A stretch of DNA of 64,000 nt from NCBI GenBank assembly GCA_903830425.1, contig CAIKTR010000112.1, positions 1 through 64,000 of the forward strand, read 5' to 3'. The notes under the pieces are model-generated. The model made no database searches. It was not told the origin of the DNA and saw nothing but the letters and a program-made list of their open reading frames with translations. Shown here piece after piece: positions 1 through 64,000 of the stretch (within the stretch, counting starts at the first letter, position 1; every line of letters begins with the position of its first letter). This stretch comes from an uncultured Opitutia bacterium (GTDB taxonomy: Bacteria; Verrucomicrobiota; Verrucomicrobiia; Opitutales; Opitutaceae). The position numbers were made by a program, and so were the translations under genes.

Positions 1-223
1 ATCTGAGCGGCTGCAGCGCGGGGTCGAAGCCCGGCAGCGCGCGGACCGCTGCGGGCGTCGGCAGCTGCGCCGCGGCGAGCACCCGGGCGGCGTCGGCCTC
101 CGCGGCCACGGCGGCGGCGGGGGTCAGCGGCTCGACCGTGAGCGCGACGAGCGGGTTGCCGGCGAGCGCGGCCAGGGCGAGGCTGCAGTAGAGCGCGAGC
201 AGGCGCGGCAGGGGGGCGGACAT
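1..223 (-). CDS. Partial exported protein, N-terminal part only
   Basis: An open frame starts at the ATG at 223 and runs off the left edge of the window without a stop, giving about 74 residues. The N terminus (MSAPLPRLLALYCSLALAAL) looks like a signal peptide: one early Arg followed by a long Leu/Ala hydrophobic stretch. The rest seen is Ala/Pro/Val-rich and carries no motif I can name. It lies 88 bp downstream of the ferritin-like gene on the same strand and may end the same transcript. Function unknown. Confidence 0.5.
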   Translation of the reverse strand, partial: MSAPLPRLLALYCSLALAALAGNPLVALTVEPLTPAAAVAAEADAARVLAAAQLPTPAAVRALPGFDPALQPLR

Positions 224-311
224 CCGCCCCTCAGGAAAGACAGACGCCCCGCACTTTCAAGCGGCGAGCCGCCGATCATTCAGGCCCCGGCCCGGGCGGA
301 CCGGCGCGGCG

Positions 312-1619
312 TCAGGCGACGCCGGCGAGCTGGCGGATCTTCTCGCCGGTCAGCCGGCGGCTGGCGGGGAGGGAGTGCGGCACCTGGCCGCCGTGGATCT
401 TGGCCAGCGCGGTGAATTTCTCCCGGGTCGCCTGGACGAACTCCTCGACCGGCCGGGTCTCGCCGAACAGCGCCATCATCTCGGGCAGCCAGCGGTGGCC
501 GTAGCGGACGTGGTTCTGCTCGTCGTTGCGGTCGAAGGCCAGCAGCGTGTCGGCCTCGAAGTCGTTCAGCTCGCGCACGCGGTCCATCACGGTCGCCTTG
601 GTGGGGAAGCTGTTCGCCTCGAATTCCATCGTCATCATCGCGTAGCGCTCGTGCGGCGGCATCTGGATCAGGATGTGGTAGAGGTCGAGGGAGTGCTCGA
701 CGGTCTGGAGGTCGACGCCGAGCTTGGGGAGCTGGCGGAAGCCGAACTGGCTGTGGCGCGACTCGTCCCACAGGTGGCGCGCCAGGTCGTAGTGCAGGTC
801 GAACGGCGCCCCGGGCGTCTCGATGAACACGGTGGCGAGGTAGTCGATGGCGTCCATTTCCATCATCAGCCAGACGTAGACCATGAGGCGGATGACGCGG
901 GCGTCGGTCTGCGGGTCGGTGAGCCAGGGGCGGATGATGGGGTCCTGCTGGGGATCGAAGCCGAAGACGCTGGAGCAGACGGGATAGGGGCGGCGGTTGC
1001 AGGTGGCCGGGTGGGTGTAGGGGGTGCGCTCGTGCGACCAGGCGTAGCCGGCGGGGAGGGGGCGGCGGGGCTCCTGGCCGAGCCAGCCGCCGAGCTCGCC
1101 CAGCGCCTCCGCGAGGTGCGCCGACCAGGCCTGGGCGTCGACCCCCCGCAGGTAGGGCGCGATTTCGCGCTGCTGGCGCTCGCCGTCGCGGATGAACTCC
1201 TCGACGAGCTTCTTGGAGGGCCAGTCGGCGAGCGGGTCGGTGACCCGGAGATAGTGGCGGTAGGCGGCGAGCAGCGCGGGCTGGAGCACGCCGTAGAAGC
1301 CGGCGGCGATCACGAGCGGGTCGGCGGCGGCGGTGCCGGCGGCCTCGGCGAAGATCCGGCGGAGCGAGTCGCGGACGGCGTCGGTGGCGCCGAAGGTCGT
1401 GAGCTCGCGGCCGCGTTCCCGCAGGAAGCGGGCGTGGCCGGCGGACTCCCAGACGTGCTGGCAGACGAGGTATTTGAGCTCCGGCTCGCCGACGCGGGGG
1501 ACGAGGGTGGAGGCGGTGCGGACGAACTCGCGCTCGACCTCGAACAGCAGGCGGAGGAGGCGGGTCATCTCGTTGACCGCAGCCATGCGGCCGGCGGCGG
1601 GGGCGGAAGGGGCGGTCAT
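312..1619 (-). CDS. Ferritin-like di-iron protein with two helical-bundle halves
   Basis: This 435-residue protein seems to be a duplicated ferritin-like four-helix bundle. The C-terminal half has the full metal-ligand pattern: E254 in helix 1, E286-S-R-H289 in helix 2, E332/E334 in helix 3 and E367-Q-N-H370 in helix 4. The N-terminal half has a matching helix around W57-H62 in which the Glu of the ExxH motif is replaced, so that site is probably degenerate. The C-terminal motif resembles DUF455-type ferritin-like proteins (from memory). No signal peptide. It follows the phytanoyl-CoA dioxygenase gene by 79 bp on the same strand, so the two are probably co-transcribed; both would be iron and oxygen dependent. 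The start could instead be the Met at residue 12. The substrate is unknown; oxidase, oxygenase or iron handling are all possible. Confidence 0.7.
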   Translation of the reverse strand: MTAPSAPAAGRMAAVNEMTRLLRLLFEVEREFVRTASTLVPRVGEPELKYLVCQHVWESAGHARFLRERGRELTTFGATDAVRDSLRRIFAEAAGTAAADPLVIAAGFYGVLQPALLAAYRHYLRVTDPLADWPSKKLVEEFIRDGERQQREIAPYLRGVDAQAWSAHLAEALGELGGWLGQEPRRPLPAGYAWSHERTPYTHPATCNRRPYPVCSSVFGFDPQQDPIIRPWLTDPQTDARVIRLMVYVWLMMEMDAIDYLATVFIETPGAPFDLHYDLARHLWDESRHSQFGFRQLPKLGVDLQTVEHSLDLYHILIQMPPHERYAMMTMEFEANSFPTKATVMDRVRELNDFEADTLLAFDRNDEQNHVRYGHRWLPEMMALFGETRPVEEFVQATREKFTALAKIHGGQVPHSLPASRRLTGEKIRQLAGVA

Positions 1620-1710
1620 GGGTCGGAAGGAGGGGGCAGGTGCGAGGAGACGGGGCTCCCGGGGAGGCGGGGGCGCCGGGGCGGGCCAGCGGGGCGGGGC
1701 CGGGCCGGGC

Positions 1711-2631
1711 TCAGCAGATGAGGTTGCGCTTGCCGCCCGGGCCGTGGGCGGGCGGGTGGACGCCGATCCAGCGTTCGTCGATCGGCTCGGAGGCGCGCTG
1801 GTAGCGCGTGTCGCTGGAGATGCGGAGGCGGTCGGGGGTGCGGTTGTCGAGCGAGGCGTGCACCATGAACATGCCGAAGGTGAGGAAGTCGCCGGCCTGG
1901 TACTCGGTCGAGAGCCAGCGGCCGCCGAACTTGTTGCGCACCGCCGGGGGGTGGTGGGAGAGCGTGCCGGAGAAGGCCCACTTGCCGGCCTGCATCTTGG
2001 AGACCTCGGTCGGCTTGTTTTCGCAGTAGGCGTCGACGTCGCGGTAGACGTAGCGCTCGAGCAGGTCCATCCGCTGGAAGGATTTCTCGAGGAGCATGAG
2101 GCCGCCCAGCTCGAACGAGACGTCGCCGTAGGGCAGCCAGCAGGTCAGGTGCTGGTGGGTGCCGCGGCCCATGTAGGGCAGGTCGCAGTGGGGGTTGGTG
2201 CCCTTGCCCGGGCCGATGGCACGCAGCCAGGTGTAGTCGTAGTGGCGGATGTCCTCGGCGAAGAAGTTGCGGTAAAATTCGGTCAGCCGGCCGGAATAGA
2301 GGAGGCGCTGGACCGGCTCGTTGCCGGTGGTGAGGTCGGGCTTGAAGAGGTAGCCGGCGTCCGGGCGCGCGATCCCCTCGACGTGGGGAACCCCCGGCGC
2401 GAGGGCGCCGGCGGCGGCCAGGCGCTCGGTCAGGCTGGCCCGGGCCTCCAGCACCTGGTCCCGGTCGAGGTAGCCCTTCATGTACAGGTAGCCGTCCTCG
2501 GCGAAGCGGCGGCGCAGCTCGTCAAAGTCCGTGGCGGCATCCGCCGAGTCCCGCAGCAGGCCGAACTTGTCCTCGCCCATGTCGAGGGCATGGCCGTACG
2601 AGTATATCTGGGGCAGGGCGACGGTGTTCAC
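1711..2631 (-). CDS. Phytanoyl-CoA dioxygenase (PhyH) family Fe(II)/2-oxoglutarate oxygenase
   Basis: A non-heme iron, 2-oxoglutarate-dependent hydroxylase of the PhyH family, of unknown substrate. With the start used here the protein has 306 residues. The facial triad is visible as H148-x-D150 (in NPHCDLPYMG) and distal H258, followed ten residues later by R268, the expected 2-oxoglutarate carboxylate contact. An ATG at 2688 would add 19 residues, but it would leave only 17 bp to the divergent AraC gene and swallow the AT-rich promoter region. The GTG at 2631 puts the N terminus just ahead of the PQIYSYGHALDMGEDKF segment where I expect family members to begin. The divergent AraC gene is the likely local regulator. 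Bacterial members often act on small secondary metabolites or modified sugars. Confidence 0.8.
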   Translation of the reverse strand: MNTVALPQIYSYGHALDMGEDKFGLLRDSADAATDFDELRRRFAEDGYLYMKGYLDRDQVLEARASLTERLAAAGALAPGVPHVEGIARPDAGYLFKPDLTTGNEPVQRLLYSGRLTEFYRNFFAEDIRHYDYTWLRAIGPGKGTNPHCDLPYMGRGTHQHLTCWLPYGDVSFELGGLMLLEKSFQRMDLLERYVYRDVDAYCENKPTEVSKMQAGKWAFSGTLSHHPPAVRNKFGGRWLSTEYQAGDFLTFGMFMVHASLDNRTPDRLRISSDTRYQRASEPIDERWIGVHPPAHGPGGKRNLIC

Positions 2632-2705
2632 TGGGAGAAGATACACGCGGTCCGGCCGGTACAAAATAGTTGAAGTGGTAAAAGGCATGTAGATTGTGGG
2701 AAATC

Positions 2706-3557
2706 ATGGCTCATCTGGAGAATCTCCGCGCCCAGTCCTGGCTGGAAAGCCCTCTTGCAACGCCGGTTGGCGGACTGCAGCTGGCGGGGGTGCTGCAGGA
2801 CAATGAAGGGATCAATCCGGGGGCCATGCGTGTTTTGGGAAGCTATGCGCTGATCTACATCACGGCGGCCGACGGGTATTATGCGGATGCCCGGGGGGTG
2901 AAGCGGGACGTGGGGGCGGGGGATGTGATCCTGATCCTGCCGGAGCTGGCGCATGCGTACGGTCCGAACCCGGGGACGGCGTGGCGGCATCTCTACTTTG
3001 TCTTTTCGGGGCCGCAGTTCGACCTGTGGCGCAAGAGCGGGCTGCTGGACCCGGCGCGGCCGGTCTGGCGGGCGGAGCCGGTGGATTTCTGGGCGCGGCA
3101 GCTGGAGGAGACGGTGCGGCCGGAGAAGGGCCATGGCCGGTCGGCGGCGCTGCGCACCCTGGGGCGGTTTCTCGAGGTGCTGGGGGCGCTGCTGGCGCTG
3201 CGCGATACGGAAGCCCGGACGCCGGCGGACCGCGCCTGGCTGGAGGACGGCCAGCGGCTGCTGGGCGGGCCGGATGCGCGGGGCTGGCTCAGCCCGCAGC
3301 AGGTGGCGCAGGCGGTCGGGCTCAGCTACGAGAACTTCCGCAAGCAGTTCGCCATGCACCTGGGCGTGTCACCGGGCCAGTTCCAGAAGCGGAAGCGCAT
3401 CGAGCGCGCCCAGTCGTCGATCTACCATGGCGACCACACCCTGAAGCAGCTGGCGGAGGAGCTGGAGTTCTGCGACGTGTTTCATTTCTCCAAGGTGTTC
3501 AAGCAGATCACGGGCGCGACGCCGTCGGAGTTCCGCCGGCAGGTCCGCGGCGGGTAG
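2706..3557 (+). CDS. AraC family transcriptional regulator with cupin sensor domain
   Basis: A 283-residue AraC-type regulator. Residues about 1-110 form a cupin-like ligand-binding domain (GSYALIYITAADGYY, then VGAGDVILILPELAHAYGP). Residues about 185-280 hold the paired helix-turn-helix: first helix region LSPQQVAQAVGLSYENFRKQF, second TLKQLAEELEFCDVFHFSKVFKQ, ending in TGATPSEFRR. The ATG at 2706 is preferred over the TTG at 2694. It is divergent from the PhyH/ferritin-like pair and so probably controls it, with the operator inside the roughly 75 bp AT-rich gap. AraC regulators with a cupin N terminus usually bind small sugars or derivatives; the inducer here is unknown. Confidence 0.9.
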   Translation: MAHLENLRAQSWLESPLATPVGGLQLAGVLQDNEGINPGAMRVLGSYALIYITAADGYYADARGVKRDVGAGDVILILPELAHAYGPNPGTAWRHLYFVFSGPQFDLWRKSGLLDPARPVWRAEPVDFWARQLEETVRPEKGHGRSAALRTLGRFLEVLGALLALRDTEARTPADRAWLEDGQRLLGGPDARGWLSPQQVAQAVGLSYENFRKQFAMHLGVSPGQFQKRKRIERAQSSIYHGDHTLKQLAEELEFCDVFHFSKVFKQITGATPSEFRRQVRGG

Positions 3558-3639
3558 GCCGCCGCGGGCGGGCGCGGGGGTGCGCCCGCGACCGCGGGGG
3601 GGGGACGGTGGGTGGCGCCGGCGGTGGCGCGGGGGCGGC

Positions 3640-5964
3640 TCAGTCGAACTTCGGCCAGGTGGCGCCGGGGATGGGGCGCCAGAGGATGTTGCGGTCGATG
3701 CGCGGGCGGCGGTGGCGGTATTTCCGCATGAGCCGGATTTTTTCGCGCAGGAGCTGGGGCAGGTCCTCGCCGTAGAAGAACGTGTTGTTGCCGGCGGCGG
3801 AGAGCACCATGACCTCGGTCTTGGCGTGCTCGAGCAGGTCGATCAGGCTGGCGGTGTTGGCGAGCTCGAGGTCGATGGCGGCCTGCAGCTGCTGCTCGTG
3901 CCGCCGCTTGGCCGCGGCGGAGGTGCTGTTGAGGTAGCCGTGCACGTGGGCGCACCAGGCGCAGACGGTGCGGAGGGATCCGCACCAGGCGCGGTAGGCG
4001 CGGGCGCGGTCGTGGAGGTCGGTGAACACGGCGTGCGCGGCCGGGTCGCCGGCGGTCTGGGCCTGCAGCTTGGCGAGGCGGGCGAGCAGCTTGGCGAGGC
4101 GGGGGAAGACATTGCGGTCGAAGTACCCGGCCGCCTTGGCGCCGTAGGCCTGCGGCACGAGGTCGAACAGCACGTCCTTGCCCAGGTCATTCATTCCGGG
4201 GTTGTTGTGCTGGAAGCAGCCGTGGCGCTCGTAATAGGCGCGCTCCGCCTCGGGGATCGCCTCGATGTCGGGCACGTAGGGGCGGTCGAAGGTGCGCTGC
4301 CAGCAGAAGCCGAAGCCGGTGAAGAGCGGCACCGGCGGCTGCCAGCTGAGCGCGTCCTCGAACAGGCCCCAGGCGGCGACGAGGCTGGGCGCGTGGCGCT
4401 CGCCGACGAACTGCCGGGCGGTGGCGAGGAGCACGGCGTCGACGGTGAGCCGGGGCGTGAACTGGGCGGCGCGGAGGATGGCGGGGTTGGGCCAGTAGGG
4501 GGTGACGGACGTGTTGCCGAGGCCGCCGAGGGCGCTGATGCGGTTCAGGCCGAGCCGGCGCATGGCGGTGAGCTTCCGGTGGAGCATGCGCGGGTAGGGC
4601 AGGCCGAGCAGCGGCTCGTGGTTCATCACCGGGCCGGCCGAGTACTGCATGACGGGGTCGATGCCGTGGGCGCGCGAGTCCCGGAGCACGGCGCGCTCGC
4701 TCGGGTCGATGTCGGGCTGCAGGGCGCTGCCGGCGACGTGGCCCACGTCGGGGTAGCGCGGGTGGGTGTAGGGCAGCTGGTAGCCGCGGACGAGCAGGGT
4801 GGGGGCCTCCCAGGTGACGTGGTTGCCCATGGTCGCCTTGATGTGGTCCTGCTCGAGCTTGAACGGCTCGATGCGGAGGATGACGTCGAAGTCCGGGTTG
4901 ACCTCGGCGGCGGCGGTCTGGAGGTTGCGCAGGTAGCGGCCGATGCTCTCGCCGGCGGCCTTGGCGATGTTCTCGTGGCTGCGCCACTCGCGGATCATGT
5001 ACGGGCCGCCGTTGCGGCCGACGTAGAGCGAGCCGGTGTGCTCGAAGCCGGCGCCGCTGTCGTTGGTCCAGACGGACATGCAGCTGAGCTCCGGCACGTG
5101 CCGCATCAGGGCCTGGATGGCGGCGCGGTAGTGCTGCAGGGTGACGGGGTGGTCCTGGGCGAGGGTGTAGCGCGGCAGGCGCGAGCGGAACGGATGGTCG
5201 ACGCGGGCGCCGCGGAGCGTGGGGTAGCGCTGGAAGAAGCGCTCGGGCAGGGTGCGCGGCTCGAACATGCACACGCCGGGGCGCAGGCCGTAGCGGCGGC
5301 CCAGCTCGGCGAGCTTGCGCAGGTGGGTGACGTTGGCCTCGAGGTAGTGGGCGGGCCAGAGGCCGCGGGTCAGCGGGGTGTCGACGAAGTGGTTGAACCC
5401 GGGGCAGTAGGTGTAGAACTGCGAGTAATATTCCGACTGCACGCTGTCCTCGAAGGGCATGTGGGCCTGGAGGCCGTTGACCTCGACGTGGGTGAAACCG
5501 CTCTCGGCCAGGGTGGCCACGTAGTGCTCCGGGTCGAAGTGCCGGGCGGTGCGCCAGTACTGGGTGAGGCAGCTGTCCCAGTGCGGGCGGTGCCAGTCGA
5601 AGGAGGCCTGGATCAGGACGCCGCGGTCGAGCTTGGCGCGGGTGGCGTCGCTGAGGCCGTTGGCGAGGAGGCGCACGGCGGCGAAGAGGAGGGCCGGCTC
5701 GTTGGCGACGAGCTCGCCGGTGCCGGCGTCGGTGAGCCGCAGCCACATCCACGCCCCGGTGGCGGGCGCGCCGGGGACCCGGGCCCACTGCCGCGAGGCG
5801 AGCGCCACGTTCACGCCCCGGCCGGGCCGGCGGGCGGGGAGGGCGATCAGGCCGGCGAAGCGGGCCAGTTCCATGGCGGCGGTCTGCTCGACCGGCTGGC
5901 ACGAAACGGGATAGGTCACGCTGCGAAGGCTCAACGCAGCAACAGGGTGGGGAGCGGTGCTCAT
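3640..5964 (-). CDS. Large uncharacterised protein, possible glycoside-hydrolase-like TIM barrel
   Basis: The ATG at 5964 gives 774 residues; an upstream ATG at 6006 would read through the palindromic operator. I do not recognise the family with confidence. The central part (about residues 120-450) alternates strand-like and helix-like segments as in a beta/alpha barrel. It has runs of acidic and aromatic residues such as SVWTNDSGAGFEHTGSLY and ASFDWHRPHWDS, common in carbohydrate-active enzymes. The C-terminal about 200 residues look mainly helical (PRLAKLLARLAKLQAQ, KRRHEQQLQAAIDLE). There is no clear signal peptide, so a cytoplasmic role on imported sugar is likely. It is divergent from the AGE/SDR/lactonase operon across a 142 bp gap with a 14 bp palindrome, suggesting shared control. 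Other possibilities are an alpha-glucuronidase-like or GH20-like hydrolase. Confidence 0.6.
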   Translation of the reverse strand: MSTAPHPVAALSLRSVTYPVSCQPVEQTAAMELARFAGLIALPARRPGRGVNVALASRQWARVPGAPATGAWMWLRLTDAGTGELVANEPALLFAAVRLLANGLSDATRAKLDRGVLIQASFDWHRPHWDSCLTQYWRTARHFDPEHYVATLAESGFTHVEVNGLQAHMPFEDSVQSEYYSQFYTYCPGFNHFVDTPLTRGLWPAHYLEANVTHLRKLAELGRRYGLRPGVCMFEPRTLPERFFQRYPTLRGARVDHPFRSRLPRYTLAQDHPVTLQHYRAAIQALMRHVPELSCMSVWTNDSGAGFEHTGSLYVGRNGGPYMIREWRSHENIAKAAGESIGRYLRNLQTAAAEVNPDFDVILRIEPFKLEQDHIKATMGNHVTWEAPTLLVRGYQLPYTHPRYPDVGHVAGSALQPDIDPSERAVLRDSRAHGIDPVMQYSAGPVMNHEPLLGLPYPRMLHRKLTAMRRLGLNRISALGGLGNTSVTPYWPNPAILRAAQFTPRLTVDAVLLATARQFVGERHAPSLVAAWGLFEDALSWQPPVPLFTGFGFCWQRTFDRPYVPDIEAIPEAERAYYERHGCFQHNNPGMNDLGKDVLFDLVPQAYGAKAAGYFDRNVFPRLAKLLARLAKLQAQTAGDPAAHAVFTDLHDRARAYRAWCGSLRTVCAWCAHVHGYLNSTSAAAKRRHEQQLQAAIDLELANTASLIDLLEHAKTEVMVLSAAGNNTFFYGEDLPQLLREKIRLMRKYRHRRPRIDRNILWRPIPGATWPKFD

Positions 5965-5981
5965 GGAAAGACGCCCAACGC

Positions 5982-6003
5982 GAAAGCGATTTTCCCGGGA
6001 AAA
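5982..6003. promoter_or_regulatory. Palindromic operator candidates between divergent sugar genes
   Basis: Two overlapping symmetric sites lie between the divergent starts at 5964 and 6107. Positions 5990-6003 are a perfect 14 bp palindrome, TTTTCCCGGGAAAA. Positions 5982-5994, GAAAGCGATTTTC, have the A-rich/CG/T-rich layout of LacI-family operators (family consensus AAnCGnTT). No LacI gene is in the window, so the regulator would be encoded elsewhere. The location makes joint control of both transcripts plausible. Confidence 0.45.
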
Positions 6004-6106
6004 CACAAGCGCGACCCGCCGGCCCGGCGTTGATTAATCCCCCGCGCCCGGGCGCCGGAATTTGCCTGACGGCCGCGGGGGATTCGGTCCAGCATGGGGC
6101 CGACGC

Positions 6107-7297
6107 ATGACCCCGCAGCGACGCGACGCCTTGCTGGCCACCTACCGGGACGGACTACTCCAGGACGTGCTGCCCTTTTGGGTGCGGCACGGCTGGGACC
6201 GCGAGCACGGCGGCATCATGACGGGGGTGGACCGCGCCGGGGCGCTGATCGAGACGGACAAGCCCATCTGGTTCCAGGGCCGCGCGGCGTGGATGTACGC
6301 GACCGCCTACAACACGGTGGCGCCGCGGCCGGAGTGGCTGGAGCTGGCGGGCTCGTGCCTGGACTTCATCCGGCGCCACGGGTACGGGCCGGAGGGGAAG
6401 ATGTATTTCACGGTCACGCGCGAGGGCCGGCCGCTGCGGATGCGGCGGTACGTGTACAGCGAGTGTTTTGCCGCGATCGCGTTTGCAGCCCACGCGAAGG
6501 CCACGGGCGAGGCGCGCTCCGCGGCCGACGCCTGGCAGGCGTGGGCGACCTACCTGCGCCACACCTACACGCCCGGGGTGATGGCGCCGAAGACGGACCC
6601 GGCGACGCGGCCGATGCAGGGGCTCGCGCCGCGGATGATCACGATCGTCACCGCGCAGGAGCTCCGGGCGCAGCTGGGCGACGCGCGGGTGGGCGGGGCG
6701 ACCTGCACCGAGTGGATCGACCGGGCGATCGGCGAGATCGAGCGCGACTTCCTGAAGCCGGACCTCCAGGTGCTGCTGGAGGTGACGGGGCCGGGCGGGG
6801 AGCTGCTGGACCACTTTGACGGCCGCCAGCTCAACCCCGGGCACGCGATCGAGGCGGCGTGGTTCATCCTGCACGAGGCCAAGCACCGCGGGCGCGACCC
6901 GCGGCTCCGGCGCCTCGGGTGCACGATCCTCGACTGGATGTGGGCGCGCGGCTGGGACCGCGAGCACGGCGGCATCCTCTACCATGTCGACGTGCGGGAC
7001 CGGCCGCAGCAGGAGTACTGGCACGACATGAAGTTCTGGTGGCCGCACAACGAGGCGATCATCGCCACGCTGCTGGCCTGGCAGCTGACGGGCGACGCGA
7101 AGTACCTGGCCTGGCACGGGCAGGTGCACGACTGGGCCTACGCGCATTTTCCCGACCGCGAGCACGGCGAGTGGTACGGCTACCTGCACCGCGACGGCAG
7201 CGTGTCGTCGACGCTGAAGGGCGGGATCTGGAAGGGCCCGTTCCACCTGCCCCGGATGCAGTGGTACTGCTGGCGCCTGCTGGCGGAGCAGGGCTGA
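6107..7297 (+). CDS. N-acylglucosamine 2-epimerase (AGE) family sugar epimerase/isomerase
   Basis: A 396-residue (alpha/alpha)6-barrel epimerase, close to the usual family length of about 400. Visible family features are HGWDREHGGI near residue 23, LNPGHAIEAAWF near 245, a second WDREHGGILYH near 283, WWPHNEAIIA near 311 and the C-terminal KGPFHLPRMQWYCW. The conserved His and Glu residues in these segments serve as the acid/base pair in the family. The start is the ATG at 6107; a TTG at 6062 in the same frame is unlikely. It heads a run with the SDR (26 bp gap) and amidohydrolase (43 bp gap). The substrate may be a free aldose or ketose, a cellobiose-type disaccharide or ManNAc/GlcNAc; sequence alone does not decide. 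Cytoplasmic. Confidence 0.88.
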   Translation: MTPQRRDALLATYRDGLLQDVLPFWVRHGWDREHGGIMTGVDRAGALIETDKPIWFQGRAAWMYATAYNTVAPRPEWLELAGSCLDFIRRHGYGPEGKMYFTVTREGRPLRMRRYVYSECFAAIAFAAHAKATGEARSAADAWQAWATYLRHTYTPGVMAPKTDPATRPMQGLAPRMITIVTAQELRAQLGDARVGGATCTEWIDRAIGEIERDFLKPDLQVLLEVTGPGGELLDHFDGRQLNPGHAIEAAWFILHEAKHRGRDPRLRRLGCTILDWMWARGWDREHGGILYHVDVRDRPQQEYWHDMKFWWPHNEAIIATLLAWQLTGDAKYLAWHGQVHDWAYAHFPDREHGEWYGYLHRDGSVSSTLKGGIWKGPFHLPRMQWYCWRLLAEQG

Positions 7298-7323
7298 GCG
7301 GCGCGGCCCCGGAATTTTACCCC

Positions 7324-8151
7324 ATGAACCCTCCTCCCACCCGCCGCCCGATCCCCGGCCGCTTCCAGGGCAAGGTCGCCCTGGTCACCGGCGGCACCAG
7401 CGGCATCGGCCAGGCCATCGCGCTGGAACTGCTGCGCGAGGGCGCGACCGTCGCCGTGACCGGCCTGCCGGCCGACGCCGACGAGGGCCGCCGCGCGTTT
7501 GCCGCCGCCGGCTTCGCCCCGCTGCTCCTGGCCGGCGACCTGGCCGACGAGGCGTTCTGCCGGCAGCTCGTCGCGGCGGTGCTGGCGCAGCACGGCCGGC
7601 TCGACTGCCTGGTGAACAACGCGTTCTCCTTCCTCGCGAAGGGGCTCGACGCGACGCGCGCGGACTTCGAGCGGTCGTTCAACGTCGGGCCGTTCGCCTT
7701 CGCGCTGCTCACGCAGCTGGCGGCGGAGCCGATGAAGCGGCACGGCGGCGGCGCGATCGTGAACGTCTCGAGCATCTCCGCGTGGGTCGCCCAGCCGAAC
7801 CGCTGGACCTACAACACCGCCAAGGGCGCGGTGACCCAGCTCACCCGCTGCGCCGCGCTCGACCTCGCGCCGCACCGCATCCGCGTCAACAGCGTCAGCC
7901 CCGGCTGGATCTGGACGCGCGAGGTGGACAAGGCCGCCGGCGGGGACCGGGACAAGTACGACCCGGTCTGGGGCCAGTTTCACATGCTGGCGCGCATGGG
8001 CCACCCGGTGGAGATCGCCGGCCCGGTGCTTTTCCTGCTGAGCGACGACGCCTCCTTCATCACCGGCACCGACCTGCCGGTGGACGGCGGCTACAACGGC
8101 CTCGGCCCCGAGGGCCTCGGCCAGCACACCCGGATCGCCGGCACGCAGTAG
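7324..8151 (+). CDS. Short-chain dehydrogenase/reductase, probable aldose dehydrogenase
   Basis: A 275-residue classical SDR. It has the cofactor motif TGGTSGIG, the structural motif VNNA, catalytic S150, and Y163-x-x-x-K167 in TYNTAKGA, ending with a PVDGGY-type C terminus. It likely oxidises a sugar or polyol with NAD(P)+. The next gene is a fuconolactonase-like amidohydrolase, and a dehydrogenase followed by a lactonase is the arrangement of non-phosphorylative fucose, rhamnose or galactose oxidation. An L-fucose-dehydrogenase-like role is therefore a reasonable guess, but not proven. No membrane segment; cytoplasmic. Confidence 0.88.
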   Translation: MNPPPTRRPIPGRFQGKVALVTGGTSGIGQAIALELLREGATVAVTGLPADADEGRRAFAAAGFAPLLLAGDLADEAFCRQLVAAVLAQHGRLDCLVNNAFSFLAKGLDATRADFERSFNVGPFAFALLTQLAAEPMKRHGGGAIVNVSSISAWVAQPNRWTYNTAKGAVTQLTRCAALDLAPHRIRVNSVSPGWIWTREVDKAAGGDRDKYDPVWGQFHMLARMGHPVEIAGPVLFLLSDDASFITGTDLPVDGGYNGLGPEGLGQHTRIAGTQ

Positions 8152-8194
8152 GCGCCCGCGCGCCGCGCCCGGCCTCCCCTTTTCCCCGACCCCC

Positions 8195-9046
8195 ATGCCC
8201 AACTTCCCGATCGTCGACACGCACCTGCACCTCTGGGACCTCCGGCGCCTGCGCTACCCGTGGCTGGCGAGCGTGCCGCTGCTCAACCGCGACCACCTGA
8301 TCGAGGACTATCGCCGGGCCTGCGGCCCGGTGGCGGTGGCGAAGATGGTGTTTCTCCAGTGCGAGGCTGACTTTGCGCAGTTCCAGGAGGAGGCGGACTG
8401 GGTGACGGAGGTCGCGCGGACCGACCCGCGCATCCGCGGCATCGTGCCGTGGGCGCCGCTGGAAAAGGGCGACGGCGCCGAGGCCGACCTCGCGCGGCTG
8501 GCGGCGAACCCGCTGGTCAAGGGCATCCGCCGCATCATCCAGTTCGAGGCCGACCCGGAGTTCTGCCTGCGGCCCGGCTTCGTGCGCGGCGTGCAGCTGC
8601 TGCCGCGCCACGGGCTGAGCTTCGACCTCTGCGTGAATCACCAGCAGCTCGCCAACACGCTGAAGCTCGTGCGCCAGTGCCCGAACGTGAGCTTCATCAT
8701 GGACCACATCGCCAAGCCCGACATCAAGGCCGGGCGGCTCGACCCGTGGCGCGCGGAGCTGCGCGAGCTGGCGAAGTTTCCGAACGTGGTGTGCAAGCTG
8801 TCCGGGCTCGTGACCGAGGCGGATTTCAAGCAATGGACGCCCGCGGACCTGCAGCCGTACATCGATCACGTGCTCGACTGCTTCGGGTTCGCCCGCGTGA
8901 TCTTCGGCGGCGACTGGCCGGTCTCCACGCAGGCGACGGACTATCCGCGCTGGGTGCACACGCTCGACGCCGCGATGCCGGGCGCGTCCCCCGACGAGCA
9001 GCACCAGCTCTACGTCCGCAACGCCGAGGCGTTCTACCGGGTGTGA
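8195..9046 (+). CDS. Amidohydrolase family 2 protein, L-fuconolactonase-like
   Basis: A 283-residue TIM-barrel hydrolase of the amidohydrolase-2 group (COG3618-like). The metal-binding motif is D8-T-H10-L-H12 at the N terminus. Other family landmarks are GIRRIIQ, FIMDHIAKPDIKAG, CKLSGLVTEADF and the near-C-terminal FGGDWPVS, whose Asp is a catalytic or metal residue. Relatives hydrolyse sugar lactones such as L-fuconolactone or L-rhamnono-lactone, or 4-sulfomuconolactone. With the SDR just upstream, conversion of a lactone to an aldonate is the best-supported role. It ends the three-gene run that starts with the AGE epimerase. No dehydratase or aldolase for the aldonate is in the window, so the pathway must continue elsewhere. 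Confidence 0.85.
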   Translation: MPNFPIVDTHLHLWDLRRLRYPWLASVPLLNRDHLIEDYRRACGPVAVAKMVFLQCEADFAQFQEEADWVTEVARTDPRIRGIVPWAPLEKGDGAEADLARLAANPLVKGIRRIIQFEADPEFCLRPGFVRGVQLLPRHGLSFDLCVNHQQLANTLKLVRQCPNVSFIMDHIAKPDIKAGRLDPWRAELRELAKFPNVVCKLSGLVTEADFKQWTPADLQPYIDHVLDCFGFARVIFGGDWPVSTQATDYPRWVHTLDAAMPGASPDEQHQLYVRNAEAFYRV

Positions 9047-9061
9047 GCGAACCGGCGACCG

Positions 9062-9265
9062 TCAGCCGGCGTTGAGGAGTTCCAGCGCCTGTTCGTAGTC
9101 CTCGTCCATGACCTCGACCTTCACGCCGCCGACGGCGTTGGCGTAGAGCCAGTCGAGCGTGATGAGGTTTTCGTCGCGGACGTAGGCGTTGATGCCGCTG
9201 CCTTCCAGCCTGACGCGGAGCAGGTAGGCGTCCATCGGCAGGTTGAAGCTGGCGAGCGTTTTCAT
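9062..9265 (-). CDS. Small DUF2007-type putative signal-transducing protein
   Basis: A 67-residue protein from the ATG at 9265 (MKTLASFNLPMDAYLLRVRL). The pattern of N-terminal strand, helix, then GINAYVRDENLITLDWLYANAVGGVKVEV and a final acidic helix fits the DUF2007 fold, a PII-like ferredoxin-type small domain of unknown function. An ATG at 9334 in the same frame would add 23 residues running into the REP-like repeat, so the shorter form is preferred. Its 3' end faces the amidohydrolase gene 15 bp away. Cytoplasmic. Confidence 0.7.
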   Translation of the reverse strand: MKTLASFNLPMDAYLLRVRLEGSGINAYVRDENLITLDWLYANAVGGVKVEVMDEDYEQALELLNAG

Positions 9266-9327
9266 GCTGGCGGAGGTCAAACCATGCTTCGACTCCTCCG
9301 AGTAAGCAAATGTCGCGGGCAAGCTCC

Positions 9328-9395
9328 GTGGCATGGGCCTCCTGACCCGTGATAAGGTAACTCGCGCAAGACCTGGGTCGGGAGACCCGGGCCAC
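9328..9395. repeat. REP-like palindromic repeat, copy A
   Basis: A 68 bp element built of two 21 bp inverted arms. The left arm 9328-9348 reads GTGGC, then GGGCCTCCTGACCC; the right arm 9375-9395 reads GGGTCGGGAGACCC, then GGGCCAC. A 26 bp unlike spacer separates them. The arms pair with four mismatches. It is the same element as at 10189-10257 and 12722-12784. It sits 4 bp beyond the heparinase-like stop codon, where it could terminate or stabilise that transcript. Confidence 0.85.
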
Positions 9396-9399
9396 GGCC

Positions 9400-12300
9400 C
9401 TACCTGGTCCAGCTGAGGATCGCGGGCAGGCGGACGGATTCGCCGACGGCGCCGTCGACCAGCCAGACATCCTCGCCCGGGAAAATCTTGGCGGTGGGTG
9501 GGGCGGTGAGCGTGAGGGTGCCGTCATCCTTGGCCGCGAGCACGGTGGCGAGGGGCTGGTCGGTGCGGTTGCACAGGGTGGTGCCGCGGTAGATCGCAAA
9601 AATGCGCAGGGCGGTCTTGCTCAGGACGGTGGCGCCCGCGACGGAGGAGACATGCACGAGGCCCACGCGGAGGTCGTCCTTCACCGTGAGCACGAGGTCG
9701 TCGCCGTTGAGCGTAGCGGCGGTGATGGTGTGGACGGTATCGCGGAAAGGATTCGAGAGATGAAGCACACGGCCGGGGAGATGCATGAGATCGGGTGCGG
9801 GTGAACCGGCGGCGAGCCGGATGCGCAGTTTGCCGGCGGCGACATCGAGGGCGGTGACTTTGCCTTTGAGGCCTGAGGCGGCGAGCCGGTGATCGCCGAA
9901 CTGCAGGAAACTGCCACCGGCGAAGTAGGCGCGGATCGGCTCATTCTTGGCGTCGAGGGTGACGACGGCGACTTCGGCGTCGGTGGCAAGCGCTGGCTGA
10001 CCAGCTGGGGCGAAGTGGACAGGGCCGGAGCCGTGGTGGTGCACCACCATATCACGGCCGCCGTCCGTGCGGGTGATGGTGACAACGGTGCTGTTGTTCA
10101 AATCGTCGCGATGCACTGCGGCGATGAACGGCTCGGTGGTGAACGGCTCAAGCACCGCGGAGAAGGTGCTGGTGAACTCGGGCTCGCGGTGGCTCGGGTC
10201 TCCTGACCCGAGATCGGAAACCCCAGCACCAGACCCGGGTCGGGTGACCCGGGCCACGGCCACTCGGCGGGCGATGAGGTAGGTGACAATCTCGGGGTGC
10301 TTGATCGGCGAGACGCGGGCCTCGGCGCGGATCAGCTCCTGGCCGGGCTGCGGGAGCACGCGGAGGCGGAGGCGGGCGTTGGGATCCTTGTCGTGGACGT
10401 ATTCGGCGATGAAATCATCCGCGCCGGACTGCAGCCGCTGCACGTGGACGAGGTGCTGGAAGCCGGAGCCGGCGTAATTGAGATAGCTGCCCTTGAAGTC
10501 CTTCGCGCCGCGGACGGGGTCGTCGTAGAGTTCGCCGACCTTCACATTCGGACCGGCGAGCGTGCCGGGCTCGGGCGCGGACCAGGTACCGCCGAGCGCG
10601 GTGAATTTTCCGGTCGGGCCGTGCAGGCTGTAGTCGTGCTGGCGGCCGCCGGCCACGTCGAAGAAATCCACGGCATAGCCGCGGTCCTTGGCGGTCGCGG
10701 AGTCGGTCACGTCCACCATCACAAGCGTGCGGCGGAAGGTGGATGTCTGCGGGTAGGTGCCGGAAGCATCGGCGATCAGCGCGCGGGCGAACGGGCTGTC
10801 GGCGAAGAGTTGCAGATGGCCGGCGGGGTTGGCGGGCTGGCGGTGGGCGTCGACGGTGACGGTGTTGTGCGAGATTGTGGTTTTCGACCAGGTGAAGATG
10901 GACGAGTTGAACTCATTCGCGCCGTCGGGATAGCCGAGGTCGGGCATCATGTCCTGGCCGTGCGCGAACAGATCGAAGTGCAGCCGGTCGTGATGATAAT
11001 GCGAAACGTGTAGCCCATAGAAGAGATCAATGGAGCGCGTGTCGGCGGGATTGTTGAGGATCGCGGAGCCGTAGCCGCTGAAAATGCGCGACGGCTGCGG
11101 GGGCAGGGCGCGATCGTTCGCGAGCCCGGGAGCGGGCGGCAGAGCGGGGGAGAACAGGGACTCGTAGGTGCCGAAACTCTTGTCGCCGGTCGCCCCGATG
11201 CCGGCGAGAAACGTGGCGTAGCGCGGGTCGCCGTAAAGCTTCAGGCCAATCTGATACGTGAGGGAATCCTTGCGGATGAGCGGGGCATAGAGGTTGGAGG
11301 AGTCGCCCAGCGGGGCCGAGAGCTGGCCCAGCGTCACGTAGTCGAGCGGCTCGTCGAACATGCGCTTCAGACGCGGGAGCTGGGTGATGTCGTAGCCAAG
11401 CTGCTTGAGGAGCTGGGCGGTCTCGGCGAAGATGCGGACCCAGACGAAATTGTAGTCGGGCGATTCATGTGGCGCGCCGTCGCGGTACACGGAGTCATAG
11501 AACGCATAGTCGAAGCCGATCCGGAGCAGGTGTCCCTCGGTGCGGTGGAGTACCTCGTCCACGTAGCGGTGGTTGTCGCCGTGCTGGCGGACCACCGCGA
11601 GCATCAGCAACGCGCGCTGGTGCGTCCCGTAGTTGCCGCGCATCATGTCGAGGAAATAGCCGTCGATCGCCTCCTCGAAGTAATTGGCCTCGATACAGGC
11701 GCGGATCTGCCCGCCGGTCTGGCCGTAGAACTTCTGCAGCGCGGGGTCGCCGTCGATCGTCTCCCAGATGGCGTCGTAGGCCTCCGCCAGCGACGGCGCG
11801 ACCTGGTAGGATTCCCAGATGAGGTTCACGACCTTGCCGGTGTAGCGCGTGCCCTGGGCGCCCATCAGCTCGCCGAAGCGCGACTGCTGCTCATAATTCA
11901 TCGTCGGATAGACCTCCGCGACGCGCCGGAACAGCACGGCGGCCTTGTGGGCGTAGGTCTTGTCGCCCGTGAGCAGATAGGCCCGGCCGAGGGACCGCAG
12001 ACCGTTGGTGAGGCAGCGGCTGTCGAGGCCGGGTCCCTGCCAGACGAGATGGTTGGCGTGCGCGACAAACCAGTACTTCTGGTCGTCGGGCGCGGTCCAG
12101 CCCCAGCCGTCGTCGGCGTAGGGGCCGGTCAGGGTGGACTTGTCCTTGAAGCCGCTGTGGTAATATGCGGCGTAGTTGTTGCTGGGATAGGTCTCGCCGC
12201 CGATGGGGCACTTCACCTGGAAGGGATGCTGCGGATCGACGACCCACGGGAACGAGGAGCCGTTGCTGCCCTCAAATATTTTCCGGCCGTGGATGGGGCA

Positions 12301-12663
12301 GCCGGCATTGCAGAGTTCGACGGCGCGCGGCACTTCGGCGGTGGTCACGAGGTCGCGCAGGGCCTCGTCGGTCCACGCCGCCCAGTATTTCGCCTCGGTC
12401 ATGAACTGGTCGGCGAGCGCCTTGGCGGCGGGGGAGTGCGCGACGTTGGCGCGGGCCCGGGCGATTTCGGCGTCGGTATGGAGCGTGCGGGCGGACTTGA
12501 GCGGAAACTGCGGCGCGCGGACCTTGGGCGGGAGCATGACGCCGTGCGGGATCTGCGGCTGGACCGGACCGGCGGGAAACCACGGGTCGCGCGCGGCGAG
12601 GGGGGCGAGCGGGAGGAGGAGGGCCAGCGCAGCGGGTCGCAGGCGGGACAGGGTAGAGCGCAA
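9400..12663 (-). CDS. Heparinase II/III family polysaccharide lyase, secreted
   Basis: A protein of about 1087 residues with an N-terminal signal peptide (LSRLRPAALALLLPLAPLAA), an alpha-helical toroid region (about 50-550), and a heparinase II/III beta region with the typical HYHHDRLHFDLFAHGQDMMPDLGYPDG segment (10917-10997), followed by further beta-rich sequence. Such enzymes cleave uronate-containing polysaccharides by beta-elimination, usually in the periplasm or outside. The start is uncertain: the longest frame opens at the ATG at 12744, but that ATG lies inside a REP-like repeat and would give a 36-residue n-region. The TTG at 12663 gives a normal signal peptide. A 69 bp repeat copy is inserted in frame near 10189-10257 (residues about 803-825). 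Base composition is somewhat less GC-rich than its neighbours, which may indicate acquisition. Confidence 0.8.
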   Translation of the reverse strand: MRSTLSRLRPAALALLLPLAPLAARDPWFPAGPVQPQIPHGVMLPPKVRAPQFPLKSARTLHTDAEIARARANVAHSPAAKALADQFMTEAKYWAAWTDEALRDLVTTAEVPRAVELCNAGCPIHGRKIFEGSNGSSFPWVVDPQHPFQVKCPIGGETYPSNNYAAYYHSGFKDKSTLTGPYADDGWGWTAPDDQKYWFVAHANHLVWQGPGLDSRCLTNGLRSLGRAYLLTGDKTYAHKAAVLFRRVAEVYPTMNYEQQSRFGELMGAQGTRYTGKVVNLIWESYQVAPSLAEAYDAIWETIDGDPALQKFYGQTGGQIRACIEANYFEEAIDGYFLDMMRGNYGTHQRALLMLAVVRQHGDNHRYVDEVLHRTEGHLLRIGFDYAFYDSVYRDGAPHESPDYNFVWVRIFAETAQLLKQLGYDITQLPRLKRMFDEPLDYVTLGQLSAPLGDSSNLYAPLIRKDSLTYQIGLKLYGDPRYATFLAGIGATGDKSFGTYESLFSPALPPAPGLANDRALPPQPSRIFSGYGSAILNNPADTRSIDLFYGLHVSHYHHDRLHFDLFAHGQDMMPDLGYPDGANEFNSSIFTWSKTTISHNTVTVDAHRQPANPAGHLQLFADSPFARALIADASGTYPQTSTFRRTLVMVDVTDSATAKDRGYAVDFFDVAGGRQHDYSLHGPTGKFTALGGTWSAPEPGTLAGPNVKVGELYDDPVRGAKDFKGSYLNYAGSGFQHLVHVQRLQSGADDFIAEYVHDKDPNARLRLRVLPQPGQELIRAEARVSPIKHPEIVTYLIARRVAVARVTRPGSGAGVSDLGSGDPSHREPEFTSTFSAVLEPFTTEPFIAAVHRDDLNNSTVVTITRTDGGRDMVVHHHGSGPVHFAPAGQPALATDAEVAVVTLDAKNEPIRAYFAGGSFLQFGDHRLAASGLKGKVTALDVAAGKLRIRLAAGSPAPDLMHLPGRVLHLSNPFRDTVHTITAATLNGDDLVLTVKDDLRVGLVHVSSVAGATVLSKTALRIFAIYRGTTLCNRTDQPLATVLAAKDDGTLTLTAPPTAKIFPGEDVWLVDGAVGESVRLPAILSWTR
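10189..10257. repeat. REP-like palindromic repeat, copy B, inside the heparinase-like CDS
   Basis: A 69 bp element with arms 10189-10209 (GTGGCTCGGGTCTCCTGACC plus C) and 10237-10257 (GGGTCGGGTGACCCGGGCCA plus C) and a 27 bp spacer. Being exactly 23 codons long, it keeps the reading frame, and the host protein reads VARVTRPGSGAGVSDLGSGD across it. This Gly/Ser/Arg-rich stretch looks unlike the flanking beta-strand sequence. Confidence 0.85.
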
Positions 12664-12721
12664 CAGCCGGCAGGGTGAGGCAGTGGCGCGCCTGCGGCAA
12701 ACTTTTGCCGAGGGGAGCGTC

Positions 12722-12784
12722 GTGGCATGGGTCTCCTGACCCATGGCGGAAGTCCGGAATCACGGGTCGGGAGACCCGGGCCAC
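12722..12784. repeat. REP-like palindromic repeat, copy C
   Basis: A 63 bp element with arms 12722-12742 (GTGGCATGGGTCTCCTGACC plus C) and 12764-12784 (GGGTCGGGAGACCCGGGCCA plus C) and a 21 bp spacer. It lies between the 5' end of the heparinase-like gene and the DUF3299 gene, so it probably sits in or near both promoters. It also creates the ATG at 12744 that opens the longest frame of the heparinase-like gene. Confidence 0.85.
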
Positions 12785-12836
12785 AGCGGCAAAGTTTTTG
12801 ACGCGTGGGACGGGGTGTGCATGGCTCCGGGCCCCG

Positions 12837-13364
12837 ATGCCTCCCGCCGCCCGCCGTTTCCTGCTGCTGACCGTGGTCCTCGGCCTGCTGGCGGCCGACG
12901 CGCGGCCGGCGGTGCCGGCCGAGACGCCGGAGCCGGAGGTCGAGGCGGGCTACCTGCGGCTGGGGTTTGACCGGCTGGGGGCGTACAAGTTTATGGCGCC
13001 GGCGTATGACCCGGCGGCGGACGCCAAGGCGCCGCCGGCCTCGGGCGAGGAGCAGATCCCGGCCGGCGTGAAGGGCTGGAGCGGCCGGAAGGCGATCGTG
13101 ACCGGCTTCATGCTGCCGGTGAAAATGGACGGCGGGCTCGTGACCGAGTTCCTCCTGGTGAAGGACCCGATGATGTGCTGCTACGGCGTCGTGCCGAACA
13201 TGAACGAGTGGGTCGTGGTCCGGATGGGGTCGGGCGGAGTGCGGCCGCTGATGGACGTGCCGATCTCGTTCTACGGCACGCTGAAGGTCGGGCCGATGTT
13301 CGAGAACGGCTACCTGACCGGCATCTACCTCCTCGAAGGGGAGCGGATGGGTCCGGTCAAGTGA
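12837..13364 (+). CDS. DUF3299 exported protein
   Basis: A 175-residue protein with a signal peptide (RRFLLLTVVLGLLAADARP) followed by a compact domain matching DUF3299: VTGFMLPVKMDGGLVTEFLL, the characteristic KDPMMCCYGVVPNMNEWV and a strand pair PISFYGTLKVGPMFENGYLTG. The paired cysteines in MMCCYG are the family hallmark. Family function is unknown; members are periplasmic and often sit near ABC-type macrolide or lipoprotein exporters, but none is adjacent here. It converges on the BNR-repeat gene with a 13 bp gap. Confidence 0.8.
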   Translation: MPPAARRFLLLTVVLGLLAADARPAVPAETPEPEVEAGYLRLGFDRLGAYKFMAPAYDPAADAKAPPASGEEQIPAGVKGWSGRKAIVTGFMLPVKMDGGLVTEFLLVKDPMMCCYGVVPNMNEWVVVRMGSGGVRPLMDVPISFYGTLKVGPMFENGYLTGIYLLEGERMGPVK

Positions 13365-13377
13365 GACGGCGCGGCGG

Positions 13378-16161
13378 TCAGTGCCGGTAGGTGCCGAAGG
13401 CGGGCAGGCCCGCCTCGACGGTGACCTGGAAGGTCTGCTTCACCTGGGTGTCCTTCAGGCTGAAGGTGGCGGTGTATTCGCCCGGCGGCACGAAGCGGTC
13501 GGCTTCGTCCCCCATGTAGTCGAAGCGGTACTCCTTCTGCAGGCGCAGGTCCCAGCTGAGCCGGGTGAAGCCGGGCACGGCGGCCTGCTCGAACTTGGCG
13601 ACCTCGCGGCCGGTCGCGTCGGCGATGGCGACCTTGAACTTCTCGCCCGTGAACGCCTTCACCCACACGGTGAGCAGCGCGCCCTCGGCGGGGTTCTTGC
13701 CCTCGAAGAAGCCGGTGCCGCCGGAGTCGGTCCAGCCCGGCAGCAGCAGGCGGCCGTGCGCGGGCCGGATGCTGAAGAGGTGCGCGTCCTTCGCGGCGAC
13801 CGCGGGCGTGAACTCGCGCAGCGCGCGGCTGTCGTCGAACACGTAGAGCGAGCGGCCGTGGGTGGCGACGACGATGTCGGCCTCGCGCGGGTGGATCTGA
13901 ATGTCGTCCACGCGCACGGCGGGCAGCCCGCCGAACTTCACCCAGTTCTGGCCGGCGTTGAGCGAGGTGAAGAGGCCGAACTCGGTGCCGAGGTAGAGGA
14001 CGCTCGGGTTGACGGGGTCCTCGCGCAGCACGATGGCCGGATGCGTCGCGGGCAGGTCGCCGGTCACGCGCGTCCACGCGGCCCCGAGCTGGGTGAACCG
14101 GTAGACATAAGGCGTGTCGTCGCCGGCGCGGTAGCCGGTGAACACGACGTAGCCGGCGCCGGCGTCGGAGTGGCTGGGCTCGATGCGCGCGACCCACTTG
14201 CCGCGGGCCTCGGCGGGCACCTGGGCGGTGAGCTCGGTCCACTGCCGGCCCTCGTCGGAGGTGACCCAGAGCCGGCCGTCGTCGGTGCCGGCGAAGAGGC
14301 GGCCGGCCTGGAGGGGGGACTCGGCGAGGGCGTAGACGACGGCGTAGTTTTCGGCCGTGCTGCCGACGGTGGTGGTCTTGTCGCGCTCGTTGTACGACAG
14401 GTCGGGGCTGATGATCTCGAAGGTCTCGCCGTGGTGGGTGAGCTTGAAGACGCGGTTGCCGCCGAGGTAGAGCACGTCCGGGGCGTGGGCGCTGCCGATC
14501 AGCGGGGCGCACCACTGGAAGCGGAAGGCCTTGGAGCCCTCGGTCGGCTTGGGCTGGAAGTCGCGCATCTCGCCGGTGCGGGCGTTGAAGCGGTGGACCG
14601 AGCCGCCCTGCGATTCGGCGAAGATCACGTCCTTGTCCGCCGGGTCGAAGACGGTGTAGAAGCCGTCGCCGCCGCCGATCATCGTCCAGTCCGAGTTGCG
14701 GATGCCCTCCTTGGTGAAGGTGCGGGAGGGCCCGACCCAGTTCGTGTTGTCCTGGAGGCCGCCGGCGATGCGGTAGGGCGTGCCGTGGTCGAGGGCGATG
14801 CGGTAATACTGGCCGGAGGGGACGCTGTTCAGGAACTGCCAGTTCTCGCCGGCATCAAAGGTCTGGTAGAGGCCGCCGTCGGTGCCGATCAGGAGGTGCG
14901 CGGAGACCGGCGGGACCGGCTGGGCGGCCGGCTTCGCCGGCGGGGGCGGCACGCTGCCCGGCTGGATGGCGATGGCGTGGACGTCGGAGTGGACGTTGCC
15001 GGAGCGGTCCTCGCGGAAGGTCTGGCCGGCGTCGTCGGAGACGTAGACGTGCCAGGCGATGACGTAGACGCGCCGGTCGTTGGCCGGGTCGATGGCGAGC
15101 CGGCTGAAGTAGAAGGGCCGCGGGTTGAAGCTGTTCACGCGGGTCCAGGTGGCGCCGGCGTCCTCGGAGCGGAACACGCCGCCGCTGCGGCTGTGGTTCT
15201 GGTCGATGTCGCTGGTGCCGCCCTCGTCGCTTTGGACGATGGCCATGACGGTGCCGGGCTTGCCGGGCGCCACGGCGAGGCCGATGCGGCCCATCCGGGC
15301 CGGCAGGTGGTGGGTCAGCTTGGTCCACGTCGTGCCGCCGTCGGTGGACTTGAAGATGCCGCCGACATCGGCGGCGTCCCGGGTGGCGTTCACGCCGTAG
15401 AGGAAGGCCCAGGGCTTGCGCTGCCGGGCGTAGAGGGCGGCGTAGAGGAGGTCCGGGTTGGCGGGATCCATGGCGACGTCGGCGCAGCCGGTGAGCGCGT
15501 CGTGGGGCGCGGGCGCGCCGAGGACGAGCTGCCAGGACCGGCCGCCGTCGGTGGTGCGGTAGAGGCCGCGTTCGCCGCCCTCGGCCCAGAGCGAGCCGCC
15601 GGCCGCGGCGAACACGATGTTGGGGTTTTTCGGGTGGATCAGGATCCGGCGGATGGTGCGCGAGTCCTTCAGGCCGGCGTAGGCCCACTGGCCGCCGCCG
15701 TCGGTGGACTTGAAGAGCCCGACGCCCCAGCCGGAGGAGTTGCGGTCGTTGCCCTCGCCGGTGCCGACCCAGACGACCTCGCTGTCCGACGGCGCGACGG
15801 CCACGGCGCCGATGGACTGGGCGGGCTGGTCGTCGAAGATCGGGGCGAGGGTGACGCCGTGGTTGGTGCTCTTCCAGACGCCGCTGGTGGCGTAGCCGAC
15901 GTAGAAGACCCCCGGGTGGTGCGGGTCGATCGCGAGGTCGGAGATGCGTCCGCCCATGACGGCGGGGCCGATGGCGCGGGCCGCGAGGCCCTTGAGCTGG
16001 GCCTCGGTGACCGGCGCGGGGACCGGGGCAGGGACGACGGCCGGAGCGGCCGCGGCCGCGGCGGCGGGGACGGTGGGTGCGGCGGGGACGGGAGCGGCGG
16101 TCGCGGCGGTGGAGAGCGCGGCCCAGGCCGCCAGGGAGAGGAGCGGGAGGCGCAGAGACAT
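13378..16161 (-). CDS. BNR/VPS10-like beta-propeller exported protein
   Basis: A 927-residue secreted protein. The ATG at 16161 gives a clean signal peptide (MSLRLPLLSLAAWAALSTAA) followed by an Ala/Pro-rich linker. Many BNR/Asp-box repeats then follow: GVWKSTNHGVT, GLFKSTDGGGQW, GLYRTTDGGRSW, GIFKSTDGGTTW, GVFRSEDAGATW and VYVSDDAGQTF, as in sortilin/VPS10-type ten-bladed propellers and glycoside hydrolase family 74 enzymes. The C-terminal about 100 residues look like a FlgD-type immunoglobulin domain (GREVAKFEQ, FVPPGEYTATFSLKDTQVKQTF). The active residues of GH74 cannot be judged. It probably acts in the periplasm or on the surface; carbohydrate or protein binding is the safest call. Confidence 0.8.
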   Translation of the reverse strand: MSLRLPLLSLAAWAALSTAATAAPVPAAPTVPAAAAAAAPAVVPAPVPAPVTEAQLKGLAARAIGPAVMGGRISDLAIDPHHPGVFYVGYATSGVWKSTNHGVTLAPIFDDQPAQSIGAVAVAPSDSEVVWVGTGEGNDRNSSGWGVGLFKSTDGGGQWAYAGLKDSRTIRRILIHPKNPNIVFAAAGGSLWAEGGERGLYRTTDGGRSWQLVLGAPAPHDALTGCADVAMDPANPDLLYAALYARQRKPWAFLYGVNATRDAADVGGIFKSTDGGTTWTKLTHHLPARMGRIGLAVAPGKPGTVMAIVQSDEGGTSDIDQNHSRSGGVFRSEDAGATWTRVNSFNPRPFYFSRLAIDPANDRRVYVIAWHVYVSDDAGQTFREDRSGNVHSDVHAIAIQPGSVPPPPAKPAAQPVPPVSAHLLIGTDGGLYQTFDAGENWQFLNSVPSGQYYRIALDHGTPYRIAGGLQDNTNWVGPSRTFTKEGIRNSDWTMIGGGDGFYTVFDPADKDVIFAESQGGSVHRFNARTGEMRDFQPKPTEGSKAFRFQWCAPLIGSAHAPDVLYLGGNRVFKLTHHGETFEIISPDLSYNERDKTTTVGSTAENYAVVYALAESPLQAGRLFAGTDDGRLWVTSDEGRQWTELTAQVPAEARGKWVARIEPSHSDAGAGYVVFTGYRAGDDTPYVYRFTQLGAAWTRVTGDLPATHPAIVLREDPVNPSVLYLGTEFGLFTSLNAGQNWVKFGGLPAVRVDDIQIHPREADIVVATHGRSLYVFDDSRALREFTPAVAAKDAHLFSIRPAHGRLLLPGWTDSGGTGFFEGKNPAEGALLTVWVKAFTGEKFKVAIADATGREVAKFEQAAVPGFTRLSWDLRLQKEYRFDYMGDEADRFVPPGEYTATFSLKDTQVKQTFQVTVEAGLPAFGTYRH

Positions 16162-16221
16162 GAGCCGCAGAAAACAGGGGCCCCGGCCGGGGGCAAACAA
16201 AAGCGCGGAGGGCGGCCGGGC

Positions 16222-16677
16222 TCAGCGCGAGATATCGCGCTGGGTGAGGACCCGGAAGCCGCGCTGGTTCAGCGCCTGGGTGGCGACGTCGGCATCCTCA
16301 ATGTTGAGGGCGAGGGCGGACTTGCCGTCGGGGCGCTGGATGAAGCTGTAGACGTAGTGGACGTTGATCTCGGCCTCGAGCAGCGCCGCGAGCACGTCGC
16401 GGAGGGAGCGCTGGCCGTCGATCTCGACCGCGAGGACGTCGCACTCGGTGAAGGGAAAATCGTTGCTGACCATCAGCACGCGGGCCTTCTCGCGGTCGTC
16501 GACGATCAGGCGGATGACGGCGCTGTCGGTGGTGTCGAGCACCGTGATGGCCATGATGTGGACCTGGTGTTCCCGGAAGAGGGAGGTCAGGTCGTAGAGG
16601 CGGCCGACGCGGTTTTCGGCGAAGACGGAGAACTGGCGCACGGGGTCGGTGGCGGGGATGATCTTGGGCGCGGCCAT
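16222..16677 (-). CDS. ACT-domain regulatory protein
   Basis: A 151-residue protein from the ATG at 16677 (MAAPKIIPATDPVRQFSVFA). It contains two ACT-like modules: the first around VRQFSVFAENRVGRLYDLTSLFREHQVHIMAITVLDTTDSAVIRLIVDD, the second around DVLAVEIDGQRSLRDVLAALLEAEINVHYVYSFIQ. ACT domains bind amino acids or other small effectors. A stand-alone double ACT protein is usually a sensor acting on another enzyme or regulator. A longer start at 16770 would overlap the divergent CDF gene. The two share an 85 bp intergenic gap. Confidence 0.85.
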   Translation of the reverse strand: MAAPKIIPATDPVRQFSVFAENRVGRLYDLTSLFREHQVHIMAITVLDTTDSAVIRLIVDDREKARVLMVSNDFPFTECDVLAVEIDGQRSLRDVLAALLEAEINVHYVYSFIQRPDGKSALALNIEDADVATQALNQRGFRVLTQRDISR

Positions 16678-16762
16678 GGCGGGCGAAGGGAGCGTGGCCG
16701 GGCGGCGGGGCGCGGTCAATTGCGGGCTGGCCGCGGGGCCGGGCCGGACTACAGTCGGACCC

Positions 16763-17674
16763 ATGCCCACGGAACTGGCCCGCCATCATGCCGTCACCCA
16801 GCAGCGCGCCCACAACAGTGCGCGGCTGGTGCTGCGGGGCATCGGGCTCAACGCCCTGCTCGCCGCGGTCAAGCTGGCCGGGGGCATCTTCGGGCACACC
16901 TACGCGCTGATTGCGGACGCGGCGGAGTCGATCCTCGACATCCTGTCCTCGACGCTGGTGTGGGCGGGGTTCCGCGTGGCGGCGCAGCCGCCGGATGCCA
17001 ACCACCCCTACGGCCACGGCAAGGCCGAGCCGCTGGCCGGGCTGGCGGTGGCGGTGATCATCTTCGCGCTGGCCGCCTGGGTGGCGATGCACTCGCTGCA
17101 CGAGATCGTCACCCCCCACCAGGGCCCCGCGTGGTGGACGCTGCTGGTGCTGGCCGGGGTGATCGTGGCGAAGACCTGGTTCTCGCGGCGGATGGGCCTG
17201 GCGGGCGAGGCGGTGGGCAGCACCGCCCTGGGCATCGAGGCGCTGCACCACTGGTCGGACGCGATGACCTCGGCGGCGGCGTTCATCGGCATCTGCATCG
17301 CGCTGTGGGGCGGCAAGGGCTGGGAGACCGCCGACGACTGGGCGGCGCTGTTCGCCTGCGTGATCATTGCGTTCAACGGCTTCGGGATGTTCACCAAGGC
17401 GCTGGGCGACGTGATGGACATCTCGGTCCCCAAGAACTTCGAGGACGAGGTGCGCATGATCGCCCTTGCGGTGCCCGGAGTGCGGGCGCTCGACAAGGTG
17501 CGCGCCCGGAAGAGCGGGCTCAGCCACCTCGTCGACATCCAGGTCCGGGTGGATGGCAACCTCAGCGTGCGGGCCGGCCATGACATTGCGCACGCGGTCA
17601 AGGACACGCTGCTGGCCTCCTCGCCGCACGCGATCACGGACGTGACGGTGCACATCGAGCCGGCGCGGGACTAG
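16763..17674 (+). CDS. Cation diffusion facilitator (CDF) family divalent metal exporter
   Basis: A 303-residue inner-membrane antiporter with six predicted transmembrane helices in residues about 25-225 and a cytoplasmic C-terminal ferredoxin-like domain (VPGVRALDKVRARKSGLSHLVDIQVRVDG). The transport site is visible as E55-S-I-L-D59 in TM2 and H162-H-W-S-D166 in TM5, plus the HPYGHGKAEPL loop between TM2 and TM3 typical of the family. The E/D/H/D arrangement differs from zinc-type DxxxD/HxxxD, so the metal (Zn, Fe, Mn or Co) is undecided. It is divergent from the ACT-domain gene and convergent with the GntR gene. Confidence 0.9.
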   Translation: MPTELARHHAVTQQRAHNSARLVLRGIGLNALLAAVKLAGGIFGHTYALIADAAESILDILSSTLVWAGFRVAAQPPDANHPYGHGKAEPLAGLAVAVIIFALAAWVAMHSLHEIVTPHQGPAWWTLLVLAGVIVAKTWFSRRMGLAGEAVGSTALGIEALHHWSDAMTSAAAFIGICIALWGGKGWETADDWAALFACVIIAFNGFGMFTKALGDVMDISVPKNFEDEVRMIALAVPGVRALDKVRARKSGLSHLVDIQVRVDGNLSVRAGHDIAHAVKDTLLASSPHAITDVTVHIEPARD

Positions 17675-17693
17675 GCGGCGGCCCGCCGGCGGG

Positions 17694-18395
17694 TCAGGTG
17701 ATGTGGGCGGCCTGCAGGGCCGCCATGATGCGCTCCCCGCCGCCCTGGATGTGCTGCCGCATGATCGTCCGGGCGGCCTCGGCGTCGCGGCGCTCGATCG
17801 CATCGACGATGGCGTGGTGCTTCGACGACGGGTTGCTCGGGTCCATCTGGCGGCCGATGCGCAGGTAGGTGGGGCGCTGGTACATGTCGAGGGCGGACAT
17901 GACGATGTTCTCGAGCATCGAATTGCGGGCGCAGCGGACGACGAGCAGATGGAAGTGGGAGTTGGCCTGGCAGTACTGGATGAAGCTGTGTTCCTCGCTC
18001 GGGTCGTGCGGCTGGGTGGCCTGGGCGCGCAGGGCGGCGAGGTCCGCGGGGGTGGCGCGCTCCGCGGCGAGGGCCGCGGCCTGCGGCTCCACGATGGAGC
18101 GGAGCTCGATCAGGTTCTTGAAGCCCGCCAGGGTGATGCCGGCGACGCGGTAGCCGGCATGGGGCTGGAAGGAGACCAGCTCCTCGTGGCTCAGCCGGTT
18201 GAGCGCCTCGCGCAGGGGCGTGCGCGAAACCCGCAGCTCGGCGCAGAGCTTCTTCTCGATCAGCCGCTCGTTGGGCGGCAGGGCGCAGGAGAGGATGCGC
18301 TGCTTGAGCACCGCATAGACATGGTCCGGCAGGGCCGTCGGCCGCGTCGTGTGCGGCGAGATTTCTATCAACGAAGGCCTGACCGCGGTGCTCAT
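17694..18395 (-). CDS. GntR family (FadR/FCD subfamily) transcriptional repressor
   Basis: A 233-residue regulator starting at the ATG at 18395. The winged helix is in residues about 20-85 (LPDHVYAVLKQRILSCALPP, LCAELRVSRTPLREALNRLS). The FCD ligand domain follows, with the metal-binding residues of the family plausibly in ELRSIVEPQAA, HFHLLVVRC and SSKHHAIVDAIERRDAE. A longer frame to 18452 would run toward the operator and lacks support. The gene is divergent from the six-gene antiporter/peptidase/TonB operon. A GTATAC-type palindrome lies between them, so it very probably represses that operon and itself. FCD ligands are commonly carboxylates or amino-acid-like molecules, matching a peptide or dicarboxylate locus. 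Confidence 0.92.
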   Translation of the reverse strand: MSTAVRPSLIEISPHTTRPTALPDHVYAVLKQRILSCALPPNERLIEKKLCAELRVSRTPLREALNRLSHEELVSFQPHAGYRVAGITLAGFKNLIELRSIVEPQAAALAAERATPADLAALRAQATQPHDPSEEHSFIQYCQANSHFHLLVVRCARNSMLENIVMSALDMYQRPTYLRIGRQMDPSNPSSKHHAIVDAIERRDAEAARTIMRQHIQGGGERIMAALQAAHIT

Positions 18396-18459
18396 GGGTG
18401 GATCGATTTCAAGGCTGCAAGGTTCATCCGGGACACGGAAACAGAATGTCATAAATTAG

Positions 18460-18478
18460 CTTGTATACAAGTATACAA
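18460..18478. promoter_or_regulatory. GntR/FCD operator in the divergent promoter
   Basis: Positions 18461-18478 read TTGTATACAAGTATACAA: two 8 bp arms, TTGTATAC and GTATACAA, around a 2 bp centre. Nested at 18460-18471 is a perfect 12 bp palindrome, CTTGTATACAAG. GTATAC-cored symmetric sites are typical for FCD-type GntR regulators. The site lies 65 bp from the gntR start and about 40 bp from the start of the antiporter gene, and its TATACA portion could be the -10 element of the operon. Confidence 0.75.
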
Positions 18479-18519
18479 ATTGCCCTTGTGCCTGTTGCCC
18501 CTCTTTTTCTGCGCGCTCC

Positions 18520-19953
18520 ATGGATCCTGGTGTCATCACTCCCTCGGCCGAATTGAAGCGGCAACCGAATCTGGGCCATTCGCTGGTTCCGATTGCCGGC
18601 ACGGCTCTGCTGATCGGCGTCGGCTTCGGCTGCTACCAGGTCAAGGTTGAGATCCTGCTGGTGATCGCGACGCTGCTGACCAGCGGCCTGGCGGTCTGGC
18701 TCGGGCTGGGCTGGAAGGAAATCCAGGCCGGGATGATGCAGAGCATCATGAAGGGCATGCCCGCGATGCTGATCGTCGTCGTGGTGGGCGCGCTGATCGG
18801 CAGCTGGCTGGCGGCCGGGACGATCCCGATGCTCATCTACTACGGGCTGGGGCTGATCTCGCCCAAGCTGTTTCTGGTCACGGCCTGCCTCGCCACGGGG
18901 ATCGTGTCGATGCTGACGGGCACGGGCTACGGCACGATCGGCACGGTGGGGGTGGCCTTCATGGGCATCGCCCACGGGCTGGGCGTGCCGCCGGCGCAGG
19001 CGGCCGGGGCGCTGGTGGCGGGCGCGTACCTGGGGGACAAGGTCTCGCCGTTCGCGGCGAACGCCAACTTCGCCGTGGCGATCGCCCGCGTGAACATTTA
19101 CGACCACATCCGGCACTGCCTCTGGACGACGGTGCCCGCCTTTGCCACCGGGCTGGCGGTGTACGCGGTCGTCGGGCTGTCCACGGACGTCGTGGCGGGC
19201 GCCTCGCTCGCGGCCGACGACCAGGTGCGGCAGGCGCTGGCCCAGCATTTCGTCTTCAGCCCCTGGCTGCTGCTGCCGCCCGCGGTGACGCTGCTGCTGG
19301 CGGCCCGGAACCTGCCGGTGCTGCCCGGCATGCTGCTCTCGGTCGCGGTGGCCGTGGCGCTGGCCATCCTGGTGCAGGGCGTGCCCTGGGCCGAGGCGCT
19401 GAACGTGACCGTGACGGGCTTTAAGCCGGCGACCGGCCTGCCGATGGTGGACCGGCTGCTGGCGCAGGGCGGCATGCAGGCGATGATGCACGTGACGCTG
19501 ATCGCGCTGTGCGCGTTCGCCTTCAGCGGCGTGCTGCAAAAGGCCGGGCTGCTCGGGCCGGTCCTGAAGCTGCTGTTCCAGTTCACCACCAACACCCGGC
19601 GGCTCGTCTCGGCGACGGTGGGCAGCTGCCTCGTGGTCGAGCTGATGACGGGCGCGGCCTTTGTCACGATCCTGCTGCCCACCGAACTGTTCGCGCCGGT
19701 CTACCGGCAGATGGGCCTGGCGGGAAAAAACCTCAGCCGGGCGGTCGGGGACAGCGGCATTGTCGGGGTGCCGCTGATCCCGTGGAGCATTGCGGGGGCG
19801 TTCATGAGCAGCGCGCTCGGCGTGCCGGTCCTGGCCTATGCGCCGTGGGCGATCTTCTGTTATGCCGGCATTTTCTTCACCCTGCTCGTCGGCTTCACCG
19901 GCTTCACGATGGCCGCGCGGAAGCACGACGACGAAACCCAGCCGGGGAGCTGA
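18520..19953 (+). CDS. NhaC family Na+/H+ antiporter-type transporter
   Basis: A 477-residue inner-membrane protein with about eleven hydrophobic segments. It matches the NhaC family (IPR-type Na+/H+ antiporter) in segments such as LLVIATLLTSGLAVWLGLGW, SMLTGTGYGTIGTVGVAFMG, AGAYLGDKVSPFAANANFA and GMQAMMHVTLIALCAF. Some NhaC relatives exchange organic anions such as malate and lactate, so the substrate here could be an organic acid or amino acid. It is the first gene of the GntR-controlled unit, with 3 bp before the next gene. It may balance sodium brought in by the DctA-type symporter further down, or import or export a product. Confidence 0.88.
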   Translation: MDPGVITPSAELKRQPNLGHSLVPIAGTALLIGVGFGCYQVKVEILLVIATLLTSGLAVWLGLGWKEIQAGMMQSIMKGMPAMLIVVVVGALIGSWLAAGTIPMLIYYGLGLISPKLFLVTACLATGIVSMLTGTGYGTIGTVGVAFMGIAHGLGVPPAQAAGALVAGAYLGDKVSPFAANANFAVAIARVNIYDHIRHCLWTTVPAFATGLAVYAVVGLSTDVVAGASLAADDQVRQALAQHFVFSPWLLLPPAVTLLLAARNLPVLPGMLLSVAVAVALAILVQGVPWAEALNVTVTGFKPATGLPMVDRLLAQGGMQAMMHVTLIALCAFAFSGVLQKAGLLGPVLKLLFQFTTNTRRLVSATVGSCLVVELMTGAAFVTILLPTELFAPVYRQMGLAGKNLSRAVGDSGIVGVPLIPWSIAGAFMSSALGVPVLAYAPWAIFCYAGIFFTLLVGFTGFTMAARKHDDETQPGS

Positions 19954-19956
19954 ACC

Positions 19957-20919
19957 ATGACCTGCCTGGCAATGCATGGAGGGGCCGGCGCGCTGCCCAA
20001 GGCGGACATGACGCCGGAGCAGGCGGCGGAATTTCACACCGCGCTGCACGCGGCGCTGCGGACGGGCCAGCGGGTGCTGGCGGCCGGCGGGCCGAGCCTG
20101 GACGCGGTGGAGGCGACGGTGACCTGGCTGGAGGACTGCCCGCTCTTCAACGCGGGGCGGGGCTCGGCGTTCACGCGCGAGGGCCAGGTGGAGATGGAGG
20201 CGTCGATCATGGACGGGGCGACGCGCGGGGTCGGGGCGGCGATGCTCCTGCGGGCGGTGCGCAACCCGGTGCGGCTGGCCCGCCGCGTGATGGAGCGCAC
20301 GCCGCACGTGGCGCTGGCGGGGGCGGCGGCGGAGACCTTCGCCCGGGCGCAGGGCCTGCCGCTGGAATCCCCGGAATACTTTTTCACCCCGTTCCGCTGG
20401 GAGGCGATGGTGCGCCTGCGCGGCACCGGGCGCACCGCGCTGTCCGAGGACGTGGTGGTGGCCGCCGCGCCCGACAGCCCGGAGGCGGCGGGCACGGTGG
20501 GGGCGGTGGCGCGGGACCAGGCGGGGAATCTGGCGGCGGCGACCTCGTCGGGTGGCACGACCAACAAGTTTGCCGGCCGCATCGGCCAGGCGGCGATGGC
20601 GGGCGCCGGCGTGTATGCGAGCAACGCCACCTGCGCCGTTTCCTGCACGGGCCAGGGCGAGGCGTTCATGCGCGGGGTGGCGGCCTACGACGTGGCGGCG
20701 CTGATCGAGCATCTCGGCCTGGACGTGGTGGCGGCGGCGGAGCGGGTGATCCGGCAGCGGCTGCCCGGCCGCGGCGGCCTGATCGCGGTGGACGCCGCGG
20801 GCCGGCTGACCCTGCCGTTCAACACCGAGGGCATGTACCGCGGGTGGATCGACTCCGCGGGCCGGGTGTTCACGGCAATTTATGAAACCCGGCAGGAATG
20901 GCCGGCCCAGCCCCAATGA
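19957..20919 (+). CDS. iaaA: Isoaspartyl peptidase/L-asparaginase family Ntn hydrolase
   Basis: A 320-residue plant-type asparaginase/beta-aspartyl dipeptidase precursor, without signal peptide. Family landmarks are MHGGAGAL at the N terminus, NAGRGS, EMEASIMDGATRGVGA, the autocleavage site before T180 in AAGTVGAVARD, TSSGGTTNKFAGRIG, ASNATCAVSCTG and LPFNTEGMYRGW. T180 should become the N-terminal nucleophile after self-processing. Compared with E. coli IaaA as I remember it, R208 is kept but the Asp that binds the substrate alpha-amino group (D210 in E. coli) is Gln211 here, so the substrate may not be an ordinary beta-aspartyl dipeptide. The stop overlaps the next start (ATGA), implying translational coupling with the alpha/beta hydrolase. 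Confidence 0.88.
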   Translation: MTCLAMHGGAGALPKADMTPEQAAEFHTALHAALRTGQRVLAAGGPSLDAVEATVTWLEDCPLFNAGRGSAFTREGQVEMEASIMDGATRGVGAAMLLRAVRNPVRLARRVMERTPHVALAGAAAETFARAQGLPLESPEYFFTPFRWEAMVRLRGTGRTALSEDVVVAAAPDSPEAAGTVGAVARDQAGNLAAATSSGGTTNKFAGRIGQAAMAGAGVYASNATCAVSCTGQGEAFMRGVAAYDVAALIEHLGLDVVAAAERVIRQRLPGRGGLIAVDAAGRLTLPFNTEGMYRGWIDSAGRVFTAIYETRQEWPAQPQ

Positions 20920-21812
20920 AGCTGAACAACCTGCGCGCCCTGCTCCTGCTCCTCGGTCTGCTGGCCGGCGGGTCGGCCGCGGCCGGCGCCGCGCCCGCCG
21001 CGCCCGCGGGCAAGCACCACTTTGTCTACACCCAGGCCGGCAAGCACGTGCTGGTCTGGTATTACCTGCCGGCGGCGGCGGGGCCCGACGCGCCGGTCCT
21101 GGTCGTGATGCACGGGGTGGGGCGCAACGGGGAGGAATACCTGGCCGACTGGACGGCGGCGGCGGAGCAGGGCCGCTTCCTGCTGATCGTGCCCGAGTTT
21201 TCGAAGGCCGAGTTTCCCGGCGACCCCGGCTACAACTACGGCAACACCGTCACGGCGGACGGCCAGCCGCGGCCGCGCGAGCAGTGGTCCTTCGGCATGA
21301 TCGAGCCGGTCTTTGACGCGGTGCGCGCGCGCACGGGCCACCGCACGGACACCTATCGGATCTACGGCCACTCGGCCGGCGCGCAGTTCGTGCAGCGCCT
21401 GCTCTACTTCATGCCGAACCCCCGCCTCACCCGTGCCGTGGCGGCCAACGCCGGCTGGTACATGCTCCCCGACCTGACCGCGGAGTTTCCCTACGGGCTG
21501 AAAGGCACGCCGGTGACGGCGGCCGCGGTGCGCGCCGCGCTGGCCAAGCCGTTCACGGTGCTGCTGGGCGAGGCGGACACCGACCCCAAGGCGAAGGCCC
21601 TGCGCCACACGCCGGAGGCGGACGCCCAGGGTCCCTGCCGCTTCGCCCGCGGGCAGTATTTTTTCAACCGGTCCCGGACGCTGGCGGCCGGGCTGAACAC
21701 CCCCTTTGGCTGGTCCTTGGCGACGGCGCCCGGGATCGCCCATTCCGACCCGGGCATGGAGCCCTTTGCCCTGCGCCACCTGTTTCCAAACCAACCCCAC
21801 CACCAACCCTGA
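20916..21812 (+). CDS. Secreted alpha/beta hydrolase (PHB-depolymerase/esterase-like)
   Basis: A 298-residue protein with a signal peptide (LRALLLLLGLLAGGSAAAG) and an alpha/beta hydrolase domain. The nucleophile elbow is G-H-S153-A-G, the oxyanion region VLVVMHGVGRNGEEYLADW, the likely acidic residue is in LLGEADTDPKAK and the His in GIAHSDPGM. It resembles polyhydroxybutyrate-depolymerase/feruloyl-esterase-like or dienelactone-type hydrolases. In this operon it may release or trim the imported compound in the periplasm, for instance cleaving an ester or amide; this is inference. It shares ATGA with the upstream peptidase gene and ends 13 bp before the TonB receptor. Confidence 0.8.
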   Translation: MKLNNLRALLLLLGLLAGGSAAAGAAPAAPAGKHHFVYTQAGKHVLVWYYLPAAAGPDAPVLVVMHGVGRNGEEYLADWTAAAEQGRFLLIVPEFSKAEFPGDPGYNYGNTVTADGQPRPREQWSFGMIEPVFDAVRARTGHRTDTYRIYGHSAGAQFVQRLLYFMPNPRLTRAVAANAGWYMLPDLTAEFPYGLKGTPVTAAAVRAALAKPFTVLLGEADTDPKAKALRHTPEADAQGPCRFARGQYFFNRSRTLAAGLNTPFGWSLATAPGIAHSDPGMEPFALRHLFPNQPHHQP

Positions 21813-21825
21813 CCTCGTGCACGAC

Positions 21826-24800
21826 ATGACCTCAACATTCCCCCAGATCCGGACGGCCGCCCTCGCGCTGCTGCTCGCCGCCGGCGCCTCGCTGGCCCAG
21901 GCCCAACTCAACCCGCCGGCGAACGAGCCCGCGAAGAAGGACAAGCCGGACGAGACGATCATCCTGCAGGCCTTCACCGTGACCGGCTCCAACATCAAGC
22001 GGCTCGACCAGGAGAAAACCCTCCCGGTGACCGTGATCAGCCGCGAGGTGATGGAGACGCGCGACGCGGCCCAGGCCTCGGACCTGCTCACCTCCCTGTC
22101 GCAGGTCACCGGCCTGCCGGGCAACGAGACGGCCACGCTCGGCGCCACCGCGCGCGGCGACAACGCGACGGTCTCCCTCCGCGGCATCCCGTCGAGCAAC
22201 ACGCTGGTCCTCCTGAACGGCCGGCGCCTGCCGCCGCACCCGATCAGCCAGTCCGAGGCCGGCGTGCCCACGCTGTCGCCCAACGTCAACCAGCTGCCGA
22301 ACCGCGGCCTGGACCGCATCGACGTGCTGCGGGACGGCGCGTCGTCCATCTACGGCACCGATGCCGTCGCCGGCGTGATCAACTACGTCACCCGCCCGAA
22401 TTTCAACGGCACCGAGCTGACGCTGCGGTTCGGGGAAAACAACCATCACGACGGAGCCGAGTACCGCGCGACGCTGACCCACGGCTTTGCGCTCGCGGGG
22501 GGCAAGGGCCACGCCCTGCTCGTCGCCGACTACTACGACCGCGACGCGATCTATGCGCGCGGCCGGGACTTCTCGGCCGAGGCCGACAACTCCGCCCGGG
22601 CGCCCGCCCCGTGGAACGCGTCCACCGACACCACGTTCAACCTGCGCTCGGCCACCACCGAGTACGGCAACTTCTCCACCGGCACGGTGAACTCCTCCGG
22701 CGTCTTCACCGCCGCCCGCCCGACGGGCGTGTCCTCCACGCTGGTCGCCTCCTCCGGCACCTTTTTCCTCGCCCCCACCGCCACCGGGGTCGGATTTCAG
22801 ACCACCACGCCCAGCCGCACCGGCGTGACCCACGACTATTACTGGAACAACAACAACTACCGCGTGATCCAGCCCGACTCGAAGCGGAGCAATATTTTTC
22901 TCAGCGGTGAGTACCGCCTCCTGCCCCGCCTGACCTCGTTCTCCGAGTTCAGCAACTACCGGGCCCGTTCCGTGACCTATCGCGAGCCCGACGGCATCAC
23001 CGCCTCGACCGACGGCGACATCATCGTGCCCGCCACGAACCCCTTCAACCCCTTCGGCACGCGCTTCTGGTCCACGACCGGCGCGGCCAACACCGACGGC
23101 ACGCCGCGCCTCACGGGCACGCCCGCGGCCGTCCGCATCACCAACAAGCGCCTGACCGACCTCATGCAGCGCACGGCGACCGTGACCGACAGCATCTACC
23201 GCGGGGTCACCGGGGTGCGCGGCCAGCTGCTCGAGACCTGGAACTGGGAGGCTGCGCTGCTCTGGGCCGACGCCCGCGTCACCGACGACGAGGCCGGACC
23301 GAGCCGCAAGAGCCTGATCCAGGCGGCGATCAACCAGACCGACCCGGCGCTCGCCTTCAACCCCTTCACCCGCACCTTCGCGGTGCAGAACGGCACCCTG
23401 GCGGTCGTCGGCCCGTACGTGAACCCCCAGAGCGTCCAGTCGACCTTCCGCTCGCAGTTCATCCGCGAGGGCATCACCAAGCTCGGCAGCGGCGACTTCC
23501 GCGCGAGCGGCGACCTGTTTCCGCTCTGGGGCGGCAACCAGGTGGGCGCGGCCTTCGGCGGCGAGTTCCGCTACGAGACGTTTGACGACTTCCGCCCGCC
23601 CTACGCCGGCCTGAACCCGGCCGGCTCCGGCCTCGACCCGGCGTCGAACGACTTCCTCGGCTTCTCGCCCAATTCCGACACCCACGGCAACCGCCACGTG
23701 GTGGCCCTCTATGCCGAGACCATCATCCCGCTCGTCGGCCACCAGTTCCGCCTCCCGCTGGTCGAGTCGCTCGAGCTGTCGGCGTCGTCCCGCTACGAGA
23801 GCTACTCGGACTTCGGCAGCACGACCAAGCCGAAGCTCGGCCTGAACTGGCGCCCGGCGTCCTGGGCGATGGTGCGGGTGTCCTACAACGAGGGGTTCCA
23901 TGCGCCCAACCTCGCCCAGCTCTTCACCGGCACGCTGATCCGCACGGTCACGGGCAGCACCGACACCTACCGCAGCAGCGTCACCGGCCTGCCGACGGAC
24001 GGTCCGTCCAACCGCCGCAGCATCGCCTCCGGCAATCCCAACCTCCAGCCCGAGGAGTCGACCGGCAAGTCCGCCGGCGTGGTGGTGGACCTGCCGCAGC
24101 TCAAGGGGCTGTCGCTGGGGGTGGACTACTGGGAGATCCGGCAGAAGAACGTGATCGCCTCGTCCGGCTCGATTGCGGATGACAACCAGGCGCTGCTCGC
24201 CGCCACCCAGGCGGCGCTGGCGGCCGGGCAGGCCATCGGGTCGATCGACCTCGGCTCCGGCACGGCGGGCTACAAGGGCGACGGCTCCGTCAGCCGCCTG
24301 GCGGTGACCCAGGCCGACCGCGACTTCTTCACCGCGTACAACGCCACCCGGGTCCCGGGCAACCAGCGGGCCGTGGTGGGCGCGATCGACTACCTGCGCA
24401 CGACCTACTTCAACAAGGCCTCCGAGTTCGTGAACGGGTTCGACTTCGACCTGGCCTACCGCCTGCCGAAACTGCCGCTCGGCACCGTCACGCTCAGCTC
24501 GACCTGGACGCTGCTCAACAGCTTCTACGCCTACAACGCCGCCGGCGCCACCCGCACGGAGCTGCTCGGGACGAATGCCGCCGCCGTGGGCGGTGCGACG
24601 CCGAAGTGGCGCGGCAGCCTGGCGGTCAACTGGCGCCGGGAGCAGTGGACGGCGGGCCTGGCCGGCTATTACATCGGCCACTACACCGACAGCGGCGCGA
24701 CCACGACCCAGACCACCTACGATGCGCTGGGCCAGCCGGGCTACCTCCAGCCGGTCTTCACCAACGGCAGCTACAGCTTCCGCTATGTCGTGCACGACAC

Positions 24801-25002
24801 GATCTCCTACAACGCCTACGTCTCGTACCGCATCCAGGCGCCCGGCCACTGGTGCCACGACACCACGCTCCGCTTCGGCGTCGTCAACCTGCTCGACGCC
24901 CAGCCGCCGCTCTCGAGCGACTCGCGGGGCTACGATCCCGCCCTCTACAACCTGATGGCGCGCGGCCGCGCGTGGTCGCTGCAGCTGACGAAGAAGCTCT
25001 GA
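21826..25002 (+). CDS. TonB-dependent outer-membrane receptor (peptidase operon)
   Basis: A 1058-residue receptor from the ATG at 21826. The signal peptide is IRTAALALLLAAGASLAQAQ, followed by a short Lys/Asp-rich stretch and LQAFTVTGSNIKR. The plug domain (about residues 55-190) has TVISREVMETRDAAQASDLL, VSLRGIPSSNTLVLLNGRRL, LDRIDVLRDGASSIYGTDAV and AGVINYVTR; the remainder is a 22-strand-type barrel ending in an aromatic, charged tail. It imports an unknown ligand with energy from TonB-ExbBD encoded elsewhere. Its place between Ntn hydrolases and inner-membrane transporters suggests a peptide or isopeptide ligand. No carboxypeptidase-like N-terminal domain is present. Confidence 0.93.
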   Translation: MTSTFPQIRTAALALLLAAGASLAQAQLNPPANEPAKKDKPDETIILQAFTVTGSNIKRLDQEKTLPVTVISREVMETRDAAQASDLLTSLSQVTGLPGNETATLGATARGDNATVSLRGIPSSNTLVLLNGRRLPPHPISQSEAGVPTLSPNVNQLPNRGLDRIDVLRDGASSIYGTDAVAGVINYVTRPNFNGTELTLRFGENNHHDGAEYRATLTHGFALAGGKGHALLVADYYDRDAIYARGRDFSAEADNSARAPAPWNASTDTTFNLRSATTEYGNFSTGTVNSSGVFTAARPTGVSSTLVASSGTFFLAPTATGVGFQTTTPSRTGVTHDYYWNNNNYRVIQPDSKRSNIFLSGEYRLLPRLTSFSEFSNYRARSVTYREPDGITASTDGDIIVPATNPFNPFGTRFWSTTGAANTDGTPRLTGTPAAVRITNKRLTDLMQRTATVTDSIYRGVTGVRGQLLETWNWEAALLWADARVTDDEAGPSRKSLIQAAINQTDPALAFNPFTRTFAVQNGTLAVVGPYVNPQSVQSTFRSQFIREGITKLGSGDFRASGDLFPLWGGNQVGAAFGGEFRYETFDDFRPPYAGLNPAGSGLDPASNDFLGFSPNSDTHGNRHVVALYAETIIPLVGHQFRLPLVESLELSASSRYESYSDFGSTTKPKLGLNWRPASWAMVRVSYNEGFHAPNLAQLFTGTLIRTVTGSTDTYRSSVTGLPTDGPSNRRSIASGNPNLQPEESTGKSAGVVVDLPQLKGLSLGVDYWEIRQKNVIASSGSIADDNQALLAATQAALAAGQAIGSIDLGSGTAGYKGDGSVSRLAVTQADRDFFTAYNATRVPGNQRAVVGAIDYLRTTYFNKASEFVNGFDFDLAYRLPKLPLGTVTLSSTWTLLNSFYAYNAAGATRTELLGTNAAAVGGATPKWRGSLAVNWRREQWTAGLAGYYIGHYTDSGATTTQTTYDALGQPGYLQPVFTNGSYSFRYVVHDTISYNAYVSYRIQAPGHWCHDTTLRFGVVNLLDAQPPLSSDSRGYDPALYNLMARGRAWSLQLTKKL

Positions 25003-25079
25003 GCGCGCGTTCCGTGCTCGATTCCCGGCCGCACCCCTGACGAGATCGGGGGTCGCGGCCCGGCCGCGTCCCCCGTGCG

Positions 25080-26339
25080 ATGAAACTCCGGCTGCCCCAC
25101 CTCTATCTCCAGGTCCTCGTCGCGATCGGGCTCGGCGTCGCCGTCGGCTGGCTGGAGCCGGCCTGGGGCGCGTCGCTGAAGGTGCTGGGCGACGGCTTCA
25201 TCCAGCTCATCAAGATGCTGATCGCGCCGATCATCTTCGCCACGGTGGTGGCCGGGATCGGCGGCCTGGGCAACCTGCGCCAGGTCGGGCGGGTGGGGAT
25301 GAAGGCGCTGGTGTATTTTGAGCTGGTGACCACGGCGGCGCTGGCCCTCGGGCTGGTCGTGGCCCGGGTGTTCACGCCCGGCGCCGGGCTGCATGCGGCG
25401 GCGGCGGCGCTCGACGGCTCGGCCGTGGCCCAGTACGCGGGGGCGGCGAAGTCGCTCGGCGCCGTCGACTTCCTGCTGCACCTCATCCCCCGCACGTTCG
25501 TCGGCGCGTTCGTCGAGGGCGACATCCTCCAGGTGCTGGTGGTGGCCGTGCTCTTCGGGCTGGCGCTGGCCGGGCTGGGCGAGCACGGCCGGCCAATCGT
25601 CAACGGGCTCAACAACCTCGCGCGGGTGTTCTTCGGCATGGTGACCCTGGTGACCCGGCTGGCGCCGCTCGCGGCCTTTGGCGCGATGGCGTTCACCGTC
25701 GGGAAGTACGGCCTCAGCTCGCTGGCCTCGCTCGCGGGCCTGCTGGCCTGCGTCTACCTGACGTGCCTCCTCTTCATCGTGCTGGTGCTCGGCGGCATCG
25801 CCCGCGCCGGCGGCTTCAGCCTGTGGAAGCTCCTGCGCCACCTCCGCGAGGAGCTGCTGATCGTCCTCGGCACCTCGTCCTCGGAGGCGGCGCTGCCGGG
25901 CCTGATGCGCAAGCTGGAGGCCGTCGGCTGCGCCCCGCCGGTGGTCGGCATCGTCGTGCCGGCCGGCTACTCGTTCAACCTCGACGGCACCTGCATCTAC
26001 CTGACGATGGCGGCGCTCTTCGTGGCGCAGGCGACCGACACGCCCCTGACGCTGGCCGGGCAGCTCGGGCTGCTGGCCGTGCTGCTGCTGACGTCGAAGG
26101 GCGCGGCGGGCGTGACCGGCAGCGGCTTCATCGTGCTGGCGGCGACGCTGGCGGCGACCGGCACGATCCCGGTGGCCGGCCTGGCGCTGATCCTCGGCGT
26201 CGACCGGTTCATGTCGGAGGCGCGGGCCCTCACCAATTTCATCGGCAACGCCGTAGCCACCCTGATCGTGGCGAAGTGGGACGGCGCGTTTGACGCGACC
26301 AAGGCCGGTGCCATCCTGGCGCGGCCCCCGGGCTTATGA
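25080..26339 (+). CDS. DctA-type dicarboxylate/amino acid:cation symporter (DAACS family)
   Basis: A 419-residue inner-membrane symporter with eight helices and two re-entrant loops expected for the GltPh fold. The hallmark segments are TSSSEAALP (re-entrant hairpin 1), GYSFNLDGTCIYLTMA (TM7), TSKGAAGVTGSGFIVLAATL (hairpin 2) and GVDRFMSEARALTNFIGNAVATLIVAKW (TM8). The last is very close to C4-dicarboxylate carrier DctA rather than the glutamate carrier GltP. It would import aspartate, succinate, fumarate or malate with H+ or Na+. Within the operon it fits uptake of acidic products of isoaspartyl or glutamyl peptide cleavage. Its stop overlaps the next start (26336-26339). Confidence 0.9.
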   Translation: MKLRLPHLYLQVLVAIGLGVAVGWLEPAWGASLKVLGDGFIQLIKMLIAPIIFATVVAGIGGLGNLRQVGRVGMKALVYFELVTTAALALGLVVARVFTPGAGLHAAAAALDGSAVAQYAGAAKSLGAVDFLLHLIPRTFVGAFVEGDILQVLVVAVLFGLALAGLGEHGRPIVNGLNNLARVFFGMVTLVTRLAPLAAFGAMAFTVGKYGLSSLASLAGLLACVYLTCLLFIVLVLGGIARAGGFSLWKLLRHLREELLIVLGTSSSEAALPGLMRKLEAVGCAPPVVGIVVPAGYSFNLDGTCIYLTMAALFVAQATDTPLTLAGQLGLLAVLLLTSKGAAGVTGSGFIVLAATLAATGTIPVAGLALILGVDRFMSEARALTNFIGNAVATLIVAKWDGAFDATKAGAILARPPGL

Positions 26340-28093
26340 TGACCGCCGGCCTTGGCCTCCGCCCCCCAGTTGCCCGGCCCGGACTCCGGTCCGGCCGGCC
26401 GCGCCGCGGGTCGGTGGTCCGGCTCGGGTGGCTGTTCTTGGTGCTGGCGCTCGTGGCGGCGGGCCAGGTGCCCGTCCGGGTCGAGCCCGTGGCCGGCCGG
26501 CACGGTATGGTCGTGGCGGGGCATCCCCAGGCGGCGCAGGCCGGGATCGAGGTCCTGCGGGCGGGGGGCACGGCGGTCGACGCGGCCATCGCCGTCTCGC
26601 TCTCGCTGGGCGTGGCGGAGCCGTACGGCTCCGGGCTCGGCGGCAAGCTCATGCTGCTGTATTACGAGGCCGCGACGGGGCGGACCTACGCGCTGGACGC
26701 GATGGACGCGGCCGGCTCGCTCGAGGTGGCGGCGTACCTGCGCCGGCCGGAGGACGACCACAGCTACGGCTATGGCGCGGTCTGCGTGCCGGGCCTGGCG
26801 GCCGGGCTGTGGACGGCGCACGAGCGGTGGGGCCGGCGGAAATGGGCCGACGACGTGGCGCCCGCCCTGCGGCTGGCGCGCGAGGGGTTTGAGGTGCTGC
26901 CGAAGACCCGCGAGTTCTTTGCCGAGCAGGAGAAGAAGCTGCGCCGGGGCGACGCGGAGATCGCGCGGCTCTACCTGCCCGGCGGCCAGCTGCCGGTGGT
27001 GGGGACGCGCCTGCCGAACCCGGATCTGGCGCACACGCTGGAGCTGCTGGCGCAGCGCGGGCGCGCGGGCTTCTACCGCGGCCCGGTGGCCGCGGCGATC
27101 GTCGCGGCCTCGCAGCGGGGCGGAGGGACGCTGACCCTCGACGACCTGGCCCGCTACGAGGCGCGGGTGGTCGAGCCCATCGGCATCGACTTCCGCGGCT
27201 ACCAGCTGCGGTCGAGCCCGCCGCCGACCAGCGGGGCGCCGCTGTTCCTGACCATCATGAAGGTGCTGGAGGCGGAGACCTTCGCCGGCGGGCCGCTGCG
27301 CTCCGCCGCCAACCTCGACCGGCTCGGCCGGGTCTGGCGCGAGGTGCAGACCCGGGTCCAGCGCGGCATCGCCGACGTGCCCGAGGCGCGGTTCAACTTT
27401 GAAAAGCTGGTGGCGCCGGACTCCCTCCGGGAGATCCGCGCCCGCGCCAGCGCGCCCGCGGTGCCCGCCGCCGCCGGGCTGGAGGACAGCGGCGCGTCCG
27501 CCAGCGCGATGGCGGCCACCACCCATTTCCTGGTCGCGGACGCCGCGGGCAACCTGGTGTGCGCGACGCAGTCCCAGAGCCTGCATTTCGGGGCGGGCGT
27601 GGTGCCGCCCGGCACCGGCGTGGTGCTCAACGACTCGATGAGCAACTTTGCGTTCACCGAGCCGCGGAGCGTGAACTTCGTGGCCCCGGGCAAGCGCCCG
27701 CGCAGCACCGTCGCCCCCGTGATCGTGTTCCGTGCGGGCCGGCCGGTCCTCGCGCTCGGCATCCCCGGCGCGGCCCGCATCCCGACCGCGCTGCTGCAGG
27801 TCCTGCTCGACCGGCTGGTGCTGGACCGCCCGCTGGCCGAGGCGATCGGCGACACCCGCGTGCACTTCAACCGCAACTGGCGCCGCGACGACGAGGAGTC
27901 GATCGAGGCGGAGGCGTCGTTTCCGGCGGCCGAGGCGGCGGCGCTGCGCCGGCTGGGCTGGAAGGTCGACCTGACGGAGCCCGCGGGCACCGGCCGGCTC
28001 TTTGGCGGCGTCAATGCGATCGAGTGCCGGCGGGACGGCGGCTACACGGGCTACGCCGATCCGCGCCGCACCAACGCCGCGATCGGCTACTGA
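26336..28093 (+). CDS. Gamma-glutamyltransferase-fold Ntn hydrolase, non-canonical pocket
   Basis: A 585-residue precursor. After a 27-residue basic N terminus comes a hydrophobic segment (LGWLFLVLALVAAG), so export or anchoring is likely. Family features are PQAAQAGIEVLRAGGTAVDAAIA, GSGLGGKL, PPPTSGA, the self-cleavage site before T395 in AATTHFLVADAAGN, GTGVVLNDSM and the C-terminal GGVNAIECRRDGGYTGYADPRR. Set against E. coli GGT from memory, the Arg that grips the gamma-glutamyl alpha-carboxylate (R114) is M123 here, and N411, Q430, D433 and S463 are also replaced. The catalytic Thr is kept, so it is likely an active hydrolase or acylase with a different acyl specificity. It is the last gene of the operon. 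Confidence 0.88.
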   Translation: MMTAGLGLRPPVARPGLRSGRPRRGSVVRLGWLFLVLALVAAGQVPVRVEPVAGRHGMVVAGHPQAAQAGIEVLRAGGTAVDAAIAVSLSLGVAEPYGSGLGGKLMLLYYEAATGRTYALDAMDAAGSLEVAAYLRRPEDDHSYGYGAVCVPGLAAGLWTAHERWGRRKWADDVAPALRLAREGFEVLPKTREFFAEQEKKLRRGDAEIARLYLPGGQLPVVGTRLPNPDLAHTLELLAQRGRAGFYRGPVAAAIVAASQRGGGTLTLDDLARYEARVVEPIGIDFRGYQLRSSPPPTSGAPLFLTIMKVLEAETFAGGPLRSAANLDRLGRVWREVQTRVQRGIADVPEARFNFEKLVAPDSLREIRARASAPAVPAAAGLEDSGASASAMAATTHFLVADAAGNLVCATQSQSLHFGAGVVPPGTGVVLNDSMSNFAFTEPRSVNFVAPGKRPRSTVAPVIVFRAGRPVLALGIPGAARIPTALLQVLLDRLVLDRPLAEAIGDTRVHFNRNWRRDDEESIEAEASFPAAEAAALRRLGWKVDLTEPAGTGRLFGGVNAIECRRDGGYTGYADPRRTNAAIGY

Positions 28094-28108
28094 GCGGCGG
28101 CGGGCCGG

Positions 28109-28273
28109 TCAGGGGAAGCGCCGGGCGAACTTCCAGCCGGCCCAGACTCCCACCAGGCTGCCGAGGCTGCTGACGACAAAACACCAGCCGAAGCCCGCGC
28201 CGAAGTAATCGGGGAGCGCCCAGCCGGCGTAGCCCCCGACCGTGGTGCCGACGAGGATGCAGAGCCGGTTCAT
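28109..28273 (-). CDS. Small two-helix membrane protein (54 residues)
   Basis: A short gene on the minus strand, ATG at 28273 and TGA at 28109-28111, checked codon by codon. The protein begins [20 protein letters not shown] and has two hydrophobic segments (residues about 4-20 and 26-46) separated by PDYFGAGFG, with glycine zipper-like spacing and a basic C terminus (WKFARRFP). The glycine-rich helices and positive-inside tail suggest a small inner-membrane protein. It converges on the GGT-fold gene (15 bp) and diverges from pckG (168 bp). Function unknown. Confidence 0.65.
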
Positions 28274-28441
28274 GGGCGGGGGCGGGCGGGCGGCACGGGG
28301 CGCAGGCGCATGCCCGCAGGCTGGGCCGGGCCGGCGGGGCGCGCGAGCCGCATCTTATGCGGGGAAAAGCCGGGCTTCATTGGAGGGGGGACCGCCCGAA
28401 TTCCCGTTTACTCGCCCGGGGCCCCCGACCAAGTTAGGTCC

Positions 28442-30268
28442 ATGGAAAAACGACACCCGGCCAGGCCCCTGAGCAAGAACCCACACCTGCTGCGCTGGGT
28501 CGAGAAGATGGTGGCGCTCTGCCAGCCCGAGGCGCTCCACTGGGTGGACGGCTCCCAGGCGGAATACGAGGACCTCTGCGCCCAGCTGGTGGCCAAGGGC
28601 ACGTTCACCAAGCTCAACCCGCAGAAGTGGCCGGGCTGCTATTACGCGCGCTCCGACGCCAGCGACGTGGCCCGGGTGGAGGACCGCACCTACATCTGCA
28701 GCCAGTCCAAGGACGCCGCCGGCCCGACGAACAACTGGGTCAATCCCTACGAGATGAAGAAGACCCTGCGCGGGCTGTTCAGCGGCTGCATGCGGGGCCG
28801 GACGATGTACGTGCTGGCCTACAGCATGGGCCCCATCGGCTCGCCCATGTCGCAGATCGGCGTGCAGCTGACCGACTCGGCCTACGTGGTCGTCAACACG
28901 CGCATCATGGCGCGGCTCGGCCAGCGGGTGTTCGACCTGATCGACGAGGACTTCAAGCGCGTCGTCCCCTGCATGCACTCGGTGGGCCGGCCGCTGGCCA
29001 AGGGGCAGGCGGACGTCGCCTGGCCCTGCAACCAGGAGAAGTACATCGTGCACTTCCCGGAGACGCGCGAGATCTGGAGCTTCGGGTCCGGCTACGGCGG
29101 CAACGCGCTGCTGGGCAAGAAGTGCTTCGCGCTGCGCATCGCCAGCGCGATGGCGCGCGACGAGGGCTGGATGGCCGAGCACATGCTCATCCTCGGGGTG
29201 GAGAATCCCCAGGGGGAGAAGACCTACGTGGCGGCGGCCTTCCCCAGCGCCTGCGGCAAGACCAACTTCGCCATGCTCATCCCGCCGAAGAGCCTGGCGC
29301 GGAAGGGCTGGAAGGTCTGGACGGTGGGCGACGACATCGCGTGGATCAAGCCCGGGGCCGACGGCCGGCTGCATGCGATCAACCCGGAGGCCGGCTTCTT
29401 CGGCGTCGCGCCGGGCACGAGCCACTCGACCAACCCGAACGCCATGGCGTCGCTGGCGCGGAACACGATCTTCACGAACGTCGCGCTCACGCCCGACGGC
29501 GGCGTCTGGTGGGAGGGCATGACCGGGGAGGCCCCGGCCGAGTGCCTCGACTGGCAGGGCAAGCGCTGGACGCCCGAGATGGCGCTCCAGACCGGCGCGA
29601 AGGCCGCGCATGCGAACTCCCGCTTCACCGCGCCGGCGTCGCAATGCCCGACGATTGATCCGGACTGGGAGAAGCCCGAGGGGGTGCCGATCAGCGCCTT
29701 CATCTTCGGCGGCCGGCGCGCCACCACCATGCCGCTGATCTTCCAGGCGTTCAACTGGTCGAGCGGCGTCTACGTGGGGGCGACGATGGGCTCCGAGATG
29801 ACCGCCGCCGCGGCCGGCACGATCGGCAAGGTCCGGCGCGACCCCTTCGCCATGCTGCCCTTCTGCGGCTACCACATGGGCGACTACTTCCGCCACTGGA
29901 TCAACATGCAGCGCAGCCTCACCGAAACCCCGCGCATCTTCCACGTGAACTGGTTCCGCAAGGACAAGGAGGGCAAGTTCATGTGGCCCGGCTTCTCGGA
30001 AAACATGCGCGTGCTGAAGTGGATCGTCGACCGCGCCAAGGGCGGCGGCCGCGCCAAGGAGACCCCGATCGGCTGGCAGCCGCACTACGAGGACCTCGAC
30101 TGGGAGGGGATGGATTTCCCGCGGGAAAAATTCGACGAGCTGCAGGCCTTCGACCGCGCCGCGTGGCGCGCCGAGGTGCTGGGCCACGAGGAGCTGTTCA
30201 TCGACCTGCATGCGCACCTGCCCAAGGAGCTCATGTTCGAGCGCGAGCTGCTGATCTGCCGGATGTAG
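28442..30268 (+). CDS. pckG: Phosphoenolpyruvate carboxykinase, GTP type
   Basis: A 608-residue enzyme converting oxaloacetate plus GTP to PEP, CO2 and GDP, the entry to gluconeogenesis. Length and motifs are those of the GTP class: [18 protein letters not shown] near the N terminus, [18 protein letters not shown], the P-loop FPSACGKTN with C271 and K273 (the hyper-reactive Cys of this class), [20 protein letters not shown] and [11 protein letters not shown]. The start is the ATG at 28442; the frame is open 132 nt upstream, but without sequence expected for the family. It stands alone on a short transcript. Together with PutA, DctA and the peptidases it fits growth on amino acids and C4 acids. 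Cytoplasmic. Confidence 0.96.
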
Positions 30269-30320
30269 GCGCCCAAAAAAACTTGTGGAACGCGGCCGGC
30301 GGCGCACGGTTCACAGCCCC

Positions 30321-31136
30321 ATGCTCCGCCGCCTCGCCCTCCTCGCCTGCCTCGTGCTCCGGCCGCCCGGCGCCGCCGGGGCCGAGCCGGCCGGCGCGGA
30401 CGGCCTCCCGCCGCCGCTGCTGCACGCGGCCCTCGGCCGGCTGGCCGGGGACTTCGACCGCTGGGCCTACACCGAAACCCGGCTGCGCACCGACGAGCAG
30501 GGCGTGCCCCAGCCCGAGACCGTCATCCGCTTCGACCCGTCCCAGCCCTACGCCGAGCAGTACCGGCCGCTGAAGATCAAGGGCCGGCCGCCGACCGAGC
30601 GGCAGCTGCGCGAGTACCGCCGCCGCGGCGTGAAGCGCGGCGAGAAGCTGGCGCGGGAGGAGGCCGAGGGCAAAATCCCGGGCAGCGAGCTGCCGCGCTT
30701 CAGCGTCAACGGCGGCAACGCCGCGATCGACCTCGCCCGCGCCACCGTCGTCGGCGAGAGCGCGACCAGCGTCACCTACGAGGTGCCCCTGCGCTACGAC
30801 GGGCGCGGCAACCTGCCGGTGGAAAAACTCCAGCTGCTGGCGCGGGTCAACAAGGCCCAGCGCGCCTTCGAGAACGTCGCCCTCAAGGTGCGCAGCGCGT
30901 TCCGCGTGAAGCTGGTCGTCAAGGTCCGGACCGGCGAGGCGAACCTCGACTTCGCGTCGGTGGACCCGGCGCAGGCCCCGGTGCTGACGGCGGTGTCGGG
31001 CGACGCGACGGCCACCGTGTTCTTCGTGAAGTTCGGCGGCAGCTTCGACGTGAAGCGCACGGATTTCCGGCGGGTCAAGCCGTACAGCGAGCGTTTTGGC
31101 GTGAAGATCGGCCCGCTCAAGGCGCTGGATTTCTGA
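30321..31136 (+). CDS. Exported protein of unknown function
   Basis: A 271-residue protein with a signal peptide (MLRRLALLACLVLRPPGAAG) and no family I recognise. The mature part begins with a helix (LLHAALGRLAGDFDRWAYTE) and a Lys/Arg/Glu-rich segment (TERQLREYRRRGVKRGEKLA). A beta-rich domain follows with strands SVTYEVPLRYDG, VEKLQLLARVNKAQ, FRVKLVVKVRTGEANLDF and ATVFFVKFGGSFDVKR, which could be a lipocalin-like or START-like barrel. It follows pckG by 52 bp, where an A-run and a TTGTGG element suggest its own promoter. Probably periplasmic. Confidence 0.75.
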   Translation: MLRRLALLACLVLRPPGAAGAEPAGADGLPPPLLHAALGRLAGDFDRWAYTETRLRTDEQGVPQPETVIRFDPSQPYAEQYRPLKIKGRPPTERQLREYRRRGVKRGEKLAREEAEGKIPGSELPRFSVNGGNAAIDLARATVVGESATSVTYEVPLRYDGRGNLPVEKLQLLARVNKAQRAFENVALKVRSAFRVKLVVKVRTGEANLDFASVDPAQAPVLTAVSGDATATVFFVKFGGSFDVKRTDFRRVKPYSERFGVKIGPLKALDF

Positions 31137-31213
31137 CCGGCGCGCCGGGGACGGGCCGGGCGGAGGGCCAAAACAGGGCTAAGCCCGGGGGCCGACCGTG
31201 CCGAAGATGAGGG

Positions 31214-32068
31214 ATGCCCTCGCCCCGCTTCCAGGCTCCGCTTGAACCCGACCAGATCATCCAGCTGGGCGGCGCGCTGGTGCCCGCCGCGGCCACCCTC
31301 GGCCGCCTGCGCCTGCTCCTGACGGAGCCGAGCACGGACCTGGACGAGATCGTCAACCTGATCCGGCTCGATCCGGCGCTGACGTTCCATGTGGTGCGGC
31401 TGAGCAACAGCGTGCTGTTCGGCACGCGGGAGCGCCAGGACACCCTGGAGGGCGCGGTGGGCCGCATGGGGCTGATCGAGATCTACCAGCTGGTCGGCCT
31501 GGCCGCGACCAAGCAGCTCTGCCAGCGCGACCTGCCCACCTACCGGCTCAAGGCCGCGCGCCTCTGGGAAAACTCCGTGGCCACGGCGGCGGCGGCCGAG
31601 GTGCTGGCGCGGCCGGCGGGCGGGGACGCGGGCCTGAGCTACGCCACCGGGCTGCTGCGCAACCTCGGCGCCGTGATCATCGACGGCTGCTCCGCCGGCA
31701 CGGTCTACCCCGGGGAGGCCGAGTGGCCGCTGGTGTCGGAATGGGAGCGGGAGGTGTTCGGCCTGACGGCGGCGGAGGTGACGGCGACCCTGCTCGACCA
31801 CTGGCGCTTTCCCGCGGAGCTGGTGGACGCGGTGCGCGCGCACCACGAGCCCTTTGCCGAGCCGGCGTCCAACGTCGGCGCGTGCGTGCTCAACCTGGCC
31901 TGCGGGGTGGCCGCCCGGTTCGGCCTCGACCTGCCGGGCGAGACCGGGCACTGGGCCCGGAGCGAGGCCAAGCTGACGCTGGCGGGGGTGACGGACGAGG
32001 TGCTGGAGCAGTGCGCGGAGCATGCGCGCGCGCACTACCTGGCGCTCTGCGCCTCGCTGCACAGCTAG
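31214..32068 (+). CDS. HDOD domain protein
   Basis: A 284-residue protein dominated by an HDOD domain (an HD-related output domain lacking the catalytic HD). Recognisable parts are the N-terminal helices LDEIVNLIRLDPALTFHVVRLSNSVLF and VGRMGLIEIYQLVGLAATKQL, then SYATGLLRNLGAVIID, EVTATLLDHWRFPAELVDAVRAHH and the C-terminal helices. HDOD proteins act in signalling, often linked to cyclic-di-GMP or chemotaxis circuits. There is no receiver or GGDEF domain fused, so the input is unknown. It converges on the PutA gene with a 20 bp gap. Confidence 0.88.
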   Translation: MPSPRFQAPLEPDQIIQLGGALVPAAATLGRLRLLLTEPSTDLDEIVNLIRLDPALTFHVVRLSNSVLFGTRERQDTLEGAVGRMGLIEIYQLVGLAATKQLCQRDLPTYRLKAARLWENSVATAAAAEVLARPAGGDAGLSYATGLLRNLGAVIIDGCSAGTVYPGEAEWPLVSEWEREVFGLTAAEVTATLLDHWRFPAELVDAVRAHHEPFAEPASNVGACVLNLACGVAARFGLDLPGETGHWARSEAKLTLAGVTDEVLEQCAEHARAHYLALCASLHS

Positions 32069-32088
32069 CCCGTCCGGTCCCGGGCCGG

Positions 32089-35085
<2,997 letters not shown>

Positions 35086-35253
35086 GGGGTGGAGTTTTTG
35101 CCGAGTTTCGCCGGGGGGGGCCGAATAGGCAAGGGCGGGCGGGTACGCCAAAGGGAGCAAAACGGTGGCCGGGGGGACCTTATGCGCTCGCCCCCCGTCG
35201 GCCGGGGGGGCAGAAACATTCCTGCGACTTTCCGGCCCGGGCCGTGTTCTGGC

Positions 35254-35856
35254 ATGAACGATGAACCTCCAGTGCAAACACCACCCTCGGGGCTGATCCC
35301 TCCGGCCGACTTCACCACGTTCATGCGCGCCTATCAGGACATGGTCTACTCCACCGCCGTCCGACTCGTGAAAAACGAGGCCCAGGCGGAGGACATCTCG
35401 CAGGATGTCTTCCTCAAGGCGCATGAGCACTTCGCCACCCTGGCCGCCAGCCCGACGGCCGGCGGCTGGCTGAAGACCGTCACCACCAACCTCGCGCTCA
35501 ACCACCTCACGCGCTACCGCAACCGCTGGCGGTTCTTCTCGGAATTCCGCCGCGACGACAGCGGAGGGGGGGAGGCCGACGCCCCGGAGGTCGACTTTGC
35601 CGCGCCCGACACCTTTTTCGCGGGCATCGCGGCCGACGAGCGCCGGACGCTGGTGGAGCAGGCCCTGGCGAAGCTGCCCGAGCACCAGCGCGTGCCGCTC
35701 GTGCTGTTCCATTTTGAAGACCTGCCCTACGACGAAATCGCCCGGAAGCTCCGCGTCTCGCTGGCCAAGGTGAAGACCGACATCCTCCGCGCCCGCGCCG
35801 CCCTGGCCCAGATCCTCGCGCACCAGGGCCGCTCCGTCGAAGACCTCAACTCCTGA
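35254..35856 (+). CDS. ECF sigma-70 family RNA polymerase sigma factor
   Basis: A 200-residue ECF sigma factor. Region 2 lies in residues about 20-90 (FTTFMRAYQDMVYSTAVRLVKNEAQAEDISQDVFLKA, with the -10 recognition helix). Region 4 is in about 130-190 (LAKLPEHQRVPLVLFHFEDLPYDEIARKLRVSLAKVKTDILRAR). There is no region 1 or 3. It is followed 5 bp later by a membrane protein whose N terminus looks like an anti-sigma domain, then by a beta-helix/RDD membrane protein. The upstream region 35173-35200 has a GGGGACC element and a CGTCGG element 16-17 bp apart that could be an autoregulated ECF promoter, a weak prediction. The signal is probably envelope-related. Confidence 0.92.
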   Translation: MNDEPPVQTPPSGLIPPADFTTFMRAYQDMVYSTAVRLVKNEAQAEDISQDVFLKAHEHFATLAASPTAGGWLKTVTTNLALNHLTRYRNRWRFFSEFRRDDSGGGEADAPEVDFAAPDTFFAGIAADERRTLVEQALAKLPEHQRVPLVLFHFEDLPYDEIARKLRVSLAKVKTDILRARAALAQILAHQGRSVEDLNS

Positions 35857-35861
35857 CCGCC

Positions 35862-36323
35862 ATGAAAAATTCCCCCGCCGAGCTCGAGCAGATCATCCAC
35901 CAGACCCTGCGGTCCCTGCCGGCCCACCGGGCGCCGCACTCCCTCGAGGTGCGCGTGCTTGCGGCCGTCGCCGCCCGCGCCGCGCGGCCGTGGTGGCGGC
36001 AGTCCTTCGCCCAGTGGCCCCTGGCCGCCCGCGTGGCGTTTGTCCTCAGCTCCGCCGGCCTGGCCAAGCTGGTGCTGCTGGCCACGGTCTGGGTCATGGC
36101 GGGCTTCGACCGCGCCCTGTACACCAGCGCCTTCAGCCGCCAGCCCGCCTGGCTCGAGACGGCCGCCGACCTCGTGCAGGGCCTCGCCGCCTGCGGCGGC
36201 AGCCTCTACCGGAGCATCCCGACGCTCTGGCTGTATGGCGGCCTCGCCTTTGTCGCGATGATGTACCTCGCCCTCTTCGGCCTCGGCGCCGCCGCCTACC
36301 GGACCCTCTACGCCAACCGCTAA
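35862..36323 (+). CDS. Membrane protein, probable anti-sigma factor
   Basis: A 153-residue protein with a cytoplasmic N-terminal segment (ELEQIIHQTLRSLPAHRAP, LEVRVLAAVAARAARPWWRQ) and three hydrophobic stretches: FVLSSAGLAKLVLLATVWVMA, LVQGLAACGGSLYRSIPTLW and FVAMMYLALFGLGAAAYRTL. The layout (short cytoplasmic helical domain, then membrane helices, directly after an ECF sigma gene) is that of anti-sigma factors. No HxxxCxxC zinc motif is present, so it is not of the ZAS class. The assignment rests on gene order and topology. Confidence 0.65.
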   Translation: MKNSPAELEQIIHQTLRSLPAHRAPHSLEVRVLAAVAARAARPWWRQSFAQWPLAARVAFVLSSAGLAKLVLLATVWVMAGFDRALYTSAFSRQPAWLETAADLVQGLAACGGSLYRSIPTLWLYGGLAFVAMMYLALFGLGAAAYRTLYANR

Positions 36324-36350
36324 CTCCTCCCTCTCCCCAACTGCCCTGCC

Positions 36351-38063
36351 ATGAAAACCTCCCCCCGCCAAATTTTCCTCCGTGCCGCCAGCGTGTGGCT
36401 CCTCACCCTGGGCCTGGCCGTCTTGGCCCAGACGCCGGCGCCCGAGCCGGCGGCGTCCCCCGCCCCGACCCCTGAAAAGTCCAGCCCGGTGGTGTCGCCG
36501 GCCGCGCCCGCGGCCGTCGCCCCGGCCGCCGCTCCCCTCGCTGCGCCCCTCGCTCCGCCCGCCCCGGCCGCCAAGCCGGCGGTGGACGAGGACTCGGAGG
36601 AAGCGGACGACGAGATCGTGGCGCCGGCCCTGGTCTCCGCGGCGCCCGCGGGCAAAAAACGCCCGCATGCCGGCGGCAATGAGATCGTCGCCGTGGGTCA
36701 TGACGCCGTGCTGGCCAAGGACCACAAGGCGAACGTGGTGGTCGCGATTTTTGGTGCCGCCACCAGCGAAGGCGAGGTCGCGGACGCGGTGGTTTCCGTG
36801 CTGGGCGGCACCCGGGTGACGGGGCCGGTGGGCGCCGCGGTGGTGACCGTGCTGGGCAACTCCCATGTCAACAGCAAGGTTGGCGACTCCGTGGTGACGG
36901 TGCTGGGCGACCTGGACCTCGGGCCGCAGGCCGAGGTGGCGGGCGACGTGGTGGTGATTGGGGGCCGCGTGACGCGCTCCCCGCAGGCGATCATCCACGG
37001 CCACCTCAACGAGATTTCCATGGGCGGGATTTTTTCCGACCTGGCGTGGCTGCGCAGCTGGTTTGTTAACTGCGCCCTGTACGGGCGGCTCCTCGCCTTC
37101 GGCCCGCACCTGATGTGGGCGTGGTGGATCGCGCTGGGCTTCCTGGCCGCCTACGTGGTGCTGGCGCTCCTGTTCGGCCGCGGCGTCGGCAAGTGCGTGG
37201 AAACGCTGGAGCAGCGCCCGGGCTATTCCATCCTGGCCGCGCTGCTGACGGTGCTGCTGGGGCCGGTGGTGATCATCCTCCTGATCCTCACGGGCGTGGG
37301 CATCGTGGCGGTGCCGTTCCTGGCTGCGGGCCTGTTTTTCGCCGGGTTCTTCGGCAAGGCCGTCATGCTGGCCTGGATCGGCCGGCGCGTCACCCGGCTG
37401 CTGGGCCTCGACCACCCGGCGCTGGCGGTGCTGGTGGGCGGCGTGATCGTGCTGGGCCTCTACACCGTGCCGATCCTCGGCCTCGTGCTCTACAAGCTCA
37501 TGGGCTGGATCGGCCTCGGCGTCGTGGTCTACACGCTGCTGCTCGGCATGAAGCGGGAAAAGCCCGCCGCGCCGCCGCTCGTCCCGCCCGCGCCCGGCGC
37601 GCCGGCGGCGGAAGCCGCGGCCGGCCAGCCGGCCCTGGTGGTTCCCGCCGGGGCGCTGCCGCCGCCGGTCGGCTCCCCCGCGGCCACGCTTCCCCTCGCC
37701 GGCTTCTGGATCCGCACGGCGGCGCTGCTGATCGACTGCATCCTCATCGGCCTGATCATGGCGCTGTTCCATGCGCACGGGAAGCTGGTGGTGCTGGCGC
37801 TGGCCGCCTACGGCGCGGCCATGTGGAAGCTGCGCGGCACCACCATCGGCGGCATCGTCTGCAGCCTGAAGGTGGTGCGGCTCGACGACCGGGAGATCGA
37901 CTGGTCCACCGCCATCGTGCGGGCGCTGGGGTGCCTGCTCTCCCTGGCGGTGCTCGGCTTCGGCTTCATCTGGGTGGCCTTCGACGACCAGAAGCAGTCG
38001 TGGCACGACAAGATCGCGGGCACGACCGTGGTGCGGCTGCCGAAGGGCGGGTCGCTGGTCTAG
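36351..38063 (+). CDS. Exported-N-terminus beta-helix protein with membrane segments and C-terminal RDD domain
   Basis: A 570-residue protein in several parts. First a signal peptide (LTLGLAVLAQTPAP), then an Ala/Pro linker (about 25-100). Next is a short beta-helix of bactofilin-like rungs with repeats of about 17 residues (DAVVSVLGGTRVTGPVG, AAVVTVLGNSHVNSKVG, DSVVTVLGDLDLGP, GDVVVIGGRVTRSP; about 110-215). Hydrophobic helices follow (about 250-400), then a Pro-rich linker, then an RDD domain (about 440-565; LAGFWIRTAALLIDCILIG, DREIDWSTAIVRALG, WHDKIAGTTVV). It is probably in the ECF operon (27 bp gap) and may be the main target or effector. RDD proteins are multi-pass and often linked to sodium tolerance or quality control; the function here is unknown. 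Confidence 0.75.
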   Translation: MKTSPRQIFLRAASVWLLTLGLAVLAQTPAPEPAASPAPTPEKSSPVVSPAAPAAVAPAAAPLAAPLAPPAPAAKPAVDEDSEEADDEIVAPALVSAAPAGKKRPHAGGNEIVAVGHDAVLAKDHKANVVVAIFGAATSEGEVADAVVSVLGGTRVTGPVGAAVVTVLGNSHVNSKVGDSVVTVLGDLDLGPQAEVAGDVVVIGGRVTRSPQAIIHGHLNEISMGGIFSDLAWLRSWFVNCALYGRLLAFGPHLMWAWWIALGFLAAYVVLALLFGRGVGKCVETLEQRPGYSILAALLTVLLGPVVIILLILTGVGIVAVPFLAAGLFFAGFFGKAVMLAWIGRRVTRLLGLDHPALAVLVGGVIVLGLYTVPILGLVLYKLMGWIGLGVVVYTLLLGMKREKPAAPPLVPPAPGAPAAEAAAGQPALVVPAGALPPPVGSPAATLPLAGFWIRTAALLIDCILIGLIMALFHAHGKLVVLALAAYGAAMWKLRGTTIGGIVCSLKVVRLDDREIDWSTAIVRALGCLLSLAVLGFGFIWVAFDDQKQSWHDKIAGTTVVRLPKGGSLV

Positions 38064-38087
38064 CCGCCGCCGCGCCGGCGGCCGGGG

Positions 38088-38123
38088 GGCGCGAGTGAAA
38101 TTGACTCGCGCCTTTTTCTTTTT
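38088..38123 (+). terminator. Rho-independent terminator after the ECF operon
   Basis: A perfect 9 bp stem, GGCGCGAGT at 38088-38096 and ACTCGCGCC at 38104-38112, closes a 7 nt loop (GAAATTG). It is followed by TTTTTCTTTTT at 38113-38123. It separates the ECF/RDD unit from purE. Confidence 0.9.
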
Positions 38124-38141
38124 CCTCATGGCGGCAATCTT

Positions 38142-38633
38142 ATGCCTCACGCCACACCGCGGGTCGGAATCATCATGGGCAGCACGTCGGACTGGGAGAC
38201 GATGCAGCACTGCACGCAGACGCTCGACCAGCTCGGCGTCCCGTACGAAAAGCGCGTGATCAGCGCCCACCGCACGCCGCAGCTGGCGTTCGAGTGGTGC
38301 GGCGGGGCGGAGGCCCGCGGGCTGCAGGTCATCATCGCCGCCGCCGGCGGCGCCGCGCACCTCGCCGGCGTGGCCGCGGCGCTCACCCCGCTCCCCGTGC
38401 TCGGCGTGCCGATGGAGTCGGCGTCGCTCAAGGGACTCGATTCGCTCCTCTCGATGGTGCAGATGCCGGGCGGCATCCCGGTCGCGACGTTTGCCATCGG
38501 CAAGCCCGGCGCGATCAACGCCGCGCTGTTTGCCGGCGCGATCCTCGCGCTCGGCGACCCGCGGACCAAGGCGGCGCTCGAGGCCTACCGCGCGGCGCAG
38601 ACGCAGAAGGTCGCCGCGGCCACGCTGCCGTGA
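38142..38633 (+). CDS. purE: 5-(carboxyamino)imidazole ribonucleotide mutase
   Basis: A 163-residue class I PurE, which converts N5-CAIR to 4-carboxy-AIR in de novo purine synthesis. Diagnostic parts are [15 protein letters not shown] at the N terminus (phosphate-binding GSxSDW loop), SAHRTPQ with the catalytic His, [38 protein letters not shown] and [20 protein letters not shown]. The length is typical. PurK is not adjacent. The gene follows the terminator by 18 bp, so its promoter must lie in a very short gap, and a CTTATGC motif overlaps the start codon. Cytoplasmic, octameric in the family. Confidence 0.96.
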
Positions 38634-38652
38634 CCCGCGTCGCCGGGGCGCG

Positions 38653-39147
38653 CTAGTTTTTCCGGGCCGCGGCCAGCGGGGCCGGCTGGTCGGGCACGCC
38701 GGTGTCCATGACGTACTTCCACGTGCCGTCGGGCTGGCGCTTCCAAATGGTCAGGAACCAGCCGGCATGCCGGCTCTCCTTGCCGCCGGCGCCGGGGCGG
38801 CGCGACTCGTAGCGCCCGTAGTTGTAGCCGAGGGTGCCGTCGTCGGACACGTCGGTGTACAGGGCGGACCAGGTCAGCGTCTCGCCCGGCTGATCCGGGC
38901 CGATCCGCGCGCGCACCGCCTCCGGTCCGCGATGTCGGCGCGGGTCGGTGTCGAGGAAGGCCACGTCGGGGGCCGCGAAGTGCTCGAACGCGGCCAGAAG
39001 GCCCTTGGCCTGGGCCAGCGCGCAGAAGGCCTCCTCCATCCGGGCCACCTCGAGCTTCAGTTTTTCCCGGTCCGGCGCGGCGGCCGAGAGGGCGGGGCCG
39101 GCGGCGAGCGCGGCCGCGAGGAGCAGGGACCGGGGGTGCAGGTTCAT
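38653..39147 (-). CDS. Exported SnoaL/DUF4440-like (NTF2-fold) protein
   Basis: A 164-residue protein with a signal peptide (RSLLLAAALAAGPALSAAA) and an NTF2-fold domain: EVARMEEAFCALAQAKGLLAAFEHFAAPDVAFLD, AVRARIG, LTWSALYTDVSDDGTLGYNYGRYESR and GWFLTIWKRQPDGTWKYVMDTG. Such small secreted DUF4440/SnoaL-like domains may bind small hydrophobic molecules; no catalytic residues can be assigned. Convergent with purE (19 bp gap). Confidence 0.8.
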   Translation of the reverse strand: MNLHPRSLLLAAALAAGPALSAAAPDREKLKLEVARMEEAFCALAQAKGLLAAFEHFAAPDVAFLDTDPRRHRGPEAVRARIGPDQPGETLTWSALYTDVSDDGTLGYNYGRYESRRPGAGGKESRHAGWFLTIWKRQPDGTWKYVMDTGVPDQPAPLAAARKN

Positions 39148-39217
39148 GTTGTCCGCCAGGTTGGCGCGGGCCTCCGCCCGAGGCGATCAATTCTGGGTCA
39201 GCCGGGCCGCCCCGGGG

Positions 39218-39745
39218 TCATTGGACGCGCTTGACGAACACCACGCGGTTGGCGGGCACGATGAACATCCGGTAGCCCCCGAAGCTGCGGGTGATGATGA
39301 CCTCGGGGTTCACCAGCTTGGGGGTGAAATAGTGGGTGTCCGGCATCCGCTGCTGCCAGATCTGGCCGTTATCGAGCACAAAGACGGCCCGGCCGGTGAA
39401 GCTCTCGATGACACCCTCGATCTTGGCGTGCAGTTCCTCCTCGGTGACCAGGCGCTTGGCGGGCGTGACCTGCTCGGCGCCGAAGGCCGCGGCGGACTTG
39501 TCGGTGGAGTGGACTACGGCCTCGGCCGGTTTGGCGGGGCGTGGAGGGGGGAGCGCCTGCCGGTGGCGGGCGAGGGCCCCATCCAGGAAGGAAAGCTCCT
39601 CCGGGGTGAGCTTGTTCAGTCCGGCGCGGGCGAACTCCTCCGGCGTGAGGGTCTCCGCCAGCGAATGGGGGGCGGGGCCGGATGCCGCCCGCAGGGGACA
39701 GGCCAGAAGCAGCAGGCTGGTCAGCAGGGCAAGGGTGGGGCGCAT
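39218..39745 (-). CDS. Exported protein of unknown function
   Basis: A 175-residue protein with a signal peptide (MRPTLALLTSLLLLACPLRA). A helical segment follows (ETLTPEEFARAGLNKLTPEELSFLDGALARH), then a beta domain with EGVIESFTGRAVFVLDNGQIWQQRMPDT and VIITRSFGGYRMFIVPANRVVFVKRV. The 'FVLDNGQIW' plus 'GYRMFI' pattern recurs in small secreted proteins of unknown role that resemble SH3-like domains. This is one of few genes here with a Shine-Dalgarno-like AAGGAG 12 nt before the start. Same strand as the SnoaL-like gene. Confidence 0.7.
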   Translation of the reverse strand: MRPTLALLTSLLLLACPLRAASGPAPHSLAETLTPEEFARAGLNKLTPEELSFLDGALARHRQALPPPRPAKPAEAVVHSTDKSAAAFGAEQVTPAKRLVTEEELHAKIEGVIESFTGRAVFVLDNGQIWQQRMPDTHYFTPKLVNPEVIITRSFGGYRMFIVPANRVVFVKRVQ

Positions 39746-39792
39746 GATCCGGGGCGGCTCCTTTCAGGACCTTATGCCCCGAGGGGGCAAGC

Positions 39793-39835
39793 GCAGCCTT
39801 TCAACAGGTATGGGCACAAAGGCTGCAAACCAGCC
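39793..39835 (+). promoter_or_regulatory. Alternative hairpins upstream of the second TonB receptor
   Basis: A 9 bp stem, GCAGCCTTT at 39793-39801 with AAAGGCTGC at 39818-39826, overlaps a second possible stem, GGCTG at 39821-39825 with CAGCC at 39831-39835. The two cannot form together. The region lies about 180-220 bp before the receptor start, in a gap that is clearly less GC-rich than the coding sequence. Whether it is transcribed is not known. A further small palindrome, ACGTT-CGT-AACGT, is at 39895-39907. Confidence 0.35.
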
Positions 39836-40009
39836 TCTCGACGGTGTCCCATCTGCCTGCAGGCGCTCACTTCTTGTCGTAAGACCGGCTAATGACGTTC
39901 GTAACGTAGATGTTGCACTTCATGGCCATCCAAGCCAACACAGCGCTAAGTTCAACTTAGCTACCAAGCCGGTTAACTTGCAACACACACAACACAAACT
40001 GATAAAACT

Positions 40010-42817
40010 ATGACTACAAGCAACTTCCGTTCGCGGACGTTTCTGGACTCGCTGACGCTATTGGCAGCGGGTCTGTTCGCAGTTTCTGGCGCATTCGCCC
40101 AGAATACCGCTGCGCCTGCTACTACCACGCAGGCGAAGGATAAGGCGATCATGATGGAAAAGTTCGACGTTACGGGCTCCTACCTGCCTGTGGCGGCCAA
40201 TGCGGTGGCGATCCCGGTGATCACCGTGGACAGCAAGACCATTGAGAACTCGGGCAACAACACCAGCGTGCTCGAGATCCTGCGCAAGACGGTGCCGCAG
40301 TTCAGCGGCAACGGCAACTTGGGCAGTTCGAACGCCAACGTCAGCAGCGGTTCCACCAACGGTGGCTCGATGCTCGCGCTGCGCAACACCACGACCCTGG
40401 TCCTGATCAACGGCCGCCGCGTGGCCTATTCCCCCGTGAGTTCCTCCGGCGGCTACCAGTTTGTCGACGTCAACATGATCCCGGTGGCCGCGATTGAGCG
40501 CATCGAGGTCCTGGCCGACGGCGCCTCCGCCATCTACGGCTCCGACGCCGTGGCCGGGGTGGTGAACATCATCCTGAAGTCCGACTTCCAGGGCTTTGAG
40601 ATTGGCGCCCGTTACGGCTACGCGACCGGCCAGGGCCACCAGGCGGTGCGCTCGGGTTACATCGTGGGCGGCGTCAGCAACGGCAAGACCAGCATCACGA
40701 TTTCCGCTGAATGGACGAAGGAAGACCCGATCATGGCCTACGAGCGGCCCTACTCGGCGGTCACCTACGGCACACCGACCTTTGCCGGTTCGGTCAACAT
40801 CGGCGGCAGCTTCTACTACCTGAACCCGACCACCAACACGCCGACCGTGGCTCCCGGCGGCACCAGCACCGCTGGCCTGATCAGCGCCGGCACCTACTCC
40901 GGTCCCCGCACCCAGGGTGCGCAGATGGAGCTCTTCAACCTCTCGCGGTACGTGACGCAGACGATCCAGAATGAGCGCCAGAGCTTCGCGACGTCGTTTG
41001 AGCACCACGTCAGCGACCAGCTGCGCTTCTTCGGCGACCTGCTGTACGTCAGCACGCAGACCGCCTCGCAGATCAACGGCCAGCCGATCAACACCACGCA
41101 GGCGATGCTGGACATCTACTACACCCTGACGGGCGGGACCGCAGGTTCCGACAACGGGAAGGTTCCGGCCGGGCAGTTCGGCAATCCCTTCAACACGGAT
41201 GTCACCGGCCGCAACCGTCTGGTGAACAATCCCCGTCAGTACCTCGACGACACCACCTCCATCCGGGGCGTCTTCGGTGCGGGCGGCGCGATCGGCGGCT
41301 CTGACTGGACCTGGGAAGCGGCGACGGACTACAACCGCGCCAACCAGCAGTACAAGAACCCGGGCGTCATCAACCAGCCCAACCTGAGCGCCGCGGTGCT
41401 CGCGGGCGACTTCAACTTCTTCTCGCGCACGCCGATCACGGCCGCGCACCTTGCCGCCGACCAGATTGTCGGCACCGCGACGGGTGGTTTCATCAGCCAG
41501 ATGACCAACTACGACGTCAAGGTCCGGGGCAAGCTGTTCGACCTGCCCGCCGGCTCGCTCGACGTCGCCGCCGGCGCCGAGATCCGCAAGGAGAACCTCT
41601 CCGCCACGGCCGACCCGCTCAGCCAGATCAACCCGGTCACGGGGGCCCTCGGCTGGAGCGGTGCGACCACGCTCTATCCGTTCGACTCCAACCGCAAGGT
41701 GACCTCGCTGTTCGCCGAAGTCCGCATTCCGGTGGCCAAGGACGCCCCGGGCGCGCACCTCCTCGAACTGTCCGGCGCCGTCCGCCGCGAGAGCTACAGC
41801 GACACGACCGACCCGACCGTGCCGAAGGTGACGATCCGCTACCTGCCGGTAAACGACGAGTTCGCCATCCGCGGCACGTACTCGAAGTCCTTCACGGCGC
41901 CCGCGCTGTTCAACCTGTTCGGCCCGTCCAGCATCGGCTACACGGACCCCTTCACCCTCAATACATTTGGGGGCGGCACGGTGGCCGACCTGCAGACCAA
42001 CTCGATGAGCGGCTCGAACCCGGACCTGAAGCCCTCCAACTCCAAGAACTACACCCTCGGGGTCGTTTACTCCCCGAAGGCGCTCAAGGGCTTCTCGGTG
42101 TCGCTCGACTACTGGAACATCAAGCAGACGGACCTCGTCTCGTCGATCGGCACCACCACCATCCTCCAGGATGTGGAGACCCTCGGCACGGCGTCGACCT
42201 ACCTCAACAAGGTGCACTTCTACAGCTTCACGGGTGCGCATCCGACGGCCAAGGGGCAGATCAGCTCCTATGCCCCGGATGACATCTACGTCATCGACAG
42301 CCTGGTGAACATCGCCGGGGTCAAGCTCTCCGGCTTCGACGCCAAGCTGGCCTACACCTACACCGCCGACAGCGTCGGTCGCTTCGACTTCAGCTCGAAC
42401 ATCGGCATCTACTCGAAGTATGAGGTCACCTCGCTCCCGGGCACCGCGCCCGAGGACGACACCGGCCTCGCGAGCTTTGCCAACGGCACCCTGCCGCGCT
42501 GGTCGAGCTACAGCACGGTCGAGTACACCCGCGGGGCTTGCGTCGGCTTCCTCGGCTGGCGCCACATCCCGTCCGTGAAGAACATCGTCACGGATGAGGC
42601 GCTCGCGGCGTTCGACAGCTTCGACGTCTCGGCCTCCTACGTCTTCGGCTCCGGCGTCAAGTTCCTGTCCGGCTCGAAGATCACGCTCGGCGTCACGAAC
42701 GTGCTGAACAAGTTCGGCCCGCTCGCCCCCGACATCTTCACCGATTCCGGGGTCGACACCGAGACCTACGGCGCGATGGGCCGCTTCGTCTACGTCGACT
42801 ACAAGATCAAGTTCTAA
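40010..42817 (+). CDS. TonB-dependent outer-membrane receptor
   Basis: A 935-residue receptor with a signal peptide (SLTLLAAGLFAVSGAFAQ) and an exposed segment with MEKFDVTGSYLPV. The plug (about residues 55-200) has NNTSVLEILRKTVPQFSG, LALRNTTTLVLINGRRVAY, IERIEVLADGASAIYGSDAV and AGVVNIILKSDFQG; the rest is barrel, ending in MGRFVYVDYKIKF. The ligand is unknown. It stands alone, with a 264 bp AT-richer upstream region and a strong terminator at 42854-42885. Codon choice (many GGC/AAC/AAG and some U-ending codons) suggests high expression. Its leader resembles that of the receptor at 45379. Confidence 0.95.
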   Translation: MTTSNFRSRTFLDSLTLLAAGLFAVSGAFAQNTAAPATTTQAKDKAIMMEKFDVTGSYLPVAANAVAIPVITVDSKTIENSGNNTSVLEILRKTVPQFSGNGNLGSSNANVSSGSTNGGSMLALRNTTTLVLINGRRVAYSPVSSSGGYQFVDVNMIPVAAIERIEVLADGASAIYGSDAVAGVVNIILKSDFQGFEIGARYGYATGQGHQAVRSGYIVGGVSNGKTSITISAEWTKEDPIMAYERPYSAVTYGTPTFAGSVNIGGSFYYLNPTTNTPTVAPGGTSTAGLISAGTYSGPRTQGAQMELFNLSRYVTQTIQNERQSFATSFEHHVSDQLRFFGDLLYVSTQTASQINGQPINTTQAMLDIYYTLTGGTAGSDNGKVPAGQFGNPFNTDVTGRNRLVNNPRQYLDDTTSIRGVFGAGGAIGGSDWTWEAATDYNRANQQYKNPGVINQPNLSAAVLAGDFNFFSRTPITAAHLAADQIVGTATGGFISQMTNYDVKVRGKLFDLPAGSLDVAAGAEIRKENLSATADPLSQINPVTGALGWSGATTLYPFDSNRKVTSLFAEVRIPVAKDAPGAHLLELSGAVRRESYSDTTDPTVPKVTIRYLPVNDEFAIRGTYSKSFTAPALFNLFGPSSIGYTDPFTLNTFGGGTVADLQTNSMSGSNPDLKPSNSKNYTLGVVYSPKALKGFSVSLDYWNIKQTDLVSSIGTTTILQDVETLGTASTYLNKVHFYSFTGAHPTAKGQISSYAPDDIYVIDSLVNIAGVKLSGFDAKLAYTYTADSVGRFDFSSNIGIYSKYEVTSLPGTAPEDDTGLASFANGTLPRWSSYSTVEYTRGACVGFLGWRHIPSVKNIVTDEALAAFDSFDVSASYVFGSGVKFLSGSKITLGVTNVLNKFGPLAPDIFTDSGVDTETYGAMGRFVYVDYKIKF

Positions 42818-42853
42818 GGTCCGCCTGATCCCAGGCTCGACCGTTCCTCTCAA

Positions 42854-42885
42854 GGCGGCCCGCATGTGCGGGCCGCCTTTTTTTT
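42854..42885 (+). terminator. Rho-independent terminator after the second TonB receptor
   Basis: An 11 bp perfect stem, GGCGGCCCGCA at 42854-42864 with TGCGGGCCGCC at 42867-42877, is followed by eight T residues (42878-42885). The stretch from here to the peptidase stop at 43114 (about 230 bp) holds no gene I can support; it is GC-rich with a CCGCCCCG/CGGGGCGG inverted repeat near 43060-43082 but no T-run. Confidence 0.92.
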
Positions 42886-43113
42886 GGCCGGTCCGCGGGC
42901 TCCGTCCACCCATGGCCCGTGCTCCGGCGGCGGGCCCGATGAACCCCGTCGCGTGGGCCGGACTTCCGGCCGGCGGCGTAGGGCCTGCTGGGACAGGGGA
43001 GGCGGCGCGACGGTGGGCGCGCGGCAACCCCGGCTCGCGGCGGCGCGGCCGCACCCCGCCCCGCCGCCGGGGTCGGGGCGGATCGGCCGGCCCAGGAGGA
43101 GGGAGGGGGAGGA

Positions 43114-45204
43114 TTACTTCCCCTTGCCGGCGTCCGGCACGACCACGGGGGTGCCCAGCTTCACGCGGCCTGCCGGCACGTTCATGTTCCGGGAGAGGAA
43201 GTCCTCCACGCGGCGGTAGAAATCGAGCTTGTTCTCGAGTTTGCGGAAGCCGTGCCCCTCGTTTTCCTCGATCAACGCCTCGTAGGTCTTGCCGGCCTGC
43301 TTGAGGCGCGCCTCGAGGACCTGCCACTGGTCGAACCGGACGCGCGGGTCGTTCTTGCCGTAGGCGGCAAAGAGGGGGACCCGGATGTTGGCGATATGGG
43401 CGATCGGATTGACGGAGCGGAGGAGGTCGGCGTCCCGCAGGGGGTGCAGCTCGCGGATTTCCTGGCCCTCGCGGATGACCCGGGGCGGGGCGAAGCTGCG
43501 CGGGGCCCCGCGCGCCTCCAGGTCGGCCACGCCGACGTAGTCGACGCCGCAGCAGTAGAGGTCGGGGGTGAGCGTGAGCCCGGCCAGCACGGCGTAGCCG
43601 CCGTAGCTCGCGCCGAAGATCCCCACGCGGGCCGGATCCGCCAGGCCCTGGTCGATGCACCATTTCACGCCGTCGGTGAGGTCGTCCTGCATCTTGCGGC
43701 CCCATTGACGGTAGCCGCCCAGCTGGAACTGGAGCCCGTAGCCACCGCTGCCGCGGTAGTTGACCTGGAGGACCGCGTAGCCGCGGTTGGCGAGGTATTG
43801 AATCTGGTCGCTGTAGCCCCAGGTGTCGCGCGGGCCAAACGGACCGCCGTGCGGCACGAGGATCATCGGCAGGTTTTTCGCCTCCCGGCCGGCGGGCACC
43901 GTCAGATAGCCCGCCACCTCGAGGCCGTCCCGCGCCCGGAACCGGATGGGCCGCATCGGGGCCATTTTCTCGGGGTTGATGTTGCTGCGGGCGCGGCCGA
44001 TCTGGCTGAGCTCCTGCTTGGTGGCGTTGTAGAGGTAGAACGTGCCGGGGTCCCGGTCGCTGGCGGCCCGGACGACGTAGAGGCTGCCGTCGCTCGTGGC
44101 GCTGACGAGCGAGTTGCGGGTGCCGGGCAGGGCGCCGTTGAGGTCGCGCATCAGCTGGGCCATCTCCGGATCGAGCCATTGGACCTCGGGGTAGTCGTCA
44201 TCGTAGCCGATGCCGGCGAGCTCGCCCTTGGCGTTGAAGATCAGGCCGTCGACGGCGGCGCGGGAGGAAAGCCCGCCGCGGCGGTAATTGGCGAGCCGGT
44301 CCCCGGGCTCGACCCGGGGGTGGGTGAAGATCACCGGGCCCCAGGCTCCGGTCTCGGGGTCGAGCGTGCGCAGGGCGGACTTGTCGTGCTCGAGGAAGGA
44401 TTTGACGTAAAGGGTGCGGCCGTCCTTGGCGAAGACGCTGGGCCGCCAGTGCGGCTCGATCGGGGCGGCCTCCTCAATGAACAGGGACGTCTCCTTGCTG
44501 AACTCCCCGATCGTGCGCCACTCGGTCTTGGCGTCCGGGCGGTATTTGACGCGGATGGGCTCCTCAAAGTCGGTGCAGATGGCGACCCGGATGACCCCGG
44601 CGGCGTCGGCGATCCAGGCCCGGGCGTTGATGTAATTGCGCTCCTCGACGTTTTCCTTGCCGGTGCGGATGTTGACCTTGATGACATCGCCCAGAAACGA
44701 GCTGCCGCGGATGCGGTTCATCAGGATGTGGTCGGGATCCTTCGGCAGCAGGCTGATGAGCGACTTGGGCAGGTCGCGCTCGCTGGCGGGGGCATCGCCC
44801 TGGCCGGCGCCATCGGCGGTGGCCTCGACGCGCTCGAGCTTGTTAATGACGAGGAGATTCCCCCCATCCGGGTCGCAGGCGAACATGCCGTACTGCTCGC
44901 GGCCGCCGAACTGCTGGGCAAAGAGCAGGCGGTCCTTTTTCGCCCAGACAAATGCCACGACGCTTTCCTCCTTCATGTTGGTGAGCCAGCGGATCTTCTT
45001 CGTCTCGCGGTCGAGGATCGCCAGGTTCATCCGCTGGTTGCGGGGGGCCAGCCAGGTCAGGTAGCGGCCGGTGGGCGAGATGCCCACGGACTGGATGTCA
45101 GGGTCGGAAAAGATCGTCTCGAGGGGAATCAGGGCCGGTGTTTCGGCCCGCACCGTGGTGCCCAAAGCCACCACAAGCAGGAGGTTAAGGAGGAGGGTCT
45201 TCAT
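43114..45204 (-). CDS. S9 family (prolyl oligopeptidase-type) serine peptidase, secreted
   Basis: A 696-residue peptidase from the ATG at 45204. The signal peptide is MKTLLLNLLLVVALGTTVRA. A seven-bladed propeller-type N-terminal domain (about 25-400; SVGISPTGRYLTWLAPRNQR) precedes a catalytic alpha/beta hydrolase domain (about 420-680). The triad is S533 in GASYGGYA, D619 in GKNDPRV and H651 in ENEGHGF; LVPHGGPFGPRDTWG is the oxyanion region. It is of the acylaminoacyl-peptidase/S9C type, probably periplasmic, trimming short peptides. It is divergent from the TonB receptor at 45379 across 174 bp. A close paralogue lies downstream of that receptor at 48501. Confidence 0.93.
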   Translation of the reverse strand: MKTLLLNLLLVVALGTTVRAETPALIPLETIFSDPDIQSVGISPTGRYLTWLAPRNQRMNLAILDRETKKIRWLTNMKEESVVAFVWAKKDRLLFAQQFGGREQYGMFACDPDGGNLLVINKLERVEATADGAGQGDAPASERDLPKSLISLLPKDPDHILMNRIRGSSFLGDVIKVNIRTGKENVEERNYINARAWIADAAGVIRVAICTDFEEPIRVKYRPDAKTEWRTIGEFSKETSLFIEEAAPIEPHWRPSVFAKDGRTLYVKSFLEHDKSALRTLDPETGAWGPVIFTHPRVEPGDRLANYRRGGLSSRAAVDGLIFNAKGELAGIGYDDDYPEVQWLDPEMAQLMRDLNGALPGTRNSLVSATSDGSLYVVRAASDRDPGTFYLYNATKQELSQIGRARSNINPEKMAPMRPIRFRARDGLEVAGYLTVPAGREAKNLPMILVPHGGPFGPRDTWGYSDQIQYLANRGYAVLQVNYRGSGGYGLQFQLGGYRQWGRKMQDDLTDGVKWCIDQGLADPARVGIFGASYGGYAVLAGLTLTPDLYCCGVDYVGVADLEARGAPRSFAPPRVIREGQEIRELHPLRDADLLRSVNPIAHIANIRVPLFAAYGKNDPRVRFDQWQVLEARLKQAGKTYEALIEENEGHGFRKLENKLDFYRRVEDFLSRNMNVPAGRVKLGTPVVVPDAGKGK

Positions 45205-45378
45205 GATTTGATTGAGAGGCAGACAGGGGTTTTCCCGGATCGAGTCAATGCCCGGACATGCTGTCACAGAAATAATGGGTTGCAAACCTCGCGGCGCCTC
45301 CGCTGTGATTGAAAGCGACACAACCATCAACTGGGTGCGGATTACGTTCTCCAGTACCAACACAACCAAACTGACACT

Positions 45379-48300
45379 ATGAACAGATCGCTGCTATCAG
45401 CTGCGTTTGCGGCTGCGCGTTATACGATGATCGCGTTGCTTGGGGCCGGCCTACTCGCCGCCCAGGAAGTTAAGAACGCCGACGTCAAGACCACCGAGAC
45501 CAAGAAAACCCAGACCAAGGACGACGGCGAGCTGCAGAAGCTTGAGAAGTTCGAGGTCACGGGCTCCCGCATCAAGACGATCGAAGCCGAAGGTCCTTCC
45601 CCGGTTAAGATCATCACCCGGACGGATATCGAGAACTCTGGCCGCACCAATCTCACCGATTTGCTGCGCGATCTGCCTGAGGCCGGTTTCACGGGCATCA
45701 ACGAAGGCGGCACCACCGCCGCGGTCCGTGGTTCCACGGCCCTCAGCCTGCGCGATCTCGGCGCCAACAACACGCTGGTCATCGTCAACGGCCGCCGCAC
45801 GGTCACCACGGCCAACGCCTCGGGTGGCACGACCTTCGTCGACCTCAACCGTTTCCCGATCGCCATGGTCGAGCGCGTTGAAGTCCTCAAGGACGGCGCC
45901 TCCGCTGTGTACGGTGCCGACGCCACCGCCGGTGTCGTGAACATCATCCTCCGCAAGGATTTCAACGGCACGGAATTCGGCTACTCCTACGGCAACTCCA
46001 CCAAGACCGACGTGGCGGAGAAGAGCTTCAACTTCTTCGGCGGCGCCGCTTCCGGCAAAGCCAGCATGACCGTGGGTGTGACCAACTTCACCCGTGGCGC
46101 CCTCAAGGGTTCTGACACGAACTTCGGCAACAACGCCGACCTGACGAACCGCTACCTCGCGAAGGGCGGGGTTATGGCTGAAGAGGCCGCCCTCGGCCTG
46201 TTCGACCTCCGCTCCGGCACCGGCCCGCAGGCCCGTGTCAGCGTCACCGGCGTCGCCGCCGGCCAGATCAACGGCTCGAACGGGGTCAACATCCCCGGCC
46301 TGCCCGTCGGCACCGCGATCACGCGTCTCCCGGGCACCGGCGGTGTGGTTCCCTCGGGCGCCGGCGCGCTCCTCGGCACCCTGTCCTCGGCCACGCCGAG
46401 CTTCACCAGCGCCCCCATCATCGGGACCGGCGGTGCGTTCAACGCCACCGCTGCCGCCACCTATGAGGCGCAGCGCCTGTCGGCCGCGGGCAATCCGTCC
46501 AACCTCTACAACTTCCAGGACTTCGTCTGGCTGACCCCGGAAGTGAACCGCACCGGCATGTACACGACCTTCCGCTATGACCTGGCGAAGAACATCGAGC
46601 TCTATGCCGAGGCCTCCTACCAGCAGAACAAGTCGCACATCGAGCTCGCGCCCTCGCCGATCTCGACCGCTGGTGACAACAACATCCTCATGCCGAAGAC
46701 CAATTACTACAATCCCTTCGGCGTGGACCTGAACTTCAACTTCCGCCCGATCGACATCGGCGCGCGCCAGGCCGACATCATCAACAACGACTACTCGTTG
46801 CTCTTTGGTGCCCGCGGCACGGTGCTGGACCGTTTCGACTGGGACATGGCCTACACCTACGGTTATGACGAGGTGGTCGACCTGACCAGCAACGCCATCT
46901 CCGAGAGCCGCCTGCGGGCCCAGATGGCCAAGAGCACCCCGGATGCGTTCAACATCTTCGGCGGCGCCTCCTACAAGAACCCGAAGGCGGTCCTGGATGC
47001 CGTCCGCGTTCAAACCCAGAAGGCCGGCAACTCGGCCCTCGACCTGTGGGACGCCAAGATCTCCGGCGATCTCTTCGAGATCCCCACCGGCACGGTCGGC
47101 ACCGCGGTTTCCGTGGAAGTCCGCAAGGAGAAGTTCAACGTCGCCAACGACGCCATCTCCACGACCCTGGACGACATCATCGGCCAGGTCAGACTCGCCG
47201 CGGCGACCAAGTCGGACCGCACGGTCAAGTCGGCGGCGGCTGAGTTCCGCGTGCCGCTGGTCAAGACCGCCACGCTGCCCTTCGTCTACAAGCTCGACCT
47301 CAACCTCGCGGCCCGCTTCGAAGACTTCAGCGACGGCTACAACAGCGGCGTCAAGCCGTATGCCGGCCTGCGCTACCAGCCGATCAAGGACCTGCTCCTC
47401 CGCGGCTCGTACTCCAAGACCTTCCGCGCCCCGACCCTGCCCCAGCTCTACGGCGGCGAGTCCCAGTCGCTCCCGAACGGTCTGTCCGACTTGCGTCGTC
47501 CCCAGGCCCTCACGGGTGACCCGTTCGACGGCGCCTCGACCCAGCGTCTGGTGCGCGTCGGTGGCAATCCGGCCCTCACGCCTGAGACCGCCGATGTCTA
47601 CCAGTACGGCTTCGTCTACGAGCTGCCGTTCGCCTACGTGAAGGGCCTCTCCGTTGGGGCCTCGTTCTTCCACATCGAGCAGAAGAACATCATCACCAGC
47701 GTCAGCACCACCTACATTCGTACCAACGAAGTGGGCGGCGGCACCGCCGGCCTCGTCATCCGCGACCCGGGCACCGAGACCTACACCAACAACACGGCCT
47801 CCCCGATCAACGTCCTGAGCGGCCCGAACAACGCCGTGACGGCGATCGCGCCCGGCCAGAGCACGACGGTCCCCGGCCGCATCCAGTCCATCCTGTCGGC
47901 CACGCTCAATCTCGCCTACCAGCGGGTTGAGGGTTACGACTTCGAGGTGAACTACAAGAAGCGCACGGCCACCTTCGGCCAGTTCAGCATGCGCAATACG
48001 CTCACCTACACGAAGTTCTACGGCTTCACCACGACGGCTGGTAACACGAATCCCGCCAGCGCCGTTGGTCACGACGGTTATCCGCGCGTCAAGCTCCAGA
48101 GCTCCCTGGCCTGGGCCCTCAAGGAATACACCGCGGGCGTGTCGGCCAACTACACCTCGCACTATGGCGACGTGAACTACGACGGCTACGAGATCGACGA
48201 GTACTACACCGTGGGTGCGTACTTCGGCTACGAGATTCCCGCCGGCATCAGCACCTGGCTGGAAAACACCCGCGTCACGGTGGGTGTGGACAACGCCCTC

Positions 48301-48405
48301 GATAAGCAGCCGCCGCTGTACTACAATGCGGTTGGCTACGACCAGAGCATGATTGGCCGCCCCGTGGGCCGCTTCTGGTACGCTGCGATCAAGAAGACGT
48401 TCTAA
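45379..48405 (+). CDS. TonB-dependent outer-membrane receptor flanked by S9 peptidases
   Basis: A 1008-residue receptor with a signal peptide (MIALLGAGLLAAQ region) and a Lys/Thr/Asp-rich stretch, then LEKFEVTGSRIKT. The plug (about residues 60-210) has KIITRTDIENSGRTNLTDLL, LSLRDLGANNTLVIVNGRRT, VERVEVLKDGASAVYGADAT and AGVVNIILRKDFNG. The barrel ends with GRPVGRFWYAAIKKTF, a typical C-terminal Phe. The first Met is followed by 14 residues before the hydrophobic core; Met17 is an alternative start. Both neighbours are secreted S9 peptidases, so oligopeptides are the probable ligand. Codon use suggests strong expression. A terminator follows at 48432. Confidence 0.95.
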   Translation: MNRSLLSAAFAAARYTMIALLGAGLLAAQEVKNADVKTTETKKTQTKDDGELQKLEKFEVTGSRIKTIEAEGPSPVKIITRTDIENSGRTNLTDLLRDLPEAGFTGINEGGTTAAVRGSTALSLRDLGANNTLVIVNGRRTVTTANASGGTTFVDLNRFPIAMVERVEVLKDGASAVYGADATAGVVNIILRKDFNGTEFGYSYGNSTKTDVAEKSFNFFGGAASGKASMTVGVTNFTRGALKGSDTNFGNNADLTNRYLAKGGVMAEEAALGLFDLRSGTGPQARVSVTGVAAGQINGSNGVNIPGLPVGTAITRLPGTGGVVPSGAGALLGTLSSATPSFTSAPIIGTGGAFNATAAATYEAQRLSAAGNPSNLYNFQDFVWLTPEVNRTGMYTTFRYDLAKNIELYAEASYQQNKSHIELAPSPISTAGDNNILMPKTNYYNPFGVDLNFNFRPIDIGARQADIINNDYSLLFGARGTVLDRFDWDMAYTYGYDEVVDLTSNAISESRLRAQMAKSTPDAFNIFGGASYKNPKAVLDAVRVQTQKAGNSALDLWDAKISGDLFEIPTGTVGTAVSVEVRKEKFNVANDAISTTLDDIIGQVRLAAATKSDRTVKSAAAEFRVPLVKTATLPFVYKLDLNLAARFEDFSDGYNSGVKPYAGLRYQPIKDLLLRGSYSKTFRAPTLPQLYGGESQSLPNGLSDLRRPQALTGDPFDGASTQRLVRVGGNPALTPETADVYQYGFVYELPFAYVKGLSVGASFFHIEQKNIITSVSTTYIRTNEVGGGTAGLVIRDPGTETYTNNTASPINVLSGPNNAVTAIAPGQSTTVPGRIQSILSATLNLAYQRVEGYDFEVNYKKRTATFGQFSMRNTLTYTKFYGFTTTAGNTNPASAVGHDGYPRVKLQSSLAWALKEYTAGVSANYTSHYGDVNYDGYEIDEYYTVGAYFGYEIPAGISTWLENTRVTVGVDNALDKQPPLYYNAVGYDQSMIGRPVGRFWYAAIKKTF

Positions 48406-48431
48406 GTCGCGTTTCCCACGCGTTTAATTCC

Positions 48432-48463
48432 AGGGCGGCCGGTGCAAACCGGCCGCCCTTTTT
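48432..48463 (+). terminator. Rho-independent terminator after the third TonB receptor
   Basis: A 12 bp perfect stem, AGGGCGGCCGGT at 48432-48443 with ACCGGCCGCCCT at 48448-48459, closes a GCAA tetraloop and is followed by a T-rich run to 48463. The downstream S9 gene starts only 38 bp later, so it is either read through or has its own promoter. Confidence 0.92.
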
Positions 48464-48500
48464 CTTTGCTGCTTGGGGCGGGTGAGGCTGGGATTCGTCC

Positions 48501-50507
48501 ATGCCTCTCGCCCCCTCCCGGTTGCTGGCTGCGTTCCTCCTGCTCCTGGCCGCGCCGCTGCTGCGCGCCGCCGATCCCGCCGTCCCGCCCGTGCTCCCGC
48601 TCGATGTCTTCTTCGGCGGCAACAGCATCAGCCGGCCGGCGCTCTCCCCGACCGGCCGCTATCTGGCCTGGCTCCAGCCGGCCAACAACCGGCTCAACCT
48701 GGTCGTGCTCGACCGCCAGCTGGGCCGGAAGCTGCGGCTCACTGACATGAAGGAGGAGAACGTCGTCAATTTCGAGTGGGCCGGGCCTGACCGACTCTTC
48801 TTCTACCAGCAGTACAAGGGGCAGGAGTCCTTCGGCACCTACGCCGTCAACGCCGACGGCACCCAGCTCACCGTCCTCCAGCAGGCGACCCAGCGCGAGG
48901 GCGACCAGATCGAGAATGGCGACACCCGCGCCTACGGCGTGATCGACCGCCTGCCGGACGATCCGCGGCACATCCTCATCGAGGTCATCCGGGGCTCGTC
49001 CGGGCTCGGGGACCCCCACCTGCTCGACATCTACACGGGCAAGAGCCGGAAGCTGATGAACAACCTCGGCAAGATCCGGAGCTGGATGACCGACCATCGC
49101 GGCGTCATCCGCCTCGCGATCGCCAACGACGAGAAGGAGGAGTTCGCCGCCGTGTTCTACCGCGCCGCGGAGGACGCCCCCTGGACCGAGATTGAGCGCT
49201 TCCCCTCCGACGGCCCCACCTGGTCCCCGCTGGGCTTCGACGGCGACAACCAGACCCTCTGGGTCCGGTCCAATCGCGGCCGGGCCACCGAGGCCCTCTA
49301 CACCTACGACCCGGGGGCGAAGAAAATCCTGCGCGAGGTGCTGGCCGACCCGGTCTACGACGCGGGCGGCATCATCTATTCCCGCCACCTCGGCAAGGTG
49401 ATCGGGGTGACGATCGATCGCGAGCGCCCGGAAACCCGCTGGCTCGACGACTCCTACCGCCAGCTGGCCCGGGACATCGACGGCGTGCTCCCCGGCACCC
49501 ACAATTCCATCATCAGCCGGACCGAGGACGAGTCCCTCGTGCTCATCCGGGCGTGGAGCGACCGCGACCCGGGCACGCTGTACCTGCTGGACACGCGGAA
49601 GCTCGAGCTCAAGCGGCTGGCCCGGCTCAACGACCAGGTGTCGCCCGCGCAGATGGCGGCCATGACCCCGGTCCAGTTCCCGGCGCGGGACGGTCTGACG
49701 ATCCATGCCTATCTCACGCTGCCGACGGGTCGTGCGCCGAAGGGGCTGCCGCTGATCATCAACCCCCACGGCGGCCCCTATGGGATTCGCGATTCCTGGG
49801 GGTTTAATCCGGAGATCCAGTTCCTCGCCAACCACGGCTATGCGGTCCTTCAGGTCAACTACCGCGGCTCCGGCGGCTACGGCGTCGCCTTCGAGGAGGC
49901 GGGCTACCGCCAGTGGGGCCTGCGGATGCAGGACGACCTGACCGACGCGGTGCGCTGGGCGGTCGGGGAGGGGACGGCGGACGCGCGGCGCGTGGCGATT
50001 TACGGGGCGAGCTACGGCGGCTACGCCGCCCTGGCCGGCCTGACGATGACCCCCGACCTTTATGTCTGCGGGATCAACTATGTGGGCGTCGCCGACATTC
50101 CCCGCCTGGGCCTGCTGGAGAGTTTCGGCCGCTACGAGGCGCCGTTCAAGCGGTACGTGGCCCGCCGCTGGGGCCACCCGACCCTCGACGCCGCCCAGCT
50201 CAAGGCCACTTCGCCGATCAACCTCGTGGAAAAAATCCGCGTGCCGCTGCTCATGGCCTACGGGCGCTACGACCCGCGGGTGACCTACGACCAGTACATC
50301 GTGCTGGAGTCCGAGCTGAAAAAGCACGGCAAGAGCTACAAGAACATCACCCTCGGCAACGAGGGCCACGGCTTCAACAAGTACGAGAACCGGATCGGCT
50401 TCTACCGGGAGATGGAGGCCTTCTTCGCCGAGCACCTGCCGAGCGACGTCGGCGGCGCCCACGTCATCATCAAGCCGGCGCGCGTGATCGACCTGCCCGC
50501 CAAGTAG
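48501..50507 (+). CDS. S9 family (prolyl oligopeptidase-type) serine peptidase, secreted
   Basis: A 668-residue paralogue of the peptidase at 43114-45204. It has a signal peptide (SRLLAAFLLLLAAPLLRAA), a beta-propeller domain (SRPALSPTGRYLAWLQPANNR onward) and the catalytic domain with INPHGGPYGIRDSWG, S504 in GASYGGYA, D591 in GRYDPRV and H623 in GNEGHGF. It is likely a periplasmic oligopeptidase working on peptides taken up by the neighbouring TonB receptor. It lies 95 bp downstream of that receptor but beyond a terminator. The two S9 proteins share long identical stretches (for instance YAVLQVNYRGSGGYG), so a local duplication is likely. Confidence 0.93.
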   Translation: MPLAPSRLLAAFLLLLAAPLLRAADPAVPPVLPLDVFFGGNSISRPALSPTGRYLAWLQPANNRLNLVVLDRQLGRKLRLTDMKEENVVNFEWAGPDRLFFYQQYKGQESFGTYAVNADGTQLTVLQQATQREGDQIENGDTRAYGVIDRLPDDPRHILIEVIRGSSGLGDPHLLDIYTGKSRKLMNNLGKIRSWMTDHRGVIRLAIANDEKEEFAAVFYRAAEDAPWTEIERFPSDGPTWSPLGFDGDNQTLWVRSNRGRATEALYTYDPGAKKILREVLADPVYDAGGIIYSRHLGKVIGVTIDRERPETRWLDDSYRQLARDIDGVLPGTHNSIISRTEDESLVLIRAWSDRDPGTLYLLDTRKLELKRLARLNDQVSPAQMAAMTPVQFPARDGLTIHAYLTLPTGRAPKGLPLIINPHGGPYGIRDSWGFNPEIQFLANHGYAVLQVNYRGSGGYGVAFEEAGYRQWGLRMQDDLTDAVRWAVGEGTADARRVAIYGASYGGYAALAGLTMTPDLYVCGINYVGVADIPRLGLLESFGRYEAPFKRYVARRWGHPTLDAAQLKATSPINLVEKIRVPLLMAYGRYDPRVTYDQYIVLESELKKHGKSYKNITLGNEGHGFNKYENRIGFYREMEAFFAEHLPSDVGGAHVIIKPARVIDLPAK

Positions 50508-50542
50508 GGCGGCGGCCGCGGGTCAGGCCGGGGTCCGCGCGG

Positions 50543-52384
50543 CTATTTCCACCCCACCGCGAGCACATCCCGCCGCTGGGCCCAGTCCAGCTCGGGCAGG
50601 CCGCGGGTCGGGGCCACCCGGCCCAGCACGGCCCGGGCCGTGCGCGCCGGCACCGTGACGCGGCCGTCGGTCAGCGCCAGCCGTTCGACCCGGACCTGGC
50701 CGATCCCCAGCAGCACGAGCCGCAGTTCCGGCAGGTGGGCGCGGTCGCCGTCCCAGACGACCGGGGCGGCATGCTCCCGCACGACCCGGCCGCGGGGCTG
50801 GGCGCCGCGGGTCTGAAACTCGATCGTGAGGCACTCCTGGCAGTTGGCCCACGTGCCGTCCGGCTGGCGCTGCTCGACGCGCACGAGCTGCAGCGCGGGG
50901 GCGAAATTCCGCACCGCGTAACAGAGCTGCCAGCGCCCGCCGAACACCGGCCGGCCCTGTTGCCAGGCCCGCAGGCGGGTCGCGTCCTTCGCGAGGATGA
51001 GCTCGTTCGTCCCGCGCCGGCGCCGGTCCCGGGTGAAGCCCCACATGGCCCGCGCGGCGCGGCGGCCCGCGACGAGGGCCTGCGCGAAGCGCCGCCCCTC
51101 GGCCGGCGTGGCCAGGCCGCGCGCGGCGCGGCGCACGAACACGTCGCGCTGGGCGAGATAGCGCCGGAAGGCCAGGCTCGCGCGCAGCGGGGCCGGCAGC
51201 GCCGGCGTCCCGGCGGCCTGCGTGCAGAACCGCTCCTCGGCCCGGTAGGGCGCCAGCGGCTCGCGGCGCGAGATCGTGTCCCACCGGTCGTTGATCTGCC
51301 ACCGCGGGTAGCCGCCGAAGGCGTGGCGGTCGCCCGCCAGCGCCACGCGGGCGGACTTTTTCGCCGCGCTGCGGCCGAACGCGCGGGCAAAGCCCCGCGC
51401 CAGCATGGCCGCCGGATCCGTCAGGCCGGGGTTCAGCCACAGGCAGGCGGCGGCGGCATCGACCACCGTCGTCATTTCCATCGCGAGCCGGAAGGGTTCC
51501 CACGAGGTGACCAGCAGCCCCTCGATCCCGAGCCGCTCGCCGTGCCGCCACCACGAGAGGATGTTCTCCAGCCGGTCGGCGAAATGCGGCAGCGGCTCGT
51601 AGCGCGCCGAGCCGTTCATCGGGCAGCCCCACACCGTCAGGCCCCGGGCCCGCAGCTGCTCGCCGACGCGGCTCTCCGCGAAATTGAACAGCTCCACCCG
51701 CGGCCGGCGCGGGAACCCGTAGTAATACCATTCGTACGCGATCACGTCTGCCGGCAGCAGCGGAATCGCCGCGGGCAGGAAATACAGCATGTCGGCCCAC
51801 AGCCCCATGCGCAGCCCGAGCGACCGGGTGAGGGCGTGCAGCCGGTTCACATGGCCCGCGAAGTGCCCGGCGAGCCCGATCCGGGCGATCTCCGCCAAGC
51901 TCAGCGGATGGCGGCCGAGCTGGAAGGACTCGTCGAGCCCGACGTGGACCTTGCCGGCGGTGCAGAAGGGCGCCATGTCGCGCAGCAGCAGCTCGGCGAC
52001 CTCCAGGGTGCGCGGGTGCAGCGGGCAGATTTGGCCGCCGGGGAAGGGCGAGCCGTCGGCCGCCCGCAGCTCGTTGAGGTCGCGCAGCTCGGGCGTCTTG
52101 ATCAGGTACTCGGTGTGCCCGAGCAGGTTCACGATCGGGACGACCTTGATCCCCACGCGGGTCGCCGCGTCCACCAGCCGCGTGAACTGCGCGTAGCTGT
52201 AGGCGTCGCGCCGCGCGACCCCGGGCAGGCTGGGGAACTCGACGGCGTCCTCCAGGTGGAGGTGCAGCTCCTGATAGCCCCACTCGGCATAGCGGGGCAG
52301 TTGGGCGAGCAGCCAGTCCAGCCGCTCCACCTGGCGGGCGAGGTCCCATTGGAAGGAGCGGATCGGGGAAAACGCGGGGGGCAT
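50543..52384 (-). CDS. Glycoside hydrolase family 20-like protein
   Basis: A 613-residue protein with a beta/alpha barrel similar to beta-N-acetylhexosaminidases. Segments are YQELHLHLEDAVEFP, GIKVVPIVNLLGHTEYLIK and VHVGLD151-E152-S, where the D-E pair matches the GH20 catalytic Asp-Glu. YEWYYYGFP and GLLVTSWEPF follow. No signal peptide, so cytoplasmic action on small oligosaccharides is implied. The C-terminal half (about residues 330-610) is unusual: a helical Arg/Ala-rich region, then a beta domain with FGGRWQLCYAVRNFAPALQLVRVEQRQ. Canonical GH20 enzymes carry an extra N-terminal domain, missing here. The exact substrate is unknown. Confidence 0.75.
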   Translation of the reverse strand: MPPAFSPIRSFQWDLARQVERLDWLLAQLPRYAEWGYQELHLHLEDAVEFPSLPGVARRDAYSYAQFTRLVDAATRVGIKVVPIVNLLGHTEYLIKTPELRDLNELRAADGSPFPGGQICPLHPRTLEVAELLLRDMAPFCTAGKVHVGLDESFQLGRHPLSLAEIARIGLAGHFAGHVNRLHALTRSLGLRMGLWADMLYFLPAAIPLLPADVIAYEWYYYGFPRRPRVELFNFAESRVGEQLRARGLTVWGCPMNGSARYEPLPHFADRLENILSWWRHGERLGIEGLLVTSWEPFRLAMEMTTVVDAAAACLWLNPGLTDPAAMLARGFARAFGRSAAKKSARVALAGDRHAFGGYPRWQINDRWDTISRREPLAPYRAEERFCTQAAGTPALPAPLRASLAFRRYLAQRDVFVRRAARGLATPAEGRRFAQALVAGRRAARAMWGFTRDRRRRGTNELILAKDATRLRAWQQGRPVFGGRWQLCYAVRNFAPALQLVRVEQRQPDGTWANCQECLTIEFQTRGAQPRGRVVREHAAPVVWDGDRAHLPELRLVLLGIGQVRVERLALTDGRVTVPARTARAVLGRVAPTRGLPELDWAQRRDVLAVGWK

Positions 52385-52497
52385 GGCTGCACCATGCGGG
52401 GGCGGGGGAAAAAATGAAGGTTGAAAGCGCCGGGCCGGCCGGCCCGCCCGCGGCCGGCGCTTGAACCCGCCGCGGATCCCGCCGTAGCTTCGCCCGC

Positions 52498-52992
52498 ATG
52501 AACGTCCAGATCCGCCAGCTCTTCATTTCCCCCGGCCACAACTTCTTCGGCCGGCACGGCCAGGCGGCGGGGGAGCATGCGACGGTGGAGGTGGCGGGGA
52601 TCGTGTGCCGCGCCGGCCGCGGGGTGGAGGGCGACCGGTTCCTGGACTACAAGCCCGACTACCCGGGGCAGATCACGTTTTTTTCCTGGGAGGTGGTGGC
52701 GGCCGCCCGGCGGAAATTCTCGCGGCCCGAGCTGTCCGCCGGGGCCTTCCGCCGGAATGTCGTGGTCGAGGGCCTGGACCTGCCCGCGCTCATCGGCCGG
52801 CGGTTTTCGCTCGGGGGCGTGGACTTTGCCGGCGTGGTTGAGTCCAAGCCCTGCTATTGGATGGAGCAGGCGGTGGGGCCGGGGGCCGAGGCCTGGCTGC
52901 GGGGCAACGGCGGCCTGCGCGCGCGGATCCTCCGCGACGGCCCGCTGGCGGTGGGGCCCGCGGAGCTAGGCCTGGCCGAGGCGGCGCCGTAG
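52498..52992 (+). CDS. MOSC domain protein
   Basis: A 164-residue stand-alone MOSC domain. Landmarks are QLFISPGHNFFG at the start, GIVCRAGRGVEGDRFLDY (family GxxGDRF motif), GQITFFSWEVV, LSAGAFRRNVVVEGLDLPALIGRRFSLG and the conserved Cys in ESKPCYWMEQ, then GARILRDGPLAVG. MOSC domains bind a molybdenum cofactor or carry persulfide sulfur. The protein is probably cytoplasmic and of unknown specific role. Its 3' end overlaps the convergent CCA-adding enzyme gene by 27 bp. Confidence 0.88.
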   Translation: MNVQIRQLFISPGHNFFGRHGQAAGEHATVEVAGIVCRAGRGVEGDRFLDYKPDYPGQITFFSWEVVAAARRKFSRPELSAGAFRRNVVVEGLDLPALIGRRFSLGGVDFAGVVESKPCYWMEQAVGPGAEAWLRGNGGLRARILRDGPLAVGPAELGLAEAAP

Positions 52993-54375
52993 CCACGCCA
53001 CGGCGCCGGTCTCGTCGGTGAAGGCCCCGTCGAGCTGCGCCTCGAAGGCTTCGTCGAGGAGGGGCTTGAACTCCGGTCCCGGGGTGCGGCCCAGGGCCAC
53101 GAGATGGCGGCCGAGCGCCAGGGGGCGCGGGGCGGCCCGCTCCAGCGCCAGGGCGCGGGCCCGGTCCTGGAGCTGGTCGATGCGCAGGAGGGTCTCGGCG
53201 GAAACCAGGGGCGGGCGGCCGGCGTGGTCGGCCCGCATGACGCACACCAGCTCGTCGATCGTCGCCGGCGCCAGCCGGCGGGCCAGCCGGCGCACGCTCG
53301 GGTCGGTGAACTCCGTCTGCCCGTGATGGTGCGCCAGGTGGTGGACCACGAGCGCGCGGACCGGGTCCGTGAGCTCCAGCGGCGCCCCGATCCGGCGGAG
53401 AAAGGTCTCCGTCAGCGGGCCGCCCGCCGCCTCGTGCCCCGGGCTGATCCAGCGCAGCCGGCCCCGGCGCTCGGCCTGCTCCGTCGTGGCCGGCTTGCCG
53501 AAGTCGTGGGCGAGCACCGCCAGCATCAGCACCCGGCGGACCGGGGCCGCGGCGGACTGCCAGGCCTCCTGCGCGGCGAGGGCGTCGAGGCAGAGCTGGG
53601 TGTGGACGAAGACGTCGCCTTCCGGATGCCATTCCGGCTCCTGCGGCGTGCCGGCGAGGGCGGCGAGCTCGGGAAAGTGCCGCAGCCAGCCGGTCGCCGC
53701 GAGCACCTCGAGCCCGCGGGAGGGCTTGCGGGCGGCCACCGCCCATTTGTCCCACTCGCCCCAGACCCGCTCGACCGGCAGCTCGGCAAAGGTGTCCGCG
53801 ATGCTCCGGCACAGGGCGGCGGTCTCGGGGGCGAGGGTGAAGTCAAACCGCGCGGCGAGCTGAAACGCGCGCAGCACCCGCAGCGGGTCCTCCCCGAACG
53901 CGGCGCTGGTGTGGCGCAGCACGCGGGCGCGCAGGTCGGCCTGGCCGCCGTGCGGATCCAGGATCTCGCCGCTGAACGGGTCGCAGGCGATGGCGTTGAC
54001 GGTGAAGTCGCGCCGCGCCGCCGCCTCGGCGTCGCTGAGCGTGGCGTCCGGCGCCACCGCGAACCCGCGGTGGCCGGAGCCGGTCTTGGATTCGCGCCGG
54101 GGCAGGCTGAAGTCGTACTCGGCGCCGGTGCGGCTGCGGGCCTTGATGACGCCGAAGCTGCGGCCCACGACGTCGGTGGCGCCGAACGGCGCAAGCGCCC
54201 GGTGCAGCGTGGCAAAGTCGACCCCGGCCACCTCGATGTCGAAATCCTTGGGCGTCAGGCCGAGCAGCCAGTCGCGCACGCCGCCGCCCACGAGCCGCGG
54301 GCGGCCCACGCGGCGCACCGCGTCGAGGAGGACGCGCAGGTCGGCCGGCAGAGTGAGGGGCGAGGGGGGGCTCAT
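52966..54375 (-). CDS. CCA tRNA nucleotidyltransferase / poly(A) polymerase family protein with HD domain
   Basis: A 469-residue class II nucleotidyltransferase. The head (about residues 25-175) has LVGGGVRDWLLGLTPKDFDIEV with the GGxVRD nucleotide loop and catalytic acidic residues, RRDFTVNAIACDPFSGEILDPHGG (RRD motif) and LRVLRAFQLAARFDFTL. The C-terminal part carries an HD domain (HTQLCLDALAAQ, VLAHDFGKPATTEQ, HHLAHHHGQTEF), as in E. coli-type CCA enzymes with phosphohydrolase activity. It would add or repair CCA ends of tRNA, though a poly(A) polymerase role cannot be excluded from sequence alone. The MOSC gene overlaps its 3' end by 27 bp. Confidence 0.9.
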   Translation of the reverse strand: MSPPSPLTLPADLRVLLDAVRRVGRPRLVGGGVRDWLLGLTPKDFDIEVAGVDFATLHRALAPFGATDVVGRSFGVIKARSRTGAEYDFSLPRRESKTGSGHRGFAVAPDATLSDAEAAARRDFTVNAIACDPFSGEILDPHGGQADLRARVLRHTSAAFGEDPLRVLRAFQLAARFDFTLAPETAALCRSIADTFAELPVERVWGEWDKWAVAARKPSRGLEVLAATGWLRHFPELAALAGTPQEPEWHPEGDVFVHTQLCLDALAAQEAWQSAAAPVRRVLMLAVLAHDFGKPATTEQAERRGRLRWISPGHEAAGGPLTETFLRRIGAPLELTDPVRALVVHHLAHHHGQTEFTDPSVRRLARRLAPATIDELVCVMRADHAGRPPLVSAETLLRIDQLQDRARALALERAAPRPLALGRHLVALGRTPGPEFKPLLDEAFEAQLDGAFTDETGAVAWLRRRLGQA

Positions 54376-54409
54376 GGGCGCGGGGGCGGGGGCGGGCTCC
54401 GCCGGCAGG

Positions 54410-54823
54410 TTATCCCCGGATGCCGGGCTCCGGCGATTTTTCCTGGACGCAGGCGGCCGCCCCGAGGCAGAGCCAGCCGGCGAGCAGGGCGACGCCGCCG
54501 CAGGGGGTCACGGGGCCCAGCCAGCGCGGGCCGCCGGCCGCCAGGCCGTAGAGCGATCCGGAAAAGAGCACGCTGCCGACGCACCAGCACCGGGCGGCCC
54601 AGCCGACGCGGCGCTGGGCCTCGCCCCCGGCCAGCCGCAGCCAGGCCGCGGCGCCGAGGAGGGCGGCGGCGTGCAGGAGCTGGTAACGGGCGGCCGTCTC
54701 CCAGGCGAGGGTGGTGCCCCGCTCCAGCAGGCCGGCCCGGAGCGCATGGGCGCCGAACGCCCCGAAAGCGACGCCGGTGGCGCCCAGGAGCCCGGCGGCG
54801 AGGAGAGTGGAGCGGTGGTTCAT
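54410..54823 (-). CDS. DUF423 family membrane protein
   Basis: A 137-residue protein with four hydrophobic segments. The hallmark N terminus is LLGATGVAFGAFGAHALR, followed by TAARYQLLHAAALLGAAAWL, CWCVGSVLFSGSLYGLAAG and VTPCGGVALLAGWLCLGAAA. These fit DUF423 (YgdD-like) inner-membrane proteins of unknown function. The start at 54823 sits 34 bp upstream of the CCA-enzyme start on the same strand, so the two may share a transcript. Confidence 0.88.
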   Translation of the reverse strand: MNHRSTLLAAGLLGATGVAFGAFGAHALRAGLLERGTTLAWETAARYQLLHAAALLGAAAWLRLAGGEAQRRVGWAARCWCVGSVLFSGSLYGLAAGGPRWLGPVTPCGGVALLAGWLCLGAAACVQEKSPEPGIRG

Positions 54824-54925
54824 GGCAAGTGGCTCTCACGCTCGCACATCCACGCTTCAAAACAAGGCTGGGATTGGCCGGCGGGCTCCGCCGGAGGCGG
54901 GGCCGCAACCGGCAGAAAACGGGGG

Positions 54926-54953
54926 TTGACACTCTTCCGCGAAACCCTAGCTC
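54926..54953 (+). promoter_or_regulatory. Candidate sigma-70 promoter of rplM-rpsI
   Basis: A perfect -35 hexamer, TTGACA (54926-54931), a 16 bp spacer and TAGCTC as -10 (54948-54953) lie just before rplM. Transcription would start near 54960, leaving a leader of roughly ten bases before the ATG at 54969. This is the only clear -35 consensus I saw in the window. Confidence 0.5.
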
Positions 54954-54968
54954 TTGGCCTCTTTTCCC

Positions 54969-55397
54969 ATGAAAACCTTCCTCGCCAAAAAGGAGACGGT
55001 GCAGTCCAAGTGGCATCTCATTGATGCTGAGGGCACCGTGCTCGGCCGTCTCGCGGTGAAATCCGCCAATCTCATCCGCGGCCGTCACAAGGCTTCCTAC
55101 ACCCCGACGATCGACACCGGTGACCACGTCGTGATCATCAACGCCGAGAAGGTCGTCCTCACGGGCCGGAAGGAAGAGAAGAACGAGTACATGTTCTTCT
55201 CCGGGTTTGTCGGCGGCGAGAGCTACCGCAAGCTGTCCCTGATGCGCGAGCGCCACCCCGAGTTCATCATCGAGCACGCCGTCAAGGGCATGCTGCCGAA
55301 GAACCGGATCGCGGCCAAGATGCTGACCAAGCTCCATGTTTTTGCCGGCCCGAAGCACACGCACGAGGCGCAGAATCCCGTCAAAACGACCGTCTAA
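54969..55397 (+). CDS. rplM: 50S ribosomal protein L13
   Basis: A 142-residue L13, the usual length. Recognisable sequence is [53 protein letters not shown] and [32 protein letters not shown]. It initiates 50S assembly and binds 23S rRNA. The start is the ATG at 54969. Ten bp separate it from rpsI, the standard rplM-rpsI pair. The leader shows no Shine-Dalgarno sequence (TCTTTTCCC before the ATG). Confidence 0.97.
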
Positions 55398-55407
55398 TTT
55401 CCGCCCC

Positions 55408-55806
55408 ATGAGCACCGCCACCACCGTTTTTCTCGGCACCGGCCGCCGCAAGACCGCCACCGCCCGCATCCGCCTCACCGAAGGCTCCGGCAAGCTGATC
55501 GTCAACGGCCGCACCTTTGACAGCTACTTCTCCCACGAGAACTTCTCCAAGCAGGCCTACGCCCCGCTGCTCACCGTCGAGCTCCGCGAAAAGATCGACG
55601 TGGCGGCGAACGTGGCCGGCGGCGGCATCTCCGGCCAGGCCGGCGCCGTGGCGCACGGCATCGCCCGCGCCCTGCAGAAGCTGAATCCCGAGCTGCGCGC
55701 CGCCCTGAAGAAGGCCGGCCACATCACCCGCGATCCCCGCGAGAAAGAGCGCAAAAAGCCCGGCCAGCCCGGCGCCCGCAAGCGCTTCCAGTTCTCGAAG
55801 CGCTAA
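55408..55806 (+). CDS. rpsI: 30S ribosomal protein S9
   Basis: A 132-residue S9. It has [28 protein letters not shown] near the N terminus, [29 protein letters not shown] in the middle and the conserved basic tail [14 protein letters not shown], whose last Arg contacts the P-site tRNA. Co-transcribed with rplM; a terminator follows at 55829. Confidence 0.97.
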
Positions 55807-55828
55807 GCCGCCTCCCGGTCCCTCCTTC

Positions 55829-55863
55829 GCCGCCGTCGCCCTGTGCGCCGGCGGCTTTTTTTT
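55829..55863 (+). terminator. Rho-independent terminator after rpsI
   Basis: A 7 bp stem, GCCGCCG at 55829-55835 with CGGCGGC at 55849-55855, and a 13 nt loop precede eight T residues (55856-55863). Confidence 0.75.
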
Positions 55864-56001
55864 GCCCGGCGGCCGGGCTTCCCCCTCCCGGCCGGGGGCC
55901 TCCGGCAGATTTATTTTGTCATCCGGGCCGGTTGGCCCACAGCCTGCTAGGAGAGGCCCGTGGGCGGCTCCGTGGGGGGCGCCACGCACCAAATCCAAAC
56001 T

Positions 56002-56796
56002 ATGAACAAGACCACCACCTCAGTTGTCCTCTGCGCCGCTCTTAGCCTGGGAGCGTTGATCAACCCGGCCCTCGCGGCCGACCCGGTGACGGCCCCCGCG
56101 GCCGTTCCGCTGACGCTCACCACCACGGCCGTCTCGCAGTACATGTTTCGCGGCGTCCGCCTCGGCGGCCTCTGCTTCCAGCCGTCCGTCGAGGCCGCGC
56201 TGGGCGATGGCGCGCTCGGCGTCTGGAGCAGCCTGCCGCTCGCGAGCAAGGTCGACGGCGTCTCCGACCCCGAGTTCGACATCTACGGATCCTACAGCTT
56301 CAAGCTGAGCGACGCCGCCTCCCTCGTCCCCGGCTTCACCTGGTATCTCTACCCGAACGCGGACGAGGCGATCGGCTTCTACCAGTCGACCTTTGAGCCC
56401 AGCCTGGCGCTGAACTACACGCTCGGCGACTTCAAGATCACCCCGAAGGTCTACTACGACCTGGTGCTCTCGGGCCCGACCGCGGAAGTGACCGCGGCGG
56501 TCAGCCTGCCGCTCAAGGACGCGGGCACGTCGCTCGATTTCGCCGCCACCGTCGGCACCTACAAGTGGACCGACGCAGCCGCGGAGACGAACCCGGCGCT
56601 CAAGAACTGGGGCGACTACTGGCAGGTGGGCGTCTCCTCGCCCTACCAGGTGAGCAAGGACGCGAAGCTCGTCGTGGGCTACGCCTACACCCAGGGCACG
56701 GGCAACTATTACAAGCAGGGCACGGACCCGAAGTCGGAAAATTCCGCGGCCGTCGGCCGCGGGGTCGTCACGCTTTCTTACTCCGTCTCCTTCTGA
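56002..56796 (+). CDS. TorF-family outer-membrane beta-barrel protein (putative porin)
   Basis: A 264-residue protein with a signal peptide (VVLCAALSLGALINPALAA) followed by alternating beta strands. It begins TLTTTAVSQYMFRGVRLGG, a signature seen in TorF/Gcw_chp-type outer-membrane proteins, and ends with GVVTLSYSVSF, a terminal Phe suited to BAM recognition. Strands such as DPEFDIYGSYSFKLSDAASL, SLALNYTLGDFKITPKVYYDL and DYWQVGVSSPYQVSKDAKLVVGY fit a barrel of about 12 strands. Substrate unknown. The start is the ATG at 56002, preceded by the SD-less leader CCAAATCCAAACT shared with two TonB receptors. Confidence 0.8.
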   Translation: MNKTTTSVVLCAALSLGALINPALAADPVTAPAAVPLTLTTTAVSQYMFRGVRLGGLCFQPSVEAALGDGALGVWSSLPLASKVDGVSDPEFDIYGSYSFKLSDAASLVPGFTWYLYPNADEAIGFYQSTFEPSLALNYTLGDFKITPKVYYDLVLSGPTAEVTAAVSLPLKDAGTSLDFAATVGTYKWTDAAAETNPALKNWGDYWQVGVSSPYQVSKDAKLVVGYAYTQGTGNYYKQGTDPKSENSAAVGRGVVTLSYSVSF

Positions 56797-56827
56797 TTCC
56801 CGGCGCCGGCCCGGCGCCCGTCAGACC

Positions 56828-56855
56828 GCCCGCGCCGCCCGGCGCGGGCTTTTTT
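56828..56855 (+). terminator. Rho-independent terminator between the porin gene and argC
   Basis: A 10 bp stem, GCCCGCGCCG at 56828-56837 with CGGCGCGGGC at 56840-56849, is followed by six T residues (56850-56855). Confidence 0.9.
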
Positions 56856-56907
56856 GCGCCCCAAAATCTTCCTCGATTCCCGGGCCCGGGTCCCCGAATG
56901 TGCGGCC

Positions 56908-57933
56908 ATGAAAGTCGGCATCATCGGTGCGTCCGGTTACTCGGGCGAAGTCCTGGTCAAGCTCCTCCTCGGCCACCCGCGGGTCACGCTCGCGGCGGTC
57001 ACCTCGCGCACCCATGCCGGCCAGCCGCTCGCGACGGTGATGCCGGCCGTGCGGGGCCGCGACCGCGGGCTGAAGTTTGTCGACTCCGACGCCGCGGCGC
57101 TGGCCGCGAGCGACATCGAGCTGTTTTTCCTCGCGCTGCCGCACGGCGCCGCCGCCACGTTCGCCCGGGCCCTGGTGCCCGCCGGCAAGCGCGTGATCGA
57201 CCTCAGCGCCGACTTCCGCATCGCGGACCTCGCCACCTACCAGCACTACTACGGGGCCCACGCGGCGCCCGAGCTGCTCCCGCAGGCCCGCTTCGTGCTG
57301 CCCGAGCTGACGGCCCCGGCCTGGCGCCAGGAGGTGAAGCTGGTGGCGGCGCCCGGCTGCTACCCCACGAGCGTGCTGGTGCCGCTGGTGCCGCTGCTGC
57401 GGGCCGGCCTGGTCACGCGCGAGCACATCGTGGTCAACGCCTACAGCGGCGTCACCGGCGCCGGCCGGAAGCTGGAGGAGGCCTACCTGTACGCGGAGCG
57501 CGCCGAGAGCACCAAGGCCTACGGCCTGGTGAAGCACCGGCACCTCGCGGAGATCGAGGAGCAGCTGGCGCTGCACACCGGCGCCCCGACCTGCCTCCAG
57601 TTCAACCCGCACCTCGCGCCGATGCGCCGGGGCATCGCCACCACCATCACCGTGCCCGCCGCGCCCGGCGCGACGATCGCGCAGCTCTACGCCGCCTGGC
57701 GGGCGGCCTACGCCGGCGCGGCGTTTGTGCAGCTGCTGCCCACCGGGGAGACCCCGGACACGGCGCATGTCGTGGGCACGAACCGGATCGACCTGTCCGC
57801 CGTGCACGACCCGCGGACCGGCAACTTCATCCTCACCTCGGCCGAGGACAACCTGATGAAGGGCGCCAGCGGCCAGGCGGTCCAGATCATGAACCTCTGG
57901 TGCGGCTTTCCCGAGACCGACGGCCTCGGGTGA
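56908..57933 (+). CDS. argC: N-acetyl-gamma-glutamyl-phosphate reductase
   Basis: A 341-residue enzyme, the NADPH-dependent third step of arginine synthesis. It has the Rossmann start VGIIGASGYSGEVLVKLLLGHP, LPHGAAATFA, VIDLSADFRI, catalytic C151 in APGCYPTS, YSGVTGAGRK, the His-containing VKHRHLAEIEEQL and FNPHLAPMRRGI. The length is typical of the long-form ArgC. A terminator lies 52 bp upstream, so it has its own promoter. It is followed at 141 bp by the homospermidine genes and then by argJ, argB and argD, so the arginine genes are close but not one operon. Confidence 0.97.
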   Translation: MKVGIIGASGYSGEVLVKLLLGHPRVTLAAVTSRTHAGQPLATVMPAVRGRDRGLKFVDSDAAALAASDIELFFLALPHGAAATFARALVPAGKRVIDLSADFRIADLATYQHYYGAHAAPELLPQARFVLPELTAPAWRQEVKLVAAPGCYPTSVLVPLVPLLRAGLVTREHIVVNAYSGVTGAGRKLEEAYLYAERAESTKAYGLVKHRHLAEIEEQLALHTGAPTCLQFNPHLAPMRRGIATTITVPAAPGATIAQLYAAWRAAYAGAAFVQLLPTGETPDTAHVVGTNRIDLSAVHDPRTGNFILTSAEDNLMKGASGQAVQIMNLWCGFPETDGLG

Positions 57934-58074
57934 GGCCCGGCCGCCGGCGCGGAAAAACTCTTGTCACGGCGCGCGCCGGTCGCGCAGAGTTCGCCCTCCA
58001 GCGTCAGACGTGGCGGCCCTCCATCCCGGGCCGTTGCCCCCTCCGCCCCGCCTGACGCCCCAGCCCCTGCCATC

Positions 58075-59526
58075 ATGATCGAATTCAAAAACAAAATCCT
58101 CTTCGTCGGTTACGGCGCCGTGGCCGAGTGCACGCTGCCGATCCTCTTCAAGCACCTCCAGGTGCCGGCGAAAAACGTCACGGTGATGGACTTCGAGAAC
58201 CGCACCGCCAAGCTCAAGCCGTGGACGGCGAAGGGCGTGCGCTTCGTGCGCGACCGCGTGACCGAGGAGAACATGGGCCGGCTGCTGGCCAAGCACGTGG
58301 GCGCGGGCGACCTCCTGATCGACCTGGCCTGGAACATCGACGCGCTCGAGATCCTCCAGTGGTGCCGCGACCACGGCGTGATGTACATCAACACCTCGAC
58401 CGAGCTGTGGGATCCGTACAAGAGCGGGTCGCACCCGACGGAGAAGACCCTCTATTGGCGCCACATGAACCTGCGCAAGCTGACGGCGAAGTGGAAGACC
58501 CCGGGCGCGACGGCGGTCATCGAGCACGGCGCCAACCCCGGGCTCATCTCCCATTTCGTCAAGCAGGGCCTGGTCGACATCGGCCGGAAGCTCATCGCCG
58601 ACAAGCGCGCCAAGGGCCGCGCCGCGGAAACCATCGCCGAGCTCAGCCGCACCGGCCAGTTCAACCACCTCGCCCGCGCCCTCGGGGTCAAGGTCATCCA
58701 CTGCTCCGAGCGCGACACGCAGATCACCGACCGGCCGAAGCAGGTGGACGAGTTCGTCAACACCTGGAGCATCGAGGGCTTCCGCGAGGAAGGCACCACG
58801 ACCTCCGAGCTGGGCTGGGGCACGCACGAGAAGCAGCTGCCGCAGTACGCCTTCCAGCACAAGAGCGGCCCGAAGAACCAGATCTGCATCGCGCGCATGG
58901 GCATCAACACCTGGGTCCGCTCCTGGGTGCCGAACTGGGACATCCAGGGCATGGTCGTCCGCCACGGCGAGGCGTTCACCATCTCCGACAAGCTCACCGT
59001 CTGGCAGAAGGGCAAGGCCGTCTACCGCCCGACGATGCACTACGCCTACTGCCCCTGCGACGAGGCCATCGCCTCGCTCAACGAGATGCGCGGCTACAAC
59101 TACAAGCTGAACGTCAACCAGCGCATCATGAACGACGAGATCACCAGCGGCGCGGATGTGCTCGGCGCGCTGATCATGGGCCACCCCTACAACTCGTGGT
59201 GGGTCGGCAGCGACCTCAGCATCGAGGAGTCCCGCCGCCTCGTGCCGCACCAGAACGCGACCACCATGCAGGTGGCGATCTCGGTCGTGGCCGCCTCCAT
59301 GTGGATGATCCAGCACCCGCTCGAGGGCGTCCGCGTGCCCGACGAGCTCCCGCACGACTTCATCCTCAAGGTGGCCAAGCCCTACCTCGGCAAGTGGATC
59401 TCGAAGCCGTACGACTGGACCCCGCTGAAGAACCGCGACACGACCTTCGACGCCCACGCCAAGCCCGACCTCGACCGGAAGGATCCCTGGCAGTTCAAGA
59501 ACTTCCTGATCTCCGACGCCGGGTAA
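58075..59526 (+). CDS. hss: Homospermidine synthase (saccharopine dehydrogenase-like fold)
   Basis: A 483-residue NAD+-dependent enzyme joining two putrescines (or putrescine and spermidine) to sym-homospermidine. The N-terminal Rossmann segment is ILFVGYGAVAECTLPILF; next come TAVIEHGANPGLISHFVKQGLVDIG, NTWSIEGFREEG and ELGWGTHEKQLP, all close to the Blastochloris viridis homospermidine synthase as I recall it (GANPGL..FVKQAL; ELGWGTHER). A carboxynorspermidine dehydrogenase is an alternative but is shorter, about 400 residues. The ATG at 58075 is followed by MIEFKNK. Eleven bp separate it from the decarboxylase gene, so the two are co-transcribed. A TTGTCA element near 57961 could be the -35. 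Confidence 0.88.
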   Translation: MIEFKNKILFVGYGAVAECTLPILFKHLQVPAKNVTVMDFENRTAKLKPWTAKGVRFVRDRVTEENMGRLLAKHVGAGDLLIDLAWNIDALEILQWCRDHGVMYINTSTELWDPYKSGSHPTEKTLYWRHMNLRKLTAKWKTPGATAVIEHGANPGLISHFVKQGLVDIGRKLIADKRAKGRAAETIAELSRTGQFNHLARALGVKVIHCSERDTQITDRPKQVDEFVNTWSIEGFREEGTTTSELGWGTHEKQLPQYAFQHKSGPKNQICIARMGINTWVRSWVPNWDIQGMVVRHGEAFTISDKLTVWQKGKAVYRPTMHYAYCPCDEAIASLNEMRGYNYKLNVNQRIMNDEITSGADVLGALIMGHPYNSWWVGSDLSIEESRRLVPHQNATTMQVAISVVAASMWMIQHPLEGVRVPDELPHDFILKVAKPYLGKWISKPYDWTPLKNRDTTFDAHAKPDLDRKDPWQFKNFLISDAG

Positions 59527-59537
59527 GGCCTCCCCCG

Positions 59538-60677
59538 ATGATCACGCCGCGCGCGCTGCAGAAACTGGCGAAACAACACGGCACCCCGCTGTTCGTCATC
59601 GACCATGACGAGCTGCGGAAAAACTACCGCCAGTTCCGCAAGCATCTGCCGCGCGTGCAGGTCTACTTCGCCGTCAAGGCGAACTCCGACCCCGCCATCG
59701 TCCGCACGCTCTACAAGGAGGGCGCCAGCTTCGACGTCGCCTCGCTGCCGGAGTTCAAGCTCGTCCACGAGAACATCAAGCACCTGCCGGCGAAGCAGCG
59801 GCAGGACTGGATCTGGGACAAGATCATCTACGCCAACCCGACCAAGCCGGCCGACACGCTGGAGCAGCTGAACAAGTACAAGCCGCTGGTCACCTTCGAC
59901 AGCTTCGAGGAGATCAAGAAGATCCAGCGGCACGCGCCCAACGCCGGGCTGGCGCTCCGCCTGCAGGTGCCGAACACCGGCGCGATGGTCGAGCTCTCGT
60001 CCAAGTTCGGCGCGGCGCCGGGCGAGGCGGTGGACATGATCCTCGCGGCCGACCGGGCCGGCCTCACGGTCGAGGGCATCAGCTTCCACGTCGGCAGCCA
60101 GACGACCAACTTCCAGAACTACGTCCAGGCGCTGAACCTGACCGCGGGCGTCTTCAAGGAGGCGAAGGACCGCGGCTACACCAAGATGAACCTGATCGAC
60201 ATCGGCGGCGGCTTTCCCGCGCCCTACGATGCGAGCGTGCGGCCGTTCCCCGAGCTTGCGAAGGTCATCAACACCGAGATCGACCGGCTGTTCCCGCCGG
60301 ACATCCAGATCCTCGCCGAGCCCGGCCGCTTCCTGGTGGCCTCGGCGGGCTACGCGGTCTCGAAGGTCATCGGCAAGGCGGTGCGCGGCGGCAAGATGTG
60401 CTACTACATCAACGACGGCGTCTACCACACCTACTCCGGCGTGATTTTTGACCACTGCAAATACCCGGTGCGGGCGTTCAAGTCCGGCCCGACGCAGCTC
60501 TGCTCCGTCTTCGGTCCGACCTGCGACGCGCTCGACGTGGTCTCGATGGCGGAAAACCTGCCGGACCTCGAGCGGGACGATTTGGTCTACAGCGTGAACA
60601 TCGGCGCCTACAGCCACGCCTCGGCGACCTACTTCAACGGCTTCCCGCCGGCGACGGTCGCCCACGTGAACCAGTAG
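59538..60677 (+). CDS. Fold-III PLP-dependent ornithine/lysine decarboxylase (small bacterial type)
   Basis: A 379-residue alanine-racemase-fold decarboxylase. The PLP lysine is K47 in YFAVKANSDP; other residues are SFHVGSQTTNF, DIGGGFPAPYD, AEPGRFLVASA, active-site C329 in GPTCDALDV and NGFPPATV. The short length and sequence match group IV ornithine decarboxylases rather than biosynthetic arginine or diaminopimelate decarboxylases. It makes putrescine from ornithine (cadaverine from lysine is possible), the substrate for the homospermidine synthase 11 bp upstream. A carboxynorspermidine decarboxylase is a similar fold and an alternative. Cytoplasmic dimer. Confidence 0.88.
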   Translation: MITPRALQKLAKQHGTPLFVIDHDELRKNYRQFRKHLPRVQVYFAVKANSDPAIVRTLYKEGASFDVASLPEFKLVHENIKHLPAKQRQDWIWDKIIYANPTKPADTLEQLNKYKPLVTFDSFEEIKKIQRHAPNAGLALRLQVPNTGAMVELSSKFGAAPGEAVDMILAADRAGLTVEGISFHVGSQTTNFQNYVQALNLTAGVFKEAKDRGYTKMNLIDIGGGFPAPYDASVRPFPELAKVINTEIDRLFPPDIQILAEPGRFLVASAGYAVSKVIGKAVRGGKMCYYINDGVYHTYSGVIFDHCKYPVRAFKSGPTQLCSVFGPTCDALDVVSMAENLPDLERDDLVYSVNIGAYSHASATYFNGFPPATVAHVNQ

Positions 60678-60705
60678 GGCTGCCGCCGGCCCCGCCGGGC
60701 CGCCC

Positions 60706-62022
60706 TCAGCTCCGGTAGTCCGCGTTTTCGCTCACGTACTCGTGGGTCAGGTCCCCGCCGAGCACCGTCGCGCTCGCCGCCCCGCCGTCCAGGTCCACCC
60801 CGATCTCCACGCAGCGCTCGTGCGGCGGGTAGGCGACCGGGGCGGTGAAGACGCCGTCCTTCGGCGGGGCGCTCGCATAGAGCTCGGCGCCGCGCAGGTG
60901 CGCGACCAGCGCGGCCTCCTTCGCGGGATCCAGCTGAAACACGCCCTGGGCGAAGATCTCGCTGCCGCCGAGGGTCAGCCGCAGCCGCGACAGGTCGGTG
61001 GCCGGCGCGTGCGCGCCCACGTGCTTGCCGATGGCCTGGACCAGCCGGCCGACGTTCGGGTCGTTGCCCGCGACGGCGCACTTGAAGAGGGGCGCGTTGA
61101 CAATCGCCTTGCCCAGCGCGCGCGCCAGCGCCGTCGTGGCGGCGCGCTGCACCTGCACCCGGATCACGTGGCGCACCCCCTCGCCGTTGCGCACGACGTC
61201 CTCGGCCAGGTCCCGGCAGACCCGCGTGAGCGCCTGCTCAAAGGCGGCCAAATCGGCCAGGGGAACCTTCCCGGAGGACACCAGCGCGACGGTGTCCGAG
61301 GTGCTGGTGTCGCTGTCGACGCTGATGGTGTTGAAGGTCGCGTCCACCGCCCGGTCGAGCATGGCGCGGAGCGCCGCGCGCGGCACGGCGAGGTCGGTCA
61401 GCACATAGACGAGCATGGTGGCCAGGTTGGGCTCGATCATGCCCGCCCCCTTCGCGATGCCCACGAGGCGGCCGCCCCCGAGCTCGGCGCTGCGGATCTT
61501 CGGGTACAGGTCCGTGGTCACGATGCCCTCGGCGGCCGGCAGGATCGACCCGCCGGCGAGCGACCCGACGGCCCGGGGCAGCGCCCCGAGCATGGCCTCC
61601 ACCGGCAGGCCCCAGCCGATGACCCCGGTCGAGCTGGGCAGGACCTGGCCGGCCTCCAGCCCGAGCAGGCGCGCGGTCGCGGCGCAGATCTGCTCGGACG
61701 CCGCCACGCCGTCCGGGGCGCAGACGTTCGAGACCTTGTTGTTCACCAGGATCGCGCCGAGCGTCGGCTCCGCGAGCCGGCGGCGGCCGATCACGACCGG
61801 CGCCCCGGGCAGCGCGTTGCGCGTGAAGACCACGGCGAAGTCCGGGGTCGGCGCGTCGAGCGCGAGCAGCGTGAGCGTCATCTGCGCCGGCTTGGGCGCC
61901 TCGCGCGGGGTGAACTCGAGCCGCGCGGTGCCGACGCGGAAACCGGCGGGCAGCGCGGCCTGCGACGTCAGCCAGGCGTGGTGCGCGTCGCGGGAGGCAA
62001 AGGTGAGTTGGGTGCTGGACAC
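60706..62022 (-). CDS. argJ: Bifunctional glutamate N-acetyltransferase/amino-acid acetyltransferase
   Basis: A 438-residue ArgJ catalysing ornithine acetyltransfer to glutamate, with possible N-acetylglutamate synthase activity. It is an Ntn-type precursor that cleaves itself before T202 in EPNLATMLVY; the preceding GIAKGAGMIEPN is the signature. It also has SSTGVIGWGLPVEAM, VDSDTSTSDTVAL and the C-terminal AGNDPNVGRLVQAIGKHVG. The start is a GTG at 62022. It implies the recycling acetyl-ornithine route. It lies on the opposite strand to argC, argB and argD. The other start options are inside the frame and would remove conserved sequence. Confidence 0.95.
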   Translation of the reverse strand: MSSTQLTFASRDAHHAWLTSQAALPAGFRVGTARLEFTPREAPKPAQMTLTLLALDAPTPDFAVVFTRNALPGAPVVIGRRRLAEPTLGAILVNNKVSNVCAPDGVAASEQICAATARLLGLEAGQVLPSSTGVIGWGLPVEAMLGALPRAVGSLAGGSILPAAEGIVTTDLYPKIRSAELGGGRLVGIAKGAGMIEPNLATMLVYVLTDLAVPRAALRAMLDRAVDATFNTISVDSDTSTSDTVALVSSGKVPLADLAAFEQALTRVCRDLAEDVVRNGEGVRHVIRVQVQRAATTALARALGKAIVNAPLFKCAVAGNDPNVGRLVQAIGKHVGAHAPATDLSRLRLTLGGSEIFAQGVFQLDPAKEAALVAHLRGAELYASAPPKDGVFTAPVAYPPHERCVEIGVDLDGGAASATVLGGDLTHEYVSENADYRS

Positions 62023-62224
62023 GCGAAAGCAGTGTGCGCGCGGCGCGCCGGAGTGAAGTAGATTTTCACGGGGCCCGGCGGCCCGGGCGGCGCGCGGCGA
62101 AAAATTTTTGTGGAAATGCGCGGCGGGTGTGCCTTATTTCATCCCCTCCCTCACCCCCTCCCGTGCCTGCCGACTCCTGCTCCCTCCTCCTTGCCGCGGC
62201 CCCGGGCCGCGCGCTTTAACCGCG

Positions 62225-63106
62225 ATGAACGTCGCTGAAGTCACGGCCAAGGCCGAGGTGCTCATCGAGGCGCTGCCCTACATCCAGGATTTCCGGGGCT
62301 CCACCTTCGTCGTGAAATACGGCGGGAGCTTCATGGACGACCCCGACCCGGTCGCCCGGACCCGCGTCGCCTACGACCTCGCCTTCCTCGCGGCCGCCGG
62401 GATCAACGTCGTCGTCGTGCACGGCGGCGGCAAGGCCATCACCCGGGCGATGGAGTCCTCCGGCCTCAAGGCCAGGTTCGTCAACGGCATGCGCGTGACC
62501 GACGAGGCCACCATCGCCGTCGTGAAGCAGACCCTCGACGAAATCGTCAACAAGGACGTCTGCGACGCCATCCTCACCGCCCAGGGCCGGCCGAAGGGCC
62601 TGCCGGGCGACACGGTGCTGGTCTGCCAGAAGCTCGTCGTCGACGACGACGGCAACGCGGTTGACCTCGGCTACGTCGGCGACGTGACGGAGGTGAAGGT
62701 GAAGCTGATCAAGAAGGAGATTGCCGACGGCTTCATGCCGGTGATCTCGCCGGTGGCCGAGGGCCTGGACGGCAAGCCCTACAACGTGAACGCCGACCTG
62801 GTGGCGGGCCGGGTCGCGAGCGCGCTGCGGGCGCGCCGGCTGGTCTACATGAGCGACGTGCCCGGCCTGCTGGCCGATCCGGCGGACCCGACCTCGCTGA
62901 TTTCCACCCTCAAGACCAGCCAGGTCGACGACCTGAAGAAGCGCGGGGTCATCGACAAGGGCATGCGCCCGAAGGTGCTGAGCGCGATGCGCGCGCTCCA
63001 GGAGGGCGTGCAGCGCGTGCATTTCATCGACGGCCGCCTGCCGCACAGCCTCCTGCTGGAGATCTTCACCAACCGCGGCATCGGCACCGAGATCGTCCAG
63101 GGCTGA
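62225..63106 (+). CDS. argB: Acetylglutamate kinase
   Basis: A 293-residue amino-acid kinase phosphorylating N-acetylglutamate. It shows [73 protein letters not shown] and [27 protein letters not shown]. The last region carries residues usual in arginine-sensitive, hexameric forms. Start ATG at 62225 in [24 protein letters not shown] (62109-62114) and a CTTATT element (62134-62139), 19 bp apart, may be its promoter. Followed by argD at 110 bp. Confidence 0.97.
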
Positions 63107-63216
63107 GGACCCCGCCCCGCGCCGCCGCCTCCCGGGCGCGCCGGGCCGCCGGCCCCGCCCACCGGACCCTTTCCTTTGTCCCGCCCGCCCGATTGCCTGC
63201 CGCCAGCCTCCCTGCC

Positions 63217-64000
63217 ATGAACCCACCCGCCATCGTTCGCACCCGCACCGCCGAGCTCTACGACGCCCACGTGCTGAAGAATTATGCCCGCGCCGCGCTG
63301 ACGCTGGTGCGGGGCCAGGGCGCGCAGGTCTGGGACGACGCGGGCCGCGCCTATCTGGATTTCACGTCGGGGATCGCGGTGAGCTCCCTCGGGCACTGCC
63401 ACCCGCACTGGGTCGAGGCCATCCGGCGCCAGGCCGGCGAGCTCAACCACGTCAGCAACCTCTTCCGCCACCCCAACCAGGGCGAGCTCGCCCGCCGGAT
63501 CGTGCAGCGCGCGGGCCCGGGGCGGGTGTTTTTCTGCAACAGCGGCGGCGAGGCCGACGAGGCCCTGATCAAGCTCACCCGGCTGCACGGCCTGGCGAAG
63601 AGCGGGGTGGAGGGGAAATGCCTCAAGGTCATCTGCGCCCAGAACGCCTTTCATGGCCGCATGTTCGGCGGCATGAGCGCGACGCCGCAGGAGAAGATCC
63701 AGAAGGGGTTTCGCCCGCTGGTGCCCGGCTTTGTCTTTGGCGAGCTGAACAACCTGGCGAGCTTTGCGGCCCTGATCGACGACGACACGACGGCGATCCT
63801 GGTGGAGACGATCCAGGGCGAGGCCGGCATCAACCCCTGCACGCCGGAGTTCCTGCAGGGGCTGCGCCGGCTGTGCGACCAGCACCACCTGCTGCTGCTG
63901 CTCGACGAGGTGCAGTGCGGGGTGGGGCGGACGGGCAAGTTCTACGCGTTCGAGCACGCCGGCGTGATCCCCGACGGCATCGCCATGGCCAAGGGCCTGG
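63217..64000 (+). CDS. argD: Acetylornithine aminotransferase (3' end cut by window)
   Basis: The first 261 codons of a class-III PLP aminotransferase. The start MNPPAIVRTRTAELYDAHV leads into LKNYARAALTLVRGQGAQVWDDAGRAYLDFTSGIAVSSLGHCHP, FFCNSGGEADEALIKL (phosphate-binding GGEAxE), AFHGRMFGGMSAT, VETIQGEAGIN, LLLDEVQCGVGRTG and GIAMAK259GL, where K259 is the PLP lysine. The reading frame is open at 64000. It converts N-acetylglutamate semialdehyde to N-acetylornithine. It could also serve as a succinyldiaminopimelate aminotransferase. Position after argB supports argD. Confidence 0.93.
   Translation, partial: MNPPAIVRTRTAELYDAHVLKNYARAALTLVRGQGAQVWDDAGRAYLDFTSGIAVSSLGHCHPHWVEAIRRQAGELNHVSNLFRHPNQGELARRIVQRAGPGRVFFCNSGGEADEALIKLTRLHGLAKSGVEGKCLKVICAQNAFHGRMFGGMSATPQEKIQKGFRPLVPGFVFGELNNLASFAALIDDDTTAILVETIQGEAGINPCTPEFLQGLRRLCDQHHLLLLLDEVQCGVGRTGKFYAFEHAGVIPDGIAMAKGL

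Follow-up and report, generated by a model that had tools for sequence, protein, structure and literature searches.

Gene arrangements in which a receptor is encoded next to a hydrolase are already known. In Pseudomonas aeruginosa, pfeE, which codes for a periplasmic esterase hydrolysing ferric enterobactin, is found beside the receptor gene pfeA (PMC8001512). In lasso isopeptidase clusters (AtxE2 or SpI-IsoP), an S9/POP-like β-propeller hydrolase is encoded beside a TonB-dependent receptor (TBDT), the two being in some cases divergently transcribed close to the lasso operon (PMC9266682, PMC11006600). In SusCD/RagAB systems, TonB-dependent import through the outer membrane is encoded together with ligand-processing enzymes. 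The locus described here, from an uncultured Opitutia bacterium (Verrucomicrobiota, Opitutaceae), combines TBDTs with peptidases of family S9. In the literature searched, we found no paper on TBDT–S9 pairs in Verrucomicrobiota and, as far as that literature showed, the pairing is undescribed in this phylum. We consider the locus to be a receptor–peptidase unit for import and processing, likely of an oligopeptide or peptide-like ligand (probability about 0.6).

The window, i.e., the whole stretch of 64,000 nucleotides analysed, contains the following features:

38142..38633, + strand: purE, one border of a conserved chromosomal slot (synteny)
39218-39745, − strand: small protein, family unassigned, with counterparts near pairs in many relatives (29-75% identity)
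40010..42817, + strand: TBDT1, TonB-dependent receptor, 935 aa (Pfam Plug and barrel; tree position)
42852..42879, + strand: terminator-like hairpin after TBDT1, 12-bp stem and T run
43114..45204, − strand: S9A, S9 peptidase, 696 aa, β-propeller and α/β-hydrolase, signal-peptide-like N-terminus, Ser533/Asp619/His651
45205..45378, no strand: S9A/TBDT2 divergent intergenic region, 174 bp, with conserved GAGTCAAT and GTTGC boxes of putative function (alignment of 17 S9A-clade loci)
45379..48405, + strand: TBDT2, TonB-dependent receptor, 1008 aa, receptor of the S9A-type pair
48432..48459, + strand: terminator-like hairpin between TBDT2 and S9B, 12-bp stem and T run
48501..50507, + strand: S9B, S9 peptidase, 668 aa, S9A paralogue, signal-peptide-like N-terminus, same triad motifs
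50543..52384, − strand: GH20-like protein, second border of the slot; MOSC, pcnB, rplM and rpsI come next (Pfam GH20; synteny)

There are two receptors at the locus, not one, in the order TBDT1, S9A, TBDT2, S9B. TBDT1 is convergent with S9A, S9A is divergent from TBDT2, and S9B lies 3′ of TBDT2 in the same direction. The sequence-only reading of this DNA described one TonB receptor flanked by two S9 peptidase genes: both S9 open reading frames are present as it gave them, with TBDT2 in between, and the second receptor, TBDT1, had gone unmentioned.

S9A and S9B are members of peptidase family S9, with a predicted peptidase activity. Both contain the Peptidase_S9 domain (PF00326 in Pfam, 153 and 155 bits). 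The catalytic Ser533, Asp619, and His651 (S9A numbering) are invariant in an alignment of 60 relatives, and S9B shares with S9A the motifs GASYGG, DPRV, and GHGF; the triads are complete in both peptidases, as had been proposed. Both N-termini read as signal-peptide-like, without lipobox; among the S9 relatives that could be scored by a rough hydropathy count, 42 of 56 have a stretch of this kind. The AlphaFold model of S9A (pLDDT 89.5) has propeller strands over residues 38-404 plus the hydrolase and matches full-length S9 carboxypeptidase, acylaminoacyl peptidase, and DPP4. By sequence profile the best match is 5L8S; by fold, 8WT1 and 5L8S match best. With these S9 acylaminoacyl peptidases and carboxypeptidases, S9A shares the architecture of propeller and hydrolase; on the other hand, the identity is ∼16-20%, and the signal-peptide-like N-terminus and the partnership with a receptor are on the side of the locus described here.

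The signal-peptide-like N-termini and the pairing would fit equally well with S9 enzymes that process, at the surface, the receptor or another envelope protein instead of an imported ligand. However, the usual substrates of S9 propeller enzymes are short peptides, and such a maturation role appears highly improbable. A second alternative is that the S9 enzymes are AtxE-type isopeptidases that linearise an imported lasso peptide or related RiPP, since the known lasso isopeptidases are also S9/POP-like propeller hydrolases beside a TonB-dependent receptor (PMC9266682, PMC11006600). Both S9 proteins do match the isopeptidase model NF033523 weakly (52 and 61 bits), but far under its 400-bit cut-off and with the catalytic half only. 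Transglut_core3 (PF13471, lasso B2) was not found in the bacterium's own genome, with which a foreign lasso ligand would still be compatible, and the sigma/anti-sigma pair typical of lasso clusters is not seen among the annotated recurrent neighbours. Unlike the AtxE2 and SpI-IsoP clusters, the pairs here occur throughout one family of Verrucomicrobiota. On the scores and the missing B2 domain, membership among the lasso isopeptidases was rejected, and we regard the lasso alternative as very unlikely.

In TBDT1 and TBDT2, the Plug (PF07715) and barrel (PF00593) domains both score above cut-off. The structure model of TBDT2 (pLDDT 81.9) has as nearest folds PfeA, PirA, FepA, Cir, and BtuB, and the solved structures nearest to it carry siderophores, cobalamin, or heme, not peptides. 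The suggestion that the locus is a counterpart of SusCD-like systems without SusD was therefore abandoned. The SusC/RagA signature TIGR04057 reaches 20.8 and 24.4 bits in the two receptors against a cut-off of 46.2, the CarboxypepD_reg-like domain (PF13715, PF13620) is found by Pfam in neither of them, the fold is of the siderophore/vitamin receptor type, and SusD/RagB (PF07980) was not found in the genome itself (∼95% complete).

The same structural matches (PfeA, PirA, FepA, and Cir) bring in the main rival to a peptide ligand, a peptidic siderophore, for which the adjoining pfeA and pfeE of P. aeruginosa set a precedent (PMC8001512). TBDT2 would then import a peptidic metal chelate that the S9 enzyme would hydrolyse to free the metal, as in PfeA–PfeE, where the receptor gene likewise adjoins that of a periplasmic ligand-processing hydrolase. 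The substrate of the esterase PfeE, however, is a catecholate siderophore, whereas S9A and S9B are propeller S9 peptidases and not trilactone esterases. Further, similarity of plug and barrel does not define the ligand, and no match to the Fur-box consensus with three or fewer mismatches occurs in the whole window, the consensus being of the E. coli type and possibly not that of this family. This rival is a live one, though we consider it unlikely. A peptide or peptide-like ligand is favoured because the enzymes are peptidases, and peptide uptake by the locus is plausible.

The partnership between receptor and peptidase is real and conserved across the family. Of 200 genomes of the family, 141 contain relatives of S9B. 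Among ∼100 fetched loci, 98 S9 genes could be tested (those with at least 1.5 kb of upstream sequence), and a TBDT is present within 600 bp of the S9 5′ end in 68 of them, in many genera; the loci were picked as best S9B matches, so this fraction describes this S9 group and not all S9 peptidases. The 68 receptors are codirectional (43) or divergent (25), with a median gap of 137 bp between profile-aligned ends. The density of TBDT ends is 1.15 per kb within 600 bp 5′ of S9 versus 0.048 per kb at 0.6-9 kb (∼24-fold). Conservation of this adjacency in relatives was what the sequence-only reading had made its case depend on, and across the Opitutaceae it is conserved. Beside 78 S9 relatives outside the family (in Bacteroidota, Paenibacillus, Burkholderiales, and others), no TBDT was detected with the same profile; as this profile derives from receptors of the family, distant receptors could have escaped it. 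Paenibacillus has no outer membrane. Within the family, some S9 subclades, several of them in the window's own genus, have no TBDT nearby, so an S9 enzyme can function alone.

Orientation and receptor type follow the S9 clade. In the S9A clade, all 17 of the 17 fetched members are divergent from a TBDT, and those of their receptors with sufficient length for tree building group with TBDT2 in a single clade. S9B clusters in the S9 tree with two further codirectional S9 genes; the receptor of one of them, if not of both, belongs to the clade that is sister to that of TBDT2. The S9 and TBDT distance matrices correlate with a Mantel r of 0.83 (0.81 between genera and 0.88 within genus), while 2000 permutations reach at most 0.18. 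Since the correlation holds both between and within genera, the agreement does not come only from shared species history. An orthologue of TBDT2 (at least 57% identity; 57-72% in other genera) is present in 19 of the 19 genomes that carry an orthologue of S9A (at least 59% identity), and both are absent from the other ten same-genus genomes in the draw.

S9A and S9B are 45% identical over 659 columns of a pairwise alignment. Identical runs do exist, as had been remarked (one of 16 residues and four of 7-8 residues), but the two longest, GYAVLQVNYRGSGGYG and GASYGGYA, match the consensus of the S9 relatives, the 16-residue run being within the conserved S9 core, and they are thus no sign of a recent duplication. 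Most of the S9A orthologues from other genera have 72-76% identity to S9A (59-60% in two cases), whereas S9B is only about 45-47% identical to S9A. The S9A/S9B split therefore predates those genera, and any duplication would be ancient. An event of that age would be compatible with the S9 tree, in which the S9A and S9B clades adjoin each other with weak support (SH-aLRT 89). S9 genes flank one or more receptors in nine other fetched genomes, and most of these other S9–TBDT–S9 sandwiches mix S9s of different major clades. The identities and the tree positions rule out recent local copying, and the view that the locus was built by duplication loses its support in that form. As TBDT2 is of the type that partners S9A, we infer that an S9A-type pair was joined here to an S9B-type peptidase. 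TBDT1, on the other side, is related in the tree to receptors that partner another S9 clade elsewhere. At the ends of the S9A–TBDT2–S9B block, no convincing pair of flanking repeats was seen among the largest repeat families listed.

Many pairs share the chromosomal slot that runs from purE to GH20–MOSC–pcnB–rplM–rpsI (38142-55806 in the window, and ∼50 syntenic loci). Among the fetched loci, those at least 19 kb long show one or more border markers at 27 of the 41 S9 genes that neighbour a receptor, versus 2 of the 16 that do not. The content of the slot in receptors and peptidases differs between genomes, which suggests that the range of ligands changes by the exchange of receptor–peptidase pairs. 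Genomes of the same genus have one or two receptors in the slot, with or without S9. In the slot of two genomes (G156 and G113), the receptors are Oar-like (L274 4201-7200 and L308 3128-6163); the former contains a CarboxypepD_reg domain, and a fumarylacetoacetase-like gene adjoins the receptor of G156. The slot could be a hotspot where two abundant gene families gather without any joint function, and the several genomes of the genus whose slot receptors have no S9 partner, as well as the Oar-like receptors elsewhere, would agree with coincidence. Against it, orientation and receptor clade are mostly fixed for each S9 clade, the S9 and TBDT trees agree, S9A and TBDT2 co-occur, and receptor–S9 pairs are found outside the slot too. 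A purely coincidental neighbourhood has therefore little to recommend it.

The annotated neighbours that recur are XdhC, a MobA-like protein, fumarylacetoacetase, PurK, transaldolase, and an RDD protein; neither a dedicated peptide permease nor another peptidase was seen among them, which speaks against the peptide reading. Genes of molybdenum enzyme maturation (XdhC and MobA-like) are repeatedly found by S9A cassettes, upstream of the S9A-type pair in L057, L058, and L064.

A terminator-like hairpin is found in 42 of the 45 codirectional receptor-to-S9 gaps (L052-L229), where ∼4.7 are expected from mononucleotide shuffles, and the distance from the T run of the hairpin to the S9 start has a median of 32 nt. 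This short spacing fits an attenuated readthrough. Hairpins occur also 3′ of 51 of 66 other TBDT genes, yet of only 18 of 107 S9 genes. Since they are common after other TBDT genes, the hairpin between TBDT2 and S9B may simply terminate transcription, and S9B may have a promoter that overlaps it. In the divergent S9A/TBDT intergenic regions (17 aligned), the GAGTCAAT and GTTGC boxes are conserved, and the GAGTCAAT box is similar to a −35 hexamer when read in the direction of the S9 gene.

In the receptor–peptidase unit that we favour, TBDT2, driven by TonB, would carry the ligand through the outer membrane. S9A and S9B, probably exported by Sec, would act in the periplasm or at the cell exterior and cut this ligand into pieces importable across the inner membrane. 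The ligand is most likely an oligopeptide or another peptide-like molecule, of a size that S9 propeller enzymes can accommodate. S9A is transcribed divergently from TBDT2, with which it may be co-regulated, and the hairpin between TBDT2 and S9B probably holds the expression of the peptidase under that of the receptor.

Extended to the family, there may be a repertoire of cognate receptor–peptidase pairs, each with its own ligand, exchanged or turned over at the purE/GH20–MOSC–pcnB slot, with the hairpin setting the ratio of receptor to peptidase; we propose such a variable peptide-acquisition locus of Verrucomicrobiota tentatively. Uptake of peptides or peptide-like compounds across the verrucomicrobial outer membrane without SusD would be a process undescribed in the literature searched, and, with their joint evolution, co-occurrence, and mostly fixed orientation, receptor and peptidase form a concrete, testable unit.
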